Positions 1 through 64,000 of a stretch of 64,000 bases of DNA are shown in pieces. The stretch spans positions 1,911,403-1,975,402 of the forward strand of contig NZ_CP051185.1 in the NCBI RefSeq assembly GCF_012516315.1. The letters are read 5' to 3'. Each line of letters begins with the position of its first letter. Position 1 is the stretch's first letter. The position numbers were made by a program, and so were the translations under genes. Below the pieces are notes generated by a model that saw only the letters and a program-made list of their open reading frames with translations, had not been told where the DNA came from and did no database searches. This stretch comes from Limnospira fusiformis SAG 85.79. GTDB taxonomy: Bacteria; Cyanobacteriota; Cyanobacteriia; Cyanobacteriales; Microcoleaceae.

Positions 1-1605
1 TGTCCGGCTTTGGGTGGGGCGGTCAGTGCAGATGGGCAGTTATTGGCATTGCGTAGCAACAAAGATATTTATCTATGGGATTTAAGCACTGGGCAGTTGT
101 TGCGCCAACTCACCGGACATACAAGGGATGTGAGAAGCGTCAGCTTCAGTCCAGATGGTCAAACCCTGGCTTCTGGGAGTGGGGATAACACAGTGCGACT
201 GTGGGATGTGGCTACCGGACGGGAACTGCGCCAACTCACCGGACATACAGACTGGGTGTGGAGCGTCAGCTTCAGTCCAGATGGTCAAACCCTGGCTTCT
301 GGGAGTGGGGATAACACAGTGCGACTGTGGGATGTGGCTACCGGACGGGAACTGCGCCAACTCACCGGACATACAGAGAGTGTGTGGAGCGTCAGGTTGA
401 GTCCAGATGGTCAAACCCTGGCTTCTGGGAGTTGGGATAAAACAGTTCGACTGTGGGATGTGGCTACCGGACGGGAACTGCGCCAACTCACCGGACATAC
501 AAGCACTGTGTGGAGCGTCAGCTTCAGTCCTGATGGTCAAACCCTCGCTTCTGGGAGTTCGGATAACACAGTGCGACTGTGGGATGTGGCTACCGGACGG
601 GAACTGCGCCAACTCACCGGACATACAGACTGGGTGTGGAGCGTCAGCTTCAGTCCAGATGGTCAAACCCTGGCTTCTGGGAGTGGGGATAACACAGTGC
701 GACTGTGGGATGTGGCTACCGGACGGGAACTGCGCCAACTCACCGGACATACAAGCTGGGTGGAAAGCGTCAGCTTCAGTCCAGATGGTCAAACCCTCGC
801 TTCTGGGAGTCATGATAACACAGTGCGACTGTGGGATGTGGCTACCGGACGGGAACTGCGCCAACTCACCGGACATACAGACTGGGTGTTAAGCGTCAGG
901 TTCAGTCCAGATGGTCAAACCCTGGCTTCTGGGAGTTATGATAACACAGTGCGACTGTGGGATGTGGCTACCGGACGGCCACTGCGCCAACTCACCGGAC
1001 ATACAGACTGGGTGTTAAGCGTCAGGTTCAGTCCCGATGGTCAAACCTTGGCTTCTGGGAGTGATGATAACACAGTGCGACTGTGGGATGTGCCTACCGG
1101 ACGGGAACTGCGCCAACTCACCGGACATACAAACAGTGTGAATAGCGTCAGGTTCAGTCCAGATGGTCAAACCCTGGCTTCTGGGAGTTGGGATAACACA
1201 GTGCGACTGTGGGATGTGGCTACCGGACGGGAACTGCGCCAACTCACCGGAGATACAAACTGGGTGAGAAGCGTCAGCTTCAGTCCAGATGGTCAAACCC
1301 TGGCTTCTGGGAGTTATGATAACATCGTGCGACTGTGGGATGTGGCTACCGGACGGGAACTGCGCCAACTCACCGGACATACAAGCAGTGTGAATAGCGT
1401 CAGCTTCAGTTCAGATGGTCAAACCCTGGCTTCTGGGAGTTGGGATAACACAGTGCGACTGTGGGATGTGGCTACCGGACGGGAACTGCGCCAACTCACC
1501 GGACATACAAGCACTGTGTATAGCGTCAGCTTCAGTCCTGATGGTCAAACCCTGGCTTCTGGGAGTGATGATGGGGTGGTGCGGTTGTGGAGGGTAGGGT
1601 TTTAG
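1..1605 (+). CDS. WD40 beta-propeller protein with near-identical repeats (3' part; 5' end outside window)
   Basis: The reading frame is open to the first base of the window, so the N-terminus lies upstream; a TTG at position 10 is unlikely to be the true start. What remains is one degenerate blade followed by twelve full WD40 repeats of 42 residues, each with an LTGHT start and an RLWDVATGR-type end. The repeats are almost identical in DNA with a period of 126 bp. Differences are concentrated in a few codons: the two residues after LTGHT, the residue before SV, the following S or R, and the residue in SGSxD. In known families such propellers form protein-binding surfaces, and in STAND/NLR-like proteins they act as recognition modules. 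No enzymatic domain is visible here; an upstream NTPase or effector domain is possible but cannot be seen. Confidence 0.9.
   Translation, partial: CPALGGAVSADGQLLALRSNKDIYLWDLSTGQLLRQLTGHTRDVRSVSFSPDGQTLASGSGDNTVRLWDVATGRELRQLTGHTDWVWSVSFSPDGQTLASGSGDNTVRLWDVATGRELRQLTGHTESVWSVRLSPDGQTLASGSWDKTVRLWDVATGRELRQLTGHTSTVWSVSFSPDGQTLASGSSDNTVRLWDVATGRELRQLTGHTDWVWSVSFSPDGQTLASGSGDNTVRLWDVATGRELRQLTGHTSWVESVSFSPDGQTLASGSHDNTVRLWDVATGRELRQLTGHTDWVLSVRFSPDGQTLASGSYDNTVRLWDVATGRPLRQLTGHTDWVLSVRFSPDGQTLASGSDDNTVRLWDVPTGRELRQLTGHTNSVNSVRFSPDGQTLASGSWDNTVRLWDVATGRELRQLTGDTNWVRSVSFSPDGQTLASGSYDNIVRLWDVATGRELRQLTGHTSSVNSVSFSSDGQTLASGSWDNTVRLWDVATGRELRQLTGHTSTVYSVSFSPDGQTLASGSDDGVVRLWRVGF
110..1590 (+). repeat. 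126-bp coding tandem repeat, 12 units (WD40)
   Basis: Twelve head-to-tail units of 126 bp encode the WD40 blades of the gene they lie in. Long stretches are identical between units, including synonymous positions, which points to recent expansion or gene conversion and not to ancient duplication. Because of the repetition the antisense frames are also open over long distances. Confidence 0.9.
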
Positions 1606-1740
1606 TGGAGTTGCTCGGGTTTCACCCAACATTTGTGGATCGGGTTTCACCCAACATTTGTGGTGTTGGGTTCCGTACCTCCACCCAACCGACTTAACTA
1701 TTGACGAAAAAATCAGCTAAAATGTTAGCCAACTATAGAC
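1606..1740 (+). repeat. Outlying copy of the GTTGGGT/ACCCAAC palindromic repeat family
   Basis: The gap between the WD40 gene and the Uma2 gene holds two copies of the motif CGGGTTTCACCCAACA and one copy of the element that starts TGTTGGGTTCCGTACC. These are the same building blocks that make up the large array at 2553-5064, here once and slightly diverged. Confidence 0.7.
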
Positions 1741-1788
1741 ACCGACTCAATGGTGTATTCCAGTTCAATAATTGAGAGGTCTAATTTT

Positions 1789-2547
1789 ATGGTAACTACC
1801 CCTCAACCCACACAACCCACAAAGGTCATCTACCCTGATTCTGATGGAAATCCCATGGCTGAAAATACCCGCCAGTTTCGCTGGATTGTAGTCATTAAAG
1901 AGAATTTGGAGATTCTGTTTGATGATGATCCGAATGTCTTTATAGCGGGAGATTTGCTCTGGTATCCCATGGAAGGCAATAATAAACTGCGACAAGCACC
2001 TGATGCAATGGTGGTGTTCGGGCGACCAAAAGGCGATCGCGGTTCCTATAAACAATGGGAAGAAGGGAATATCCCTCCCCAAGTGGTGTTTGAAATTCTC
2101 TCCCCAGGAAATCGTCTCAAGGAGATGGTGAAGAAACAGCAGTTTTACGATCGCTATGGGGTGGAAGAATATTATATCTTCGACCCAGACCGTTTTGATT
2201 TTCATGGGTGGATACGCAATCAAACCGGTTCCCTGGAACTGATTGAGCAGGCGGAAAACTGGACGAGTCCCCGGTTAGGGATTCGCTTTGAACTGATTGA
2301 GGAGCAGTTCACCATCTATCGTCCTGATGGTCAGCGATTTCTCACCCCCACAGAGTTAGCCAAAATCGCCGAACAGCAGCGCTTGGAAGCTGAACAGCAG
2401 CGTCAGGAAGCCCAACAGCAGCGCTTGGAGGCTGAACAACAGCGTCAGGAAGCCGAACAACAGCGTCAGCGGGCGGAGTTAGCGGAAACGCGGCTGCGGG
2501 AATTGGAGGCTCGCTTACAGCAACTGGAAGGCGATCGCTCTTTGTAG
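1789..2547 (+). CDS. Uma2 family (DUF820) putative endonuclease with glutamine-rich C-terminal coiled coil
   Basis: Uma2/DUF820 proteins have a PD-(D/E)XK nuclease-like fold, are greatly expanded in cyanobacteria, and mostly have no assigned role. Visible here are the family's APDAMVVFG stretch (catalytic-type Asp), PQVVFEILSPGN (Glu) and a downstream Lys-rich YDRYGVEEYYIFDP segment, over about residues 1-190. A coiled coil of repeated EQQR/AEQQR units follows to the end. The ATG at 1789 is preferred over the in-frame ATG at 1750 because GAGAGG lies 9 bases before it. The coding sequence ends in GGCGATCGCTCTTTGTAG, and the same HIP1-containing string recurs in every unit of the repeat array downstream. 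Function in the cell is unknown. Confidence 0.85.
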   Translation: MVTTPQPTQPTKVIYPDSDGNPMAENTRQFRWIVVIKENLEILFDDDPNVFIAGDLLWYPMEGNNKLRQAPDAMVVFGRPKGDRGSYKQWEEGNIPPQVVFEILSPGNRLKEMVKKQQFYDRYGVEEYYIFDPDRFDFHGWIRNQTGSLELIEQAENWTSPRLGIRFELIEEQFTIYRPDGQRFLTPTELAKIAEQQRLEAEQQRQEAQQQRLEAEQQRQEAEQQRQRAELAETRLRELEARLQQLEGDRSL

Positions 2548-2552
2548 CTCTT

Positions 2553-5064
2553 TGTAGGTTGGGTGAAACCCAACATTTGTTGCTCGGGTTTCACCCAACA
2601 TTTGTAGGTTGGGTGAAACGAGGGTGAAACCCAGCATAACGGAGAGATGGTGGTGTTGGGTTCCGTACCTCCACCCAACCTACTTAAATAAGCGATCGCT
2701 CTTTGTTGCTCGGGTTTCACCCAACAGAGGTAGCTCGGGTGAAACCCAACATCATTGAGAGATGGTGGTGTTGGGTTCCGTACCTCCACCCAACCTACTT
2801 AAATAAGCGATCGCTCTTTGTTGCTCGGGTTTCACCCAACAATGGTGGTGTTGGGTGAAACGAGGGTGAAACCCAGCATAACGGAGAGATGGTGGTGTTG
2901 GGTTCCGTACCTCCACCCAACCTACTTAAATAAGCGATCGCTCTTTGTTGCTCGGGTTTCACCCAACAGAGGTAGCTCGGGTGAAACCCAATATAACGGA
3001 GAGATGGTGGTGTTGGGTTCCGTACCTCCACCCAACCTACTTAAATAAGCGATCGCTCTTTGTTGCTCGGGTTTCACCCAACAATGGTGGTGTTGGGTGA
3101 AACCCAATATAACGGAGAGATGGTGGTGTTGGGTTCCGTACCTCCACCCAACCTACTTAAATAAGCGATCGCTCTTTGTTGCTCGGGTTTCACCCAACAG
3201 AGGTAGCTCGGGTGAAACGAGGGTGAAACCCAGCATAACGGAGAGATGGTGGTGTTGGGTTCCGTACCTCCACCCAACCTACTTAAATAAGCGATCGCTC
3301 TTTGTTGCTCGGGTTTCACCCAACAGAGGTAGCTCGGGTGAAACCCAATATAACGGAGAGATGGTGGTGTTGGGTTCCGTACCTCCACCCAACCTACTTA
3401 AATAAGCGATCGCTCTTTGTAGGTTGGGTGAAACCCAACAATGGTGGTGTTGGGTGAAACGAGGGTGAAACCCAGCATAACGGAGAGATGGTGGTGTTGG
3501 GTTCCGTACCTCCACCCAACCTACTTAAATAAGCGATCGCTCTTTGTTGCTCGGGTTTCACCCAACAGAGGTAGCTCGGGTGAAACCCAATATAACGGAG
3601 AGATGGTGGTGTTGGGTTCCGTACCTCCACCCAACCTACTTAAATAAGCGATCGCTCTTTGTTGCTCGGGTTTCACCCAACAATGGTGGTGTTGGGTGAA
3701 ACGAGGGTGAAACCCAGCATAACGGAGAGATGGTGGTGTTGGGTTCCGTACCTCCACCCAACCTACTTAAATAAGCGATCGCTCTTTGTTGCTCGGGTGA
3801 AACCCAACAGAGGTAGCTCGGGTGAAACGAGGGTGAAACCCAATATAACGGAGAGATGGTGGTGTTGGGTTCCGTACCTCCACCCAACCTACTTAAATAA
3901 GCGATCGCTCTTTGTTGCTCGGGTTTCACCCAACAATGGTGGTGTTGGGTGAAACCCAATATAACGGAGAGATGGTGGTGTTGGGTTCCGTACCTCCACC
4001 CAACCTACTTAAATAAGCGATCGCTCTTTGTTGCTCGGGTTTCACCCAACAATGGTGGTGTTGGGTGAAACCCAATATAACGGAGAGATGGTGGTGTTGG
4101 GTTCCGTACCTCCACCCAACCTACTTAAATAAGCGATCGCTCTTTGTAGGTTGGGTGAAACCCAACAATGGTGGTGTTGGGTGAAACCCAATATAACGGA
4201 GAGATGGTGGTGTTGGGTTCCGTACCTCCACCCAACCTACTTAAATAAGCGATCGCTCTTTGTTGCTCGGGTTTCACCCAACAATGGTGGTGTTGGGTGA
4301 AACCCAATATAACGGAGAGATGGTGGTGTTGGGTTCCGTACCTCCACCCAACCTACTTAAATAAGCGATCGCTCTTTGTAGGTTGGGTTTCACCCAACAA
4401 TGGTGGTGTTGGGTGAAACCCAATATAACGGAGAGATGGTGGTGTTGGGTTCCGTACCTCCACCCAACCTACTTAAATAAGCGATCGCTCTTTGTTGCTC
4501 GGGTTTCACCCAACAATGGTGGTGTTGGGTGAAACCCAATATAACGGAGAGATGGTGGTGTTGGGTTCCGTACCTCCACCCAACCTACTTAAATAAGCGA
4601 TCGCTCTTTGTAGGTTGGGTTTCACCCAACAATGGTGGTGTTGGGTGAAACCCAATATAACGGAGAGATGGTGGTGTTGGGTTCCGTACCTCCACCCAAC
4701 CTACTTAAATAAGCGATCGCTCTTTGTAGGTTGGGTGAAACCCAACAATGGTGGTGTTGGGTGAAACCCAATATAACGGAGAGATGGTGGTGTTGGGTTC
4801 CGTACCTCCACCCAACCTACTTAAATAAGCGATCGCTCTTTGTTGCTCGGGTTTCACCCAACAATGGTGGTGTTGGGTGAAACCCAATATAACGGAGAGA
4901 TGGTGGTGTTGGGTTCCGTACCTCCACCCAACCTACTTAAATAAGCGATCGCTCTTTGTTGCTCGGGTTTCACCCAACATTTGTAGGTTGGGTGAAACGA
5001 GGGTGAAACCCAACATAACCGAGAGATGGTGTTGTTGGGTTCCGTTACCTCCACCCAACCTACT
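2553..5064. repeat. Large palindromic tandem array, about 20 units of ~115-128 bp
   Basis: A unit consists of TAAGCGATCGCTCTTTGT, a hairpin with arms GTTGGGT/ACCCAAC and a 3-base loop read either GAA or TTC, an ATAACGGAGAGATGG block, and a second hairpin with arms GTTGGGT/ACCCAAC around TCCGTACCTCC, ending CCTACTTAAA. The HIP1 string occurs at about 2692, 2807, 2934, 3049, 3165, 3289 and onward to 4944, spaced about 115-117 or 124-128 bp. The longer units carry an extra GAAACGAGGGT piece. Internal copies around 3900-4940 are nearly identical. The 60-107 codon open frames in it are products of the periodicity and not genes. Confidence 0.9.
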
Positions 5065-5084
5065 TATAGCACTAGTCAATACGG

Positions 5085-5959
5085 TTAGGACGCAGCCTTG
5101 AGAACAGAATCCATGGCATCATGGAGAGAATCAAACTGCTCAATACAATGGCGAATGCGGGCTTTCAACCACGACCAACATTTCTCTATCTTGTTGAGGT
5201 CTGGCGAATAAGGCGGAAGATAGAGTAAACGGCATTGAGCCGCCTCCGCCAGTTCAGCAATCCGCCCCCCTTGATGAAACGTTGCATTGTCCAGTACTAG
5301 AGTTTGACCAGGCTTCAATGTTGGAATTAAGATGAACTCCAACCACAACTCAAACACTGTCCGATTACAACAACCCTCAAAGCTAAAGGGGGCTAAGAGT
5401 TGTTGATGACACCATGCGGCCATATAGCTCACCCTGCCCTGCCTCTTCCCGGATTTGAGGGCATGGAAGCGTTGTCCTTCCTCACAGTAACCATAAGGAT
5501 AATCCGAGTCTTGACTATTGATGCCAGCTTCATCGAGGTAAACCAACTCTTCCGGCTCCATATGTTGAATCTGAGCAATAAACGCCTCTCGCTGTTGCTT
5601 CCAACGTTCTTGGTAGCCGTAAGTTTTTTTCTGGTGAAGCCAATTTTCTTCAAGGCTCTGGATATGGTGCGAGGAGAGATGTCGTCATCCCAAAGTTCAG
5701 CCATCTGAGCGGAGGTTTGATCGCCATGCTCTTGGGCAAAAGCCTGGAATTTGTGCCAGTCGGTAATTTGGTGGCTATGACCAGGTGGGCGATTAGGTTT
5801 AGGGAGGAAGTCGCCGGTGTGTTCTTTTCTTTGCAGCCAGAGATTGATGGTGTTCCTGCTGACATGGAAAACTTGACTGGCTTCGGTTTTGGGTATACCG
5901 TCTAGTTCAATTGCATTAATAACTTTTTGTCTAAGGTCGTAACTGTAGGGGGCTGGCAT
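5085..5959 (-). CDS. IS630-family transposase, two frames joined by a probable -1 frameshift
   Basis: The first frame (5959 to 5429) has the N-terminal helix-turn-helix domain (SYDLRQKVINAIE, ASQVFHVSRNTINLWLQRK). The second (5561 to 5085) holds the DDE catalytic domain: Asp in VYLDEAGINS, Asp in LVLDNATFHQ, Glu in YSPDLNKIEKCWSWLK. The frames overlap, and the junction is a run of seven A on the coding strand (complement of 5624-5630). A -1 slip there gives GFTRKKTYGYQERW, which matches the usual sequence of this family, so a programmed frameshift is likelier than decay. Coordinates cover both frames. The protein cuts and joins the element's ends at TA sites. ATG at 5959 is the first in-frame start after the terminal repeat. 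Confidence 0.85.
5624..5630 (-). promoter_or_regulatory. A7 slippery site for -1 ribosomal frameshifting
   Basis: On the coding (minus) strand the codons are AGA AAA AAA CTT. Slipping back one base gives AGA AAA AAA ACT TAC, restoring the conserved transposase reading. This is inference from frame positions; a stimulatory structure was not assessed. Confidence 0.6.
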
Positions 5960-6020
5960 TTTGGGTCTTCTGTAGATATCCTTGCCATTATACGTCCTAA
6001 CTTTTCTGTCTTGTGCTATA

Positions 6021-6597
6021 TAAACAGTTATGGGGAATGGTTCGAGGCTCCGACCTCTTATCCAGACTCGGGGCTGGCTTCCCCACTAGGAGGTGATTTC
6101 AGGCATCACAGCCTTATTTGGTCTCCTAAACATTTCGCACTCTCTACTCATTGTTATCATGGGGTCATAACTTCCCAGTCAAAACAGTTTGTTTTATGAC
6201 CTTGAGTTCCCTGCCTTGTTTGGGGGTTCAACCCAAACGTTGGGACGTATAAACAGTTATGGGGAATGGTTCGAGGCTCCGACCTCTTATCCAGACTCGG
6301 GGCTGGCTTCCCCACTAGGAGGTGATTTCAGGCATCACAGCCTTATTTGGTCTCCTAAACATTTCGCACTCTCTACTCCCTGCTATCATGGGGTCATAAC
6401 TTCCCATTCAAGCAGTTCGTTTGTGACCTGGAGTTCCCTGCCTTGTTTGGGTGTCGAATCCAAACGTCGGGACATATAAACAGTTGTGGGATGGTCAGTG
6501 CCTAACCACTTATATCCAACCAAGGGGTTGGAGTCCCCACCAGGCGGTTATTTCGGGTATCTCAACCCTATTTCATGCCTGAACGTCTCGCACCTAC
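6021..6597 (+). repeat. 228-bp tandem duplication plus a diverged third copy
   Basis: Two almost identical units start TAAACAGTTATGG at 6021 and 6250. A third, clearly diverged unit starts at 6477 and covers only the first ~120 bp. The shared core has short complementary arms (GGGG...CCCC around GGTTGGAGTC in the third copy, GTGAT...ATCAC in the first two on the complement) and ends in CTCGCACC or TTCGCAC. A fourth relative lies at 41161-41270 next to a decayed TnpB gene. It may be a mobile-element end or a structured RNA; neither is shown. The open frames in it are not supported as genes. Confidence 0.6.
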
Positions 6598-6849
6598 AAT
6601 TATTAATTATCGGCGGTGGGGCGGGTTTATTAATATCGTCCTGGGGATGGATAATTGACGGCGGAACCCGCACCTACAATTATTAATTATCGGCGGTGGG
6701 GCGGGTTTATTAATATCGTCCTGGGGATGGATAATTGACGGCGGAACCCGCCCCTACAATTATTAATTATCGGCGGTGGGGCGGGTTTATTAATATCGTC
6801 CTGGGGATGGATAATTGACGGCGGAACCCGCCCCTACAATTATTAATTA
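6591..6849. repeat. 80-bp tandem repeat, 3 copies
   Basis: Three copies with an exact 80-bp period begin at 6591, 6671 and 6751 with C(A/C)CCTACAATTATTAATT. Each contains arms GGGGCGGGTT and AACCCGCCCC on either side of a spacer and could fold as a long hairpin. A TTAATTATTAATTAT tail runs up to the stop codon of the symporter gene. The position just downstream of that gene could give it a transcription-ending role, but no T-run is present. Confidence 0.85.
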
Positions 6850-8385
6850 TTAATTATATCGTGCCATATAATCTTTTAAGTCTCTGGCGACTTGGGGACA
6901 GAGGAAATAAACCCCCAACAGGTTAGGGAATGCCATTCCTAATAACATTCCATCACTAAAATCAATGACGGGACCAGGGGCGACTATGGCTCCCATAAAA
7001 GTAGCCATTAGGAAGAGGATTTTATAGATAATTAAACCCTGCCCTCCGGTGAGATAATCCCAGCAGCGTTCCCCATAATAACTCCAGGATATCATAGTAG
7101 AAAAAGCAAAGAAAAAAACAGCGATCGCCAAAATTATGGGGAACCAAGTAATGGAACTGCCAAAAGCGGCGGCGGTCAATTCTGCCCCGGCTCCGGTAGC
7201 GCGTAATTGCTCATATTCGGGATTATTATATGCCCCAGTAATTACAATCACTAAAGCGGTCATATTACAAACTACAATAGTATCAATAAAAGGCTCTAAG
7301 AGGGAGACAATACCTTCTCGGATAGGTTCATCAGTGCGAGCGGCAGAATGAGCGATCGCGGCTGAACCTAACCCCGCTTCATTAGAAAAAGCCGACCGTC
7401 TAAACCCTTGAATAATTACGCCCAAAATCCCGCCCTCAATAGCTTCTGGCTGAAATGCTTGGGAAATAATCACCCAAAAAGCACCAGGGATAGCGGTAAA
7501 ATTAGTCATTAAAATAAACAGAGAGGCAGTGACATATAAAATACACATAAAAGGGACAATTGTACCAGCGACTTGACCAATGCGGCGGACTCCGCCAATA
7601 ATGACTAAGCCGACTAATGTTGCTAAAACTGCTCCATATAACCAATTAGGTACAAAGGGAAACACCCGGGAAACCGCGCCAAAGGACTGGTTAGCTTGGA
7701 ACATATTTGCACCACCCAAGGCGGCGAAAATACAGAAAAAGGAAAAAGCGATCGCCAAAACCCGTCCGAAAATCGGATAATTAATCCTTTTTAAACCTTC
7801 TGATAGATAGCGCATCGGGCCACCAGAAATAGTGCCATCTGGGTTAACGACGCGATATTTTTGACCGAGGGTACATTCAACAAACTTACTACTCATTCCA
7901 AAAAAGCCACCGACAGTCATCCAGAAGACCGCGCCGGGTCCTCCGACACTAACAGCAATAGCTACGCCGGCAATATTTCCTAAGCCGACAGTAGCGGACA
8001 GAGCAGTTGCTAAGGCTTGAAAATGGGAGACTTCCCCGGAATCATTAGGATCATCATATTTTCCCCGCACCACGTCTACAGCGTGTCGGAAGGCGCGGAT
8101 ATTGATAAATCCCATGCGGAAGGTAAAGAAAATTCCCCCAACAATTAGCCATAAAACAATTAGGGGAATTCCCATGTCAATCCCAAAGAGATATTTAAAT
8201 AGATACCCGGTCCCTGCATCCCAGAATAGGACACCAAATATAACATTGTTGACAAACCAGGCGAAACCATCATTAATAGCCTCAAAGACTGTTTGGCTGC
8301 GGCTTTCATCCTGAGCCCAAGCGATGGTAGGAATCAACAAAAACAGTAGGGTATATAGCCAAACCCGTTTTTTAGTTATCCTCAT
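6850..8385 (-). CDS. Sodium:alanine/glycine symporter (AGCS family)
   Basis: An inner-membrane carrier that imports small amino acids with Na+. The 511-residue protein has about ten or more hydrophobic segments and the family signature SATVGLGNIAGVAIAV followed by GGPGAVFWM (around residues 130-165). NEAGLGSAAIAHSAA and the C-terminal FFAFSTMISWSYYGERC are also characteristic. An N-terminal hydrophobic segment ends in AWAQ and may be a cleaved signal peptide. The ATG at 8385 is chosen over an upstream start at 8529, because the extra 48 residues are not membrane-like and would overlap the neighbouring gene. The gene lies 91 bp downstream of the DUF3593 gene on the same strand and could be co-transcribed. 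Substrate specificity cannot be read from the sequence. Confidence 0.9.
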   Translation of the reverse strand: MRITKKRVWLYTLLFLLIPTIAWAQDESRSQTVFEAINDGFAWFVNNVIFGVLFWDAGTGYLFKYLFGIDMGIPLIVLWLIVGGIFFTFRMGFINIRAFRHAVDVVRGKYDDPNDSGEVSHFQALATALSATVGLGNIAGVAIAVSVGGPGAVFWMTVGGFFGMSSKFVECTLGQKYRVVNPDGTISGGPMRYLSEGLKRINYPIFGRVLAIAFSFFCIFAALGGANMFQANQSFGAVSRVFPFVPNWLYGAVLATLVGLVIIGGVRRIGQVAGTIVPFMCILYVTASLFILMTNFTAIPGAFWVIISQAFQPEAIEGGILGVIIQGFRRSAFSNEAGLGSAAIAHSAARTDEPIREGIVSLLEPFIDTIVVCNMTALVIVITGAYNNPEYEQLRATGAGAELTAAAFGSSITWFPIILAIAVFFFAFSTMISWSYYGERCWDYLTGGQGLIIYKILFLMATFMGAIVAPGPVIDFSDGMLLGMAFPNLLGVYFLCPQVARDLKDYMARYN

Positions 8386-8476
8386 AAATGGTAATGGTTC
8401 ACAAGACTGGGATGGATACTGAGAGAGTTTTGGGAAGTGAGGGAACAGACCGGAGGGGACTCCCCGGTGGGAACTG

Positions 8477-8785
8477 TTAACTAGCTTGGGAGTCTTTATC
8501 TGAAATTTTGTTAGCGATCGCCTGTCCAAATCCTAATACAATCAGGATATTGGATAGAGTCAAAAACAACTCAGCCCCCCCATGTAGCCAATCAATATTA
8601 GCTAAAGATTCGCTGTAGGCGACCTGAGCATAAATAGCGGCGGGAATGGTTACCGCCACAAATACCAAAGTTCCGTAAAATCCGATCAGGGCTAGTAGTG
8701 GGGTTATTCCTGAACGGGTAAGGAACCAGAGGAAACCGAGATAAGGAAACAAAGACAGAACAAATAGAGTATCTTTAGAGAACAT
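8477..8785 (-). CDS. DUF3593 small membrane protein
   Basis: A 102-residue protein with three hydrophobic stretches (LFVLSLFPYLGFLWFL, a central GTLVFVAVTIPAAIYA segment, and LSNILIVLGFGQAIA). It matches the DUF3593 family, found in cyanobacteria and plastid-bearing eukaryotes, whose role is unknown. It lies 12 bp downstream of the DUF2499 gene on the same strand; the two families are commonly neighbours in cyanobacteria, which suggests a joint function in the photosynthetic membrane (inference). Confidence 0.8.
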   Translation of the reverse strand: MFSKDTLFVLSLFPYLGFLWFLTRSGITPLLALIGFYGTLVFVAVTIPAAIYAQVAYSESLANIDWLHGGAELFLTLSNILIVLGFGQAIANKISDKDSQAS

Positions 8786-8797
8786 GGTTAGTAGTTT

Positions 8798-9103
8798 TTA
8801 AGTTTCAAGTGATTTGGAAGTTCGCCAAAGCCACCAGGCGGCAATACACAAGGTAAAATTACCTGTAACGGTCATAGCAGCTTGTAGGGTGACCAGCCAT
8901 TCTAGGTTCGGGGAGTTATCAAAATAATGCCAGGTACAAGCACACATAGCACTGATCAAGGCTGGTAACATAGCATAAGATAAACCCCACCAGGCTCGAT
9001 TTTCGGTAATTACGCCGTAACTCCAGATTAGCAAAATGGCAACTATCCATTCAATCACGCTAGAAATATGAATGAGCCAGGTGGGAATTGATAAAGCGTG
9101 CAT
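8798..9103 (-). CDS. DUF2499 (Ycf49-like) membrane protein
   Basis: A 101-residue membrane protein with the DUF2499 pattern: LSIPTWLIHISSVIEWI at the start, then WWGLSYAMLPALISAMCACTWHYF and a final ITGNF-like VTGNFTLCIAAWW segment. This family includes the plastid-encoded Ycf49 of some algae; no biochemical role is established. It is the first gene of a probable operon with DUF3593 and possibly the symporter, and is transcribed away from the STAND gene at 9169; the 65-bp gap must hold both promoters. Confidence 0.82.
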   Translation of the reverse strand: MHALSIPTWLIHISSVIEWIVAILLIWSYGVITENRAWWGLSYAMLPALISAMCACTWHYFDNSPNLEWLVTLQAAMTVTGNFTLCIAAWWLWRTSKSLET

Positions 9104-9168
9104 AAGCCAATTGTAAATGAATTTCCAACATTGTCGATAATCATCCTAAGTTTATAGGTAACAGACAA

Positions 9169-12100
9169 ATGAGTGTGCATCCGATTAAAGATACGATCGC
9201 TCTGAATGAGACCCAACTTAATACATTAAGCAGAACCCTGAGATTATCTGAGGGACAGTTTACTCTGTTGTTGGTGCGTTGTAACTATACCAATTTGCGA
9301 TCGTCAATGGTACAACAACTGCGGCAGAAATTTCCTTTACCCATTCGCGAGCTATATCTTCAGCCATCAATACAGAACTTGTATGGTGCTATTCAAGGGG
9401 AATTAGGTCAGGGGGAAGAACCAGCGGCGCTTATGGTCTACGGCTTGGAGTCTGTGAACAGTCTTGATGAAGTCTTAGACGCGACCAATTTTGCGAGGGA
9501 GTCTTTTCGGAACTTGGAATTTCCCCTAGTGTTATGGGTTGATGACAAAACCTGGCAAAGAATGAACCGCCGCGCTCAGGATTTTACCAGTTGGGCGACT
9601 ACTTATGAATTTGTCTTAGGAACTCAAGAGTTATTGGAATTTTTGGAGGCTAAAACCCAAAGGGTCTTTGGGGAAGTTCAGAAATTTGGGTCGCTGCAAT
9701 TTGTCCCCAATACCAAGATTTTGGGGACGGGTTCTCGGTCAGAAATAGAGTTGGCTTATCAAGACTTAAAACAAAGATTAACTAAGTTACCCACAGAATT
9801 GGAAGGGAGTTTACAATTTTTATTTGCTCGTTATTGTTATGCCAAAAATGACATCAATTCAGCCATCAAAAAGTATCACGAAAGTCTGAAATTGTGGCGG
9901 AATAGTTCCCATAAACCTCCTAATTTTCACCATGATTTAACTCATTTAGAATGGCAAGGATTGATATTATTTCATATAGGATTATGCGAGATTTATCAAG
10001 CTGACCAAAATCGTTGTGGTACAGGAAAAAAAGAATGGGAACGAGCCCAACAACATCTACAGCAATCTATTCAAAGGTTTGAAATTGCTCAACGCCAGGA
10101 TTTGGTGGCTAAGTTTATTAATAAATTAGGGGAGGTTCTCAGTCAATTAGAACAGTGGGATGAGTTATGGGAATTGGCGATCGCCTCTCGGAAACTCCAT
10201 CAATCTCCTGGTGAATTCAATCAGATTTTATTGGCTCAGGATTATGGATTTTTAGCAGAAGTTTCTCTGCATCGTTCTCAGTGGAATTATAGTAAAGAAT
10301 TGGCTGAGGTGGCTTTAGATGTATTGATGCGGGCTAATGTTTCGGAGGCGATCAACTCTTCAATTTGTAATCAGCATCAGGGTCGTTTTCTGTGGCTATT
10401 AGCTGAATCTTTAGAAAAATTGAGTCAGCCGACTGTGGCAATTCAAAAATTAGAATGGGCGAAAAAAGCGACGATCGCCCAATATAATCCCCGGCTATAT
10501 CTAGCGATTTTAGAAACTTTAAGGCGGCTATATTTTGACCTGGGCAATTACCGAGAATCTTTTGAGATTAAGGGAGAATATCGCCGCAAATCTAGCACTT
10601 TTGGCTATACGGCATTTATTGGCGCTGGTCGCTTGCAGATTCGCGAACGAGCCATTAATCTTAGTTTAACAGATGCTGATTATGGCTATTGTGCGGATGA
10701 AATCCAGACTTCTGGACGGGAAAAAGATATCGAAAATCTCCTGGCTCGCATGGCGAGTCCTCAGCATAAACTCACGGTTATTTATGGGCAATCAGGAGTT
10801 GGTAAAAGTTCCTTATTACGAGCAGGTTTAGTTCCTTCTCTGCAAGTTAAGCCTATCGAAGCGCGTCAAGTAGTACCTGTGGTTATTCGCAACTATAAGG
10901 CTTATATCAGAGAACTAGATCGGCAACTATCTGGTCTTCAAGAATCAGAAATAGAACCAGAAACCGATGTTGGGTTTCACCCAACCTACCTGGCTGCTGT
11001 TGGGTTTCACCCAACCTACCTGGCTGAAAAGGCTGTTAATAGCGGTTATCCTGAATTAACTAAAGCTGACGAAGGGGAGCAAAAATTTCTGATTAACCAC
11101 ATTTTAGAAACCTTGAAACACCATTCAGTTAGTCATCGGTTAACTGTGCTAATATTTGACCAATTTGAGGAGTTATTTTTTGTTTTAAATAAAAGCGATC
11201 GCCAGATATTTTTTAAATTATTACAGCAAGTTTTAAAAATTCCCTTTGTCAAAGTTATCTTATCCCTGCGAGAAGATTATCTGCATCATTTATTAGAGGC
11301 TTCTCGTCTGACTAACTTCGAGGAAATTGGCAACGATATTTTAAGTAAAGATATCCTATTTTATGTGGGCAACTTTAGCCGGGAAGAAGCATATAATGTG
11401 ATTAAGAGTCTGACCGATAGTTCCCGGTTTTATTTAGAAGATGCTCTAATTAAAGCATTAGTCAATGATTTATCCACCGAATTAGAAGAAGTGCGACCCA
11501 TTGAAATGCAAGTAGTGGGAGCGCAACTGCAAACCGAAAATATCACGACATTAGCAGAATATCAAAAACGCGGACCCATGCAAAAGCTGGTCGAACGTTT
11601 TTTGGAAGTGACCATAAAAGACTGTGGCGCGGAAAATGAGACGATCGCCAGACTAATGCTATACCTATTAACAGATGAAAATGACACCCGACCCCTAAGA
11701 ACCCGTGCGGAACTTTCGGAAGAATTAAAAGACCGACTTAAATTATCATCAGTTACCGTTGAACTAGACTTGATTTTAGATATCTTTGAACAATCAGGCT
11801 TAGTGTTCCGAGTAGTAGAATATGATAGCGAATTTTATCAACTCGTCCATGATTATCTCGCGGGTTTTATTCGTCAACAACATCGCTTAGATCGCGATGC
11901 GGAGTTTGAACAACTCCAAGAAGAAAATGAGCAGATGCGACGGGAAAGAGAGTTAAATCAACGACTACAAGAAGCTCAAGCCAAACAACATGAAGCGGAG
12001 GAAAAATTAAAGCGACAACGCAGAAACTGGAGCATGATTGGCGCGGGGGTCTGTCTTTTCGTTTTGGCTATTGGCGTTTGGGAAGTGCAAAAATGGCAGC

Positions 12101-14322
12101 GCAATTCTGCCGATCGCCTCGCTGCGTTGAAATCCGTAGAACGCGCCTTGAGACTATCTGACCAAAACAATCAAATCGAGATTTTACTAACAACTTTAAG
12201 ACTCAGTAAAGACATTGAAGACACCAACCCCACCGAGCAACAAAAACTTGAGGTAACATCTGGTTTACGGGAAGTTATATCTAATATTCAAGAAAAAAAC
12301 CGCCTACAGGGACATACTAGCAGTGTTCTGGGGGTGGCGGTTAGTCCTGATGGGAATTTAATTGCTACAGCCAGTAATGATCATACGGCTAAGGTCTGGC
12401 GTATTGATGGTTTATGGTTACAGGACTTACCCCATCAAAATAGTGTCACCAGTATTAGCTTTAGTGAAGATAGTAAATTTCTGGGGACTACTACCGCCGA
12501 TAATCAGGTAACAATTTGGGTCTGGGATGAACAACAAGAAAAATTCCAATATCTGCATAACTTAGTAGGTCATGAAGCCTTAGTTACCCGTGTTAAATTT
12601 AGTCCCCAAGGGGATTTAATCGCTACCTCTAGTAATGACAATACTATTCGCCTGTGGCGACCTGATGGGACGATGATTCGTGTCTTAGAAGGTCACACCG
12701 ATAGAGTGTTAGACGTAGAGTTTAATTCCGATGGACAAAAACTAGCTAGTGCGGGTAAAGATAAAACTATCCGACTCTGGAACCGGGAAGGAGACCTATT
12801 AGCCACTTTGACCGGACACTGTGAGGGTATTGCTTCGGACTCTTTTGATTACTGCAATATTCATGATGTCAGTTTTAACCCCAAAAATGATAACATTCTG
12901 GTTTCCGGTAGTAGCGATCGCACTCTGAAAATTTGGGATTTGGAACAACAACGGGAAATCCGCACCCTCAAAGGACATAATGAGGAAGTTTTGACAGTCT
13001 TATTTAGTCCAGATGGGGAAGTAATTGCTAGTGGAAGTCGTGATGATACGGTGAAAATTTGGGGGTTACCAGATGGGAGTTTATTAAATACTTTAGTAGG
13101 TCATCAAAATGATGTTTGGTCGGTGGCATTTACCCCCGATAGTAAAACCATTGTTTCCGCTAGTGCAGATACTAGCGTTAAACTCTGGAGTCGCACCTAT
13201 ACACCAGAGGCGAAAAGGGTAATTCCAGCCAGTGATGCAGCTATTTGGAGCCTCAGCTTTACTCCCGACAGCCTGGGAATAGCTACAGCGGGTAATGATA
13301 GCTTAGTCAAAATGTGGGAGATTAATCAAGGTGATCAGCCTGCGTTATTGTGGCAATTAGAAGGTTTAGGACAGCCTAGGGATCTCAATTGGGTTACTGT
13401 CAGTCCTCAAAAATATCAGCCTCTGGTCGCCACGGGAGGTGCAGATAATACTATCAAATTATGGACTACCGATGGTGAAGCGATCGCCACTCTGACGGGT
13501 CACACTGAACCAGTAAACGCGATCGCATTTAGTCCCACACAAAATATCTTAGCTTCCGCTAGTTCTGATAAAAACGTGATGATCTGGGATGACGATGGTC
13601 AATTAATTCAAACTCTGAGTATTCCCGCTTTTCCTAATGATGGTATTGTCAGCGATATCAAGTTTAATGCTGATGGTACTATCTTGGCGGTAGCTATCGG
13701 TAATGAAATGGCTATCAGGGCAACCAATGAACTCTATGGGGTGGTATTATGGCGTAAACAAGGAGATAGTTGGATTTCCTATCCGAGTATCCCATTAGAT
13801 GAAAGTGTCAATAATATCGCTTTTTCTCCTGAATTGGGAACACTGGCGATCGCATCTGGTAAAAATGTTAAACTATGGTCTCGTAATGGTACTCCTAGAC
13901 CTGATTCTTGTCCCATGACCGCTTTGGCTACGGTTCGCAGTCTCAGCTTTAGTCCAGATGGTCAAATTTTAGCTACCGCTAGTGATGATAAAAAAGTCCG
14001 ATTATGGGCGGTTAAACGCGATCGCGATAAACTCTGGCCTGCTGATGGTTGTCATGGCATTGACAGCGTAATTGAACCCATTACTACCATTAATCATAAT
14101 GTCTTTGTTAACCGCATTGCTTTTAGTCCAGATGGTCAAACTTTAGCGATCGCCAAAGACAATGGTAAATTAATATTATGGAGTATGGATAACCTCAGTC
14201 TTGATAGTTTGATTAGTCGCAGTTGCACCTGGTTACATAATTATCTACAAACTAATCAAAATGTGCTACCCTCCGATCAGAAACTCTGTAACTTGACTTA
14301 CCCCCAAATTACCCGCCGCTAA
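9169..14322 (+). CDS. STAND-class NTPase with C-terminal WD40 propellers (1717 aa)
   Basis: STAND proteins act as ATP- or GTP-driven molecular switches in signalling, programmed cell death and anti-phage conflict. Residues ~1-170 are an alpha/beta domain I do not recognise; ~200-480 are helical and TPR-like. The NTPase follows, with Walker A GQSGVGKSSLLRAG (~540-553) and Walker B LTVLIFDQFEELFF (~658-671). A coiled coil (~900-950) precedes a single membrane segment (MIGAGVCLFVLAIGVW, ~955). About thirteen or fourteen divergent WD40 repeats fill ~1045-1690, and the CTWLHNYLQTN...LC ending is usual for cyanobacterial WD40 proteins. Between the Walker motifs, residues ~600-621 are two copies of VGFHPTYLA, translated from the palindromic repeat found in the array at 2553. 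The start is ATG at 9169. The WD40 blades here are far less alike than those at 1-1605. Confidence 0.9.
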   Translation: MSVHPIKDTIALNETQLNTLSRTLRLSEGQFTLLLVRCNYTNLRSSMVQQLRQKFPLPIRELYLQPSIQNLYGAIQGELGQGEEPAALMVYGLESVNSLDEVLDATNFARESFRNLEFPLVLWVDDKTWQRMNRRAQDFTSWATTYEFVLGTQELLEFLEAKTQRVFGEVQKFGSLQFVPNTKILGTGSRSEIELAYQDLKQRLTKLPTELEGSLQFLFARYCYAKNDINSAIKKYHESLKLWRNSSHKPPNFHHDLTHLEWQGLILFHIGLCEIYQADQNRCGTGKKEWERAQQHLQQSIQRFEIAQRQDLVAKFINKLGEVLSQLEQWDELWELAIASRKLHQSPGEFNQILLAQDYGFLAEVSLHRSQWNYSKELAEVALDVLMRANVSEAINSSICNQHQGRFLWLLAESLEKLSQPTVAIQKLEWAKKATIAQYNPRLYLAILETLRRLYFDLGNYRESFEIKGEYRRKSSTFGYTAFIGAGRLQIRERAINLSLTDADYGYCADEIQTSGREKDIENLLARMASPQHKLTVIYGQSGVGKSSLLRAGLVPSLQVKPIEARQVVPVVIRNYKAYIRELDRQLSGLQESEIEPETDVGFHPTYLAAVGFHPTYLAEKAVNSGYPELTKADEGEQKFLINHILETLKHHSVSHRLTVLIFDQFEELFFVLNKSDRQIFFKLLQQVLKIPFVKVILSLREDYLHHLLEASRLTNFEEIGNDILSKDILFYVGNFSREEAYNVIKSLTDSSRFYLEDALIKALVNDLSTELEEVRPIEMQVVGAQLQTENITTLAEYQKRGPMQKLVERFLEVTIKDCGAENETIARLMLYLLTDENDTRPLRTRAELSEELKDRLKLSSVTVELDLILDIFEQSGLVFRVVEYDSEFYQLVHDYLAGFIRQQHRLDRDAEFEQLQEENEQMRRERELNQRLQEAQAKQHEAEEKLKRQRRNWSMIGAGVCLFVLAIGVWEVQKWQRNSADRLAALKSVERALRLSDQNNQIEILLTTLRLSKDIEDTNPTEQQKLEVTSGLREVISNIQEKNRLQGHTSSVLGVAVSPDGNLIATASNDHTAKVWRIDGLWLQDLPHQNSVTSISFSEDSKFLGTTTADNQVTIWVWDEQQEKFQYLHNLVGHEALVTRVKFSPQGDLIATSSNDNTIRLWRPDGTMIRVLEGHTDRVLDVEFNSDGQKLASAGKDKTIRLWNREGDLLATLTGHCEGIASDSFDYCNIHDVSFNPKNDNILVSGSSDRTLKIWDLEQQREIRTLKGHNEEVLTVLFSPDGEVIASGSRDDTVKIWGLPDGSLLNTLVGHQNDVWSVAFTPDSKTIVSASADTSVKLWSRTYTPEAKRVIPASDAAIWSLSFTPDSLGIATAGNDSLVKMWEINQGDQPALLWQLEGLGQPRDLNWVTVSPQKYQPLVATGGADNTIKLWTTDGEAIATLTGHTEPVNAIAFSPTQNILASASSDKNVMIWDDDGQLIQTLSIPAFPNDGIVSDIKFNADGTILAVAIGNEMAIRATNELYGVVLWRKQGDSWISYPSIPLDESVNNIAFSPELGTLAIASGKNVKLWSRNGTPRPDSCPMTALATVRSLSFSPDGQILATASDDKKVRLWAVKRDRDKLWPADGCHGIDSVIEPITTINHNVFVNRIAFSPDGQTLAIAKDNGKLILWSMDNLSLDSLISRSCTWLHNYLQTNQNVLPSDQKLCNLTYPQITRR
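10967..11025 (+). repeat. Palindromic repeat inserted in frame in the STAND gene
   Basis: Two copies of TGTTGGGTTTCACCCAACCT, each followed by ACCTGGCTG, lie inside the coding sequence and are translated as VGFHPTYLA twice. The hairpin arms GTTGGGT/ACCCAAC and loop TTC are the same as in the intergenic array at 2553-5064. The reading frame is kept, and flanking residues on both sides continue the NTPase domain. Confidence 0.9.
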
Positions 14323-14340
14323 ACTACCTCAATCTGTATG

Positions 14341-14364
14341 TTAACTTTTGTAACAAAAAGTTAA
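14341..14364 (+). terminator. Possible terminator after the STAND gene
   Basis: Arms TTAACTTTT and AAAAGTTAA enclose a 6-base loop about 20 bp after the stop codon. A run of T follows only after a short spacer, so the call is tentative. Confidence 0.4.
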
Positions 14365-14473
14365 GAAATGTAAAAATTTTTTTGAGGGGGGATTGCTTTT
14401 TTGCTTGACTTCGGTTACAATTTTATATAATGGGAATGTAGACATTTTTTTATTTTAAGACAGATTTCCATTA

Positions 14474-14593
14474 TGAAACCATACATTAATATCTTAGCAT
14501 TAGTTTCCGGTGCTTGTCAACCCTCAGACCCAGGGCGGGCCGCAAAAAATTTTTTTTGTTTAGGAAATCCTAGAGTTTTACAGCCTGTTTAAA
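14474..14593 (+). CDS. Possible small ORF resembling a truncated lipoprotein leader
   Basis: A 39-codon frame starts MKPYINILALVSGACQPSD, which looks like a signal peptide with a lipobox (VSGAC). It then runs over AAAAAATTTTTTTT and the 3' end of the opposite-strand radical-SAM gene. It is either a gene remnant cut short or a chance frame; there is no obvious ribosome binding site. Confidence 0.2.
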
Positions 14594-15163
14594 ATCCTCC
14601 CTAAACCCGTGTGGGGGAACCCCAACCATTAACGCAGAATCATTGCGGATATGGAGTTCAACGTCCCGTTTTCTAGTGGTAAATAATGCCGATTGTGGGA
14701 GGTGGCGGGGGGTGACAAAGTGAATATTTTGGTTAGATGAACCACGCCAGCCTTGGTTATCATTCAGCGAGGCGATATATTGTCCGTCAATGAGAACATC
14801 AATTAATTCTAGTAGGGGGATGATATCGGCTTTGGTGCGAATTTCGTCCAGGGTAAATCCTGTATAACATATAATCGAAATATCCCGATGGTTTCGCAGG
14901 TGTTGAAACAGTTTTGTTAAAGCGATCGCCTGTAGCATAGGTTCGCCGCCAGAAACAGTGATACCGTCTAAATTTGGCTGAGATAAAATCAGATTTCCCA
15001 GTTTTTCCGGGTCAATTAATGTCGCTTGAGTTTGGGGTATCCACTCCGGGGAAATGCAGCCGGGACAGTTAAAGCTGCAACCTTGTACCCAGATGACAAA
15101 GCGGTTTCCGGGGCCGAGGGTGCGGGTGTGGGGGCAAATTTCAGCAATGTTTAAGAGAGTCAT
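14570..15163 (-). CDS. Radical SAM 4Fe-4S protein, NrdG/activase-like
   Basis: A compact 197-residue radical-SAM protein resembling the activating enzymes of anaerobic ribonucleotide reductase. It has the three-cysteine cluster motif GCSFNCPGC (spacing CxxxCxxC, ~29-36) and the SAM-binding GGEP stretch in ITVSGGEPMLQA. It ends shortly after a beta strand-rich tail. Family members use a 4Fe-4S cluster and SAM to make a glycyl radical or modify a partner; no NrdD-type partner is present in the window. Its ATG overlaps the stop of the upstream coiled-coil gene by four bases (ATGA), so the two are translated together. A role with the coiled-coil and AAA genes next door is suggested by position only. 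Confidence 0.8.
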   Translation of the reverse strand: MTLLNIAEICPHTRTLGPGNRFVIWVQGCSFNCPGCISPEWIPQTQATLIDPEKLGNLILSQPNLDGITVSGGEPMLQAIALTKLFQHLRNHRDISIICYTGFTLDEIRTKADIIPLLELIDVLIDGQYIASLNDNQGWRGSSNQNIHFVTPRHLPQSALFTTRKRDVELHIRNDSALMVGVPPHGFREDFKQAVKL

Positions 15164-16173
15164 GAGGAAAAGTTAAGGGTGAGTTTTTGGTGTTTTTCGG
15201 CGTGGTGTTTTTGCAGGGTCGCCAATTGGCGATCAAGGTCTTCCAGTTGGGTTTTTATTTGTGCTAAAATCGGGTCAATTTCTCTGTGGTTGACCGGGAG
15301 ATATTGGCAAAGTTGACGATCGCGATCGTAATGGTGGCTGAGGTCGTCCCGAATAGTGACCACTTGTTTTTGGTATTGGTTACAGTCAGCGATCGCTTTT
15401 TTCAGTTCATTTTGTAGGCGGTCAAATTCCGCTTTTTCTTGTTGCAATTCTGCCAGGGTATCTGATAAAATATGGTTGAGTTTATCCCGTTCCGTTTGGG
15501 TAAGTGTTATCAATTCCGTGGCGATTTCCTTCGTCTCGATTTCCCGTTGATTTTGGCATCCTCGCAGTCTTTGAATTTCCGCTGCTAGGCGGGTTTGCTG
15601 TGCCGCCAGTTGGTCCTGTTGCTGTTGGAGGGTTTCCAGTTCTTGATATTGGGGTTGGAGGGTTTGCGATCGCTTTTCGATGTCTTCGCGTAGTTGGTCT
15701 AGGTCGGTATTTTGTAGTTCGGTTTCTATATGGTTTAATTGAGTCGCGAGGCTGTTTAATCGTGCCAATTCTGCCGCCGCCTCTTTTAACTGATTTTCCT
15801 GACTAAAAAGCTGATTAGCTGCCGCCAACAGTTCCGAAGTTTCTCCAGATATTTCCGCTAATTTTTGGGAGTCATTTGCCAGCTTTTCCGTCAGCTTGGG
15901 GGGGATATTTAGGGTGGCAAAATGAGGTTGCCAGGTATCCAGCAGAGAGAGTTGTTGTCTGAGAGTTTGGGAGAGAGCGATCGCCCAAGCGTCCAGAGTA
16001 TCCGGGTCCGAATTAGCCAGGTTTTCCAACACTTCTGGGGGGTAGAGATTTCCCCATAATTCTAGGGCGATTTGCACCAGTTTAAAAGGTAGGTCAATAT
16101 AATCATAATCCCACACATCCTGATCCGGCAATCTCTGGGCAATTTTAATTAAGGCTGCGATTTGTTCTTCCAT
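15160..16173 (-). CDS. Coiled-coil protein of unknown function
   Basis: A 337-residue protein. Residues 1-110 are mixed helical with an acidic WDYDYIDLPF stretch; from ~115 to 335 it is a nearly continuous coiled coil rich in Leu, Gln and Glu. No catalytic motif, signal peptide or membrane segment is visible. ATG at 16173 is preferred to the TTG two codons upstream. It is the first gene of a two-gene unit with the radical-SAM protein and is divergent from the second coiled-coil/AAA pair across 233 bp. It could be a scaffold or substrate of that group (inference). Confidence 0.75.
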   Translation of the reverse strand: MEEQIAALIKIAQRLPDQDVWDYDYIDLPFKLVQIALELWGNLYPPEVLENLANSDPDTLDAWAIALSQTLRQQLSLLDTWQPHFATLNIPPKLTEKLANDSQKLAEISGETSELLAAANQLFSQENQLKEAAAELARLNSLATQLNHIETELQNTDLDQLREDIEKRSQTLQPQYQELETLQQQQDQLAAQQTRLAAEIQRLRGCQNQREIETKEIATELITLTQTERDKLNHILSDTLAELQQEKAEFDRLQNELKKAIADCNQYQKQVVTIRDDLSHHYDRDRQLCQYLPVNHREIDPILAQIKTQLEDLDRQLATLQKHHAEKHQKLTLNFSS

Positions 16174-16184
16174 AGTCAAGCATT

Positions 16185-16365
16185 CTCATAACTTGGGCGG
16201 TAGGCGAGTCCAGAAACTGATCAATTTTGCCAACTATTACCCCAAAGGGGAGGGAGACTTAAATCTGGCTGGGGTGAGACTCAAACAACCCCGTTGGCGG
16301 ACGACCATAAAGTTAAGTAATTTTACGGTGTTTGATTTCCCCGAAAAACATTATACTACACAATA
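16185..16365 (+). pseudogene. Possible coding remnant in the divergent promoter region
   Basis: On the plus strand a frame reads NLGGRRVQKLINFANYYPKG and on through GVRLKQPRWRTTIKLSNF to a TAG at about 16365. It has no start and merges into the opposite gene. The amino-acid make-up looks protein-like, but I recognise no family, so it may be a chance frame. Confidence 0.2.
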
Positions 16366-16406
16366 GGAATTAAAATCAACCATTACTAACAAAATAGGAG
16401 CCATCA

Positions 16407-17915
16407 ATGAGTGGTGAAAAACGACGGTATGTTCAGGTTGAGGATCAGGAGTTGCGGCGACTGCGGGAACAGGAGTCCAGGTTGCGATCGCTACAACAGG
16501 ATCTCCCGGAAAGGTTAAACGCCGTTCAACAGCAAGCCCAGCGGGAGTTTCAGCAACGTCTCGCCCCCCTGGAACAGCGAACCCAACGCCAGCAACAAGA
16601 AATTAGCGGACTGCGAACCGGAATTAAAGACTTGGAAACCCAGACCAACCTACGACTACAAAATCAGCGGCGGGAATTTCAGCAGAGTATCCGAGAGTCG
16701 GAGTATCGTCAACAACAGCAATTACAACAGGAAGTCGGACGGCTAGAGTCTTCTATGCGGGAGGGCTTTACTCAGCAGCGACGGGAATATTTAGGATTGT
16801 TAAATAATCAACGCCAGGAGTATCTGAATTTATTTGAACAACAGGACCAAAAATTTAGTCACCTGATAGCTGAGGAGCGACAAGCCAGACAACAAGGACA
16901 ACAAATCCTTCAGCAACAGATTAATCAAGTAGTTGAGAATTTGGAGGCGGAAAGTCAGCGGAAACAACAGTTAGCAGTTGATTATTTTGCCGATGTTGAC
17001 CAGGTTTGGAAACAGATTGATCGCGATTATCAACACCAACGTTTTGCACCGGGTAAATTAGCCGATTTACGTCGGGATTTAGACCTAGCCAATAGCAATA
17101 TTCAAGCGGGGGTTTTTGAAGCTGCGATCGCCACCTGTCAGCAAACCTATCTCAAACTAGCAGACCTGCGGCTGGAACTGGAACAAAAACAGCAGGAATG
17201 GCTATTTTATTATCAGGCGAGTTTAACTGATTTACGCAGTTTAATTACCGAGGTACAAACTCACCGGGAATGTGAAGTAGAAGTCGGACAGGGAAGTGAT
17301 GCGGAAACCTTCAAATGTGAGGTTGACTACTGGACAAATGGGCGACTAAGCGAGTATGAAAACCAACTCAATCAGTTAGAATCGCAACTGGTGGAAGGGG
17401 AAGCCACCCTCACCACGGAACAGATTAAAAATATCGGCGAAAACATTAATCAATTGCAGCCTATTTTAGGGGAAATTCTCGAACAGGCGAGATGCTCGAT
17501 TTTAAACTCTCAATTGCGGGTAGAAATTGCCGATCGCATTATCGAAACTCTCGAGAATATCGGTTATAGCCTGATTGATGATACCTACGAGGGAGAAGAC
17601 CAACGCAACGCCTTTGTAGTTAAGGTGAAAAATGTGGCTGGGGATGAGGTCGTCACCGTGATTAGTCCTGAGTCAGAATTTGGGGCTAATTCGGTTTCAA
17701 TTAATAGTTTTAGTGCGACTTTAATCGACGAACAAGCTACCAGCCAAAATGCAGAAGCGATTTTTCATATCTTGAATGAAGCTGGCGTTCAAGGTGTGGG
17801 TGATATAGAATGTAAAGAACAGGCGAACAGTCAATATCAGGATATTGATGCAGTCAAAACGCGAGTCCAAAAGCCATCTGTTCAGTCACCCCAGCCGAAA
17901 CCTTCTGTTTCTTAA
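16407..17915 (+). CDS. Long coiled-coil protein, partner of the double-AAA ATPase
   Basis: A 502-residue protein. Residues ~8-200 are a highly charged coiled coil (Gln, Arg, Glu) and ~200-370 further helices. The C-terminal ~370-470 is a compact domain around IADRIIETLENIGYSLIDD and ATSQNAEAIFHILNEAG, which resembles no family I can name. TAGGAG sits 6 bases before the ATG at 16407. The AAA gene follows after 73 bp on the same strand, so an operon is likely. The protein may be the client or adaptor of that ATPase; this is inferred from position only. Confidence 0.75.
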   Translation: MSGEKRRYVQVEDQELRRLREQESRLRSLQQDLPERLNAVQQQAQREFQQRLAPLEQRTQRQQQEISGLRTGIKDLETQTNLRLQNQRREFQQSIRESEYRQQQQLQQEVGRLESSMREGFTQQRREYLGLLNNQRQEYLNLFEQQDQKFSHLIAEERQARQQGQQILQQQINQVVENLEAESQRKQQLAVDYFADVDQVWKQIDRDYQHQRFAPGKLADLRRDLDLANSNIQAGVFEAAIATCQQTYLKLADLRLELEQKQQEWLFYYQASLTDLRSLITEVQTHRECEVEVGQGSDAETFKCEVDYWTNGRLSEYENQLNQLESQLVEGEATLTTEQIKNIGENINQLQPILGEILEQARCSILNSQLRVEIADRIIETLENIGYSLIDDTYEGEDQRNAFVVKVKNVAGDEVVTVISPESEFGANSVSINSFSATLIDEQATSQNAEAIFHILNEAGVQGVGDIECKEQANSQYQDIDAVKTRVQKPSVQSPQPKPSVS

Positions 17916-17988
17916 CTCTCCATTTCTGACCCCTTCTCTCAAGGGTGGGGAGGGGTTAGAATAGATGTCATAATAATAGTATCAAATT

Positions 17989-20520
17989 ATGGTTGAACGA
18001 ATTACCGAGCAATTGAATCTCCAAACAGGCGATCGCTTTCTGGTTTTGTACGGAACCAATAGCGGAGATGGCTTTTTTACTGACGATTTATTATTGTCAG
18101 ATATCGAACAGGTTTTGCATCGCTATTTACTAACCCAAGGCTTTAATCGTATCGTGTTCTATTCGGGAGTGAATAAGCTGTATTTTCTCGATTCTCAATC
18201 ACTCCAAAACGCCAGGGAACAGCCGACAACCTCGCCGCCACCTTCCCCGTCCGAAATGCGAACAAAAAGCGGCGGTCCTTTGGGGAAACGCCGTGGCTTA
18301 TTGAGACGAGAAACCCCTCCCGAACCGGAACCCCAACCCTCAGCAAATCGCCGTCCTGTGATGTCTGATATTCCATGTATCGGCTATTTTGAACACTTCA
18401 TGAAAGATACCCGCTATCAAAGTGCGATTATCTTTTCTGACGTGGAGGATTTGCGGATGTTTGAAAACCCGCGAGAACTGTTTGGGCGGATGGTCACTTG
18501 GGGAAGACTCCCCCCGACCAACCGCAATTTATGTGTGTTTATTTCCCACCATCATAGTTTACAACAGTTTCAAGATTTTTGCAACCATACAGGCTTTACT
18601 TATTTGGGAAATTGGCTGCAAAACATGAGCGATCGCCAATTTAATTTAGTGCGGGTGTCTACCCCCACCGAACCGGAGTTAGAAAGTCTGTGGGATTATT
18701 TTAGACTGGTTCACCAAAAACCGATAAATTGGAGCGATCGCCGCCGTTTAATCTCGGCTATGGCTGCCGAAAATCAACCCCTAAAGACATGGTATCATCG
18801 CTTTAATTCTGTGGCGGAATTATCCTTAAAAGTCGCCAAACAAAACCAGTGGTTATCGGGGGATGTCAGCGATATACCCGCCTTAAAACGCTTACATAAC
18901 TTGGTAGGTTTACAGAATGTTAAAACCGCCATCAACCAAAAAATCCTGTCATTATCTAAAGCTCAACAACGGCAACAACAAGGCATCAAGACCGACCCCC
19001 CTAGACTGCATTTAGTATTCAAAGGAAACCCCGGAACCGGGAAAACCACCGTGGCGAGATTAATGGGGGAAATTTATCGAGATTTAGGGTTATTGCGGCG
19101 GGGTCATGTAGTAGAAATTGGCGGGCGAGATTTGGTGGCGGGATATGTGGGACACACCGCAATTTTAACTAATGAAACAGTCGATCGGGCTTTAAATGGG
19201 GTATTGTTTATTGATGAGGCTTATAACCTCACTGAAGGGGGCGAAAATGACTGGGGAATGGAGGCGATTAATACCCTGTTAAAACGCATGGAAGATGAAC
19301 GGGGAAGGCTGGCGGTAATTGTAGCCGGATACCCGGAACTTATGGATAATTTTATCACATCTAACCCAGGTTTACAAAGTCGTTTTGCCACAGAAATTAT
19401 TTTCGATGATTATCAACCCTCCGAATTATTAACCATTTTCCGTCAACAGGTACAACGGGTTAAAAGTGCGATCGCTCCCGATTTAGAACCGCGTCTGGAG
19501 AACTTGTTCACCCAGATTTATGATAACCGAGACCGCAATTTTGGCAACGCCAGAGAGGTGGAAAAGTTATTTAATCTCATGGATGATTGTCACAGCGATC
19601 GCGTAATGAAACAGGGTTTAAATACCCTGACCGAACCCTTAAAAGTGGAGGATTTACCGCCAGTTTATCGGGAACTCTCCCAACGGGGAACCGCCGACGC
19701 AGAGAACCTAGAAAAACTCCTCGCCGAATTAGAAAACTTGACCGGGTTAGACTCGGTTAAACAGGATATCAAACAATTAATTAACACCCAAGCCGCGAAT
19801 CAAAAATTAGCCAGTTTAGGGATGTTAGCCAGTAATGAAATCGAAACCCGTCATTTATTATTTACTGGAAATCCCGGCACCGGAAAAACCACCGTCGCTC
19901 GTTTAATTGGCGAAATTTATCGAGCCTTGGGACTGTTAAAAAAGGGTCAATTTGTGGAAGTAGAGCGCAAAAAATTAGTCGGACAATATGTCGGACATAC
20001 CGCCGAAAAAACCGCCCAGGTGATTGAATCCGCCGTGGATGGGGTATTATTTATTGATGAAGCCTACTCCTTATCTCGTGGGGGAGATAGCCGAGATTTT
20101 GGACAGGAGGCGATCGATACTTTGGTTCCCATGATGGAAAATTATCGCGATCGCCTGGTGGTAATTTTAGCGGGATATTCGCGGGAAATGGTAGAGTTTC
20201 TCGACAGCAACTCCGGCTTAAAATCTCGCATTGCAAAAAAAATCGATTTTCCCGATTATAACGGTGCCGAAATGCACAGTATTTTTCTGGGAATGTGTCG
20301 GGAAAGCGGGCGAATTTGTCCCGATGATGTATCCACGCGGGTCAGGTCAATTATGGATTTTGCCTATCAAAATAGGGATGCAAATTTTGGCAATGGTCGC
20401 GATGTCCGCAATTTTTATGAACGGATGGTCAACAACTTAAAAAATCGCATCGTCCGGGACGAATTAAACGGGGAGGATATGATCACATTTACCTGTGAGG
20501 ATATCTCCAGTTGGGAGTAG
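17989..20520 (+). CDS. Double-AAA+ ATPase of the CbxX/CfxQ (SpoVK-like) type
   Basis: An 843-residue protein with an N-terminal ~290-residue domain of unknown type and two AAA+ modules of the CbxX group. Module one has Walker A GNPGTGKTTVAR (~345) and Walker B VLFIDEAYNL (~404); module two has the same Walker A at ~626 and VLFIDEAYSL at ~685. Both have NFGNAREVEK- or NFGNGRDVRN-type sensor regions with intact residues. Members of this group remodel protein complexes: Rubisco activase CbbX, and EccA of type VII secretion. The client here is unknown; the coiled-coil protein encoded upstream is the obvious candidate. A Pro/Arg-rich segment at ~75-125 looks disordered. Confidence 0.85.
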   Translation: MVERITEQLNLQTGDRFLVLYGTNSGDGFFTDDLLLSDIEQVLHRYLLTQGFNRIVFYSGVNKLYFLDSQSLQNAREQPTTSPPPSPSEMRTKSGGPLGKRRGLLRRETPPEPEPQPSANRRPVMSDIPCIGYFEHFMKDTRYQSAIIFSDVEDLRMFENPRELFGRMVTWGRLPPTNRNLCVFISHHHSLQQFQDFCNHTGFTYLGNWLQNMSDRQFNLVRVSTPTEPELESLWDYFRLVHQKPINWSDRRRLISAMAAENQPLKTWYHRFNSVAELSLKVAKQNQWLSGDVSDIPALKRLHNLVGLQNVKTAINQKILSLSKAQQRQQQGIKTDPPRLHLVFKGNPGTGKTTVARLMGEIYRDLGLLRRGHVVEIGGRDLVAGYVGHTAILTNETVDRALNGVLFIDEAYNLTEGGENDWGMEAINTLLKRMEDERGRLAVIVAGYPELMDNFITSNPGLQSRFATEIIFDDYQPSELLTIFRQQVQRVKSAIAPDLEPRLENLFTQIYDNRDRNFGNAREVEKLFNLMDDCHSDRVMKQGLNTLTEPLKVEDLPPVYRELSQRGTADAENLEKLLAELENLTGLDSVKQDIKQLINTQAANQKLASLGMLASNEIETRHLLFTGNPGTGKTTVARLIGEIYRALGLLKKGQFVEVERKKLVGQYVGHTAEKTAQVIESAVDGVLFIDEAYSLSRGGDSRDFGQEAIDTLVPMMENYRDRLVVILAGYSREMVEFLDSNSGLKSRIAKKIDFPDYNGAEMHSIFLGMCRESGRICPDDVSTRVRSIMDFAYQNRDANFGNGRDVRNFYERMVNNLKNRIVRDELNGEDMITFTCEDISSWE

Positions 20521-20681
20521 CGTTAATGAAATGTCAACACCATTGACCTACGAAGGAGTAGGGTGCGTTAATGAAATGTAACGCACCGTTGACCATTACA
20601 ATGTTAATGAAATGTCAACACCATTGACCTACGAAGGAGTAGGGTGCGTTAATGAAATGTAACGCACCGTTGACCATTACA
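20521..20681. repeat. 81-bp direct repeats related to the ~119-bp hairpin family
   Basis: Two units with an 81-bp spacing each contain CTACGAAGGAGTAGGGTGCG followed by the GGTGCGTTA...TAACGCACC hairpin. They are shortened forms of the family that makes large arrays at 29273 and 32258. Confidence 0.7.
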
Positions 20682-20770
20682 ATGTTAATGAAATGTCAAC
20701 ACCGTTCATGCTCTCAATTGGCTGGCGGTGGGTTACGCACTCAACCCACCCTACGAAGGAGGAATATTAT

Positions 20771-20953
20771 ATGATAATAACATCATCCCCAAAATTGACA
20801 TTTGCCGATTTTTTAGGAGTAGGGTGCGTTAATGAAATGTCAACACCGTTGACCATTACAATGTTAATGAAATGTCAACACCGTTCATGCTCTCAATTGG
20901 CTGGCGGTGGGTTACGCACTCAACCCACCCTACGAAGGAGGAATATTATATGA
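20771..20953 (+). CDS. Reiterated Uma2 5' fragment ORF, copy 1 (60 codons)
   Basis: Starts with the first 15 codons of the Uma2 gene at 21308, then reads through hairpin repeat sequence. It has a strong AAGGAGG site 8 bases upstream. Its TGA overlaps the ATG of the next copy by four bases. Whether a stable peptide is made is unknown. Confidence 0.35.
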   Translation: MIITSSPKLTFADFLGVGCVNEMSTPLTITMLMKCQHRSCSQLAGGGLRTQPTLRRRNII

Positions 20954-21132
20954 TAATAACATCATCCCCAAAATTGACATTTGCCGATTTTTTAGGAGTA
21001 GGGTGCGTTAATGAAATGTCAACACCGTTGACCATTACAATGTTAATGAAATGTCAACACCGTTTATGCTCTCAATTGGCTGGCGGTGGGTTACGCACTC
21101 AACCCACCCTACGAAGGAGGAATATTATATGA
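20950..21132 (+). CDS. Reiterated Uma2 5' fragment ORF, copy 2
   Basis: Identical in layout to copy 1, with the same Shine-Dalgarno sequence and a TGA that overlaps the ATG at 21129. Nearly identical in DNA, so the expansion is recent. Confidence 0.35.
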   Translation: MIITSSPKLTFADFLGVGCVNEMSTPLTITMLMKCQHRLCSQLAGGGLRTQPTLRRRNII

Positions 21133-21311
21133 TAATAACATCATCCCCAAAATTGACATTTGCCGATTTTTTAGGAGTAGGGTGCGTTAATGAAATGTCA
21201 ACACCGTTGACCATTACAATGTTAATGAAATGTCAACACCGTTTATGCTCTCAATTGGCTGGCGGTGGGTTACGCACTCAACCCACCCTACGAAGGAGGA
21301 ATATTATATGA
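21129..21311 (+). CDS. Reiterated Uma2 5' fragment ORF, copy 3
   Basis: The last truncated copy. Its TGA overlaps the ATG of the full Uma2 gene (21308), so translation of Uma2 could be coupled to the three small ORFs upstream. Confidence 0.35.
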   Translation: MIITSSPKLTFADFLGVGCVNEMSTPLTITMLMKCQHRLCSQLAGGGLRTQPTLRRRNII

Positions 21312-21928
21312 TAATAACATCATCCCCAAAATTGACATTTGCCGATTTTTTAGAACAGTATCCCGACGGTTCAGGGAGGTATGAATTAGTTAATGGAGAA
21401 TTGGTGAAAGTGGAACCAACCCGCGCCCATAAAAATATCGCTCGGTTTTTGGTTCGTCGTTTTGACCGGGAAAGTGAACGGCTGAATTTAGACTATATTA
21501 TCGATAAAGATATCATCGTCAAAACCGTGACCCAGGAGGGGGAAGAAAGGGGGCGAAATCCTGATGTGGCGGTAGTGAAAGCTGAGGTTTGGAATCGCAA
21601 CGTGCGGACTTATGGAGCCTTGACCGAACCCATTGAATTAGCCGTGGAGGTAGTTTCCACCAACTGGGAGGATGATTATATTGACAAGCGGGAGGAGTAT
21701 CAGCGGTTGGGAATTGCAGAATATTGGATTGTGGATTATTTAGCGATCGCATCTCGTGCATTTTTAGGCAATCCCAAGCAGCCGCAGATTTTGGTTTATC
21801 GGTTGGTTGAAGGCGAGTATCAACTCCGGTCATTTTCCCGGAGCGATCGCATTTTTTCCCCCACTTTCCCAGAGTTGGAATTAACCGTCGATGAAGTATT
21901 GACAGCGAGTGGCATTCGCGAGTTATAA
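21308..21928 (+). CDS. Uma2 family (DUF820) putative endonuclease
   Basis: A complete 206-residue Uma2 protein: ADFLEQYPDGSGRYELVNGE at the start, then NPDVAVV (catalytic-type Asp) and ELAVEVVSTNWEDDY (Glu) with a following Lys, as in PD-(D/E)XK nucleases. It ends in the usual LTVDEVLTASGIREL. The ATG at 21308 has AAGGAGG 8 bases upstream. Three truncated copies of its 5' end precede it, and three copies of its 3' end (from FSRSDRIFSP onward) are found at 22779, 23264 and 30843. Family function is uncertain; a restriction-like or mobile-element role has been proposed for relatives. Confidence 0.88.
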   Translation: MIITSSPKLTFADFLEQYPDGSGRYELVNGELVKVEPTRAHKNIARFLVRRFDRESERLNLDYIIDKDIIVKTVTQEGEERGRNPDVAVVKAEVWNRNVRTYGALTEPIELAVEVVSTNWEDDYIDKREEYQRLGIAEYWIVDYLAIASRAFLGNPKQPQILVYRLVEGEYQLRSFSRSDRIFSPTFPELELTVDEVLTASGIREL

Positions 21929-21947
21929 TATAGAAAATCATATCATA
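21833..21947 (+). repeat. Uma2 3'-tail direct repeat, copy 1 (in the intact gene)
   Basis: This 115-bp stretch, from TTTTCCCGGAGCGATCGC to AAAATCATATCATA, includes the last ~30 codons of Uma2 and 19 bp after the stop. It recurs in the same orientation at 22779-22893 and, in shortened form, at 23264-23361 and 30843-30931. Confidence 0.9.
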
Positions 21948-22014
21948 GCTCACCCAAATCACATTGATCGCCGTCGCTATCCGACATAAATTTAATATAA
22001 ATGGGACGCATTTA

Positions 22015-22443
22015 ATGCCCGCCAAAGATGTTTATCATGATACTGTTTGTATTGCTCTGATGAAAGATGGTTGGACAATCACTGATGATCCCCTGATTCT
22101 AAAGATCGGGGAACGCTCGACGTTTATCGATTTGGGGGCTGAAAAACTAATTGCTGCCGAACGAGATCATGAAAAAATCGCTGTCGAAATTAAAAGTTTT
22201 TTGAGTCCTTCTCCAATCAAAGATCTGGAAAATGCCTGGGGACAGTTCTTTCTGTACGCCAGAGCACTTCAAAAAAAAGAATCAGATCGCAGTTTATATC
22301 TAGCGGTTAGCCGGAACACCTTCGATACTTTATTTCAAGAAGAAGCCGGACAACTGCTTTTAGAAGAACCATATTTTCGGATGATTGTTTTTGACCCAAA
22401 TAGTGAGGAAATCCTGCAATGGCAACCACAATTAAACCTATAG
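22015..22443 (+). CDS. xisH: XisH family protein
   Basis: XisH was first described as a factor controlling excision of the fdxN element in Anabaena and has an endonuclease-like fold. In most cyanobacteria XisH/XisI pairs are found without any such element, and their role is unclear. Here the 142-residue protein starts MPAKDVYHDTVCIALMKDGW and keeps the FIDLGAEK (Asp) and IAVEIKSF (Glu, Lys) motifs; it ends EEILQWQPQ. The ATG at 22015 begins the conserved family N-terminus, so the upstream ATG at 21964 is not used. It overlaps the xisI gene by 25 bp. Confidence 0.88.
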   Translation: MPAKDVYHDTVCIALMKDGWTITDDPLILKIGERSTFIDLGAEKLIAAERDHEKIAVEIKSFLSPSPIKDLENAWGQFFLYARALQKKESDRSLYLAVSRNTFDTLFQEEAGQLLLEEPYFRMIVFDPNSEEILQWQPQLNL

Positions 22444-22766
22444 ATGATTGGCGGAATTTACTGGAAAAAATTATCCAAGATTATGCCGATATTCCCTATC
22501 GATATGGTGATGTAAAGACTTACCTGATTGTCAGTCGGGACGGCAACCATTTTATGCTGGTACACGAAGGCTGGGAAAATAATCGTCGGGTTCACGGTTG
22601 CATCGTTCATGCCGAGATTCGCGATGCCAAAATTTGGATTCATTACGATGGCATAGAAGATGGCATCACCGAGGAACTCGTTGCCGCTGGTGTTCCCAAA
22701 GATTGCATTGTCCTCGCCTTTCATCCTCCCCAGGTTCGGGAACATACCGGCTATGCGATCGCATAA
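22419..22766 (+). CDS. xisI: XisI family protein
   Basis: A 115-residue XisI protein with the family landmarks LEKIIQDYADIPY, HFMLVHEGWENNRRVHGCIVH, IWIHYDGIEDGI and the ending VLAFHPPQVREHTGYAIA. It is encoded in overlap with xisH, as usual, and is likely a small partner of XisH. The pair lies between two 115-bp copies of the Uma2 3' tail, as if the module had been placed into or copied along with that site. Confidence 0.88.
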   Translation: MATTIKPIDDWRNLLEKIIQDYADIPYRYGDVKTYLIVSRDGNHFMLVHEGWENNRRVHGCIVHAEIRDAKIWIHYDGIEDGITEELVAAGVPKDCIVLAFHPPQVREHTGYAIA

Positions 22767-22778
22767 TTTTATCATTCC

Positions 22779-22893
22779 TTTTCCCGGAGCGATCGCATTT
22801 TTTCCCCCACTTTCCCAGAGTTGGAATTAACCGTCGATGAAGTATTGACAGCGAGTGGCATTCGCGAGTTATAATATAGAAAATCATATCATA
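22779..22893 (+). repeat. Uma2 3'-tail direct repeat, copy 2
   Basis: The same 115 bp as 21833-21947, with the reading frame SRSDRIFSP...ASGIREL and stop kept but no gene in front. It marks the right border of the xisH-xisI module. Confidence 0.9.
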
Positions 22894-23209
22894 CCCGCCC
22901 CGCATTAGATTCTTCCAAGAACCCCAAAATAATGCGGTTTTCAGGAATGCCTTTTTCAATCAAATCTTGAGTAATTCCCGCTTCCATCCCATCATATTCA
23001 ATCACAACTTTTCCTTCACGCAAAACAATATAGATGAGATTTACTCGGACTCGTCTACCTCGATCCCAACCCACTTGCATCAGTGCATAATGTTCTTGTT
23101 TATCATCAAATACCGTATCCAATCGAATCTCGCCATGAGATGGACGCAGTTGTGCATATTCACAGATAACTTGTTTGACAATTTCGCGATCGTGAGTTAT
23201 GGTATCCAT
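22889..23209 (-). CDS. xisI: XisI family protein, second copy, opposite strand
   Basis: A 106-residue XisI protein (HYALMQVGWDRGRRVRVNLI, VVIEYDGMEAGI, IILGFLEES) that is only distantly similar to the one at 22419. GGAGG lies 8 bases before its ATG. Its start overlaps the last codons of a XisH remnant, so it once belonged to an intact xisH-xisI pair. It is framed by Uma2-tail copies 2 and 3. Confidence 0.85.
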   Translation of the reverse strand: MDTITHDREIVKQVICEYAQLRPSHGEIRLDTVFDDKQEHYALMQVGWDRGRRVRVNLIYIVLREGKVVIEYDGMEAGITQDLIEKGIPENRIILGFLEESNAGRV

Positions 23210-23264
23210 TGTTTAACCTCCGCTTTTTTCGCATCAACCACTAAGAGATTTAAAGGCAGTTTGT
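23194..23264 (-). pseudogene. XisH 3' remnant
   Basis: In the frame that overlaps the minus-strand xisI start, about 22 codons read LPLNLLVVDAKKAEVKQWIP and stop. This is the usual C-terminus of XisH. The rest of the gene is gone: the frame breaks exactly where Uma2-tail copy 3 begins. Confidence 0.7.
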
Positions 23265-23361
23265 TTTCCCGGAGCGATCGCATTTTTTCCCCCACTTTCC
23301 CAGAGTTGGAATTAACCGTCGATCAAGTATTGACAGCGAGTGGCATTCGCGAGTTATAATA
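23264..23361 (+). repeat. Uma2 3'-tail direct repeat, copy 3
   Basis: From TTTTCCCGGAGCGATCGC to GAGTTATAATA. It is followed by GCCACCCACTATAGCTATAC and the first GUN4 paralogue. The same junction recurs at 30843-31017. Confidence 0.85.
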
Positions 23362-23446
23362 GATCGAATAATGCCACCCACTATAGCTATACTTGTAATG
23401 AGTGTCACCATTCCACGGTTTCTACGTCTTATCGGGGTTGAGAATC

Positions 23447-24436
23447 ATGGCGAAATGTCCTGTTTGTGAAACCGAATATACACCAAATGAGGTGGAAACC
23501 TGTTCGGTGTGTGGTTATGACCTGACACCCTATCCCCCTGTGATTGGTGGGATACCCTCCGGGTTTTTGGAGAAGGAGAAAAAACGCATTGCCGCCGCCA
23601 AGCGGGTTTGGCAATTGTCTCAGTCTCAGGTAGAGTCCGCACAGTTGATGGTCTCTCACCTGCAATCTCAGTTAGATGAGACCACCCGAAAAATTGACGG
23701 TTTTACCACTACTCAATCACGGCTAGAATCTCAGATAGAAGCGATCGCATCTCAACTCCAATCCCAGAATGAAGCGATCGCATCTCAATCCCAATCACGG
23801 CTAGAATCGCAGATAGAAGCGATCGCATCTCAACTCCAATCCCAATCGTCACAGATAGAAGCGATCGCATCTCAACTCCAATCCCAGAATGAAGCGATCG
23901 CATCTCAACTCGAGTCGATAACTGAAGCCGTGGCAGATACTCCCATCGTGTCTTATTCTGGTTTTGATTATAGCCAACTCAACAGATTATTGAAATCAGG
24001 CCAGTGGAAAGCTGCCGACGAAAAAACGGCTAAGATGATGTGTAGGGTGGCGGGAAAAACCCACGATGGATATTTAAACTATGATGATATCAAAAACTTT
24101 CCCTGCGAGGATTTGCGAATCATCGATGGTCTTTGGGTCAAACACAGCAGGGGACGCTTCGGGTTTAGTGTCCAGAAGCAAATTTACATCAATTGTGGAG
24201 GTAAGCCTGATGGAAGCTATCCAAAAGGTGATGATATATTAGAGCGGTATGCTGACCAGGTGGGATGGCGAGTTGGAAGGTCTTGGATTTTGAAGTCAGA
24301 TTGCACGTTTGCGGCGATTGCTCCCTGTGGCCATCTTCCTTTTTGGCCTTGGTTATACGAGTGGTATCAGGTAGGCCATTCATTGAAGTCTGTAGGAGTG
24401 CATTTGTTCTCTCGCGCACAGACTTGTCTACTGTAG
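23447..24436 (+). CDS. Zinc ribbon-coiled coil-GUN4 protein, paralogue 1
   Basis: A 329-residue protein. Residues 4-22 form a zinc ribbon (CxxC-x11-CxxC: KCPVCETEY...CSVCGYDL). Next come an EKEKKRIAAAKRVWQLSQ segment and a coiled coil of SRLESQIEAIASQLQSQ-like units (~85-160). A GUN4 domain spans ~168-297 (LLKSGQWKAAD, IKNFPCEDLRIIDGLWVKHS, RFGFSVQKQIYINCGG, GWRVG, GHLP). Authentic Gun4 binds porphyrins and stimulates Mg-chelatase; GUN4 domains joined to other modules occur in cyanobacteria without known function, so a tetrapyrrole role is not assumed. The final ~30 residues are hypervariable between paralogues. ATG 23447 is the start common to the family; upstream sequence is shared only with paralogue 5. 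Confidence 0.8.
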   Translation: MAKCPVCETEYTPNEVETCSVCGYDLTPYPPVIGGIPSGFLEKEKKRIAAAKRVWQLSQSQVESAQLMVSHLQSQLDETTRKIDGFTTTQSRLESQIEAIASQLQSQNEAIASQSQSRLESQIEAIASQLQSQSSQIEAIASQLQSQNEAIASQLESITEAVADTPIVSYSGFDYSQLNRLLKSGQWKAADEKTAKMMCRVAGKTHDGYLNYDDIKNFPCEDLRIIDGLWVKHSRGRFGFSVQKQIYINCGGKPDGSYPKGDDILERYADQVGWRVGRSWILKSDCTFAAIAPCGHLPFWPWLYEWYQVGHSLKSVGVHLFSRAQTCLL

Positions 24437-24692
24437 CATATAAACACTTCAGGCAGTCCCTAGTGGTGCTTTAATGAAATGTAACGCACCGTTGACCATT
24501 ACAATGTTAATCAAATGTCAACACCACTCCTACTCTCCATTGGCGGTGGGTTACGCACTCAACCCACCCTACGAAGTCTTACTTCTCCACTGGTGGTAGA
24601 AACTGGGTTTCTAGTTCCTCTCGGTGGGTTATAGTAGCATAAAGCCGGGTTTCTCTGCACCCGGTTTCTACGTCTTATCGGGGTTGAGAATT
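24437..24692. repeat. Trailer, one hairpin-repeat unit and GUN4-gene leader
   Basis: After the gene come the conserved trailer CACTTCAGGCAGTCCCTAG, a single unit of the ~119-bp hairpin repeat (24471-24575), and the leader TCTTACTTCTCCACTGGTGG with GGGTTTCT motifs, which recurs before paralogue 6 at 33232. Confidence 0.75.
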
Positions 24693-26207
24693 ATGGCGAA
24701 ATGTCCCGTTTGTGAAACCGAATATACACCAAATGAGGTGGAAACCTGTTCCGTGTGTGGTTATGACCTGACACCCTATCCCCCTGTGATTGGTGGGATA
24801 CCCTCCGGGTTTTTGGAGAAGGAGAAAAAACGCATTGCGGCAGCCAAGCGGGTTTGGCAATTGTCTCAGTCTCAGGTAGAGTCCGCACAGTTGATGGTCT
24901 CTCACCTACAGTCTCAGTTAGATGAAATGACCCGGAAAATTGACGGTTTTACCACTACTCAATCACGCCTAGAATCCCAGAATGAAGCGATCGCATCTCA
25001 ATCGCTATCACGGCTAGAATCTCAGGTCAAAGCGATCGCATCTCAATCGCTATCACGCCTAGAATCTCAGGTCAAAGCGATCGCATCTCAATCCCAATCG
25101 CTATCACGCCTAGAATCGCAGATAGAAGCGATCACATCTCAACTCCAATGCCAATCGTCACAGGTCAAAGCGATCGCATCTCAATCCCAATCGCTATCAC
25201 GCCTAGAATCGCAGGTCAAAGCGATCGCATCTCAATCCCAATCGCTATCACGCCTAGAATCGCAGATAGAAGCGATCGCATCTCAATCCCAATCGCTATC
25301 ACGCCTAGAATCGCAGGTAGAAGCGATCGCATCTCAATCCCAATCGCTATCATGGCTAGAATCTCAGGTCAAAGCGATCGCATCTCAATCCCAATCACGG
25401 CTAGAATCGCAGATAGAAGCGATCGCATCTCAATCCCAATCGCTATCATGGCTAGAATCTCAGGTCAAAGCGATCGCATCTCAACTCCAATGCCAATCGT
25501 CACAGATAGAAGCGATCGCATCTCAATCCCAATCACGGCTAGAATCGCAGATAGAAGCGATCGCATCTCAATCCCAATCACGGCTAGAATCGCAGATAGA
25601 AGCGATCGCATCTCAATCCCAATCACGGCTAGAATCGCAGATAGAAGCGATCGCATCTCAATCCCAATCACGGCTAGAATCGCAGATAGAAGCGATCGCA
25701 TCTCAACTCCAGTCGATAACTGAAGCCGTGGCAGATACTACCATCGTGTCTTCTTCTGGTTTTTTGTATACCGAACTCGACAGATTATTGAAATCAGGCA
25801 ACTGGAAAGCTGCCGACGAAGAAACGGCTAAGATGATGTTAGCGGTGGCGGGAAAAACCTCTAGGAGATATTTAGACGACGATGATATCAAAAACTTTCC
25901 CGGCGAGGATTTGCGAATCATCGATGGTCTTTGGGTCAAACACAGCAGGGGACGCTTTGGGTTTAGTGTCCAGAAGCAAATTTACATCAATTGTGGAGGA
26001 TTGCCTGTAGGAAACTATCCAGGTGATACAGCGTGGTGTCAGTTTTGTGACGAGGTGGCATGGCGATATAATGGGGATTACGTGGTCTGGTCTGATTGCA
26101 CGTTTTCCGCGACTGCTCCCCGCGGTCATCTCCCAAGTTATACCGGGCACTATAGTACTTTTACATCTCTTCTCTCGCGCACAGACTTGTTAACCTTTAA
26201 CATATAA
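24693..26207 (+). CDS. Zinc ribbon-coiled coil-GUN4 protein, paralogue 2 (long coiled coil)
   Basis: A 504-residue protein with the same order of parts as paralogue 1: zinc ribbon (Cys 4, 7, 19, 22), conserved linker, coiled coil (~85-350) and GUN4 domain (~353-485). The coiled coil is expanded to about twenty units of 14-17 residues such as AIASQSQSLSRLESQVK, each containing a HIP1 site in DNA. The C-terminus is SRTDLLTFNI: the family's conserved 3' DNA tail read in a different frame from paralogue 1, because the preceding variable segment is 36 bp long (0 modulo 3). GUN4 core residues such as FPGEDLRIIDGLWVKHS are kept. Function unknown; the zinc ribbon suggests binding of a protein or nucleic acid. 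Confidence 0.8.
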   Translation: MAKCPVCETEYTPNEVETCSVCGYDLTPYPPVIGGIPSGFLEKEKKRIAAAKRVWQLSQSQVESAQLMVSHLQSQLDEMTRKIDGFTTTQSRLESQNEAIASQSLSRLESQVKAIASQSLSRLESQVKAIASQSQSLSRLESQIEAITSQLQCQSSQVKAIASQSQSLSRLESQVKAIASQSQSLSRLESQIEAIASQSQSLSRLESQVEAIASQSQSLSWLESQVKAIASQSQSRLESQIEAIASQSQSLSWLESQVKAIASQLQCQSSQIEAIASQSQSRLESQIEAIASQSQSRLESQIEAIASQSQSRLESQIEAIASQSQSRLESQIEAIASQLQSITEAVADTTIVSSSGFLYTELDRLLKSGNWKAADEETAKMMLAVAGKTSRRYLDDDDIKNFPGEDLRIIDGLWVKHSRGRFGFSVQKQIYINCGGLPVGNYPGDTAWCQFCDEVAWRYNGDYVVWSDCTFSATAPRGHLPSYTGHYSTFTSLLSRTDLLTFNI

Positions 26208-26578
26208 GCACTTCTAAGCACTTCAGGCAGTTGTCAAGTTCTTGTTTTCGGCAACTTTTTCACAGAAACATCGGCACCTCCCCCTATTCTATGCCTGGCA
26301 CTCCACTCAAAGCGGTAGCCATTGGCTTTGACAAACTTTTAGGCCACTTCTGTAACCTCTGTACTTTCGCGTTTCCGGAATATTCCCAGGAAGTTTCATC
26401 TGTCCGGGAGATGTCTTTTTCCCACTGAGTGAAGAAACCCGGTTTCTATCAGGGTTATAGGTAAATACCGAAATATGTCCGTCGTAACCGAGTTTCTCAG
26501 TTCCTCTCGGTGGGTTATCATAGCATAAAGCCGGGTTTCCCTACACCCGGTTGTCGTGATTTATCAGGGTTGGGAATG
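26208..26578. repeat. Trailer with degenerate coding-like remnant (copy 1) and CCCGGTTT repeats
   Basis: From CACTTCAGGCAGTTGTCAAG onward this 371-bp gap matches 34513-34780 with scattered changes. On the minus strand it contains a broken frame with GKKTSPGQMKLPGNIPET. The right part has GAAACCCGGTTTCT palindromes and the GUN4-gene leader. No intact gene. Confidence 0.65.
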
Positions 26579-28153
26579 ATGACGAAATGTCCTGTTTGTG
26601 AAACCGAATATACAGAAAATGAGGTCGAAACCTGTTCCGTGTGTGGTTATGACCTGACCCCCTATCCCCCTATTGACGAGATACCGTCCGAGTTGTGGGA
26701 GAAGGAGAAAAAACGCATTGCCGTCGCCAAGCGGGTTTGGAAATCGTCTCAGTCTCAGGTAAAGTCCGCACAGTTGATGGTCTCTCACCTGCAGTCTTAT
26801 TTATATGAGACGACCCGGAACATTTACGGTTTTACCCAATCCCAATCTCAACTTCCATCCCAGAGTCAAGCGATCGCATCTCAATCCCAATTGCTATCAC
26901 GCCTAGAATCCCAGAGTCAAGCGATCGCATCTCAATCCCAATTGCTATCACGCCTAGAATCTCAGGTCAAAGCGATCGCATCTCAACTTCCATCCCAGAG
27001 TCAAGCGATCGCATCTCAACTTCCGTCCCAGAGTCAAGCGATCGCATCTCAACTTCCGTCCCAGAGTCAAGCGATCGCATCTCAACTTCCATCCCAGAGT
27101 CAAGCGATCGCATCTCAACTTCCATCCCAGAGTCAAGCGATCGCATCTCAACTCCAATCCCAGAGTCAAGCGATCGCATCTCAACTCCAATCCCAGAGTC
27201 AAGTGATCGCATCTCAACTCCAATCCCAGAGTCAAGCGATCGCATCTCAACTCCAATCCCAGAGTCAAGTGATCGCATCTCAACTCCAATCCCAGAGTCA
27301 AGCGATCGCATCTCAATCCCAATTGCTATCACGCCTAGAATCCCAGGTAGAAGCGATCGCATTTCAACTCCCATCCCAGAGTCAAGCGATCGCATCTCAA
27401 TCCCAATTGCTATCACGCCTAGAATCCCAGAGTCAAGCGATCGCATCTCAACTCCCATCCCAGAGTCAAGCGATCGCATCTCAACTCCCATCCCAGAGTC
27501 AAGCGATCGCATCTCAACTCCCATCCCAGAGTCAAGCGATCGCATCTCAACTCCCATCCCAGAGTCAAGCGATCGCATCTCAACTCCCATCCCAGAGTCA
27601 AGCGATCGCATCTCAACTCGACGAGTCGATAACTGAAGCCGTGGCAGACATTACTTCCATCGTGTCTTCATCCTCTGGTTTTGATTATAGCCAACTCGAC
27701 AGATTATTGAAATCAGGCCAGTGGGAAGCAGCCGACGAAGAAACGACTAAGATGATGTGTAGGGTGGCGGGAAAAACCTCTAGGAGATATTTAGACGACG
27801 ATGATATCAAAAACTTTCCCGGCGAGGATTTGCGAATCATCGATGGTCTTTGGGTCAAACACAGCAGGGGACGCTTCGGGTTTAGTGTCCAGAAGCAAAT
27901 TTACATCAATTGTGGAGGATTGCCTGATGGACGCTATCCAGGTGATACAATATGGGAGCGCTATTGCGGGGAGGTGGGATGGCGAGTGAATGGGTCGTAT
28001 ATATCATGGTCTGATTGCACGTTTTCGGAGGCAGCTCCCCTGGGCCATCTTCCCGCCCGTTTTGTTGGGGTTGGTTGGTGGTTGGGTTTTGGTGTGGGAC
28101 TGGTAAGGCGTAGGTTAGCACTCTTCTCTCGCGCAGAGACTTGCAGACTGTAG
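26579..28153 (+). CDS. Zinc ribbon-coiled coil-GUN4 protein, paralogue 3 (11-residue repeat)
   Basis: A 524-residue protein. The zinc ribbon is KCPVCETEYTENEVETCSVC. The coiled coil (~80-350) consists of about 21 units, mostly exact 11-residue copies (LPSQSQAIASQ or LQSQSQAIASQ; 33 bp), an undecad period unlike the 14-17 residue units of its neighbours. The GUN4 domain begins near residue 362. The GUN4 region is followed by a G/T-rich variable stretch encoding VGWWLGFGVGLVRRRLAL and then FSRAETCRL. Two ATGs (26576 and 26579) are possible; the second aligns with the family start. Linker residues (EIPSELWEKEKKRIAVAKRVW) are more diverged than in the other paralogues, making this the most distinct member. 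Confidence 0.8.
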   Translation: MTKCPVCETEYTENEVETCSVCGYDLTPYPPIDEIPSELWEKEKKRIAVAKRVWKSSQSQVKSAQLMVSHLQSYLYETTRNIYGFTQSQSQLPSQSQAIASQSQLLSRLESQSQAIASQSQLLSRLESQVKAIASQLPSQSQAIASQLPSQSQAIASQLPSQSQAIASQLPSQSQAIASQLPSQSQAIASQLQSQSQAIASQLQSQSQVIASQLQSQSQAIASQLQSQSQVIASQLQSQSQAIASQSQLLSRLESQVEAIAFQLPSQSQAIASQSQLLSRLESQSQAIASQLPSQSQAIASQLPSQSQAIASQLPSQSQAIASQLPSQSQAIASQLPSQSQAIASQLDESITEAVADITSIVSSSSGFDYSQLDRLLKSGQWEAADEETTKMMCRVAGKTSRRYLDDDDIKNFPGEDLRIIDGLWVKHSRGRFGFSVQKQIYINCGGLPDGRYPGDTIWERYCGEVGWRVNGSYISWSDCTFSEAAPLGHLPARFVGVGWWLGFGVGLVRRRLALFSRAETCRL

Positions 28154-28316
28154 CATATAAGCACTTCAGGTGAAGAAACCCGGTTTCTATCAGGGTTATG
28201 GGTAAATCCGAAAGATGTCCGTTTCTACCCGGTTTCTAGTTCCTCTCGGTGGGTTATCATAGCATAAAGCCGGGTTTCCCTGCACCCGGTTGTCGTGATG
28301 TATCGGGTTGGGAATG

Positions 28317-29246
28317 ATGGAGAAATGTCCCGTTTGTGAAACGGAATATACACCAAATGAGGTGGAAACCTGTTCGGTGTGTGGTTATGACCTGACACCC
28401 TATCCCCCTGTGATTGATGGGATACCGTCCGGGTTTTTGGAGAAGGAGAAAAAACGCATTGCGGCAGCCAAGCGGGTTTGGCAATTGTCTCAGTCTCAGG
28501 TAGAGTCCGCACAGTTGATGGTCTCTCACCTGCAATCTCAGTTAGATGAGACCACCCGGAAAATTGACGGTTTTACCACTACTCAATCACGGCTAGAATC
28601 ACAGATAGAAGCGATCGCATCTCAACTAGAATCCCAGAGAAAAGCGATCGCATCTCAACTAGAATCCCAGAGAAAAGCGATCGCATCTCAACTCCAATCC
28701 CAATCGTCACAGATAGAAGCGATCGCATCTCAACTCGAGTCGATAACTGAAGCCGTGGCAGACATTACTCCCATCGTGTCTTCTTCTGGTTTTGACTATA
28801 CCGAACTCGACAGATTATTGAAATCAGGTGAGTGGAAAGCAGCCGACCAAGAAACGACTAAGATGATGTGGAGGGTGGCGGGAAAAACCAGGGGATATTT
28901 ATACAACGATGATATCAAAAACTTTCCCTGCGAGGATTTGCGAATCATCGATGGTCTTTGGGTCAAACACAGCAACGGACGCTTCGGGTTTAGTGTCCAG
29001 AAGCAAATTTACATCAATTGTGGAGGATTGCCTGATGGAAGCTATCCAGGTGATACAATATGGGAGCGCTATTGCGGGGAGGTGGGATGGCGAGTGAATG
29101 GGTCGTATATATCTAGGTCTGATTGCACGTTTTCGGCGGCAGCTCCCCTGGGCCATCTTCCCGGAATGGCGATGGATGAGTATTGGGGGGTTTTTTTGGA
29201 AAGTGGGGTTGCACTCTTCTGTCGCGCACAGACTTGTAAACTGTAG
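28317..29246 (+). CDS. Zinc ribbon-coiled coil-GUN4 protein, paralogue 4 (short coiled coil)
   Basis: A 309-residue protein, the shortest intact paralogue. Zinc ribbon (EKCPVCETEY), linker, only four AIASQ units (~80-145), and a GUN4 domain (~155-285) with NFPCEDLRIIDGLWVKHSNG and GWRVNGSYI. The variable segment encodes GMAMDEYWGVFLESGVAL and contains runs of six G and seven T; the conserved tail is read as FCRAQTCKL, in the same frame as paralogues 1 and 3. The family start is the second ATG of the ATGATG pair. The leader is of the GGGTTTC type shared with paralogues 2, 3 and 6. Confidence 0.8.
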   Translation: MEKCPVCETEYTPNEVETCSVCGYDLTPYPPVIDGIPSGFLEKEKKRIAAAKRVWQLSQSQVESAQLMVSHLQSQLDETTRKIDGFTTTQSRLESQIEAIASQLESQRKAIASQLESQRKAIASQLQSQSSQIEAIASQLESITEAVADITPIVSSSGFDYTELDRLLKSGEWKAADQETTKMMWRVAGKTRGYLYNDDIKNFPCEDLRIIDGLWVKHSNGRFGFSVQKQIYINCGGLPDGSYPGDTIWERYCGEVGWRVNGSYISRSDCTFSAAAPLGHLPGMAMDEYWGVFLESGVALFCRAQTCKL

Positions 29247-29272
29247 CATATAACCACTTCAGGCAGTCCCTA

Positions 29273-30842
29273 GTGGTGCTTTAATCAAATGTAACGCACC
29301 GTTGACCATTACAATGTTAATGAAATGTCAACACCACTCCTACTCTCAATTGGCGGTGGGTTACGCACTGAACCCACCCTACGAAGGAGTAGGGTGCGTT
29401 AATGAAATGTAACGCACCGTTGACCATTACAATGTTAATGAAATGTCAACACCACTCCTACTCTCCATTGGCGGTGGGTTACGCACTCAACCCACCCTAC
29501 GAAGGAGTAGGGTGCGTTAATGAAATGTAACGCACCATTGACCATTACAATGTTAATGAAATGTCAACACCACTCCTACTCTCCATTGGCTGGCGGTGGG
29601 TTACGCTACGCTAACCCACCCTACGAAGGAGTAGGGTGCGTTAATGAAATGTAACGCACCGTTGACCATTACAATGTTAATGAAATGTCAACACCGTTCA
29701 TGCTCTCAATTGGCTGGCGGTGGGTTACGCTACGCTAACCCACCCTACGAAGGAGTAGGGTGCGTTAATGAAATGTAACGCACCGTTGACCATTACAATG
29801 TTAATGAAATGTCAACACCACTCCTACTCTCCATTGGCGGTGGGTTACGCACTCAACCCACCCTACGAAGAAGTAGGGTGCGTTAATGAAATGTAACGCA
29901 CCGTTGACCATTACAATGTTAATGAAATGTCAACACCGTTCATGCTCTCAATTGGCTGGCGGTGGGTTACGCACTCAACCCACCCTACGAAGAAGTAGGG
30001 TGCGTTAATGAAATGTAACGCACCGTTGACCATTACAATGTTAATGAAATGTCAACACCGTTCATGCTCTCAATTGGCTGGCGGTGGGTTACGCACTCAA
30101 CCCACCCTACGAAGAAGTAGGGTGCGTTAATGAAATGTAACGCACCGTTGACCATTACAATGTTAATGAAATGTCAACACCGTTCATGCTCTCAATTGGC
30201 TGGCGGTGGGTTACGCACTCAACCCACCCTACGAAGAAGTAGGGTGCGTTAATGAAATGTAACGCACCGTTGACCATTCAAATGTTAATGAAATGTCAAC
30301 ACCACTCCTACTCTCCATTGGCGGTGGGTTACGCACTCAACCCACCCTACGAAGGAGTAGGGTGCGTTAATGAAATGTAACGCACCGTTGACCATTCAAA
30401 TGTTAATGAAATGTCAACACCGTTCATGCTCTCAATTGGCTGGCGGTGGGTTACGCACTCAACCCACCCTACGAAGAAGTAGGGTGCGTTAATGAAATGT
30501 AACGCACCGTTGACCATTCAAATGTTAATGAAATGTCAACACCACTCCTACTCTCCATTGGCGGTGGGTTACGCACTCAACCCACCCTACGAAGGAGTAG
30601 GGTGCGTTAATGAAATGTAACGCACCGTTGACCATTCAAATGTTAATGAAATGTCAACACCACTCCTACTCTCCATTGTTAATGAAATGTCAACACCACT
30701 CCTACTCTCAATTGGCGGTGGGTTACGCTACCCTAACCCACCCTACGAAGGAGTAGGGTGCGTTAATGAAATGTCAACACCGTTGACCATTACAATGTTA
30801 ATGAAATGTCAACACCGTTCATCATTACCATGTCAGGAGTAG
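29273..30842. repeat. ~119-bp hairpin tandem repeat array, about 12 units
   Basis: Each unit begins GAGTAGGGTGCGTTAATG, forms a hairpin with arms GGTGCGTTA/TAACGCACC, continues TTGACCATTACAATGTTAAT and CAACACC, and ends with a second hairpin, arms GGTGGGTT/AACCCACC, and CCTACGAAG. Starts of the GGTGCGTTAATG motif are near 29392, 29510, 29634, 29757, 29876, 29999, 30119, 30240, 30358, 30480, 30598 and 30757. Two subtypes alternate: CACTCCTACTCTCCATTGG and CGTTCATGCTCTCAATTGG. The loop of the second hairpin is either ACGCACTC or has TACGC inverted as TACGCTACGCTA. No gene is supported here. Confidence 0.9.
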
Positions 30843-30931
30843 AGCGATCGCATTTTTTCCCCCACTTTCCCAGAGTTGGAATTAACCGTCGATGAAGTAT
30901 TGACAGCGAGTGGCATTCGCGAGTTATAATA
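30843..30931 (+). repeat. Uma2 3'-tail direct repeat, copy 4
   Basis: Begins AGCGATCGCATTTTTTCCCC and ends GAGTTATAATA. It is followed, as at 23361, by GCCACCCACTATAGCTATAC and a GUN4 paralogue, which shows that this tail and the gene downstream were duplicated as one block. Confidence 0.9.
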
Positions 30932-31016
30932 GATTGAATAGTGCCACCCACTATAGCTATACTTGTGATGAGTGTCACCATTCCACGGTTTCTACGTCTT
31001 ATCGGGGTTGAGAATC

Positions 31017-31208
31017 ATGGCGAAATGTCCCGTTTGTGAAACGGAATATACACCAAATGAGGTGGAAACCTGTTCCGTGTGTGGTTATGACCTGACACCC
31101 TATCCCCCTGTGATTGGTGGGATACCCTCCGGGTTTTTGGAGAAGGAGAAAAAACGCATTGCCGCCGCCAAGCGGGTTTGGCAATTGTCTCAGTCTCAGG
31201 TAGAATAG
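31017..31208 (+). CDS. GUN4 paralogue 5, detached zinc-ribbon part (63 codons)
   Basis: Identical at the start to the other paralogues (zinc ribbon C4-C7-C19-C22 and the linker to LSQSQVE), then stopped by a TAG where relatives have a serine codon. A second in-frame TAG follows at 31233. The peptide could fold as a lone zinc ribbon. It is in the same frame as the ORF that starts at 31251. Confidence 0.5.
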   Translation: MAKCPVCETEYTPNEVETCSVCGYDLTPYPPVIGGIPSGFLEKEKKRIAAAKRVWQLSQSQVE

Positions 31209-31250
31209 GCACAGTTGATGGTCTCTCACCTGTAGTCTTACGGAGATAAA

Positions 31251-32237
31251 ATGACTCAGCCAATTGACGGTTTTACCACTACTCAATCACGCCTAGAATC
31301 GCAGATAGAAGCGATCGCATCTCAACTTCAATCCCAATCGTTACAGATAGAAGCGATCGCATCTCAATCCCAATCACGGCTAGAATCGCAGATAGAAGCG
31401 ATCACATCTCAACTAGAATCGCAGATAGAAGCGATCGCATCTCAACTCCAATCCCAATCACGCCTAGAATCGCAGATAGAAGCGATCGCATCTCAACTAG
31501 AATCCCAGAGAAAAGCGATCGCATCTCAACTCCAATCCCAATCACGCCTAGAATCGCAGATAGAAGCGATCGCATCTCAACTAGAATCCCAGAGAAAAGC
31601 GATCGCATCTCAACTAGAATCGCAGGTCAAAGCGATCGCATCTCAACTCCAATCCCAATCACGCCTAGAATCGCAGATAGAAGCGATCGCATCTCAACTC
31701 GAGTCGATAACTGAAGCAGTGGTAGATACTCCCATCGTGTCTTCTTCTGGTTTTGATTATACCGAACTCGACAGATTATTGAAATCAGGCCAGTGGAAAG
31801 CTGCCGACGAAGAAACGGCTAAGATGATGTTAGCGGTGGCCCGACAAACCCAACGGGGATATTTAGACGAGGATGATATCAAAAACTTTCCCTGCGAGGA
31901 TTTGCGAATCATCGATGGTCTTTGGGTTAAACACAGCAGGGGACGCTTCGGGTTGAGTGTCCAGAAGCAAATTTACATCAATTGTGGAGGATTGCCTGAT
32001 GGAAGCATACCAAGTGATACAATATGGGAGCGCTATTGCGGGGAGGTGGGATGGCGAGTGAATGGGTCGTATATATCTAGGTCTGATTGCACGTTTTCGG
32101 CGGCGGCTCCCCGTGGCCATCTTCCCGTGGGGGGGGGGTTTGTATGTTATTGTGGGTGGTTTAGCGGGTTAGGGCGTGGGGGGGTTTACATTATATCATC
32201 TTCTCTCGCGCACAGACTTGTAACCTGTAGCATATAA
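31251..32237 (+). CDS. GUN4 paralogue 5, coiled coil-GUN4 part
   Basis: A 328-residue ORF that resumes the paralogue after two in-frame stops, starting MTQPIDGFTTTQ. The ATG at 31251 is preceded by GGAG 5 bases upstream in sequence that differs from the other paralogues, so an independent start is plausible. The coiled coil has about ten AIASQ units and the GUN4 domain begins near residue 163. The variable C-terminal stretch has runs of ten and seven G. The tail is read as SLAHRLVTCSI, the third frame. The product would lack the zinc ribbon. Confidence 0.65.
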   Translation: MTQPIDGFTTTQSRLESQIEAIASQLQSQSLQIEAIASQSQSRLESQIEAITSQLESQIEAIASQLQSQSRLESQIEAIASQLESQRKAIASQLQSQSRLESQIEAIASQLESQRKAIASQLESQVKAIASQLQSQSRLESQIEAIASQLESITEAVVDTPIVSSSGFDYTELDRLLKSGQWKAADEETAKMMLAVARQTQRGYLDEDDIKNFPCEDLRIIDGLWVKHSRGRFGLSVQKQIYINCGGLPDGSIPSDTIWERYCGEVGWRVNGSYISRSDCTFSAAAPRGHLPVGGGFVCYCGWFSGLGRGGVYIISSSLAHRLVTCSI

Positions 32238-32257
32238 CCACTTCAGGCAGTCCCTAG

Positions 32258-33235
32258 TGGTGCGTTAATGAAATGTAACGCACCGTTGACCATTACAATG
32301 TTAATGAAATGTCAACACCACTCATAACTCATACTCTCCATTGGCGGTGGGTTACGCTACGCTAACCCACCCTACGAAGGAGTAGGGTGCGTTAATGAAA
32401 TGTAACGCACCATTGACCATTACAATGTTAATGAAATGTCAACACCACTCCTACTCTCCATTGGCTGGCGGTGGGTTACGCACTCAACCCACCCTACGAA
32501 GGAGTAGGGTGCGTTAATGAAATGTAACGCACCATTGACCATTACAATGTTAATGAAATGTCAACACCGTTCATGCTCTCAATTGGCTGGCGGTGGGTTA
32601 CGCTACGCTAACCCACCCTACGAAGGAGTAGGGTGCGTTAATGAAATGTAACGCACCATTGACCATTACAATGTTAATGAAATGTCAACACCGTTCATGC
32701 TCTCAATTGGCTGGCGGTGGGTTACGCTACGCTAACCCACCCTACGAAGGAGTAGGGTGCGTTAATGAAATGTAACGCACCATTGACCATTACAATGTTA
32801 ATGAAATGTCAACACCGTTCATGCTCTCAATTGGCTGGCGGTGGGTTACGCTACGCTAACCCACCCTACGAAGGAGTAGGGTGCGTTAATGAAATGTAAC
32901 GCACCATTGACCATTACAATGTTAATGAAATGTCAACACCACTCCTACTCTCCATTGGCGGTGGGTTACGCTACGCTAACCCACCCTACGAAGGAGTAGG
33001 GTGCGTTAATGAAATGTAACGCACCATTGACCATTACAATGTTAATGAAATGTCAACACCACTCCTACTCTCCATTGGCGGTGGGTTACGCTACCCTAAC
33101 CAACCCTACGAAGGAGTAGGGTGCGTTAATGAAATGTAACGCACCATTGACCATTACAATGTTAATGAAATGTCAACACCACTCCTACTCTCCATTGGCG
33201 GTGGGTTACGCTACCCTAACCAACCCTACGAAGTC
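32258..33235. repeat. ~119-bp hairpin tandem repeat array, about 8 units
   Basis: The same family as 29273-30842, with starts of GGTGCGTTAATG near 32258, 32385, 32506, 32627, 32752, 32877, 32999 and 33119. It sits where paralogue 1's trailer has a single unit, so the copy number changed after duplication of the block. Most units here have the TACGCTACGCTA loop variant. Confidence 0.9.
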
Positions 33236-33348
33236 TTACTTCTCCACTGGTGGTAGAAACTGGGTTTCTAGTTCCTCTCGGTGGGTTATAGTAGCATAAA
33301 GCCGGGTTTCCCTGCACCCGGTTGTCGTGATGTATCGGGTTGGGAATG

Positions 33349-34512
33349 ATGGAGAAATGTCCCGTTTGTGAAACCGAATATACACCAAATGAGGTGGAAA
33401 CCTGTTCCGTGTGTGGTTATGACCTGACACCCTATCCCCCTGTGATTGGTGGGATACCCTCCGGGTTTTTGGAGAAGGAGAAAAAACGCATTGCCGCCGC
33501 CAAGCGGGTTTGGCAATTGTCTCAAAAACGCATTGCGGCAGCCAAGCGGGTTTGGCAATTGTCTCAGTCTCAGGTAGAGTCCGCACAGGCGATGGTTTCT
33601 CAGTTGCAGTCTCAGTTAGATGAGACCACCCGGAAAATTGACGGTTTTACCACTACTCAATCACGGCTAGAATCTCAGATAGAAGCGATCGCATCTCAAC
33701 TCCAATCCCAGAATGAAGCGATCGCATCTCAATCGCAATCACGGCTAGAATCGCAGATAGAAGCGATCGCATCTCAACTCCAATCCCATAATGAAGCGAT
33801 CGCATCTCAACTCCAATCACGGCTAGAATCGCAGATAGAAGCGATCGCATCTCAACTCCAATCCCAATCGTCACAGATAGAAGCGATCGCATCTCAACTC
33901 CAATCCCAATCGTCACAGAATGAAGCGATCGCATCTCAATCCCAATCACGGCTAGAATCGCAGATAGAAGCGATCGCATCTCACCTCAAATCCCAGAGAA
34001 AAGCGATCGCATCTCAACCTAAGCAGATTTCAAAACCAGTGCCAGATACTCGCATCCTGTCTTCTTCTGGTTTTGATTATAGCCAACTCAACAGATTATT
34101 GAAATCAGGCCAGTGGAAAGCTGCCGACGAAGAAACGGCTAAGATGATGTTAGCGGTGGCGGGACAAACCGGGAGATATTTAGACGACGATGATATCAAA
34201 AACTTTCCCTGCGAGGATTTGCGAATCATCGATGGTCTTTGGGTCAAACACAGCAACGGACGCTTCGGGTTTAGTGTCCAGAAGCAAATTTACATCAATT
34301 GTGGAGGTAAGCCTGATGGAAGCTATCCAGGTGATACAATATGGAAGCGGTATTGTGACGAGGTGGGATGGCGAGTGAATGGGTCGTATCTATCATTAAT
34401 CACGTTTTCGGCGGCGGCTCCCCGGGGCCATCTACCCTTCGGTTGGCGTAAGGTGAGGGTTATGGGCGGTTCAGCTTCTCTCGCGCACAGACTTGTAACT
34501 TGTAGCATATAA
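33349..34512 (+). CDS. Zinc ribbon-coiled coil-GUN4 protein, paralogue 6
   Basis: A 387-residue protein: zinc ribbon, linker, coiled coil (~105-225, about ten AIASQ units) and GUN4 domain (~237-360). The 14-residue linker KRIAAAKRVWQLSQ is present twice in a row. The first copy has the GCCGCCGCC codon variant seen in paralogues 1 and 5, the second the GCGGCAGCC variant of paralogues 2 and 4, as expected from unequal crossing-over between two family members. The segment before GUN4 (PKQISKPVPDTRILSS) differs from the ITEAVADT of the others. The C-terminus is FGWRKVRVMGGSA and then SLAHRLVTCSI. Confidence 0.8.
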   Translation: MEKCPVCETEYTPNEVETCSVCGYDLTPYPPVIGGIPSGFLEKEKKRIAAAKRVWQLSQKRIAAAKRVWQLSQSQVESAQAMVSQLQSQLDETTRKIDGFTTTQSRLESQIEAIASQLQSQNEAIASQSQSRLESQIEAIASQLQSHNEAIASQLQSRLESQIEAIASQLQSQSSQIEAIASQLQSQSSQNEAIASQSQSRLESQIEAIASHLKSQRKAIASQPKQISKPVPDTRILSSSGFDYSQLNRLLKSGQWKAADEETAKMMLAVAGQTGRYLDDDDIKNFPCEDLRIIDGLWVKHSNGRFGFSVQKQIYINCGGKPDGSYPGDTIWKRYCDEVGWRVNGSYLSLITFSAAAPRGHLPFGWRKVRVMGGSASLAHRLVTCSI

Positions 34513-34815
34513 CCACTTCAGGCAGTTGTCAAGTTCTTGTTTTCGGCAACTTTTTCACAGAAACATCGGCTTTTTCCTTATGGGGTGGCTTTGACCAACT
34601 TTTGGGCGACTTCTGCAACCTGATAACTTTCTATATCCGGGATATTCCCAGGAAGTTTCATCTGTCGGGGAGATGTATTTTTCCCACTGAGTGAAGAAAC
34701 CCCGTTTCTATCAGGGTTATGGGTAAATACGGAAAGATGTCGGTAGTAACTGGGTTTCTGAAGCCGATCGCATCTATAATATGAATAGCCCTGCATCCAC
34801 AGTCAAAAACCCGCG
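34513..34815. repeat. Trailer with degenerate coding-like remnant (copy 2)
   Basis: A relative of 26208-26460. On the minus strand a 27-codon frame starts MKLPGNIPDIESYQVAEVAQ and ends KLVKATP; the other copy has broken this frame. I cannot assign a family. CCCGTTTCTATCAGGGTTAT and a HIP1-like core close the segment before the Hsp70-like gene. Confidence 0.6.
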
Positions 34816-36420
34816 ATGGCATCATATAAAATCGGTCTGGACTTCGGCACCACCAACTCCACTATATCCTACCTGGAAAACGGCGAACCGGTCGCCTTTA
34901 AATATGGCGGACAACAATCAATTCCCTCCTTCATCGCCTACGAAGACGACGGCTATATCGACATCGGAAAAGCGGCTAGACAAGCAGCAGCCAACGACCC
35001 GCAACTAGAAAGTTACGGTAACTTTAAAATGGACTTGCCGCTAACGGAAAACTTTGCCAATAATTACTCATCCCAACATACCCCCATCACCGTTACCACC
35101 GACTACCTGCGACAACTCCTCCTCTTCCCAGAAAATACCTACAGCTTCCGCCGCCAACAGGGGGAAATCGAGGGTTTGGTGGTGTCGGTGCCGGAAATTT
35201 GGCAGCGAGATATCTACAACCGGGGACGGGAAAACCTGCAAACTTTAATTGCCCAGAATTTGGGACTAGAAAAACAACTGATTCAACTGGTGAGTGAACC
35301 GGTGGCAGCCGCCGCCTATTACGCCTGGGAAACCCAACGCCGACACCAACGGGAAAATCAGGAACCTTTCCAAGGTAATCTCCTCGTTTGCGATATGGGT
35401 GGGGGAACTTTTGATGTCAGTTTGTGCCGCCTTTATGGAGACAAAAAGGTTGAGGTTTTGTACTTCGACGGAGAAGGCGATCGCGGTTTAGACTCAGCCG
35501 GGGTAGCCTTCGATCGCCGTTGTGTTATCCAAGCCTACCAACAAAAAAACCGCACAGAACCCGACCTCCACAGCCAGGAATTTATGCACCTCCTACAGAC
35601 CTTTGAAACGGTCAAAATCGAGGGGCATGACCGATACACCAGAAAACTCAAAAACTACTGCAAAAGCCCTTCAGACTTCGCAGAAGCCACGCTCTATAGC
35701 TTTTCTAGTGGCTATACCATCACCAACGGGCAAGTTTACCAAGCCTTCCAGCCGATCGCCGAGGGAATTTGCCGAGTATTAGAACGGGTAAATCAGTGGA
35801 TGGCTAAACATCAGCAAGAATGCGATCGCATTTTTTTAGTGGGGGGATTTTGTCAGTTTTACCTAGTGCAAAAAACCATCCTAGATGCCCTAAAAATAAC
35901 GGAGACAGACCCCCGAGTTGATAATGATTTTAACCTGATTCAGAGTGCCTTTGCCATTTCCTACGGTGCTTGTTTAATCGCCAATGGTTTAGTCCAACCC
36001 AGCGAAACCTACATCCACACTATCGGTATTGTGGTGGATATAATCACGGCTTCTATGGAAGTAGAAAAAACATTTATTCCCATCATTGAAGGAGGCACAA
36101 ATTTAGACGACCTCGCCTCGGTATGCTTGGCGAATATCCCCCCTCTGGAAGCATTCCACGACACCCCAGAGGTGATATTAGGGGTGATTCCCCAATCCAA
36201 GGGACCAATTTTTAAAAAGGTTTTACCGGATACGGTCAAACTCCCAATCAGCGCCACCTCAGAAAAATGGCGGGTGGGAATGCGGGTGAACCGTTCCCAA
36301 GTAGCTTATTTGGCGATCGTCTCGGTGGGGGGAAAGCGAAAAGTTGAATATGAACTGGGAAATATCATCGCGCAAATGTTCCCAGGTTTTGTCATGCGTG
36401 AGGACGAATTTATCAACTGA
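34816..36420 (+). CDS. Hsp70/DnaK-like actin-fold ATPase
   Basis: A 534-residue protein with the Hsp70 nucleotide-binding motifs: phosphate-1 IGLDFGTTNSTISY (5-18), LVSEPVAAAAYYAW (~160-173, connect-1), phosphate-2 LLVCDMGGGTFDVSLC (~193-208) and the adenosine motif IFLVGGFCQFYLV (~340). The last ~130 residues are not a canonical DnaK substrate-binding domain, so this is a divergent Hsp70 relative, not the housekeeping chaperone. The ATG at 34816 begins the conserved MASYKIGLDFGTTNS. No neighbour shares its strand closely. Similar divergent Hsp70s occur with AAA ATPases and coiled-coil proteins in bacteria, so a former link with the group at 14570-20520, now split by the GUN4 block, is possible (inference). 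Confidence 0.85.
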   Translation: MASYKIGLDFGTTNSTISYLENGEPVAFKYGGQQSIPSFIAYEDDGYIDIGKAARQAAANDPQLESYGNFKMDLPLTENFANNYSSQHTPITVTTDYLRQLLLFPENTYSFRRQQGEIEGLVVSVPEIWQRDIYNRGRENLQTLIAQNLGLEKQLIQLVSEPVAAAAYYAWETQRRHQRENQEPFQGNLLVCDMGGGTFDVSLCRLYGDKKVEVLYFDGEGDRGLDSAGVAFDRRCVIQAYQQKNRTEPDLHSQEFMHLLQTFETVKIEGHDRYTRKLKNYCKSPSDFAEATLYSFSSGYTITNGQVYQAFQPIAEGICRVLERVNQWMAKHQQECDRIFLVGGFCQFYLVQKTILDALKITETDPRVDNDFNLIQSAFAISYGACLIANGLVQPSETYIHTIGIVVDIITASMEVEKTFIPIIEGGTNLDDLASVCLANIPPLEAFHDTPEVILGVIPQSKGPIFKKVLPDTVKLPISATSEKWRVGMRVNRSQVAYLAIVSVGGKRKVEYELGNIIAQMFPGFVMREDEFIN

Positions 36421-36529
36421 TTACCGAGGAAATATGGCGGTTTTTTTAGGCTACCCAAAAACTCTGCCACCAGGGGAGGAAATACCCCCCTAGGGTTTAA
36501 GTGCTATTCAACCGGGGATTAATGGGATT

Positions 36530-37090
36530 TTATTCAACTTCACTGACCCGCAACTGATAACGACCACGTCCAGTAGCATCATAGGAGTTGACAATCACCC
36601 GATAGGTTCCCGTTTCCGGTAAGGTAATAATGATGCGTGAATTGGTGTTAGTTTCATCAATATCATCATTTTCTTCCAGCAGTTCATCTTGGGGATTAAA
36701 CAATGCTAAATAGGTGTCAAACTCAGAACTTTCCAGGAGAATCTTAACCCTTTTCCCAGCCTCCCCAAAGAAAGTATGTTGATGGAATAAACTACCATCA
36801 GTGGGCAAAACTGGATCGCCATCTCTCAGTTCCCCCTCTTCCAACAAAATAATTTCTCCCACGACAGGTTCTGTATCTTGCTGGGGTAAAGACTCCGACT
36901 CGGGGAGGGGGGTATCAACGGCATCAGGTTCCATACCTTGAGCCAAAGAAGACTCTGAGGGAGCGAAAGAAGACTCTGAGGGAGCGAAAGAAGACTCTGA
37001 GGCGATCGCAGAAGAAAAAGGCAGTAGAATCGAAATGGGCAGAAGTGCGAATAGACTGGTGGCTGTAGCCGCGAAAACTTTAATAAGCAT
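36530..37090 (-). CDS. Secreted protein with PPC (bacterial pre-peptidase C-terminal) domain
   Basis: A 186-residue exported protein. The start at 37090 gives a signal peptide (MLIKVFAATATSLFALLPIS, cleavage probably after SSAIAS); GAGG lies 6 bases before it, while the upstream ATG at 37123 would add a non-typical leader. ESSFAPS repeats of 24 bp follow. The C-terminal ~90 residues are a PPC domain: SLFHQHTFFGEAGKRVKI, SEFDTYLALFNPQ, NDDIDETNTNSRIIITLPET and GTYRVIVNSYDATGRGRYQL. Such domains are found on secreted proteases and may bind surfaces or be removed. The gene is 67 bp downstream of the HtrA-like protease that carries two copies of the same domain. Confidence 0.85.
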   Translation of the reverse strand: MLIKVFAATATSLFALLPISILLPFSSAIASESSFAPSESSFAPSESSLAQGMEPDAVDTPLPESESLPQQDTEPVVGEIILLEEGELRDGDPVLPTDGSLFHQHTFFGEAGKRVKILLESSEFDTYLALFNPQDELLEENDDIDETNTNSRIIITLPETGTYRVIVNSYDATGRGRYQLRVSEVE

Positions 37091-37157
37091 AAAAGACCTC
37101 AAACAACAAATTAGATTGACCAACCACCAACAGAAACAGTTTCCTCAGCATCAAACC

Positions 37158-38633
37158 TTATATAGAAACTTCACGAACTGTCAGCAGGTACTGACCACGA
37201 CCGGTACTATCAAAAGCGTTAACCACGACTCGATAAGGACCAGTAGCAGGGAGAGTCACGGTCAGGCGGGAATTGGTATCGGCATTACTGATATCATCAT
37301 TTTCACCAACCAGGCGACCATTGGGACCAAACAGCGCCAAATAAGTATCAAAATCAGAACTGGTTAGATCAATTCTCACCGATTGACCGGCCTCTCCATC
37401 AAAACTATACTCACGGTAAAGACTACCATCAGAAGGAAGTACAGAAGCGCTGTTAGGGTCTAACATTCCCGATTGACGCAAAATGACATCATCAGAAGAA
37501 GAGGGTAACTCGGAACGGCGATCGCCTGCAACCCGCAACCTTAATCGATAGTTTCCGGTTTCTCCAGCCTGGTAGGAGTTAGCCAGCAGGGTATAAGTGC
37601 CAGTGGCAGGTAATGTCACCTCAATGCGGGCATTGGTATTATCGCCCCCATCATCATCCTGAGCCAATTCATTGCCATCAATATCGAGTAGAATCAAATA
37701 GGAGTCGAAATCATCACTCATCATGTCGATGATTACCCGCTGACCTCGCTGCCCATCAAAAGTATAAAGATTGTAAAAACTGTTATCAACGGGTAGAACA
37801 TTAGCACCTTCTGCTAGAACTCCCCTAACCTCCTGACCGTCTAATGATAAGTGTTTGGCATCCTGATTGTTAAACATAATCGGACGCTGTTGCTGGGCGG
37901 TGCGGGGGGCGCGTCCTTCTTTGGCGGCTTGCAAAAATGGGGGTACATTGTCTACGGAAATGGCAAAACCAATGCCAATATTGCCACCTCCACGACCTCT
38001 AGTAAAAATGGCGGTATTCACGCCAATTAATTCCCCTTGACTATTCAGCAGGGGTCCGCCAGAGTTACCTGGGTTGATAGCAGCATCAGTCTGAATTAAA
38101 TTCCGTTCCTGGTCAATGCGGCTGACAATGCCGACGGTAAAGGTATTTTGGAATTGACCGAAGGGATTACCAATGGCAAAGGCCCTTTGTCCTACTCTGA
38201 CGGAACCGGGTCTAGCAATGGGAATGGTCGGCAAATTTCTAGCATTGCGAATCCTCAGCAAAGCCAAATCTAGCCCATTCTCGCCATAAGCAACTACATC
38301 GGCAACCATTTTACGACCATCGGCAAGTGTTACCTCTACCTGACCGCCTTGGGAGACAACATGGGCGTTGGTAAGCACCATACCATCTGCGCTGATAATT
38401 GCACCGCTACCATTAGCTTTATCTGTGTTGATGGAAACTACAGCAGGACTGGCTGTTTCATAAACCCGGATATTCGTTTGTTCCTCGATATCGGAAGCGA
38501 TGAGAATAGGAGAGGACTCTGGTTCGGTGATGGGGGAAATGGCACTAGCTGGGGCTATATTCAGACCTAGGCTGGTGCTAAGAGTTAAAAATCCAGATGT
38601 TATAATATTTAAGAATATATGCTGGTTCATCAT
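37158..38633 (-). CDS. HtrA/Deg-type serine protease with two PPC domains and no PDZ
   Basis: A 491-residue exported protease of the trypsin-like S1C type. A signal peptide ends near APASA. The catalytic triad is visible in VLTNAHVV (His), GLDLALLRI (Asp) and NPGNSGGPLL (Ser). The usual PDZ domains are missing. In their place are two PPC domains (FYNLYTFDGQRGQRV...NTNARIEVTLPATGTYTLL and LYREYSFDGEAGQSV...NSRLTVTLPATGPYRVVV), the second most like that of the downstream gene. Probably a periplasmic or cell-surface quality-control protease. Start taken at the first ATG of an ATGATG pair; the frame extends further up without a credible leader. Confidence 0.88.
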   Translation of the reverse strand: MMNQHIFLNIITSGFLTLSTSLGLNIAPASAISPITEPESSPILIASDIEEQTNIRVYETASPAVVSINTDKANGSGAIISADGMVLTNAHVVSQGGQVEVTLADGRKMVADVVAYGENGLDLALLRIRNARNLPTIPIARPGSVRVGQRAFAIGNPFGQFQNTFTVGIVSRIDQERNLIQTDAAINPGNSGGPLLNSQGELIGVNTAIFTRGRGGGNIGIGFAISVDNVPPFLQAAKEGRAPRTAQQQRPIMFNNQDAKHLSLDGQEVRGVLAEGANVLPVDNSFYNLYTFDGQRGQRVIIDMMSDDFDSYLILLDIDGNELAQDDDGGDNTNARIEVTLPATGTYTLLANSYQAGETGNYRLRLRVAGDRRSELPSSSDDVILRQSGMLDPNSASVLPSDGSLYREYSFDGEAGQSVRIDLTSSDFDTYLALFGPNGRLVGENDDISNADTNSRLTVTLPATGPYRVVVNAFDSTGRGQYLLTVREVSI

Positions 38634-38776
38634 GACTGTTTCCCTGATCAGGTATTTGGCTGTCAACTAGGGTGGGGGTTATGCTATTGATTGGATTTTT
38701 CTGGGGGAACAAAATTTAGAGCGATCGCTACTTGGGGGAAAATTACCACTACCTTCTAGTTTGACATACTCTACCC

Positions 38777-38798
38777 AAAACCCGGAAACTCTACCGGG
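38777..38798 (-). terminator. Rho-independent terminator of the lipoprotein genes
   Basis: On the minus strand a CCCGG/CCGGG stem with an 8-base loop is followed by TTTTG, immediately after the stop codon at 38802. Confidence 0.6.
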
Positions 38799-38801
38799 AG
38801 T

Positions 38802-39332
38802 TTAGGGTATATTTAGGGCTTGACCGTATCGGTTATACACGACAATATCCCACTGCCCATTGAGACTAGACTCGAAAGCAATTACACTGGCATCAGCGTT
38901 AATGGTGGGATGGCGTACTTGAGCGTTGAGGCTGTCGGTCAGGTTTCTGAGTTGGCGGGTGTTTCGGTTATATAAATAAATATCTGATTGTCCGCCACGG
39001 GTAGAATTGAAAACAATATAATTCCCGTCGCTGGAAATGGCGGGTTCTGAGGCGATCGCATCTATGGAATTTAAGCCGGGTAGATCGATAAATTCGGCTT
39101 GTTGGCGATCATAAAGATAGATGTCTTGACGACCTTGGCGATCGGATGCGAAAACTAGATAATCAGAAGATATCTGGGGGTTCATCTCAGAACTGGGAGA
39201 GTTTACACTGTTTCCGCTCTTGTCGGGGGGTAAATTTAACAGTCGGGGATAGCCACCACAACCGCTAACCATTCCCACACAAATTACTAATAATCCGATT
39301 ATAAATAGACGTTGGTAATATGGGTTGATCAT
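38802..39332 (-). CDS. TolB-like beta-propeller lipoprotein
   Basis: A 176-residue protein with a lipoprotein signal (LLVICVGMVSGCGG, Cys ~25) and three TolB/PD40-type repeats (DYLVFASDRQGRQDIYLYDR, NYIVFNSTRGGQSDIYLYNR, VIAFESSLNGQWDIVVYNR). It is too short for a full propeller, so it may pair with its neighbour, whose ORF overlaps its start by 4 bp (ATGA) and which has the same repeat type. Exact role unknown; TolB itself works in the envelope Tol-Pal system, and these proteins should not be equated with it. Confidence 0.8.
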   Translation of the reverse strand: MINPYYQRLFIIGLLVICVGMVSGCGGYPRLLNLPPDKSGNSVNSPSSEMNPQISSDYLVFASDRQGRQDIYLYDRQQAEFIDLPGLNSIDAIASEPAISSDGNYIVFNSTRGGQSDIYLYNRNTRQLRNLTDSLNAQVRHPTINADASVIAFESSLNGQWDIVVYNRYGQALNIP

Positions 39333-39958
39333 GATTCAGACAAAGAGGTTTCTGTGTCGAGTTCAATATTCGGACCGCGATCGATAATTTCAATATCCCA
39401 CTGACCTCGCCTAGATCCCTCAAAGCTGATATAACGACCATTAGGGCTGATGTGAGGATGTCTGACAGCACCTCGATATCCACGGGTGAGCATTTCTAAT
39501 CGGTAGGTAAGGCGATCGTATAAGTATATATCAGCACGGCCTGAGTCATTGGCGCTATAAACTATATAACGCCCGGTATAACTTAGACTGGGGCTTTCCA
39601 TTACTGTTAGCGATCGCCTCAATTCTAGCAAGGTTTTATAGCTACGTCGCCGCAGGTCATACAGGAACAATTGATTTTGACCTTCTCGGTTAGACACAAA
39701 TGCCAAAAAACGACCGTTTCCACTTAATGCGGGTTGCTCATCGGTGGCTATGCTATTGATAGCACCATCAACCATAGAAGAATTGATGGCTACTGAACTA
39801 CAGCCCACCATGAGCGCCTGAAACAGCAATAAAACCGCCAGGACGAATTTCGCCCTACCAGTCCCCTGACTCCGCCGCCAGGGAAATATTTTTCCCCACA
39901 GTCGGCTTTTAGAGTATTGGAAAATCCTAGTATTCCCCAGAGCGGTTGTAATCATCAT
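39329..39958 (-). CDS. TolB-like beta-propeller lipoprotein, paralogue
   Basis: A 209-residue relative of the downstream gene with repeats RFLAFVSNREGQNQLFLYDL, YIVYSANDSGRADIYLYDR and YISFEGSRRGQWDIEIIDR. The lipobox is LMVGCSS at ~48-54. The region before it is long for a signal peptide, so the real start may lie downstream of the ATGATG at 39958, though no better ATG exists. It overlaps ycf66 by 32 bp upstream and the second lipoprotein by 4 bp downstream, so the three are one transcription unit. Confidence 0.78.
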   Translation of the reverse strand: MMITTALGNTRIFQYSKSRLWGKIFPWRRSQGTGRAKFVLAVLLLFQALMVGCSSVAINSSMVDGAINSIATDEQPALSGNGRFLAFVSNREGQNQLFLYDLRRRSYKTLLELRRSLTVMESPSLSYTGRYIVYSANDSGRADIYLYDRLTYRLEMLTRGYRGAVRHPHISPNGRYISFEGSRRGQWDIEIIDRGPNIELDTETSLSES

Positions 39959-40751
39959 CTGAGTAGTCTACTGGACGATACTCTACATAGTCGGTGGTCG
40001 CCACATCCCTCCGGTCTGGTCGATTGGCGGCTCTGGAAGACCGAGAAGACCGACTTCTGGGGGGTGATGGTTCATCTGTATCTGAGTAGGAGTATCCCAC
40101 ACTCTCAGCGCCGCTGCGGTCTACTGATGCAGGTCTACTGCTGCGAGTCCGACTCGGGCGACTATCGGTTTCTAGGTCAGATTCCCAGCCGTCTGATCTG
40201 GGTCTGCTGCTACGGTCGGGCGCAGTTCTGGGGCGCGATTTGCTACGTTCTACGGAACTATTGACGGCGCTACTACTGCGACGACTACTTGGGCGACGAC
40301 GCTCCGATTCTGTATCATACATATCGGATTTGGAGGGGCGAGAATCTCGGCTTCCGCGAATTTGACGAGCCATGGGGGCGTACTCTTCGACGGGTTCGAT
40401 TTCATCTAGTTCTGCATCTACCCGATAAACATCACTTACATAGCGATCGTCATCGACAAAAGATGCTCGTTCCTTAGCCTTAGTTGTCGCGACTCCCCGT
40501 AGTTTAATACTTTCGACTGCAAAGAAAATAGCAGTCCCAGTTAACATAAACTGACCAAAAGCCAGAATCGGGTCAAGTCTCCATCCCTGAAACAGAAGAA
40601 TCCCGCCACAGAGTAAACCAACTGCAGCGAAGAAAATATCATGATCACGAGCTAACTTCGGCTTCCACGAACGGAGAAAATATAGCGCGGCACCAGCCAC
40701 GGCTAGGACAATCCCTAGTAGGCTGCTCCAGTTCAATCCTAAATTGACCAT
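39927..40751 (-). CDS. ycf66: Ycf66 family protein
   Basis: A 274-residue protein. The first ~90 residues hold three membrane segments (SSLLGIVLAVAGAALYFL, DIFFAAVGLLCGGILLF, FGQFMLTGTAIFFAVESI) and match Ycf66, a protein of cyanobacteria and some chloroplasts with no firmly known function. The remaining ~180 residues are Ser-, Arg- and Asp-rich and probably disordered. It starts with MVNLGLNWSSLLG at 40751, 18 bp after the end of the TnpB remnant, so any promoter is either in that remnant or upstream of it. Confidence 0.85.
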   Translation of the reverse strand: MVNLGLNWSSLLGIVLAVAGAALYFLRSWKPKLARDHDIFFAAVGLLCGGILLFQGWRLDPILAFGQFMLTGTAIFFAVESIKLRGVATTKAKERASFVDDDRYVSDVYRVDAELDEIEPVEEYAPMARQIRGSRDSRPSKSDMYDTESERRRPSSRRSSSAVNSSVERSKSRPRTAPDRSSRPRSDGWESDLETDSRPSRTRSSRPASVDRSGAESVGYSYSDTDEPSPPRSRSSRSSRAANRPDRRDVATTDYVEYRPVDYSDDDYNRSGEY

Positions 40752-40769
40752 TATCTAAATCTGATACAT

Positions 40770-41150
40770 TTACGCGACATTTTTCCGGTTGTTCCCGGAC
40801 AATGCGACGATAGCACTATTACCCGTTAAGGTAACAGAGGCGGTATCCCGCAAAGCTTTTCGAAAGATTCCAAAAGCACCGTTCCAGTCCCGTGGTAGAG
40901 TGAACCCGCACTCCGGACATCGGAACACTTTTGAGCCACCTAGCTGGGAATGGACACGACCACAGTGAGTACAGGTTTTGCTGGTGTATTCTTCGGTCAC
41001 ATCTACAACTGTTCAGTTATTTCCCCTTGATGTCTCAGGGTTAGTTTGAATCGATAATGCGCCCATGTCAGCATGGCGCGGGCAGTCTTAGACCTGATTA
41101 GACGCTTCACCTGACTGGCCATATTGGCAGTCTCGAAGGTGGGCCAAAAA
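40770..41150 (-). pseudogene. Decayed TnpB (IS200/IS605-type) C-terminal fragment
   Basis: The intact 3' frame (to 41000) has the TnpB zinc-finger region: EEYTSKTCTHCGRVHSQLGG and FRCPECGF, with the final RuvC Asp expected in PRDWNGAFGIFRKAL replaced by the RDWN sequence. Upstream, in another frame, are TFETANMASQVKRLIRSKTA and ARAMLTWAHYRFKLTLRHQ, which belong directly before it, so at least one frameshift (near 41005-41020) and loss of the whole N-terminal half have occurred. TnpB is an RNA-guided nuclease in live elements; this copy is not functional. Confidence 0.8.
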
Positions 41151-41160
41151 ATCCGGCTGT

Positions 41161-41270
41161 GTTATGGGATGGTCAGGGATGCGACCCAATCAACCAAGGG
41201 GTTGAAGTCCTCACCGGGTAATTATTTCGCCCATTTCAGCTCTATTTCATACCCGAAGGTCTCGCACCCA
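41161..41270 (+). repeat. Distant copy of the 6021-6597 repeat family
   Basis: Starts GTTATGGGATGGTCAG, has CAACCAAGGGGTTGAAGTCC and ends TACCCGAAGGTCTCGCACCC, closest to the diverged third copy at 6477. It lies next to the truncated 5' side of the TnpB remnant, reading on the opposite strand. Confidence 0.65.
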
Positions 41271-41391
41271 TACTTGGTATTGTAGCGCATCGCCCTAATT
41301 GGTTCAACTAATCTGCGATTAAATTAAGCTCCAGCTTCAGCCCTATCTTAACTAAAACGACGAAAATCGCGCTAGGTGAGATCCAATAATT

Positions 41392-41415
41392 AAAAAAACC
41401 CCTGTAATGGGGGTT
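41392..41415 (-). terminator. Rho-independent terminator of the cytochrome oxidase operon
   Basis: On the minus strand the stem AACCCC/GGGGTT with a 7-base loop is followed by a run of seven T, about 30 bp after the ctaE stop codon. Confidence 0.85.
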
Positions 41416-41443
41416 GACAAAATACATTAACTGTGCTATAGGC

Positions 41444-42070
41444 TCACAGCAAATAAAGCAGGATAAACAGAATAATCCAGATGACATCAACAAAGTGCCA
41501 ATATAGTTCTGCGGCTTCGGGGCCAAAGTGGGAATCTTTGGTGTAGTGTCCATCTTTGGCGGAACGTACCAACACGCCACTAATGAGGAGAACGCCGAAA
41601 GTTACGTGCAAACCGTGAAAGGCAGTTAACACATAAAAGCAACTGGCGTAAAGGTTAGTAGTTAACCCAAACTCTAAGTTACTGTATTCATAAACCTGAC
41701 CAGCCAAAAAGATAGCGCCCATGATAGCAGTGGCGGCGAACCAGACCCGTAAACCGGCTTGGTCATCGTTTTTAATGGCTTTGTTGCCGCGATTCATGAC
41801 AAAGCTACTAGAAATCAGGATGAGGGTATTAATTCCGGGTAAGAGTAGTTCCCGTTCAATGCCTTCTGGGGGCCACTGTGCGGACATGGCGCGATAAATT
41901 AAATAAGCAGAAAACATCCCTAGAAAGATCATGCTTTCTGCGACTAGGAAAACGACGACCCCTAGAATACGATGATCTGGGTGTTCCTCATGGTGCTGCC
42001 CTGAAGAAGCGATCGCCTCTGTAGCTAAGTTGGTAGTAGTTTGGGACTTGTCAACTGATGTAAATTGCAT
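41444..42070 (-). CDS. ctaE: Cytochrome c oxidase subunit III
   Basis: Subunit III of the aa3-type heme-copper oxidase in the respiratory chain. The 208-residue protein has five membrane segments, the family landmarks VVVFLVAESMIFLGMFSAYL, FHGLHVTFGV and ELYWHFVDVIWIILF. It is the last gene of ctaC-ctaD-ctaE, 84 bp after ctaD and before a strong terminator. Subunit III stabilises the complex and proton uptake; it binds no metal. Confidence 0.95.
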   Translation of the reverse strand: MQFTSVDKSQTTTNLATEAIASSGQHHEEHPDHRILGVVVFLVAESMIFLGMFSAYLIYRAMSAQWPPEGIERELLLPGINTLILISSSFVMNRGNKAIKNDDQAGLRVWFAATAIMGAIFLAGQVYEYSNLEFGLTTNLYASCFYVLTAFHGLHVTFGVLLISGVLVRSAKDGHYTKDSHFGPEAAELYWHFVDVIWIILFILLYLL

Positions 42071-42154
42071 GAAATTCTAATCCAAGTTGTGTAATACAAA
42101 CTGCTAATCACGGCCGAACTTGAGAGGAAGTCCGACCGCTTAAATTAGGAATTT

Positions 42155-43912
42155 CTAGGGATGATTGTCAGAATCAGAATCCTGGATATCTCCTAGTAAT
42201 GATGAAGACTGCGCCTCGGAAACGGGAACCCCGATTTCTTTATTGCGGGGGGGTACACCACTAGCCATTTCTTTGAGACGCGCACGAATTGACAAGGTTT
42301 TCTTCATACCATAGTCGTAGGGTCCAGTTCTCAATACTGGGGTGGTGTGGAAATTCTCAATGGGGGGAGGAGAAGAGGTCATCCATTCCAGGGTTAAAGC
42401 ATCCCAGGGGTTTCCGGGTGCTTTGGGACCTTTTAGCCAACTCCAAACGGCATTGATGATAAAGGGAAAAGTAGAAACCGCCAGAATGTAAGTACCAATG
42501 GTACAAACCACATTGAGTTCTGTAAATCGGGGGTCATACATGGCAACCCGACGGGGCATTCCTTGCAGTCCCAAAATGTGCATGGGCATAAAGGTCATGT
42601 TAGCGCCAATTAAGGTCAGCACAAAGTGAACAATACCCCAATTTTCATTCATCATGCGCCCGGTCATTTTGGGGAACCAGTGGTAAATTCCGGCAAAAAT
42701 ACCAAATACTGCGCCGCCAAATAAGACATAGTGAAAGTGGGCCACGATAAAGTAGGTGTCGTGGACGTGGATATCAAAGGGTACGGAAGCGACCATGACT
42801 CCTGTTACGCCACCAATGACAAAGGTAGCAATAAAACCCATGGCGAACAACATGGCGCTATTGAGGCGGAGTTTGCCTCCCCAAATGGTGGCCAGCCAAC
42901 CAAAGACTTTAATTCCGGTGGGAACGGCGATGATCATGGTGGTGATCATAAAGAACATCCGCAGCCAACCGGGAGTCCCGCTGGTGAACATATGGTGCGC
43001 CCAGACAATTAAGCCGAGGAAACTAATGGCGAGACTAGAATAGGCGATCGCCTGATAACCAAAAATCGGCTTACGCGCATGAACGGGGAGAATATCGGAG
43101 ATCAGCCCAAAAAAGGGCAGAATCATGATGTAAACCGCCGGGTGTGAGTAAAACCAAAATAAGTGCTGGTAAACCACAGGGTCGCCGCCTCCGGTGGGGT
43201 TAAAGAAATTGGTTCCCGCCAATAGGTCAAAGGAGAGCAAAATCAAGGCGGCGGCGAGGACGGGGGTGGAGAGTAAAATCAGGGCGGAAGCTGCTATCAT
43301 TGCCCAACACATAAGGGGCATATCATTTAGCCCCATGGTGGGTATACGCATTTTAAAGATGGTGACGGAGAAGTTGACGGCTCCTAAAATTGATGAGGTT
43401 CCCAATAGCAAAATACTGAGAATCCAAATTTCTTCGCCGACTTTACCTGTCACTAAACTGAGGGGAGGATAGGAGGTCCAACCCGCTTGGGGCGCTTCGA
43501 TGAGGAAACTGGCTAATAATAGCAGTCCGCCGGGGGGAATTAGCCAGAAGGCGACGGCGTTAAGTTTCGGAAAAGCCATATCCCTGGCTCCAATCATCAG
43601 CGGAATTAGATAATTGGCAAATCCTGCCCCCGCCGGGACGATCCACAGGAAGATCATGATCGTTCCGTGGACGGTGAATAGACTGTTATACATTTCTGGA
43701 TCGACCAGATCCGGGTCGGGGGTGGCTAGTTCGGTGCGGACTATACCAGCCATAAACCCGCCAATTAGATAAAAGATAAAGGAGGTGACCAGATATTGAA
43801 TCCCGATCACTTTATGGTCGGTGCTGAAGCCGAAAAAGTCCAGAGGGCGACGTTCTCCCTCTTGGTTACTCATGGCTGAGTCGCCTGTGATGTTTATTTG
43901 TGCTTGAGCCAT
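42155..43912 (-). CDS. ctaD: Cytochrome c oxidase subunit I
   Basis: The catalytic, twelve-helix subunit, 585 residues. Heme and copper ligands are present: HGTIMIFLW (heme a His), HPAVYIM (CuB His and the cross-linked Tyr), HMFTSGTP-type CuB histidines (VWAHHMFTSG), and VAHFHYVLFGG (heme a3 and heme a). The motif is YSHPAV and not HPEV, so the D-channel glutamate of A1-type oxidases is absent and the enzyme is A2-type. The gene follows ctaC by 67 bp. The enzyme oxidises cytochrome c (or plastocyanin in cyanobacteria) and reduces O2. Confidence 0.96.
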   Translation of the reverse strand: MAQAQINITGDSAMSNQEGERRPLDFFGFSTDHKVIGIQYLVTSFIFYLIGGFMAGIVRTELATPDPDLVDPEMYNSLFTVHGTIMIFLWIVPAGAGFANYLIPLMIGARDMAFPKLNAVAFWLIPPGGLLLLASFLIEAPQAGWTSYPPLSLVTGKVGEEIWILSILLLGTSSILGAVNFSVTIFKMRIPTMGLNDMPLMCWAMIAASALILLSTPVLAAALILLSFDLLAGTNFFNPTGGGDPVVYQHLFWFYSHPAVYIMILPFFGLISDILPVHARKPIFGYQAIAYSSLAISFLGLIVWAHHMFTSGTPGWLRMFFMITTMIIAVPTGIKVFGWLATIWGGKLRLNSAMLFAMGFIATFVIGGVTGVMVASVPFDIHVHDTYFIVAHFHYVLFGGAVFGIFAGIYHWFPKMTGRMMNENWGIVHFVLTLIGANMTFMPMHILGLQGMPRRVAMYDPRFTELNVVCTIGTYILAVSTFPFIINAVWSWLKGPKAPGNPWDALTLEWMTSSPPPIENFHTTPVLRTGPYDYGMKKTLSIRARLKEMASGVPPRNKEIGVPVSEAQSSSLLGDIQDSDSDNHP

Positions 43913-43979
43913 ATATCAAACAGTGAAAGGGTTAACCTGAGTTGGGGCTATGTGTTCAGGAAATGATGAGATTTGGGCG

Positions 43980-45017
43980 CTAAAGTCCGACAACCCCATG
44001 GTGATGTCGCAACTGTGCGATCGCATTATGCTGCTCAATCCCCATTTGTGCCACATAAGGGGCGAGAAATTCACCCTCGGACATATCCCTGGGATTAGTG
44101 GCTACGGTGGGTTGTTGGTCTGGGTTGTTAGCAAAGCTATTTTCTGCTACCCAGGCTTCAAATTCTTCGGGGGTATGAACTACCATTGCTGTCCGCATGG
44201 CTCCGTGATAACCGCCACAGAGTTCGGCACAAACTACATTATAGGTTCCGACTTGGTTGGCTGTAAACCTCAGTTCGGTTGTGCGTCCGGGGATAGCGTC
44301 TTGTTTAAGGCGGAGTTCAGGAACCCATAAGGCGTGAATCACATCTTGGGCGCTGATGTTTAATTGCACTTCCTGACCAGCGGCTACATGAAGTTCGCCG
44401 GAAATTACCCCTTGATTTTGATAGTTAAAGATCCAGGCATATTGAAGACCATTAACATCAATAGTTATATCGGCAGGTGAGCCTATTCGTGAGGGAGATG
44501 CACCAATCCCTAGGGAGATTTGCTGACCTCCTGGGGTGATATCTTCTGCATCATATAAAGAAGCGGCGATCGCTGCTCCCGACATCTTAGCGTGATCCGC
44601 CATGGAATGGGAACCCGATGCCATAGGGTCTAGTCCCCCCATTTGGTTATATATGTCGAAACTATAAATTCCGATCCCCAAAACGATAACTGCTGGAATT
44701 GCCGTCCACACAATTTCTAGGGGAATATTGCCATGAATAGGGGGGCCGTCGGTATTGTCTCCGGGACGGCGACGGAACCGAATTAAGGAGACGACTAAAG
44801 CCCCCTCAACTAATAGCACCAAACCAAAGGCAATGGTCATCATCAAATCAAAAAGTTGATCGACCTCTGCTGCTTCGGGAGAAGCTGCTACAGGTAATAA
44901 GTCATGGTTCTGACCATACCAGAGGCTAATCAGAGTAATGGCAATCCCGACTAACAAAGTCCAGATTGAGCTAGGAATGTTCACGAAAACCCCCTGCTGT
45001 AAAAGTTCTATCGCCAT
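43980..45017 (-). CDS. ctaC: Cytochrome c oxidase subunit II
   Basis: A 345-residue protein with two N-terminal membrane helices and a cupredoxin-like domain carrying the CuA site: DVIHALWVPEL (His) and CAELCGGYHGAM (two Cys, Glu, His, Met). It accepts electrons from cytochrome c or plastocyanin. A Gly/Met/His-rich insert (MASGSHSMADHAKMSG, ~135-150) is unusual and could bind copper. First gene of the ctaCDE operon, transcribed away from ctaA across a 114-bp gap that must contain both promoters. Confidence 0.95.
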   Translation of the reverse strand: MAIELLQQGVFVNIPSSIWTLLVGIAITLISLWYGQNHDLLPVAASPEAAEVDQLFDLMMTIAFGLVLLVEGALVVSLIRFRRRPGDNTDGPPIHGNIPLEIVWTAIPAVIVLGIGIYSFDIYNQMGGLDPMASGSHSMADHAKMSGAAIAASLYDAEDITPGGQQISLGIGASPSRIGSPADITIDVNGLQYAWIFNYQNQGVISGELHVAAGQEVQLNISAQDVIHALWVPELRLKQDAIPGRTTELRFTANQVGTYNVVCAELCGGYHGAMRTAMVVHTPEEFEAWVAENSFANNPDQQPTVATNPRDMSEGEFLAPYVAQMGIEQHNAIAQLRHHHGVVGL

Positions 45018-45131
45018 CCTATCTTACAGCAATTGACCAAACTGCACAGATGACCCAGGGCGGCGGAGAGTGAAAGTTGCACAGTTGGGGCAGATAAGTC
45101 AAAATTATGCCATTGACTAGGTGTGAGACTC

Positions 45132-46067
45132 ATGACCAATACTGTCTATCAGACTGACCAAATCTCAACCCAACAACTTCCTCAAGAAAAAATTCGCCGC
45201 CTGGTGTGGAAGCTATGTATCGCTACTTGGCTACTGATGGCTGTTGGTAGTGCTACTAGGGTGATGAATGCCGGATTGGCTTGCCCGGATTGGCCTTTGT
45301 GTTATGGTCAACTGGTTCCTACGGCTCAGATGAATTTGCAAGTTTTCTTAGAATGGTTTCACCGACTCGATGCCGGCCTAATTGGTTTGGGTACAACCTA
45401 CTTAGTGGGTTTATCCTGGTGGCATCGACAACATCTTCCGGGCTGGATGCCTTGGGCTTCTACTTTCGCCCTGTTTCTGGTGGTGTTTCAGGGGGTTCTC
45501 GGTGGTTTGACTGTGACTGAACTATTGCGGTTTGATATCGTTACGGCTCATCTGGGAACTGCGTTATTATTTTTCTCGACCCTAATGGCGATCGCTTTTA
45601 CTCTGATGCCTTATCAGGGAACTGGTAATGCTGGATATTTGCCCTGGGTGAGTCTGGCTGCTGCTGTCCTGGTATATCTCCAAAGCCTCTTAGGTGGCTT
45701 GGTCGCTTCTCAGTGGGCTTTGCATCAGTGTTTTGGTGCTTCTCAACTGTGCGGGGTGATGAATGGTCATATCCTGGGAGTAGTCCCGCCTACTTTGATG
45801 ACTCTTTTTGTGGTGACTTTAGCTAGGCGTACTTCTGCCCTTAATCCGATGATACGACGATTGGCATTAGGGGCGGGTCTTTGTGTGATTGCACAAATTT
45901 TGTTAGGTGTGGCAACCTTTAAGCTACATTTACAGGTTGAACCTCTCACGATCGCCCATCAGGGCATGGGAGCTATACTATTAGGCATTTTAGTCGCTCT
46001 CACTGTTTTGGGATGCCGCGATCGCCAAGTGTCTCCCCAGGAAAATCGCCGATTTTTGGGGATATAA
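45132..46067 (+). CDS. ctaA: Heme A synthase (CtaA/Cox15)
   Basis: Oxidises the C8 methyl of heme O to a formyl group, giving heme A for the neighbouring oxidase. The 311-residue protein has eight membrane segments, with the heme-binding histidines in FHRLDAGLIGLG, VTAHLGTALL, QCFGASQLCG-adjacent and IAHQGMGAIL. The ATG at 45132 is used because an upstream GTG at 45123 adds only three residues. Divergent from ctaC and followed by ctaB after 86 bp, consistent with a respiratory-oxidase gene block. Confidence 0.93.
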   Translation: MTNTVYQTDQISTQQLPQEKIRRLVWKLCIATWLLMAVGSATRVMNAGLACPDWPLCYGQLVPTAQMNLQVFLEWFHRLDAGLIGLGTTYLVGLSWWHRQHLPGWMPWASTFALFLVVFQGVLGGLTVTELLRFDIVTAHLGTALLFFSTLMAIAFTLMPYQGTGNAGYLPWVSLAAAVLVYLQSLLGGLVASQWALHQCFGASQLCGVMNGHILGVVPPTLMTLFVVTLARRTSALNPMIRRLALGAGLCVIAQILLGVATFKLHLQVEPLTIAHQGMGAILLGILVALTVLGCRDRQVSPQENRRFLGI

Positions 46068-46153
46068 CTCGATTTAATTGACCAAGGACTAGGGCCATTA
46101 TCCCGGAAATATGGGCTCGGTGTTCTGATTAACTACTCATAACCAATTGATCC

Positions 46154-47128
46154 ATGCAAGAGATTATTCAGACTAACTCATCTCGACACCACAATAACCC
46201 GCTACAAGTGCTGAAAAGCTACTATCAACTTACTAAACCTCGAATTATTTTGTTATTGCTGATTACAACGGCGGCGGGAATGTGGTTGGCTGCAGAAGGG
46301 GAAGTTGATCCTCTGCTGCTGTTGGTGACTATGGTGGGGGGAACCTTAGCTTCTGGGGCTGCTAATACCATTAACTGTCTTTACGACAGTGATATTGACT
46401 ATATTATGGAACGTACCCGCTGGCGGCCTATTCCTTCGGGACGGGTTAAGCCTCGCGATGCCATGATTTTTGCGATCGCTTTAGCGATTGCTTCTTTTAC
46501 CCTCCTAACTGTTTTTGCTAACCTCCTGGCTGCTTTATTGGCTATGTCCGGTATTGTCTTCTATGTGGCAATTTACACCCACTGGCTGAAGCGCCACAGT
46601 ACCCAAAATATTGTCATTGGCGGCGCAGCCGGGGCTATCCCTCCCCTGGTAGGATGGGCAGCAGTTACCGGAGATTTGAGTTGGGCCGCCTGGTTGCTGT
46701 TTGTGATTATCTTTTTATGGACTCCTCCCCATTTTTGGGCCTTGGCTATTATGATCCGCGATGAATACCAGGATGTCGGTGTCCCTATGCTGCCAGTTAT
46801 TGAGGGAGATGAACTCACAGCACAACAAATTTGGATTTATAGTCTGGTTTTGATTCCTACCAGTCTGTTATTGGTTTATCCCCTCCATACCAGTGGCTGG
46901 GTTTATGGGGCGATCGCTTTGGGGTTGGGGGCAGTTTTTCTCCAGAAAGCCTGGGAATTACTCCAAACTCCCCATAACCGTGATGTGGCGCGATCGCTAT
47001 TCAAGTATTCTATTCTGTATCTGATGCTACTCTGTGCGGGTATGGTGGTTGATAGTCTCCCTGCTACCCATGAGATGACTATGGCTGTCGCGCACACTTG
47101 GCAAACTTGGATGGGAGTTAATAGTTGA
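46154..47128 (+). CDS. ctaB: Protoheme IX farnesyltransferase (heme O synthase)
   Basis: Attaches a farnesyl group to protoheme to form heme O, the substrate of CtaA. The 324-residue UbiA-type prenyltransferase has nine membrane segments and the Mg-binding [18 protein letters not shown] motif (~75-93), plus [19 protein letters not shown]. The start is ATG at 46154. It lies downstream of ctaA in the same direction. Confidence 0.95.
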
Positions 47129-47206
47129 CAGTTCACCGTTGACCGTTGACAATTGATTCATTCCCCTATTCCCGACCTGACCGGGGGTAGGGGTTTTTGT
47201 CCTGAT

Positions 47207-48301
47207 ATGAAAGAAATTGATCAAGTCGTCGCCGCCTTGGAGAGTCAAGACTATCGAGAGGCGGCGAAATTACTTAAAAAATTACAAAAGGAATCGCCCC
47301 AAAATCCCTGGGTACAGTTTTATATCGGACGCTGGTATGAGGCGACCGATAAATTAGCGTCCGCTGAAAAGGTTTATCGAAAATTACTGAAAACTACCAC
47401 CAATCCTAAAGTTATTGACCAGGCGCGTCAGGGGGTCAAGCGGTTAGAAGCTATTGAACAACAACGCCGCCAAAATGCGATCGCAGATGCTAAGACTAAT
47501 CCCCGCAATTGTGAACCGGGAGTTTTGATATTAGAACCTATTGCGCCAGAAGATAAGCCAGAGGCTGCCAAAACTTTGGCACGGATTCTCAAAACTGATG
47601 CCTATAGCGCTCGGATGCAGTTACAAAGTAAAGGATGGCGACTTTATAAGACTGGAGAAATGGGAGAGTTGGGGGTGTATGGTCAAGAAATGCGATCGGC
47701 TAATATTCCCGTGTTTTGGGTGTCTTTAACTGACCTGGAAAAATTGCACGTTTTTCGGGTCTGTTATGTGCAATCTCTGTATCCACAATTGGGGGTGGTT
47801 TGTTTGGATGAAAGCGATCGCCTGGGAATGTTAAATTTGAATTGGTCCGAAGTTAGCCACCGTGTCGAAGGTTTATTACCTTTATTTGCCGAAACTATGG
47901 ATTATGATCCTCGCCGCAGTAGAGGCGATCGCTTTCGCCACAAGGAAGTTACCCAGGACTATGCCAAAATCCATGATCTGCATTTACCAGGTCGTCATTC
48001 CATTATCAGGTTTTGTGATGTCACATTAGATTTTCATCAGGGTATTCAGTTGTCAACAGCCGAAAATAAACAAACTTCACGTCTTCAGTGGAATAGTTTA
48101 TTAGATAGGTTTAATCAAAACCTGGACAATATACCAGTCTCGTCAGAATTTACCGCTTTTGCTGAAACCGTCTTGGATTATACACAACTTCTCAGTAGGA
48201 TTAAATCTTATATCGATTTAGAACGACAGTCCGAGACTCCCTGGGACCCAGCCTTTCAGCTTTATAGTGGCTTGCTTTTTCTTAAATGGTCTCAGCATTA
48301 G
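47207..48301 (+). CDS. TPR-containing cyanobacterial protein
   Basis: A 364-residue protein. Residues 1-80 are TPR-like (LKKLQKESPQNPWVQFYIGR, LASAEKVYRKLLK). The rest (~95-364) is a conserved domain with VLILEPIAPEDKPEAAKTLA and GRHSIIRFCDVTLDFHQG, for which I know no function. The ATG at 47207 (MKEIDQVVAALES) is chosen; the longer frame from 47153 begins with proline/glycine-rich sequence. Its 3' end overlaps the opposite-strand diguanylate cyclase gene by 20 bp. Confidence 0.75.
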   Translation: MKEIDQVVAALESQDYREAAKLLKKLQKESPQNPWVQFYIGRWYEATDKLASAEKVYRKLLKTTTNPKVIDQARQGVKRLEAIEQQRRQNAIADAKTNPRNCEPGVLILEPIAPEDKPEAAKTLARILKTDAYSARMQLQSKGWRLYKTGEMGELGVYGQEMRSANIPVFWVSLTDLEKLHVFRVCYVQSLYPQLGVVCLDESDRLGMLNLNWSEVSHRVEGLLPLFAETMDYDPRRSRGDRFRHKEVTQDYAKIHDLHLPGRHSIIRFCDVTLDFHQGIQLSTAENKQTSRLQWNSLLDRFNQNLDNIPVSSEFTAFAETVLDYTQLLSRIKSYIDLERQSETPWDPAFQLYSGLLFLKWSQH

Positions 48302-50240
48302 CAATTATGCAATTACGGCCTTTACTTTTCGCTTCATAAAGCGCAGCATCAGCTAGTTTAATTAATGATTCTGGACTGCGATCGTGATTGGGGACTTGAC
48401 AAGCAACCCCCAACGAGAGAGTCACATAGCCGGAAACCTCCGATTTCTGATGTTCAATTTCTAGGGCTCTGATCTGATGTTGAATTTTATCAGCTACCTG
48501 TAATGCTCCCTTAATCCCAGTATTAGGTAATACTATCACAAATTCTTCCCCGCCATAGCGACTAGCAAGATCCGTAGAACGTTGGGCACAATTTTCTAAG
48601 ATTTTCGCAATTTGTTTAAGGCATTCATCCCCCATCTGGTGGCCGTAGGTGTCATTATAGGCTTTAAAAAAGTCTACATCACACATAATCACAGATATGG
48701 GTGCAGTTTCCCTTAATAACCTTTGCCATTCCCTTTTTAAGTGCAGATCGAACTGTCGCCGATTCGCCACTCCGGTTAATCCGTCTAGGCTGGCTAGGCG
48801 TTCCAATTCTTGATTAACTGTTTGCAATTTCGCGTGTAATTCTCCCTGTTGAATAGCTACAGCAATGGGAGTAGCAATAGACCGCAACGCTTCGATTTCC
48901 TCCGGTTGCCAACCTCGGGTATTATCGCACTGATGAATGACCAGTAAACCCCATAAACAATTGGGGGATTCAGTTGGCTGTGACCGCAAATCTGGGTGGC
49001 GATGAATAATCGGTAAAATGAGCTTAGACTTCACTTGTAACCCATCTAATTTATTCCGTAAATTGATGGGAATATTGGCTTTATCAACATTAGATATAGA
49101 CCAAATTTTTAGATAATTAGCAGCAGCCATCTCCGTGATAACTTCCGATAAACCAGAGTAGTTAATTGTCGTTCCTAACAAAGGTTGCCAAGGGGGGGAT
49201 ACTGACTCCATAACTACCCGATAATTGCCATCATTTTCTAGGCGATAAATTAAAGCGCGATCGCTCACAAGAAATTCCCGAATTTGATTAACAGTACATT
49301 CTAAAACTTGTTCTAAATCTATACATTCATGAAGGCTTTGGACAATTGCCCTTAACATTCTTTCCCGTTCCGCATGACTCCATAGTTCTTGTTCTGCTTC
49401 CTGACGTTCCGTGATATCTGTGGAAACTACCAATAAATATGGGGTTTGACCATCATTACCAATTAACGGTATTTTGTTGGTCTGAAACCAACGAACTTCT
49501 CCATTATTTAACCTGACGGGTTCCGCGGCAATTAGTCGCGGTTTACCAGAAGTCATAATTTCGCGATCGCTTGCCAAAATATAATCATTGTTATACTGCT
49601 TATGATTCAAGTCTGAATGGGTTTTGCCCATCATATTATCTACAGTAGTTTCATATAAATTCGCCGTGGCACGATTAGCCAAAGTAAACCTTCCATCCCA
49701 ATCTTTAATAAAAATCAGATTGGGATTAGCATCAATTACCATCCTTAGTAAAGCCCTTTGTTTTTCTAAAGCTAACTTCGCTATTTCCGATTTATGACTT
49801 TCAAAATTTAAACCTAAATCCTGTTCTTTGATTTGGTGTTTCTGACGCTGTAGAGTAATTTGATATCCTATGCGTTTCAGCATTTCTTGTTCATGGAAAG
49901 GTTGGGTGAGATAATCCGCCGCACCCACATCAAAAACCGTATGCTTATTCAACAAATCACCCCTGCTTTCCATGATAATAACTGGTATTTTTTGAAATTT
50001 TGCTTTCGATTTTAGCCAATTACATAACTCATAGCTATCTCCATCATGTAATTTACTGTCTAACAGAATTAAATTTAATGGCCATGATTGAATGGCATTA
50101 TAAGCTGGTTTTAATCCTATAACCAGATGAACTTCATATCCATTATTTTGCAAGATACTTTGTGGTAAACTATGATTATCATTTCCCACATTTCCGGCAA
50201 TCCATAGGATTTTACTTCGGTCTTCCATTAACTGATTCAT
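48282..50240 (-). CDS. Diguanylate cyclase: degenerate receiver-PAS-GAF-GGDEF
   Basis: Makes cyclic di-GMP. Residues ~10-125 are a receiver-like domain with the phosphoacceptor-type Asp in LILLDSKLHDGD, but the N-terminal acidic pair (ILWIAGNVGND) and the conserved Lys (TQPF in place of KPF) are missing, so phosphorylation is doubtful. A PAS domain (~165-280) with ITERQEAEQ linker, a GAF domain (~295-455; CLWGLLVIHQC) and a GGDEF domain (~475-645) follow. The active site is RYGGEEF and the inhibitory I-site RSTD is present five residues before it. The enzyme therefore looks active and subject to product inhibition. Confidence 0.9.
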   Translation of the reverse strand: MNQLMEDRSKILWIAGNVGNDNHSLPQSILQNNGYEVHLVIGLKPAYNAIQSWPLNLILLDSKLHDGDSYELCNWLKSKAKFQKIPVIIMESRGDLLNKHTVFDVGAADYLTQPFHEQEMLKRIGYQITLQRQKHQIKEQDLGLNFESHKSEIAKLALEKQRALLRMVIDANPNLIFIKDWDGRFTLANRATANLYETTVDNMMGKTHSDLNHKQYNNDYILASDREIMTSGKPRLIAAEPVRLNNGEVRWFQTNKIPLIGNDGQTPYLLVVSTDITERQEAEQELWSHAERERMLRAIVQSLHECIDLEQVLECTVNQIREFLVSDRALIYRLENDGNYRVVMESVSPPWQPLLGTTINYSGLSEVITEMAAANYLKIWSISNVDKANIPINLRNKLDGLQVKSKLILPIIHRHPDLRSQPTESPNCLWGLLVIHQCDNTRGWQPEEIEALRSIATPIAVAIQQGELHAKLQTVNQELERLASLDGLTGVANRRQFDLHLKREWQRLLRETAPISVIMCDVDFFKAYNDTYGHQMGDECLKQIAKILENCAQRSTDLASRYGGEEFVIVLPNTGIKGALQVADKIQHQIRALEIEHQKSEVSGYVTLSLGVACQVPNHDRSPESLIKLADAALYEAKSKGRNCIIANAETI

Positions 50241-50770
50241 AAGTCACCCTACTCAAAATCTAATAATTAGCCAAAATCCAGATTTTGAGTATCGCGGAAA
50301 AACTTAAATGGCGATGTCTATCAACCCAGATTTTTGGTCAAATTGTTGGCAGTTTACTCAACACAAAAGAAATGGGTTTCAAACAAACACCTTTGGCTTT
50401 TGATAAATTTGACAATCCATAATATATATAGTATTCCCAAAATCGATAGCATTATTACAGTGTCACATCCCAGAATTTGAAAAATAGATAAGTAAGTAAG
50501 ACAGAGAGGACGGCTAGATACAGATATTGATCGAAAAAGCTGTCAGAGATTCGGCCCACTTGCGGCACATTCCTTGTAGCGCTATCAAGTATTAGGCAAT
50601 TTTTATTAGCAAAAAATGTTAGAAAAAGCCAATTTCTTAATAAACATTTGAGATTGTTTGTGGTGGCTATTAAACCGAAGTCATTTAACATTTCAATACT
50701 GGCATAGGCTGTGTGGGGCTGTCAATAGGGTAGTTGCAATCACCCAATGGTCTTAACAAAATGCAACTAT
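50241..50770. other. 530-bp gap between signalling genes; inverted repeat and a doubtful small ORF
   Basis: An inverted repeat with 10-base arms CTCAAAATCT/AGATTTTGAG lies at 50252-50289, upstream of the cyclase gene; it may be an operator or a hairpin. On the minus strand a short frame ending at 50455 encodes FFDQYLYLAVLSVLLTYLFF, a possible membrane segment, but without a convincing start it may be a remnant. I see nothing else. Confidence 0.35.
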
Positions 50771-51907
50771 TTATTTAAATTTGGGGAAAGTAAAGTAAAA
50801 CTGTGTGCCGACTCCGGGGTTGGACTCTAGCCAAATTTTGCCCCCATAGCTTTCAATGATTTTTTTACAAATGGATAAACCGATACCTGTACCGGGATAC
50901 TTTTTGAATGTATGTAGACGGGTAAAGATTTTAAAGATATTCTCAAAATCTTTCGATTCAATACCAATACCATTATCAGCACAACAAAATATCCAGTTAG
51001 TGTCAGTTTCTTGACAGGAGATATTGATTGATGGTGCTAAATCATCAGAACGATATTTAATGGCATTACTAATGAGATTTTGGAATACTTCTGTTAGATG
51101 AATATGATTAGCTTTTATTTTGGGAAAATTATCATATTGAATAGTCGCATTGTTTTTATCGATTTCCAATCTTAAATCTATCAGTATCTGGGCTAATAAT
51201 TGGTTGCAATCAATTAATTCTAAATTAGGAGAATGTGTATCACAACCACAATAAATCAATAAATCTTGAATCATCGTTTGCATCCGAATTGACGCATTAA
51301 TAATATGATTAACATATTCTCTAGGTTTTTCTCTCAATTCATCATGACATTCAATCTGGAGTAATTGAGCAAAAGCCTTTAAGCTAGTCAGAGGTTGCTG
51401 TAGGTCATGGGATACCACAGAAGCAAATTGTTCAAGTTCCTGATTAGATCTGAGTAGTTGTTGATTTAGTTGTTCTAGGCGTGCATTTTGTTCGGCTAGT
51501 TGTCGCTTTTGGCGCACAATAGTAAGTTGATTTTCAACCCTAGCCAAAATTTCCAGTAATTCAAAAGGCTTAGAAATATAATCAACCCCTCCCACATTAA
51601 AGCCTTTCACCTTTTCTGATACATCTTTAAGCGCACTTAAAAAAATGATAGGAATATCCTGAGTTTCGGGTTGTTCTTTAAGGATTTTACAAACCTCATA
51701 GCCGTTTAAATTAGGCATCATGATATCCAGTAAAATCAAATCTGGGGGGTCAAATAAAGCTACATTTATGGCTTGTTTACCGTTAATAACCCGCCGAACA
51801 TCATAACCATTTTCAGTTAACATGGTAAATAAAAACTGTAAATTTTCGGGTTTATCATCGACAATTAAAATATCTCCTTTATTTTGATTAACTGCTACAT
51901 TATTCAT
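50771..51907 (-). CDS. Receiver-histidine kinase hybrid
   Basis: A 378-residue protein: a complete receiver domain (~12-130; DD in [10 protein letters not shown], phospho-Asp in [15 protein letters not shown], Lys in YISKPFE), a coiled linker, a dimerisation domain with H-box [13 protein letters not shown] (~165) and an ATPase domain with [18 protein letters not shown] and GTGIGLSI. All catalytic residues are present. Receiver-before-kinase order suits relay from another kinase. Its start overlaps the end of the 1338-residue hybrid kinase gene by 8 bp, so the two are translated together and probably work in one phosphorelay. Confidence 0.92.
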
Positions 51908-54900
51908 GGGTATATGGCTCCATTAAATCAATAATTTGGTCAAAGTAAAGATGATTAACATACCAAGTTAAAGCTTGAATAATTACCGTATTATCTGGAG
52001 GAATTTCAGCAATTAAATCCCTAAGTTGAGACTCCCTAGCTGCCATAGCTGCTCGATAGAACTGTTGAATCCATTGATGGTCTAAAATAGCAATATCCTT
52101 TGTAGTTAAGCGAGGAGGCCCTAACTGAGTTGAGGAACGAGAGTTAGAGATAGATTTTGCATAAATATAGTTTACCCCAAGATTGACACTAATGCAATCA
52201 AGAAGGGTTTTAATATTAAAAGGTTTATGAATTAAGTCATTACAGCCTGTCGCCAGAATTGACGATCGCTCTGACTCAAAAGCATGAGCGGTAATGGCAA
52301 TAATGATGGTAGACTGACCCTGTGGAGTTTGTCTAATCTGTTGGGTAGCTTGATAACCGTCCATCACTGGCATTCTCATATCCATTAAAATTAGGTGTGG
52401 ATGCCACAGTTGCCATAAATCCAAAGCCTGTTGACCATTTTCTGCTTCTTGTATTTGAAAACCCAAGGGAGTTAAAATATTAACTAATAGTTGGCGATGG
52501 TTAAAATTATCTTCTACCAATAAAATCCGATAATTTGGTTGATTAGGAGCGAGATTAATGCAGCTAATATCATCGATAGTTAATTCTTCTTCTGGGAGAT
52601 ATTCGAGGTCAATATTTTCGGAGTTAATCACTTCAACGGGGAGATTAAACATAAATTTTGCCCCACCATCTACCACACTAACAATGGTAATTTTGCCCCC
52701 CATTAAATTAACATATTGCTGAGAAATTGCTAAACCCAGACCAGTACCTTGTTGATGTCTGCGACCCACATCGGTTTGTACAAATGGTTGAAATAAGCGT
52801 TCTTGTTCGTCGGGAGTAATACCAGGTCCGGTATCTTCTACCTCAAAATAAAGTTGGCTAACAGAGCTAACAAATGATCCGCGCAGGGTGACATAACCAG
52901 CATCGGTAAACTTGATAGCATTATCTAGTAAATTGACCAAAACTTGCCGAAGTTTTGATTCATCAGTTTTGACATAATCCGGAATATCTTGATCTAACTG
53001 TATATCCAGAACTAAATTCTTAGAACTTGCCTTAATTTGGAGCATGGTATTAATCCGTTCTAGCAAAGTTCTCAGGTTAAAATTGGTGGGATTTAAGGTT
53101 ACTGTTCCCGCTTCTATTTTGGATAAATCCAGGACTTCATTAATTAGGGATAATAGATATTTTCCTGATTGTTGGATAATTTGTAGATAGTCTTGTTGTT
53201 GGGAAGTTAGACCGGAATTTTGCCCTAAAAGTTGGGTAAAACCCAGAATAGCATTGAGAGGAGTACGCAGTTCATGGCTCATATTAGCTAAAAATTCGCT
53301 TTTGGCGTGGTTGGCGGTGTCGGCGGCTTCTTTGGCTTGTTGAAGTTGGGTAAATAATTCGGCTTGGTAGATAGCAACTCCTAACTGTCGAGCAATTTGG
53401 GTTAGCAATTTTACTTCATGGTGGAGCCATTTACGGGGTTCTTTTTGGTAGGTGGCTAAGATACCCCACAGGGTTTCGCCTACATAAACAGGAACTCCTA
53501 AATATGCTTGAATATTTAGACTCTTTAATAATTTAATCTGACTAGCAGAAATGCCACTATCTTGGTGACTGTCAGCCATGATAACTTGACCCGCTCTCAG
53601 ATGCTTGACTACCAGTTTAATATGGGGAGTTTCTTGGTTCTTTTTCGCGGATATAATTCGCAAATCTGGTAATAATAAATGGTGGTAGTAATTGTCAGGG
53701 TTATTGAATTGATGAATCACGACGCTATCACATTGTAAAATTTGTTGTACATCTTTGGTAGTATTGTCAAAAATCCGATCTAGTTCTAAGGTTTGACTAA
53801 TCTGTTGAATGAGTTGGGTAATTGCCATTTCCCTGACTAGGCTTTCTCGCAAGGCTTCCTCGGCTTGAGTTCGGTCATTTAATTCTACTTGTAACTGATG
53901 ATAAAGTTCGGCTTGGTAAATAGCGATCGCCAATTGGGTTGCCAATTGTTTAAGAAGCTGAATTTCCCAATTTGCCCAGTTTCGCAGACGTGCTACATGA
54001 TGGACAATTAACAGACCCCATAAATTATCTCCCTGATAAATTGGTACAGAAATCCGAGATTTTGCTTGCAGATTAAAGGAATAATGCTGCGGATAAAAGG
54101 CTCTAAGATTAGCATCATCATCATAGATAATTAATGGTTCTTTTTGGCTATCTTGTTGACCATGATTATACAAATAATCCTGATATTTACAGCCCCGAAT
54201 TGTCTCAATTCCTGGCACAATTGATTCATGGGTAACAGTGGCTAAGTTTTGGTCATGACAGCGGAGAATCAACACCCGATCTAAGTTAAGTAAGTGACGC
54301 AACTCATTAACTGTATTTTGCAGAATATCATCAAGATTGAGAGATTGACTAATATGGAGGGTTAGTTGATAAAGAAGATGCTCTCTTTCCGCCTGTTGGC
54401 GTAGGTGTTCTTCGGTTTTTTTCCGGTTAGTAATATCTTCAGCAATGCGAGCAACTCTAACCACATCACCGCGCTCATTCTTAATAGGGAAAGCCCGATC
54501 GCAAATCCACAAAACATCACCATTAGGTCTAAATATGCGATATTCTATAAAGCTAGATTGAGCATATTCTTGGTCGGAAAAATTGACGATTACCGACTGT
54601 AAATCATCAGGATGTACTGCTTCTAACCAGGAGCCAGGATCATCATAAACACTCTGACAACTACGACCCCAAATTTTTTCGTAGGCTGGACTGATATAAA
54701 ACAACTTGTCTCCCCTAGGACTGGTCAGCCAGAAAACATCTTGAATATGATTAACTACTTGGCTAAATCTCTCTTCACTTTCCTGTAGAGCTTCTTGGGT
54801 TTTACATCGCTCTGTAATATCCCGAAAACAAACTACATAAAACGGTCGTTGTAACCACTCAGTTTCAGCCACAGTCATTTCTACCATGACCAGTCCCCGT

Positions 54901-55916
54901 TTGGGGTTAATAATTCCTAATTCTGCTACATTTCCCACGGTTATTGGTAATCCCAAATGGTGGTTAATTAACTCTTCTGAAGTGCGCCCAAATAAATTTA
55001 ATCCGGCGGGATTAACCGCATGAATTATCCCTTGGCAATCTACCATTAAAATACTGTCAGAAATACTATTAAAAATTATTTGTAAACGAGCTTCGCTTTC
55101 TTGCAGTTGGGATTCTATGAGTTTGTGGGAAGTAATATCTTGGGCGGTTCCTAAGACTTGTACAGCCAGACCATTGGCATCTTTGGTAAATGGCACTTCT
55201 TGCGATCGCAGCCAGCGATAGGAGCCATTTTTATGGCGTAGGCGGTATTCAATATCTAAAACTTCACCCTCTGATAAGGCTGAAACTTGCTCTAATATGG
55301 TTTCTAATATAGGTAAATCATCGGGGTGGATCTGCTCCCAATAAAAGCGATCGCCCAAATTGTGTAAATCTTCTGGTGTCAAACCAAGTATCTTAATTAA
55401 TTGTTGATTTACATAAATATTTTTCAAGCTTTTGACATCATAAATATATATCAATTTTGGAAAACTATTAATTATGGTTTTTATGAATTTTGGGTTGTGA
55501 TATAAATGGGTAATATTACAATTTTCTGCGGAGCAGTCAATTGGGGGATTATGGGCTTTACCTAAAGCTAAACTTAATCTTAGCGATCGCTCTATTTCCT
55601 CAAGAATAAGTCGATTTTTGGGCAGATAATCTGTAGCACCCATATTCAAAGCAGCTAGACCCGCCTCTGAGTTGTCAACTAAGGCAATAACTGGGATAGG
55701 TAGTACCCGATGAATCCAATCTGGGAGGGAATATGTAGTATAATCGATAATATAAAGATGATATTCAGGGAAATTATACTCTAAGGACTCCAAGGCGGGG
55801 GAGTATCGCTCTAATTTAACAGAAAGCGATCGCATAAATTTTAGCAACTGTCGGAGTTGGCCTTCGTAAACAGGATCATTTGTTACCAGGAGAATATTAA
55901 AGGATCCGTAGTTCAT
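51900..55916 (-). CDS. Large hybrid sensor histidine kinase (PAS/GAF-rich)
   Basis: A 1338-residue cytoplasmic sensor. In order: a receiver-like domain (~1-115) whose phospho-site region reads [12 protein letters not shown]; three PAS domains (~150-480; the second with [17 protein letters not shown]) with ITNRKKTEE-type linkers; two GAF domains (~530-680 and ~710-860); HisKA with [16 protein letters not shown]; ATPase with [17 protein letters not shown] and GTGLGLAIS; and a receiver with [27 protein letters not shown] and HKPFN. A short helical tail (~1290-1338) has no HPt signature His. The ATG at 55916 starts the conserved [14 protein letters not shown]; an upstream ATG at 56000 would run into the divergent gene. 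The ligand cannot be told. Confidence 0.9.
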
Positions 55917-56105
55917 AACATTCTCAGCTTCTCTTGAGTAATAGTTGACAGGAAAGATCTGCGAACCCCAATTCACCCCAGAGTTATGGATAATTACCAT
56001 TGTACCAGTATTTATACCAATATATGGTTTCTGATGTCACCCAGATTTTGGGGGTCAAACTGTTTATACATGATCAACACCTTAGTATATATTATGATAA
56101 TTACT

Positions 56106-57461
56106 ATGAACGGCAAAGCCTTACCTATTTTAGATATGGAATTTGAGTACCCTAATGATCCTGTACCCCTGAATTCACCCTTTTATATTGATCACCCGTC
56201 TATTGAAGAACTAGCCTACCGAGAAATACAGAAACCGGGAAGTGTGATCCGTATTCGTGCGCCTAGGAAAATGGGTAAAAGTTCTCTGTTGCAAAGAATC
56301 TTGTCTTATGGTAAACAGAATAATTATTATATAGTCAACTTAGATTTAAGACAAACTGAAGCCTCAATTTTATCAGATCTGAAACGTTTTTTGCGGTGGT
56401 TTTGTGCTAATGTCGGTCATTTCCTAAATTTACCATCTAGGTTAGATGACTATTGGGATGAAGATATCGGCAGTAAAGTTAGCTGTACAATTTATCTAAA
56501 ATACTTGCTAAATTTAATCGACTCACCTCTGATTATAACCATTAATGAAGTTAACTATCTGTTTGAGTATCCCCAAGTGGCGGGGGAGTTTTTGCCGATG
56601 TTGCGCTCCTGGCATGAGGAAGCCAAGCAATCGGAAGAAATGCAAAAATTGCGATTAGTTATGGTACATTCAACGGAGGTTTATATTCCCCTAAAATTAA
56701 ATCAATCTCCCTTTAATGTAGGACTCCCGATCCGACTGCCATTTTTCACACAAGAACAGGTGAAAGATTTAGCTAAACGTCATGGGATAGAGGATACTGA
56801 TGGCAATTTAGTCACGTCATTAATGGATATGGTGGGAGGTCATCCCTACTTAGTTAGGTTAGCTTTATATCATCTGGTAGTCACCCCAGATAATGATAAA
56901 AAAAGCATAAGCGATCGCCTCCAAAAAATTATCAGCGAAGCCTATACTCAAGGGGGGATTTATCATCAACATTTGTGCGAACAATTAGCGATTCTTAAAG
57001 ACCAAGCAGAACTATTACAAATTTTACAGTTGATTGTGATGTCTAATGACGGGATAATAGTCGAACCCATTGCAGCTTATAAATTGGAGAGTTTGGGGTT
57101 AGTCAGGCTAGAAGGAAATCAAGCGATCGCCAGTTGTCAACTCTATCGCCAGTATTTTCAAAGCCTGTATGAAAAAGGAATATTTAATGAATATTCTCGC
57201 CTGCATCAACTAGAAGCTATGAATCAGCAACTGGAGAAACTCGCCAATATAGATGATTTAACTCAAGTCCCCAATCGTCGTTTTCTGTTTTCATCTTTAG
57301 AAAAACAATGGCAAAAACATAGTTATACAGGGGAAGTTATTTCGATAATTTTGTGTGATATTGACTGCTTTAAGCTGTATAATGATACTTATGGACATAT
57401 TGCGGGGGATAAGTGCTTGCAAAAAGTCGCGAAAGTTCTCCAATCTAGTCTTCATCGTTAA
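56106..57461 (+). CDS. AAA-like ATPase (AAA_35 type) with a truncated GGDEF domain
   Basis: Residues ~1-340 are an AAA-like NTPase of the kind found at the start of cyanobacterial signalling and WD40 proteins: Walker A RAPRKMGKSSLL (~47-58), Walker B-like PLIITINEVNYLF, and VGGHPYLVRLALYHLV. A linker (LYRQYFQSLYEKG) is followed by the first part of a GGDEF domain (ANIDDLTQVPNRRFLF, ILCDIDCFKLYNDTYGHIAG) that stops right after LQKVAKVLQSS, before the GGDEF motif itself, so no cyclase activity is possible. The TAA stop (57459) is in the same frame as the WD40 gene that begins 28 bp later. Several in-frame starts exist between 55986 and 56106; the last fits the family N-terminus best. Confidence 0.8.
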   Translation: MNGKALPILDMEFEYPNDPVPLNSPFYIDHPSIEELAYREIQKPGSVIRIRAPRKMGKSSLLQRILSYGKQNNYYIVNLDLRQTEASILSDLKRFLRWFCANVGHFLNLPSRLDDYWDEDIGSKVSCTIYLKYLLNLIDSPLIITINEVNYLFEYPQVAGEFLPMLRSWHEEAKQSEEMQKLRLVMVHSTEVYIPLKLNQSPFNVGLPIRLPFFTQEQVKDLAKRHGIEDTDGNLVTSLMDMVGGHPYLVRLALYHLVVTPDNDKKSISDRLQKIISEAYTQGGIYHQHLCEQLAILKDQAELLQILQLIVMSNDGIIVEPIAAYKLESLGLVRLEGNQAIASCQLYRQYFQSLYEKGIFNEYSRLHQLEAMNQQLEKLANIDDLTQVPNRRFLFSSLEKQWQKHSYTGEVISIILCDIDCFKLYNDTYGHIAGDKCLQKVAKVLQSSLHR

Positions 57462-57488
57462 AGCCTCAGTGATGACGACTACCAATTT

Positions 57489-59735
57489 TTGTCAGCTTCC
57501 ACAGAATTAGATGCTTTAGAAATCAAAAAAGCCCTAGAAGCCGAGCGCGCCAAAACCATCGAATTGCAACTGGTATCCCAGCAGAAAACATCCCGACTGC
57601 AAAGATTACTGTTAGGGGCAGTTAGTGCAGGTTTTACGATTACATTAATTCTGGGTTTGGCGACATTTTGGCAATATCGACAAGCGAAACTTAGCGAAAT
57701 TCAAGCCCTCACGCAATCCTCGGAAGCCTTCCTCGCCCTCAACCGTCCTTTAGAGGCACTTTTACAAGCAATTAAAGCCAAAAAATCTCTGAATAAGCTG
57801 TGGTGGTCTAATGCAGAAATCCAGGCAAAAGTTGAGTCTGTGCTATCACAAACGGCTTATAGTATTCAAGAGTTTAACCGCTTTTCAGGACATAGGGGTT
57901 CCATTTATAATATTAGTTTCAGTCCTGATGGCAGATTAATTGCTTCTGTGGGTCAGGATAAAACGGTGAAACTGTGGCAGCCAGATGGTGAACTTTTGGC
58001 TAATATAAGCAGCTTTGAAGATGAAACGATCGCCATTAATTTCAGCCCGGATAATCACCTAATAGCGGTTGGTGTCCGGGATGGAAATGTGCAAGTTTGG
58101 AATGTTAAGCAAACTCCCCCCACCCTCGAATATTCCTGGAATGCACATCAACAACCCGTGATGTCCGTCGTCTTTAGTTTTGATGGTGAATTGATCGCCT
58201 CAGTTAGTCTTGATGGTAGTGCCAAACTGTGGAAAATCAACGGAGAATTACTCACCACCCTTAGCAATGATGGAATCCCACGGCGGGCGATCGCCTATAG
58301 TCCTAATGGTGAAATGATCGCCCTTGGTGGAGAATCGGGAATTATCGAACTTTTTAACTCCGATGGTTCCCTCTTAAAAACCCTGCCAAATCATCAAGGG
58401 GAAGTGATGGCGATCGCCTTTAGTCCCGACTCTGATCACCTAGTTTCAGCTAGTCGCGATCGCACCATAAAAATCACCAATACCCAGGGAGAAATCCGGC
58501 AAAGCATCGAAAGCCATGATGATGAAGTTTGGGATATTGCCTTTAGTCCAGACGGCAAATTGATCGCCTCTGGGAGTCGTGACAAAACCGTGCGATTGTG
58601 GAAAAAAAGCCCCATAGATCAACTTTACTATCCCCGGGAAGTATTTCGCGGTCACGAAGGCGAAGTTGATGCTGTCTCCTTTAGTCCCGATAGCCAAACC
58701 CTAGTTTCTGGGTCTTGGGATCGGACTTTACGACTGTGGAAAATCGATCATCCCCTGATGACAAACTTTCAGGCTCATGAGGGAGAAATTTGGGATATTG
58801 TGTTTAATGCCACCTCTGGGGTCATGGCTTCTGCTTCTAGTGACCAAACCATCAAGTTATGGGACTTCATGGGAAACCCCCTAGCCACCTTGACAGGTCA
58901 TATCACCAGAGTCAACCAACTCGCCTTTAGTCCCAATGGTAAATGGTTAGCCTCGAGTTCCCATGATGGTACTGTGAAACTATGGAACTTGGCATCAAAT
59001 TCAGTCCACCGTACCCTCACCGACCATCAAGCCAGTGTTTGGGGGCTGCAATTTACCCCAGATAGCCAAAAACTGGTGACAGCGAGTTGGGATAATACCC
59101 TAAAAATGTGGGACGAATATGGCAATATTTCCCAGGTTTTCACCGGACATATCGGGGCGGTTTGGGGGGTTGATATTCGTTCCGATGGTGAGATGATGGT
59201 GTCTAGTTCCCATGATAATAGCCTCAAACTCTGGAGTTTAGATGGTAGATCCCATTCTCGGCTAAATAGCCATCAAGATGGGGTCTGGTCTGTGTTGTTT
59301 AGCCCTGATGGTGATCTGATCGCCTCTGGAAGTCGCGATCGCACCGTCAAATTATGGCTGTGGAACCCCACCACACAAACCTATAACCTTTACCAGACCC
59401 TATCCGGTCATCAGGGTACAGTCATTCAAGTAACCTTTAGCAATAATGGACAATATCTGGCTTCTGCTAGTGACGATCAAACCGTCAGAGTCTGGAGTCG
59501 CTATGGTGATAGCTTAGTTCATTTGGGGGGAAACTGTGGCATGGTCAGAACCGTAGAATTTAGCCCCGATGACCAAATTCTGGCTAATGGGGGGGGTAAT
59601 GGCACCATCACATTATGGCAAATTGACAAGATCTTAGGTCTCAATACCCTAGAATATGCCTGTGGTTGGATAGGGGATTATTTACGCACCAACAAGAAGT
59701 TAGAAAAAAGCGATCGCCGTCTTTGTGAATTTTAG
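57489..59735 (+). CDS. Membrane-anchored WD40 propeller protein, 3' part of a split STAND-type gene
   Basis: A 748-residue product from TTG at 57489; no ATG is available. It begins with SASTELDALEIKKALEAERA, the usual junction sequence after an NTPase domain in cyanobacterial STAND-WD40 proteins, and the codons before it (DDYQFL) belong to the same motif. A membrane segment follows (VSAGFTITLILGLATFW, ~40), then about fourteen divergent WD40 repeats (~140-720) and the family ending ACGWIGDYLRTNKK...RRLCEF. So the piece is most easily read as the C-terminal part of a longer protein, in frame with the AAA-GGDEF gene upstream and separated by one TAA. Confidence 0.8.
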   Translation: MSASTELDALEIKKALEAERAKTIELQLVSQQKTSRLQRLLLGAVSAGFTITLILGLATFWQYRQAKLSEIQALTQSSEAFLALNRPLEALLQAIKAKKSLNKLWWSNAEIQAKVESVLSQTAYSIQEFNRFSGHRGSIYNISFSPDGRLIASVGQDKTVKLWQPDGELLANISSFEDETIAINFSPDNHLIAVGVRDGNVQVWNVKQTPPTLEYSWNAHQQPVMSVVFSFDGELIASVSLDGSAKLWKINGELLTTLSNDGIPRRAIAYSPNGEMIALGGESGIIELFNSDGSLLKTLPNHQGEVMAIAFSPDSDHLVSASRDRTIKITNTQGEIRQSIESHDDEVWDIAFSPDGKLIASGSRDKTVRLWKKSPIDQLYYPREVFRGHEGEVDAVSFSPDSQTLVSGSWDRTLRLWKIDHPLMTNFQAHEGEIWDIVFNATSGVMASASSDQTIKLWDFMGNPLATLTGHITRVNQLAFSPNGKWLASSSHDGTVKLWNLASNSVHRTLTDHQASVWGLQFTPDSQKLVTASWDNTLKMWDEYGNISQVFTGHIGAVWGVDIRSDGEMMVSSSHDNSLKLWSLDGRSHSRLNSHQDGVWSVLFSPDGDLIASGSRDRTVKLWLWNPTTQTYNLYQTLSGHQGTVIQVTFSNNGQYLASASDDQTVRVWSRYGDSLVHLGGNCGMVRTVEFSPDDQILANGGGNGTITLWQIDKILGLNTLEYACGWIGDYLRTNKKLEKSDRRLCEF

Positions 59736-59748
59736 GGAAACGATAACT

Positions 59749-60186
59749 ATGGATCTGCCTTCCTTTTTGTGGTTATGGAAAATCGCCGCCTGGTCTATGG
59801 GTCTTTCCATCACCGCTTATCTGATCTTAGCAATGACAGGGGGTTGGATGTTCACCTGTAGCCAGCAAAACGCTTCCCGTCCTCTGTGGTTGCGACCCCT
59901 TCATTATGCGATCGGCATGATTATGGTGGTTTTAGTTCTATTATTGTTAGCTGTGGGCATCATCGGAACTATTGGTCACTATGGGAACCTAGGACACTCT
60001 GTACATCTTCCGGCTGGTTTGACCGTCGTGGCTTTAGTCTTGCTTTCGGCCTGGAGTGCCCACCAAATTAACCCAGAAAAATCTTGGGCGCGATCGCTTC
60101 ACATTACCATCAATGTTATTCTATTCTTTAGTTTTGCGATCGTCTCCCTCAGCGGTTGGGTCGTCGTTCAAAAATATCTGCCCTAA
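59749..60186 (+). CDS. DUF4079 membrane protein
   Basis: A 145-residue protein with four membrane segments (GLSITAYLILAMTGGWMF, IGMIMVVLVLLLLAVGIIG, GLTVVALVLLSAWSAHQI, INVILFFSFAIVSLSGWVVV) and histidines at helix ends (HYAIG, HLPAG, HITIN), as in the cyanobacterial/plastid DUF4079 family. Function unknown; a b-type heme role has been considered for such His patterns, but this is a guess. Begins 13 bp after the WD40 gene, and a longer frame overlaps it. Confidence 0.75.
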   Translation: MDLPSFLWLWKIAAWSMGLSITAYLILAMTGGWMFTCSQQNASRPLWLRPLHYAIGMIMVVLVLLLLAVGIIGTIGHYGNLGHSVHLPAGLTVVALVLLSAWSAHQINPEKSWARSLHITINVILFFSFAIVSLSGWVVVQKYLP

Positions 60187-60220
60187 TTTAACCTGCCCGA
60201 AAACTTAATCTGACTTAATC

Positions 60221-61942
60221 ATGAACGGCAACAGTTTTAAACACCTGTGGTTTTCTATGATGGTTCTCCAGATCATGGCGACAATATTACCATCAACAGC
60301 GATCGCCAACCCAGACCTCCCCACCTCAGACACCTGGGAACAACTCCAACGTTACAGCCAGGAAGGCAAAAAAAAGCCCCAACAATCTCAAGTTACCTCC
60401 GTTTCCCAACTTAGCGACGTTCAACCCACAGACTGGGCTTTTCAAGCCTTACAATCTCTAGTAGAAAGATTTGGCTGTATAGCAGGTTATCCCGACGGAA
60501 CCTTTCGCGGAAATAGGGCCTTAAGTCGCTATGAATTTGCCGCCGGAGTCAATACTTGTCTCGATCGCATTTCAGAAATCATCGCCGCCGAAACTAGCGA
60601 TCGTATGACCCAAGGAGAATTACTCGCCGTTAAACGTCTCCAGGAAGAATTTGCCGCCGAATTAAGCCTATTACGACAGGACATTCGCCGCATAGATACC
60701 CGTCTCGACCAAATCGAGAATAATCAGTTTTCCCTCACTACTCAACTGCGAGGGGAGGCAATTTTCGCCCTAACTGATGCTTTTGGAGAAGACACCGGAA
60801 CCGATCAAACCGTATTCCAAAATCGCATTCGTCTCGACTTTAACACCAGTTTTACCGGACGAGATTTGTTATTGACCCGCCTACAAAGTGGTAACGCCTC
60901 CAGCTTTAACCGAGGAGTTATCGGGGAGGGAACCCAAACCTTTAACATTGTCGGTGATACAGAAAATCAAGTTCAGCTAGAACGCCTATTCTATCAATTT
61001 CCCGTCAGCGATCGTCTTTATTTCATCCTCGCCGCCAAAGGAGTTACCTGGGATGATTTTGTTCCTACCCTCAACCCCTATATTGATGACTACGACGGCG
61101 GAAAAGGCAGTTTAAGCGCCTTTGGTCAACGTAACCCCATCTACCGACTCGGGGGAGGCGCTGGAATTGGTATCAATTATGAATTTCGCGATCACAGTTT
61201 AACCAGCATCTTCGGTCCCACATCCCTATCTGTCGGATATCTCACCCCCACCGCCACCAATTCACAACCATCACAAGGCTTATTTAACGGCGATTTTTCC
61301 ATTCTGGCACAATTGACTGTTACCCCCACAGATAACCTACAATTTGCCCTAACTTATAACCATAGTTACTTTACCCCCGGAAACTTTGGCTTTGATAATG
61401 GTCAGAACAATGGCCCCGTTTTTAATCGCACCACCGGAGAAGTTAACCGCAATGCCTTTAACGGCTACACTGGTACTGGCATAGCTAATTCCCTGCTGGG
61501 ATTAACCAACGGACTTAACCCCCTAGGGGTCGCCACAGGCGTTTCTAGTCATTCTTATGGCCTACAATTATCTTGGCGTGTTCACCCTCAAGTTATCCTC
61601 GGAGGTTGGGGAGGATATACCGCCGCTAGGGCTCGTGGTGTCGCTGATGGGCAAATTTGGAACTATGCTATCACTGTGGCATTACCTGATTTATTCCATG
61701 AAGGCAGTTTAGGCGGCGTGATCATTGGTCGGGAACCATATCTGGCTAATCTTGATGCTTCAGGAAGGTTGGGGCGTACCCTTCCCACTGACTCATCCTG
61801 GCATTTGGAGGGGTTTTATCGTTATCAGTTAAATGATTATCTTTCCATTACTCCAGGTATCATTTTGATTACTAATCCTAATCAAAGCGATCGACATCAA
61901 GACCTCGTAATTGGCACGATCAGAACTACCTTTACATTCTAG
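60221..61942 (+). CDS. Outer-membrane porin with SLH domain (iron-uptake porin/Som family)
   Basis: A 573-residue outer-membrane beta-barrel. A signal peptide ends near STAIA (~28). An SLH domain (~60-120; VQPTDWAFQALQSLVERFGC, YPDGTFRGNRALSRYEFAAG) anchors it to the cell wall, then a coiled coil (~125-165; LRQDIRRIDTRLDQIEN) leads to the OprB-type barrel ending in Phe (TIRTTFTF). The family makes up most of the outer membrane protein in cyanobacteria and lets small solutes, including inorganic ions, through. Confidence 0.9.
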   Translation: MNGNSFKHLWFSMMVLQIMATILPSTAIANPDLPTSDTWEQLQRYSQEGKKKPQQSQVTSVSQLSDVQPTDWAFQALQSLVERFGCIAGYPDGTFRGNRALSRYEFAAGVNTCLDRISEIIAAETSDRMTQGELLAVKRLQEEFAAELSLLRQDIRRIDTRLDQIENNQFSLTTQLRGEAIFALTDAFGEDTGTDQTVFQNRIRLDFNTSFTGRDLLLTRLQSGNASSFNRGVIGEGTQTFNIVGDTENQVQLERLFYQFPVSDRLYFILAAKGVTWDDFVPTLNPYIDDYDGGKGSLSAFGQRNPIYRLGGGAGIGINYEFRDHSLTSIFGPTSLSVGYLTPTATNSQPSQGLFNGDFSILAQLTVTPTDNLQFALTYNHSYFTPGNFGFDNGQNNGPVFNRTTGEVNRNAFNGYTGTGIANSLLGLTNGLNPLGVATGVSSHSYGLQLSWRVHPQVILGGWGGYTAARARGVADGQIWNYAITVALPDLFHEGSLGGVIIGREPYLANLDASGRLGRTLPTDSSWHLEGFYRYQLNDYLSITPGIILITNPNQSDRHQDLVIGTIRTTFTF

Positions 61943-62096
61943 TACCCATCCGCTAGACCCCTTAACCACTGCCTCACATCTAAAACTGCCTTGATCAATT
62001 TTATCAATTATGGGAAAATTCACAATATCTTAACACTTACCACCTAGCCTAATCGTAGCTCGCCTATTCGTCTCTGAATTACACCAGGTTTATCCA

Positions 62097-62393
62097 ATGT
62101 CCCCAATTTTTGATGCCATACCCCCAACCTATTCCGACATCATTTTGTGCTACTATCAAAATGCCACCACTAAATTAGAAATTATCCGAATTTCTAATAT
62201 CCCCGGATGGTACTTTGAACACATTCTCTTTCCCGGAGAACGCTTACTTTTTGAAGCAGTTACCGAAGCGAAACTTGAGATTTATCGAGGCGATCGCGTA
62301 AAGCCAAACCTCGCACAAGTAGTCCCCTGTATAGATTTAGCCACCAAAGAAAATCAAATAGCAGAACCCCATTTAGTCCTTGGCTGCGGTTAA
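62097..62393 (+). CDS. DUF1830 protein
   Basis: A 98-residue protein matching the cyanobacterial DUF1830 family: ILCYYQNATTKLEIIRISNI, GWYFEHILFPGERLLFEAV and KLEIYRG. No activity is known. The start is ATG at 62097. Confidence 0.8.
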   Translation: MSPIFDAIPPTYSDIILCYYQNATTKLEIIRISNIPGWYFEHILFPGERLLFEAVTEAKLEIYRGDRVKPNLAQVVPCIDLATKENQIAEPHLVLGCG

Positions 62394-62767
62394 TAATCCA
62401 TAAGCCAGCAGTGTTGACGGGTGCGGTACCAACGTAGGGGCGCGCCTCCGCAGTTAGTCACATTATTACCAAACCCGCCCTCTCTCCCCCAAAGTTCAAG
62501 AAACCCGGTTTCTAACCAATTATTAATTATTAATTATTAATGATTAATTATTCATAATGTCGATGCACGAGTTTTAGTGTCCCCAGCCATGTCCCATTGT
62601 CACCCTATTGACAAAAGAGATATTTTGTGGATATATTCGTGAATGATGCGCCATTATCCTCTCTATAGCCGAGTTTCTCCCCCACAGTTCAAGAGACCCG
62701 GTTTCTTTGAGAAACCGGGTTTCTAACCAATTATTAATTATTAATTATTAATTATTAATTATTAAAT
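62394..62767. repeat. Intergenic repeats: GAAACCCGGTTTCT palindromes and TTAATTA tracts
   Basis: GAAACCCGGTTTCTAACCAA followed by (TTATTAA)n occurs twice, at about 62501 and 62715. The second copy starts a perfect hairpin, arms CCCGGTTTC/GAAACCGGG (62697-62719) with loop TTTGA, that could end transcription. The same palindrome is found before several GUN4 paralogues. No gene seen. Confidence 0.7.
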
Positions 62768-63436
62768 ATGCGTCTTCCCTTTCCTCAGTTTGAGATCAAC
62801 AACCGTCACCATAACCACTTTGCCGAGGTGATAGAAACATCAACCTCCGAATTTTTAGCCCAGTGTTTAGAACCAGAAGACCTCAGTTTTCCAGTAATGC
62901 CCCCCTTTGGTAGTTGGGTAACAGCAATTGATGAGGAGTCCAATAATCGCGTCTATGGCGTAGTTTACCACGCCACCACCAGCCCCATTGACTCCGTACA
63001 TAGAGCCAGGGCTTTAGGCTTATCCCTGGAAGAATTGCGGGAACAGCAGCCCCAAATTTTCGCCATGTTGAAAACAGAATTTAAGGCTGCTATTGTCGGC
63101 TTTGAGAAAACCTCCGGGGGGCTAAATGGTTCCACACCACAACGGGGACAGATTTACCAATATATCCCCCCCCGACCTCCCCAAATTCATCAAGCTGTGT
63201 ATCGGTGTGAGTCGGAGGACATAGTTTATTTTAGCGAAAGCCTGGATTTTTTAGCCAGCTTACTACAAGTGATGAATGCCCCGGTAGACTCTTTAGTGGC
63301 AGCAACTATCCGGGAAATATATCATAAGCGAAATTGCGATCGCAGTTGGTTAATTGAAGCCGGACGGTCTATTAGTGTCCTGCTCAAAGATGATTACGAT
63401 CGCCTGCGAATGATTTTAAAACAAATTCACCCCTAA
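62768..63436 (+). CDS. HAS-barrel domain protein, cyanobacterial
   Basis: A 222-residue protein with an N-terminal barrel-like part (~1-85; FAEVIETSTSEFLAQC, PFGSWVTAIDEESNNRVYGV) as in the HerA/ATP synthase (HAS) barrel, and a C-terminal helical region with WLIEAGRSISVLLKDDYDRL. Widespread in cyanobacteria; function unknown. The start at 62768 follows a TTAATTATTAAAT tract. Confidence 0.7.
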   Translation: MRLPFPQFEINNRHHNHFAEVIETSTSEFLAQCLEPEDLSFPVMPPFGSWVTAIDEESNNRVYGVVYHATTSPIDSVHRARALGLSLEELREQQPQIFAMLKTEFKAAIVGFEKTSGGLNGSTPQRGQIYQYIPPRPPQIHQAVYRCESEDIVYFSESLDFLASLLQVMNAPVDSLVAATIREIYHKRNCDRSWLIEAGRSISVLLKDDYDRLRMILKQIHP

Positions 63437-63452
63437 TAGTATGAGAATTAAT

Positions 63453-64000
63453 TTAATATCGAATTTGTAATGTCACCGAAGCCCTAACCTCTTGTTCCCC
63501 TCCAATAACAGGGGTTGAAGCCTCTGGGGCGCTGGCTAAAGCGTCCGATCGCATCATCGGTCTAGGAACAGGGCTGCTGATATGATTGATCTGAATATTG
63601 ACAATTTCCCGGCGGTTCAAGTTCAAGGTATCTAACACAGTATCAGCCTGTTGCTGGGCTTGTTGAGTCGCCAACTGTAGGGCTTGTTTGTGGGCGGCAG
63701 TCAGATCAGCATCAGCAGCCACAAAACTAATACCATCAATGCGAGTAGCGCCAGCATTTACCGCCTGATCAAGTAAGTTCCCAACCTCCTCCGTTTTGAG
63801 GCGAAACGTCACGCTATTGGTCGCGCTATAGCCGATTAACTCTCGTTGGTTATTGCGATGGTTATAGTTGGGGTTGAGGCGAATTCCCGCCGTTTCCAAC
63901 TTTTCAACATTGCGCGATCGCAGTAATTCTACCACCGCTGATGTACGTCTAGCCGCTTCTTGCTGAACCTCTTGGGCTGTTCTCCCTTGAACTTCCACCC
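63453..64000 (-). CDS. SIMPL-domain (DUF541) protein, 3' part
   Basis: The frame is open to the end of the window, so the N-terminal part (including any signal peptide) is missing; a GTG at 63998 is not taken as the start. About 181 residues remain with the SIMPL pattern: VEVQGRTAQEVQQEAARRTS, YSATNSVTFRLKTEEVGNLL, GATRIDGISFVAAD and a C-terminal TPVIGGEQEVRASVTLQIRY. Family members are exported or periplasmic (YggE-like) and have been linked to oxidative-stress protection; the role here is not known. Confidence 0.85.
   Translation of the reverse strand, partial: VEVQGRTAQEVQQEAARRTSAVVELLRSRNVEKLETAGIRLNPNYNHRNNQRELIGYSATNSVTFRLKTEEVGNLLDQAVNAGATRIDGISFVAADADLTAAHKQALQLATQQAQQQADTVLDTLNLNRREIVNIQINHISSPVPRPMMRSDALASAPEASTPVIGGEQEVRASVTLQIRY

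Follow-up and report, generated by a model that had tools for sequence, protein, structure and literature searches.

Canonical GUN4 of cyanobacteria (Synechocystis sll0558, PDB 1y6i; Thermosynechococcus, PDB 1z3x) ends in the motif LxNxLR. In the available text of one report this is the bilin motif of GUN4, located after GHLP, and one substitution in it, N219G, abolished bilin binding while porphyrin binding was kept (PMC10156173). The accessible part of another report names Arg214 as a porphyrin-contact residue of GUN4 (PMC8967248). GUN4 is also listed, with WD40, DUF323 and pentapeptide domains, among the accessory domains of cyanobacterial Ser/Thr kinases in the available sections of PMC2176072. 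Conserved NTPases with variable effector or recognition domains make up the MoxR-vWA and DO-GTPase conflict systems (Kaur et al. 2020, PMC7159879); as far as the accessible sections of that paper go, some of these systems carry Hsp70 and zinc ribbons, GUN4 is among their domains, and GTPase conflict systems are nearly absent from cyanobacteria. Cyanobacterial diversity-generating retroelements (DGRs) give signalling proteins hypervariable C-terminal ends, according to the available part of PMC7517822.

The GUN4 array described here has something in common with each of them. Its copies share core residues with canonical GUN4 and, judged from a model of copy 4, its fold, but a variable tail takes the place of the LxNxLR end, and the domain is mounted on a ribbon and a rod. 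Some cyanobacterial kinase-GUN4 genes have the same kind of tail and the same 3' element as the array copies, which carry a rod instead of the kinase and are arrayed inside an AAA/Hsp70 locus. As in the conflict systems, conserved NTPases are combined with variable domains; unlike in the MoxR-vWA systems, the AAA protein is of the SpoVK/CbbX type, and no vWA, DO-GTPase or GAP1 was found among 11 window neighbours scanned. The hypervariable C-terminal ends resemble those made by DGRs, whereas length and frame are free here, with no sign so far of a template or of a linked reverse transcriptase.

The window analysed is a stretch of 64,000 nucleotides from Limnospira fusiformis SAG 85.79, in whose closed 6.42-Mb genome 13 GUN4 domains were found. 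A profile search located six GUN4 domains on the plus strand at 23447-34512, with Pfam scores of 125.8-134.0 bits, far over the cut-off of 29.2 in all six copies. The six-member array of the first-pass annotation was recovered in number and strand, with the exception that copy 5 is not intact. The copies are as follows.

Copy 1: 23447..24436, plus strand; zinc ribbon, short rod (71-aa repeat region) and GUN4; variable tail from 24341.
Copy 2: 24693..26207, plus strand; zinc ribbon, long rod (255 aa) and GUN4; variable tail from 26136.
Copy 3: 26576..28153, plus strand; zinc ribbon, longest rod (265 aa) and GUN4; variable tail from 28055.
Copy 4: 28308..29246, plus strand; zinc ribbon, shortest rod (56 aa) and GUN4; variable tail from 29163.
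Copy 5: 31017..32237, plus strand; ribbon ORF from 31017, then rod-GUN4 ORF at 31251-32237; tail from 32127.
Copy 6: 33340..34512, plus strand; zinc ribbon with duplicated 14-aa block, rod (126 aa) and GUN4; tail from 34438.

Copies 1-4 and 6 are intact, and in each of them a CxxC-x11-CxxC ribbon is followed by a basic helix start, the rod, GUN4 and the tail. The ORFs of copies 4 and 6 start with TTG, with an ATG at 28317 and 33349, respectively. In copy 5, the ribbon ORF stops at TAG 31206-31208, a second in-frame TAG follows before the rod, and the rod-GUN4 ORF restarts at ATG 31251 with GGAG ahead; the roughly 30 bases between ribbon and rod are unlike copy 4 and contain this GGAG. The zinc ribbon of the first-pass annotation was borne out as a motif, present in all six copies, but the Zn_Ribbon_1 profile scored only 14.7-18.4 bits on them, under the Pfam cut-off of 25; short strands are found there in the copy 4 model. 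None of the 31 plasmid records with a match covered 80% of the copy 4 protein in one place.

Each GUN4 copy ends in a tail of its own, followed by a DNA element of about 48 bp. Divergence among the window paralogues increases toward the end of the gene, with synonymous distances of 0.12 (ribbon), 0.08 (GUN4, first half) and 0.32 (GUN4, second half) and saturation in the tail. Copies 3 and 4 are 97% identical over 240 bp of core, and their tails are 0.58 identical against a random-pair mean of 0.48. The tails are rich in G and T (G 0.385 and T 0.315, versus 0.275 and 0.262 in the core), and 8% of their residues are Trp and 18% are Gly. For the frame tests on tails and elements, 57 of 58 sites were kept, with 53 distinct tails among these 57. 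Fifty of the 53 are open in the GUN4 frame, compared with 16 and 20 in the other frames and with expectations of 20 (shuffled) and 24 (first-order Markov). Tail length ranges from 24 to 265 nt in the 81 of 84 records kept, the longest having doubled or displaced elements, and the remainders of this length modulo 3 number 33, 29 and 19 of 81.

Tails were also compared with their cores, the element-bearing rows (30 of 59) being assigned by end peptides. Where cores are 80-90% identical, tail identity is 33% in element-bearing GUN4s (16 pairs) versus 72% in an element-free family (25 pairs); at core identities of at least 90% it is 70% (8 pairs) versus 97% (14 pairs). The sister genes L034 (G029) and L035 (G058) have cores that are 98.8% alike and tails that are a net 5 bases apart; they run into the element in different frames, 1 and 0, and both are closed by it. 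These comparisons show a C-terminal end that is hypervariable, kept in the GUN4 frame and of a length not tied to reading frame. That rod and tail both vary had been suggested before, and the variation of the tail proved much stronger and wider than the first-pass annotation could see. Exchange of tails as cassettes was rejected; clear tail similarity was found only where cores are at least 0.96 identical, plus weak partial matches.

The elements that close the six copies are located as follows.

Element of copy 1: 24405..24452, plus strand; met in frame 2.
Element of copy 2: 26168..26215, plus strand; met in frame 0.
Element of copy 3: 28122..28169, plus strand; met in frame 2.
Element of copy 4: 29215..29262, plus strand; met in frame 2.
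Element of copy 5: 32199..32246, plus strand; met in frame 1.
Element of copy 6: 34474..34521, plus strand; met in frame 1.

The consensus of the element is TCTTCTCTCGCGTCGAGACTTGTAGACTGTAACATATAAGCGTTTCAG, and its three frames translate into LLSRRDL-stop, SSLASRLVDCNI-stop and FSRVETCRL-stop. All three frames are stopped in 42 of 53 elements, compared with 7.1 in shuffles. In the window genome, the 19-bp core was found at the six copies only (up to 2 mismatches). The 19-base core is present in 55 of 98 relatives at the same tolerance (reversed control, 3 hits), and 23 bases of the element were found with up to 3 mismatches in at least 59 of 386 genomes of the phylum and at least 31 of 143 genera (reversed control, 1 hit).

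When element sites from the GUN4-driven and the element-driven searches were pooled, 84 of 92 distinct sites had a GUN4 domain upstream within 300 bp, and at 78 of these 84 the GUN4 frame is open into the element. The three frames are used 29, 19 and 36 times after GUN4 (n = 84; chi-square 5.2, p 0.07 against equal use). An earlier set of 72 GUN4 domains had the element in 37. For the element-driven set, 20 regions were picked blind to their genes from the phylum matches listed, mostly with 0-1 mismatches, and GUN4 precedes 35 of 40 sites there, some of them repeated from the sites on which the consensus is based. Eight of the 92 sites are without GUN4 upstream; by eye, one of them (L119) is a poor match, and the rest could be what is left of genes that have decayed. 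The element is absent from the canonical GUN4 encoded elsewhere in the window genome (L001), from the L002 family of ribbon-GUN4 proteins, and from array copies s1, s3 and s4 of Arthrospira sp. PCC 9108. Ten element-bearing genes were scanned, and all encode signalling-type proteins (8 kinase-GUN4 and 2 trypsin-GUN4); the two kinase-GUN4 genes of the window genome are without the element. A PADLOC match of GUN4 to PD-T4-6, covering only positions 270-428 of 450, was set aside, as we take that model for a kinase-GUN4 one and the match not as evidence of defence.

In 719 pairs with core identity below 60%, four-fold sites are 33% identical; the first 32 bp of the element reach 78%, and same-frame and different-frame pairs are alike in this. 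Judged from these pairs, the cores of element-bearing genes are evolving as proteins and the element is conserved independently of frame. Conservation is mostly strong to base 39, the last stop of the longest frame, which fits an element serving as a three-frame cap. Such an element would end the protein with a few cap residues and a stop whichever frame is read, and therefore tail indels of any length would be tolerated, so that the tail could change while the protein is kept. The bases of a cap would be held still because nearly every one of them alters the protein in some frame as lineages switch frames. Bases 43-48, past the stops, are still 62 to 83% conserved, which hints at a cis-acting site that may guide tail change, and conservation falls after about 48 bp.

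It is possible, although on the improbable side, that the element is instead a regulatory site in mRNA or DNA and that the tails are loops drifting freely between fixed ends. Conservation that passes the last stop and then drops would be natural for such a site, as would its equal strength in all frames, and tails open in the GUN4 frame fit equally. However, a single consensus-folding test gave no shared RNA fold, an Rfam search of nine sources gave no match, and a regulatory site leaves unexplained why three-frame stops are so common in the element and why an element-free GUN4 family keeps its tail. No exact match to a 20-base core of the element was found in viral contigs.

The sister species Arthrospira sp. 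PCC 9108 (CP066886.1; G001) has nine GUN4 copies at a syntenic array, among the matches listed. Four copies were matched between the window and PCC 9108, and the DNA identity of their tails is 0.97 to 1.00. Since these tails are nearly unchanged between two Arthrospira species, their change is not fast on that scale. In one of the four, s5, the counterpart of copy 1, a stop truncates the tail, and s2 is a ribbon-rod gene in which a hydrophobic end replaces GUN4 (by eye). Two rods of PCC 9108 are frameshifted and its Hsp70 gene contains two stops, although the assembly may hold errors. Together, synteny and tail identity indicate that the array is more than chance.

The array lies between two genes that form the core of the locus, and three frequent partners are found nearby.

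AAA+ ATPase: 17989..20520, plus strand; SpoVK/CbbX type, 843 aa, core gene.
Hsp70-like ATPase: 34816..36420, plus strand; divergent, 534 aa, core gene.
cc502: 16407..17915, plus strand; coiled-coil-rich protein (by eye), 502 aa, frequent partner, without a Pfam or NCBIfam match.
cc339: 15160..16179, minus strand; coiled-coil-rich protein, 339 aa, frequent partner.
NrdG-like radical-SAM protein: 14570..15163, minus strand; 197 aa, frequent partner, overlapping cc339.

The AAA protein scores as SpoVK over the cut-off, near CbbX. In the phylum sample of 386 cyanobacterial genomes, AAA was found in 8, and these are also the 8 in which Hsp70 was found. Of the 98 relatives, 17 have an AAA match longer than 500 residues (six shorter matches in five other genomes were excluded) and 16 have Hsp70, all inside the 17. 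The probabilities of these co-occurrences are about 1e-16 and 2e-17 with shared ancestry ignored. Stretches of 18 genomes, the window genome and 17 others, were compared: cc339 was found in 16, the radical-SAM protein in 15 and cc502 in 10 of the 18. In 13 of the 18, a ribbon-rod gene shares its stretch with AAA or Hsp70; some stretches end at contig ends. In a genome of another family (G094), ribbon-rod-WD40 genes lie between AAA and Hsp70 genes that match those flanking this array (60% identity over 840 residues and 64% over 532, respectively), and cc339 follows these genes.

The cargo of the rods at these loci is GUN4 in this genus, WD40 in G094, FGE-sulfatase in G003, G026 and G051, or nothing recognised; pentapeptide repeats were found on rods on other contigs (G065, G093). 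The zinc-ribbon and rod module is common to proteins with other C-terminal domains at orthologous loci. DUF323 is the FGE-sulfatase domain, so the set of kinase accessory domains resembles the ribbon-rod set. Within this rare locus it is the array that varies, and the flanking genes are conserved where the array is not. In five genomes (G040, G059, G065, G067 and G093), AAA, Hsp70 and ribbon genes are far apart or on different contigs; contig ends account for some of this scatter, but not for G093, where the genes are on three contigs and well inside each. In G175, cc339 belongs to a larger protein of 1316 residues, which at its start resembles a STAND-type NTPase (by eye). A DO-GTPase2 match was just over the cut-off near the ribbon-rod gene of G008 and below it in G041. 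The first-pass annotation had placed Uma2 nucleases and XisHI in the locus, but their membership in the set was not supported: the recurrent partners elsewhere are AAA, Hsp70, the two coiled-coil proteins and the radical-SAM protein, and in PCC 9108 a stretch with XisH and XisI sits inside the array, not beside it. No description of the array, the AAA/Hsp70/radical-SAM locus or the element was found in the open-access literature searched.

We read the array proteins as intracellular recognition proteins with frame-free hypervariable ends. Our tentative proposal, to which we give slightly less than even weight, is that the array would provide interchangeable recognition subunits of a conserved AAA+/Hsp70 locus, and both this function and the source of the variation are what we infer from the comparisons above. 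The zinc ribbon would dock to one partner shared within the locus; the rod, growing by in-frame minisatellite units, would set reach or assembly; and the variable tail, at the place where canonical GUN4 contacts its tetrapyrrole, would set what is recognised. The response to recognition would come from AAA and Hsp70, probably as part of stress or conflict signalling. Several findings count against recognition subunits. Window paralogues compared over the N-terminal half of GUN4 have a dN/dS of about 1, which gives no sign of recent purifying selection there. The broken copy 5 and the defects of PCC 9108 leave room for partial decay, the core genes are scattered in some genomes, matched tails are nearly unchanged between the two species, and the WD40 and FGE-sulfatase versions need no element. 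Many GUN4 genes outside the locus carry the element, which therefore gives no tie between the tails and AAA and Hsp70. Variable tails are shared by a wide class of GUN4, and their link to the locus is therefore genus-specific in the stretches examined. A further possibility, which we also hold to be rather improbable, is that the element is both the cis anchor of a targeted mutator and an any-frame cap, with the array as a rod-mounted receptor repertoire read out by AAA/Hsp70; the 3' ends of cyanobacterial GUN4 genes would then be rewritten up to the element by insertion, deletion and G/T-rich synthesis.

Less likely than these is a reading of the copies as ordinary GUN4 sensors of tetrapyrroles, in which the tails only tune affinity. 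The AlphaFold model of copy 4 (mean pLDDT 89.3, pTM 0.58, 26 sequences) consists of a small ribbon, one helix at residues 43-153, the GUN4 domain and a final helix at 293-309. The mean pLDDT of the long helix is 86-97 per block to residue 140 and 74-81 at its end; the model is weak at residues 281-300, and the tail starts at residue 286. All 14 PDB matches of this model in Foldseek at E below 0.001 are GUN4, so in the model this domain of copy 4 has the GUN4 fold. This fold and the family match are what a sensor would need, and GUN4 on kinases, caspases, trypsin and TIR is regarded as a tetrapyrrole sensor in the accessible sections of PMC7159879; N219G, which stops bilin and not porphyrin binding in the available text of PMC10156173, is also in keeping with a sensor. 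However, the whole LxNxLR motif, with the equivalent of Arg214 inside it (PMC8967248, accessible part), is absent from all six copies and present in L001, and the tails begin at the position of this motif in canonical GUN4. A loose form of it was found in 1 of the 84 element-bearing GUN4s. The Phe196 position is Cys in copies 1-5 and Ile in copy 6 (by eye, from the copy 4 alignment), and a single ligand does not explain a different tail on each copy. The role outside chlorophyll synthesis that the first-pass annotation suggested is likely, given a canonical GUN4 with LxNxLR elsewhere in the genome and array copies that are without it, and the array proteins may have the sensor role that the annotation proposed for them.

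The rods consist of in-frame units, mainly of 11, 14, 15 and 17 residues. Units of the AIASQ type range in number from about 4 in copy 4 to 21 in copy 3, in agreement with the earlier estimate. All 61 AIA units, to which this count is limited, are written GCG ATC GCA and contain the cyanobacterial HIP1 palindrome, GCGATCGC, and the serine codon four places ahead of AIA uses four synonyms (28, 18, 7 and 7 of 61). Since each AIA unit holds HIP1 while the serine codon varies, the rods are therefore HIP1 minisatellites read as helix. Matches of the rods to an effector-associated domain and other coiled-coil profiles were rejected as low-complexity chance. A ribbon-GUN4 protein of about 285 residues (L002 type), with a conserved tail and without the HIP1 rod, is found in many genomes of the same family and in the window genome.

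That array and rods are products of repeat expansion and gene conversion, under little selection and heading toward decay, we consider doubtful. The HIP1 minisatellites and the long tandem repeats in the spaces between array genes would be expected of such a history, as would the broken copy 5, the dN/dS of the N-terminal half of GUN4 and the frameshifted rods of PCC 9108. Nevertheless, the ribbon region has a dN/dS of 0.25 among window copies and, on few changes, of 0.11 between copies matched across the two species; reading frames stay intact in five of six copies through rods of up to 21 units; and both the synteny and the same partners in a distant family argue against decay. It is very improbable that the tails are variable regions of a DGR, for although they lie at the 3' end with a conserved DNA flank on the 3' side only, and DGRs diversify C-terminal lectin domains of cyanobacterial kinases in the available part of PMC7517822, tail length is free with all remainders modulo 3, no template copy was seen in the window genome, where the core of the element is confined to the array at up to 2 mismatches, and no ORF of more than 250 residues with an RT-type YxDD was found near the five of eight orphan elements examined. 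The window genome has 57 RVT_1 matches.

The variable region of a DGR has a fixed length, and phase variation switches genes on and off; to our knowledge, a frame-indifferent hypervariable end closed by a DNA-conserved three-frame stop is unlike known diversity systems. If the tails define recognition, the GUN4 fold would be a cyanobacterial scaffold of a receptor repertoire common to kinases, proteases and rods. The array also leads to a rare AAA/Hsp70/radical-SAM locus in which the recognition arms would be swappable, and the unexplained expansion of GUN4 paralogues becomes testable.

The following features were found within and around the array of six zinc ribbon-rod-GUN4 genes (copies 1-6).

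9169-14322, gene for an nSTAND1-WD40 protein of 1717 residues, adjoining the radical-SAM gene (14570-15163, reverse strand)
21230-23209, genes for Uma2, XisH and two XisI
26967-27611, reverse strand, ORF of 214 residues that crosses the rod repeats of copy 3
29275-30678, long tandem repeat of inverted-repeat units (period 118-124, 11.6 copies), filling the spacer between copies 4 and 5
32259-33233, long tandem repeat of inverted-repeat units (period 118-124, 8 copies), filling the spacer between copies 5 and 6
33482-33566, two nearly identical copies of a 42-bp block in the part of copy 6 that encodes the basic helix preceding the rod

The ORF on the reverse strand probably arises as a side effect of the repeat unit that makes up the copy 3 rod. 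Upstream of the array, a 179-bp repeat at 20635-21353 is related to the intercopy tandem repeats and yields overlapping repeated ORFs.

Further arrangements of GUN4 domains and of the 3' element, the conserved DNA stretch of about 48 bp behind GUN4 tails, were observed at other cyanobacterial loci. At locus L190 (about bases 1591-1690), two 3' elements stand in tandem, 51 bp apart, after a single GUN4 gene. Loci L043, L025 and L175 carry tandem double-GUN4 genes, in which the first GUN4 continues through its 3' element, or an altered version of it, into the second.

In the sister species Arthrospira sp. PCC 9108, which has a syntenic array, the XisH/XisI-bearing stretch (21841-23265) is located within the array at 97% identity. 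Given this difference in position, either the stretch or the array has undergone rearrangement.
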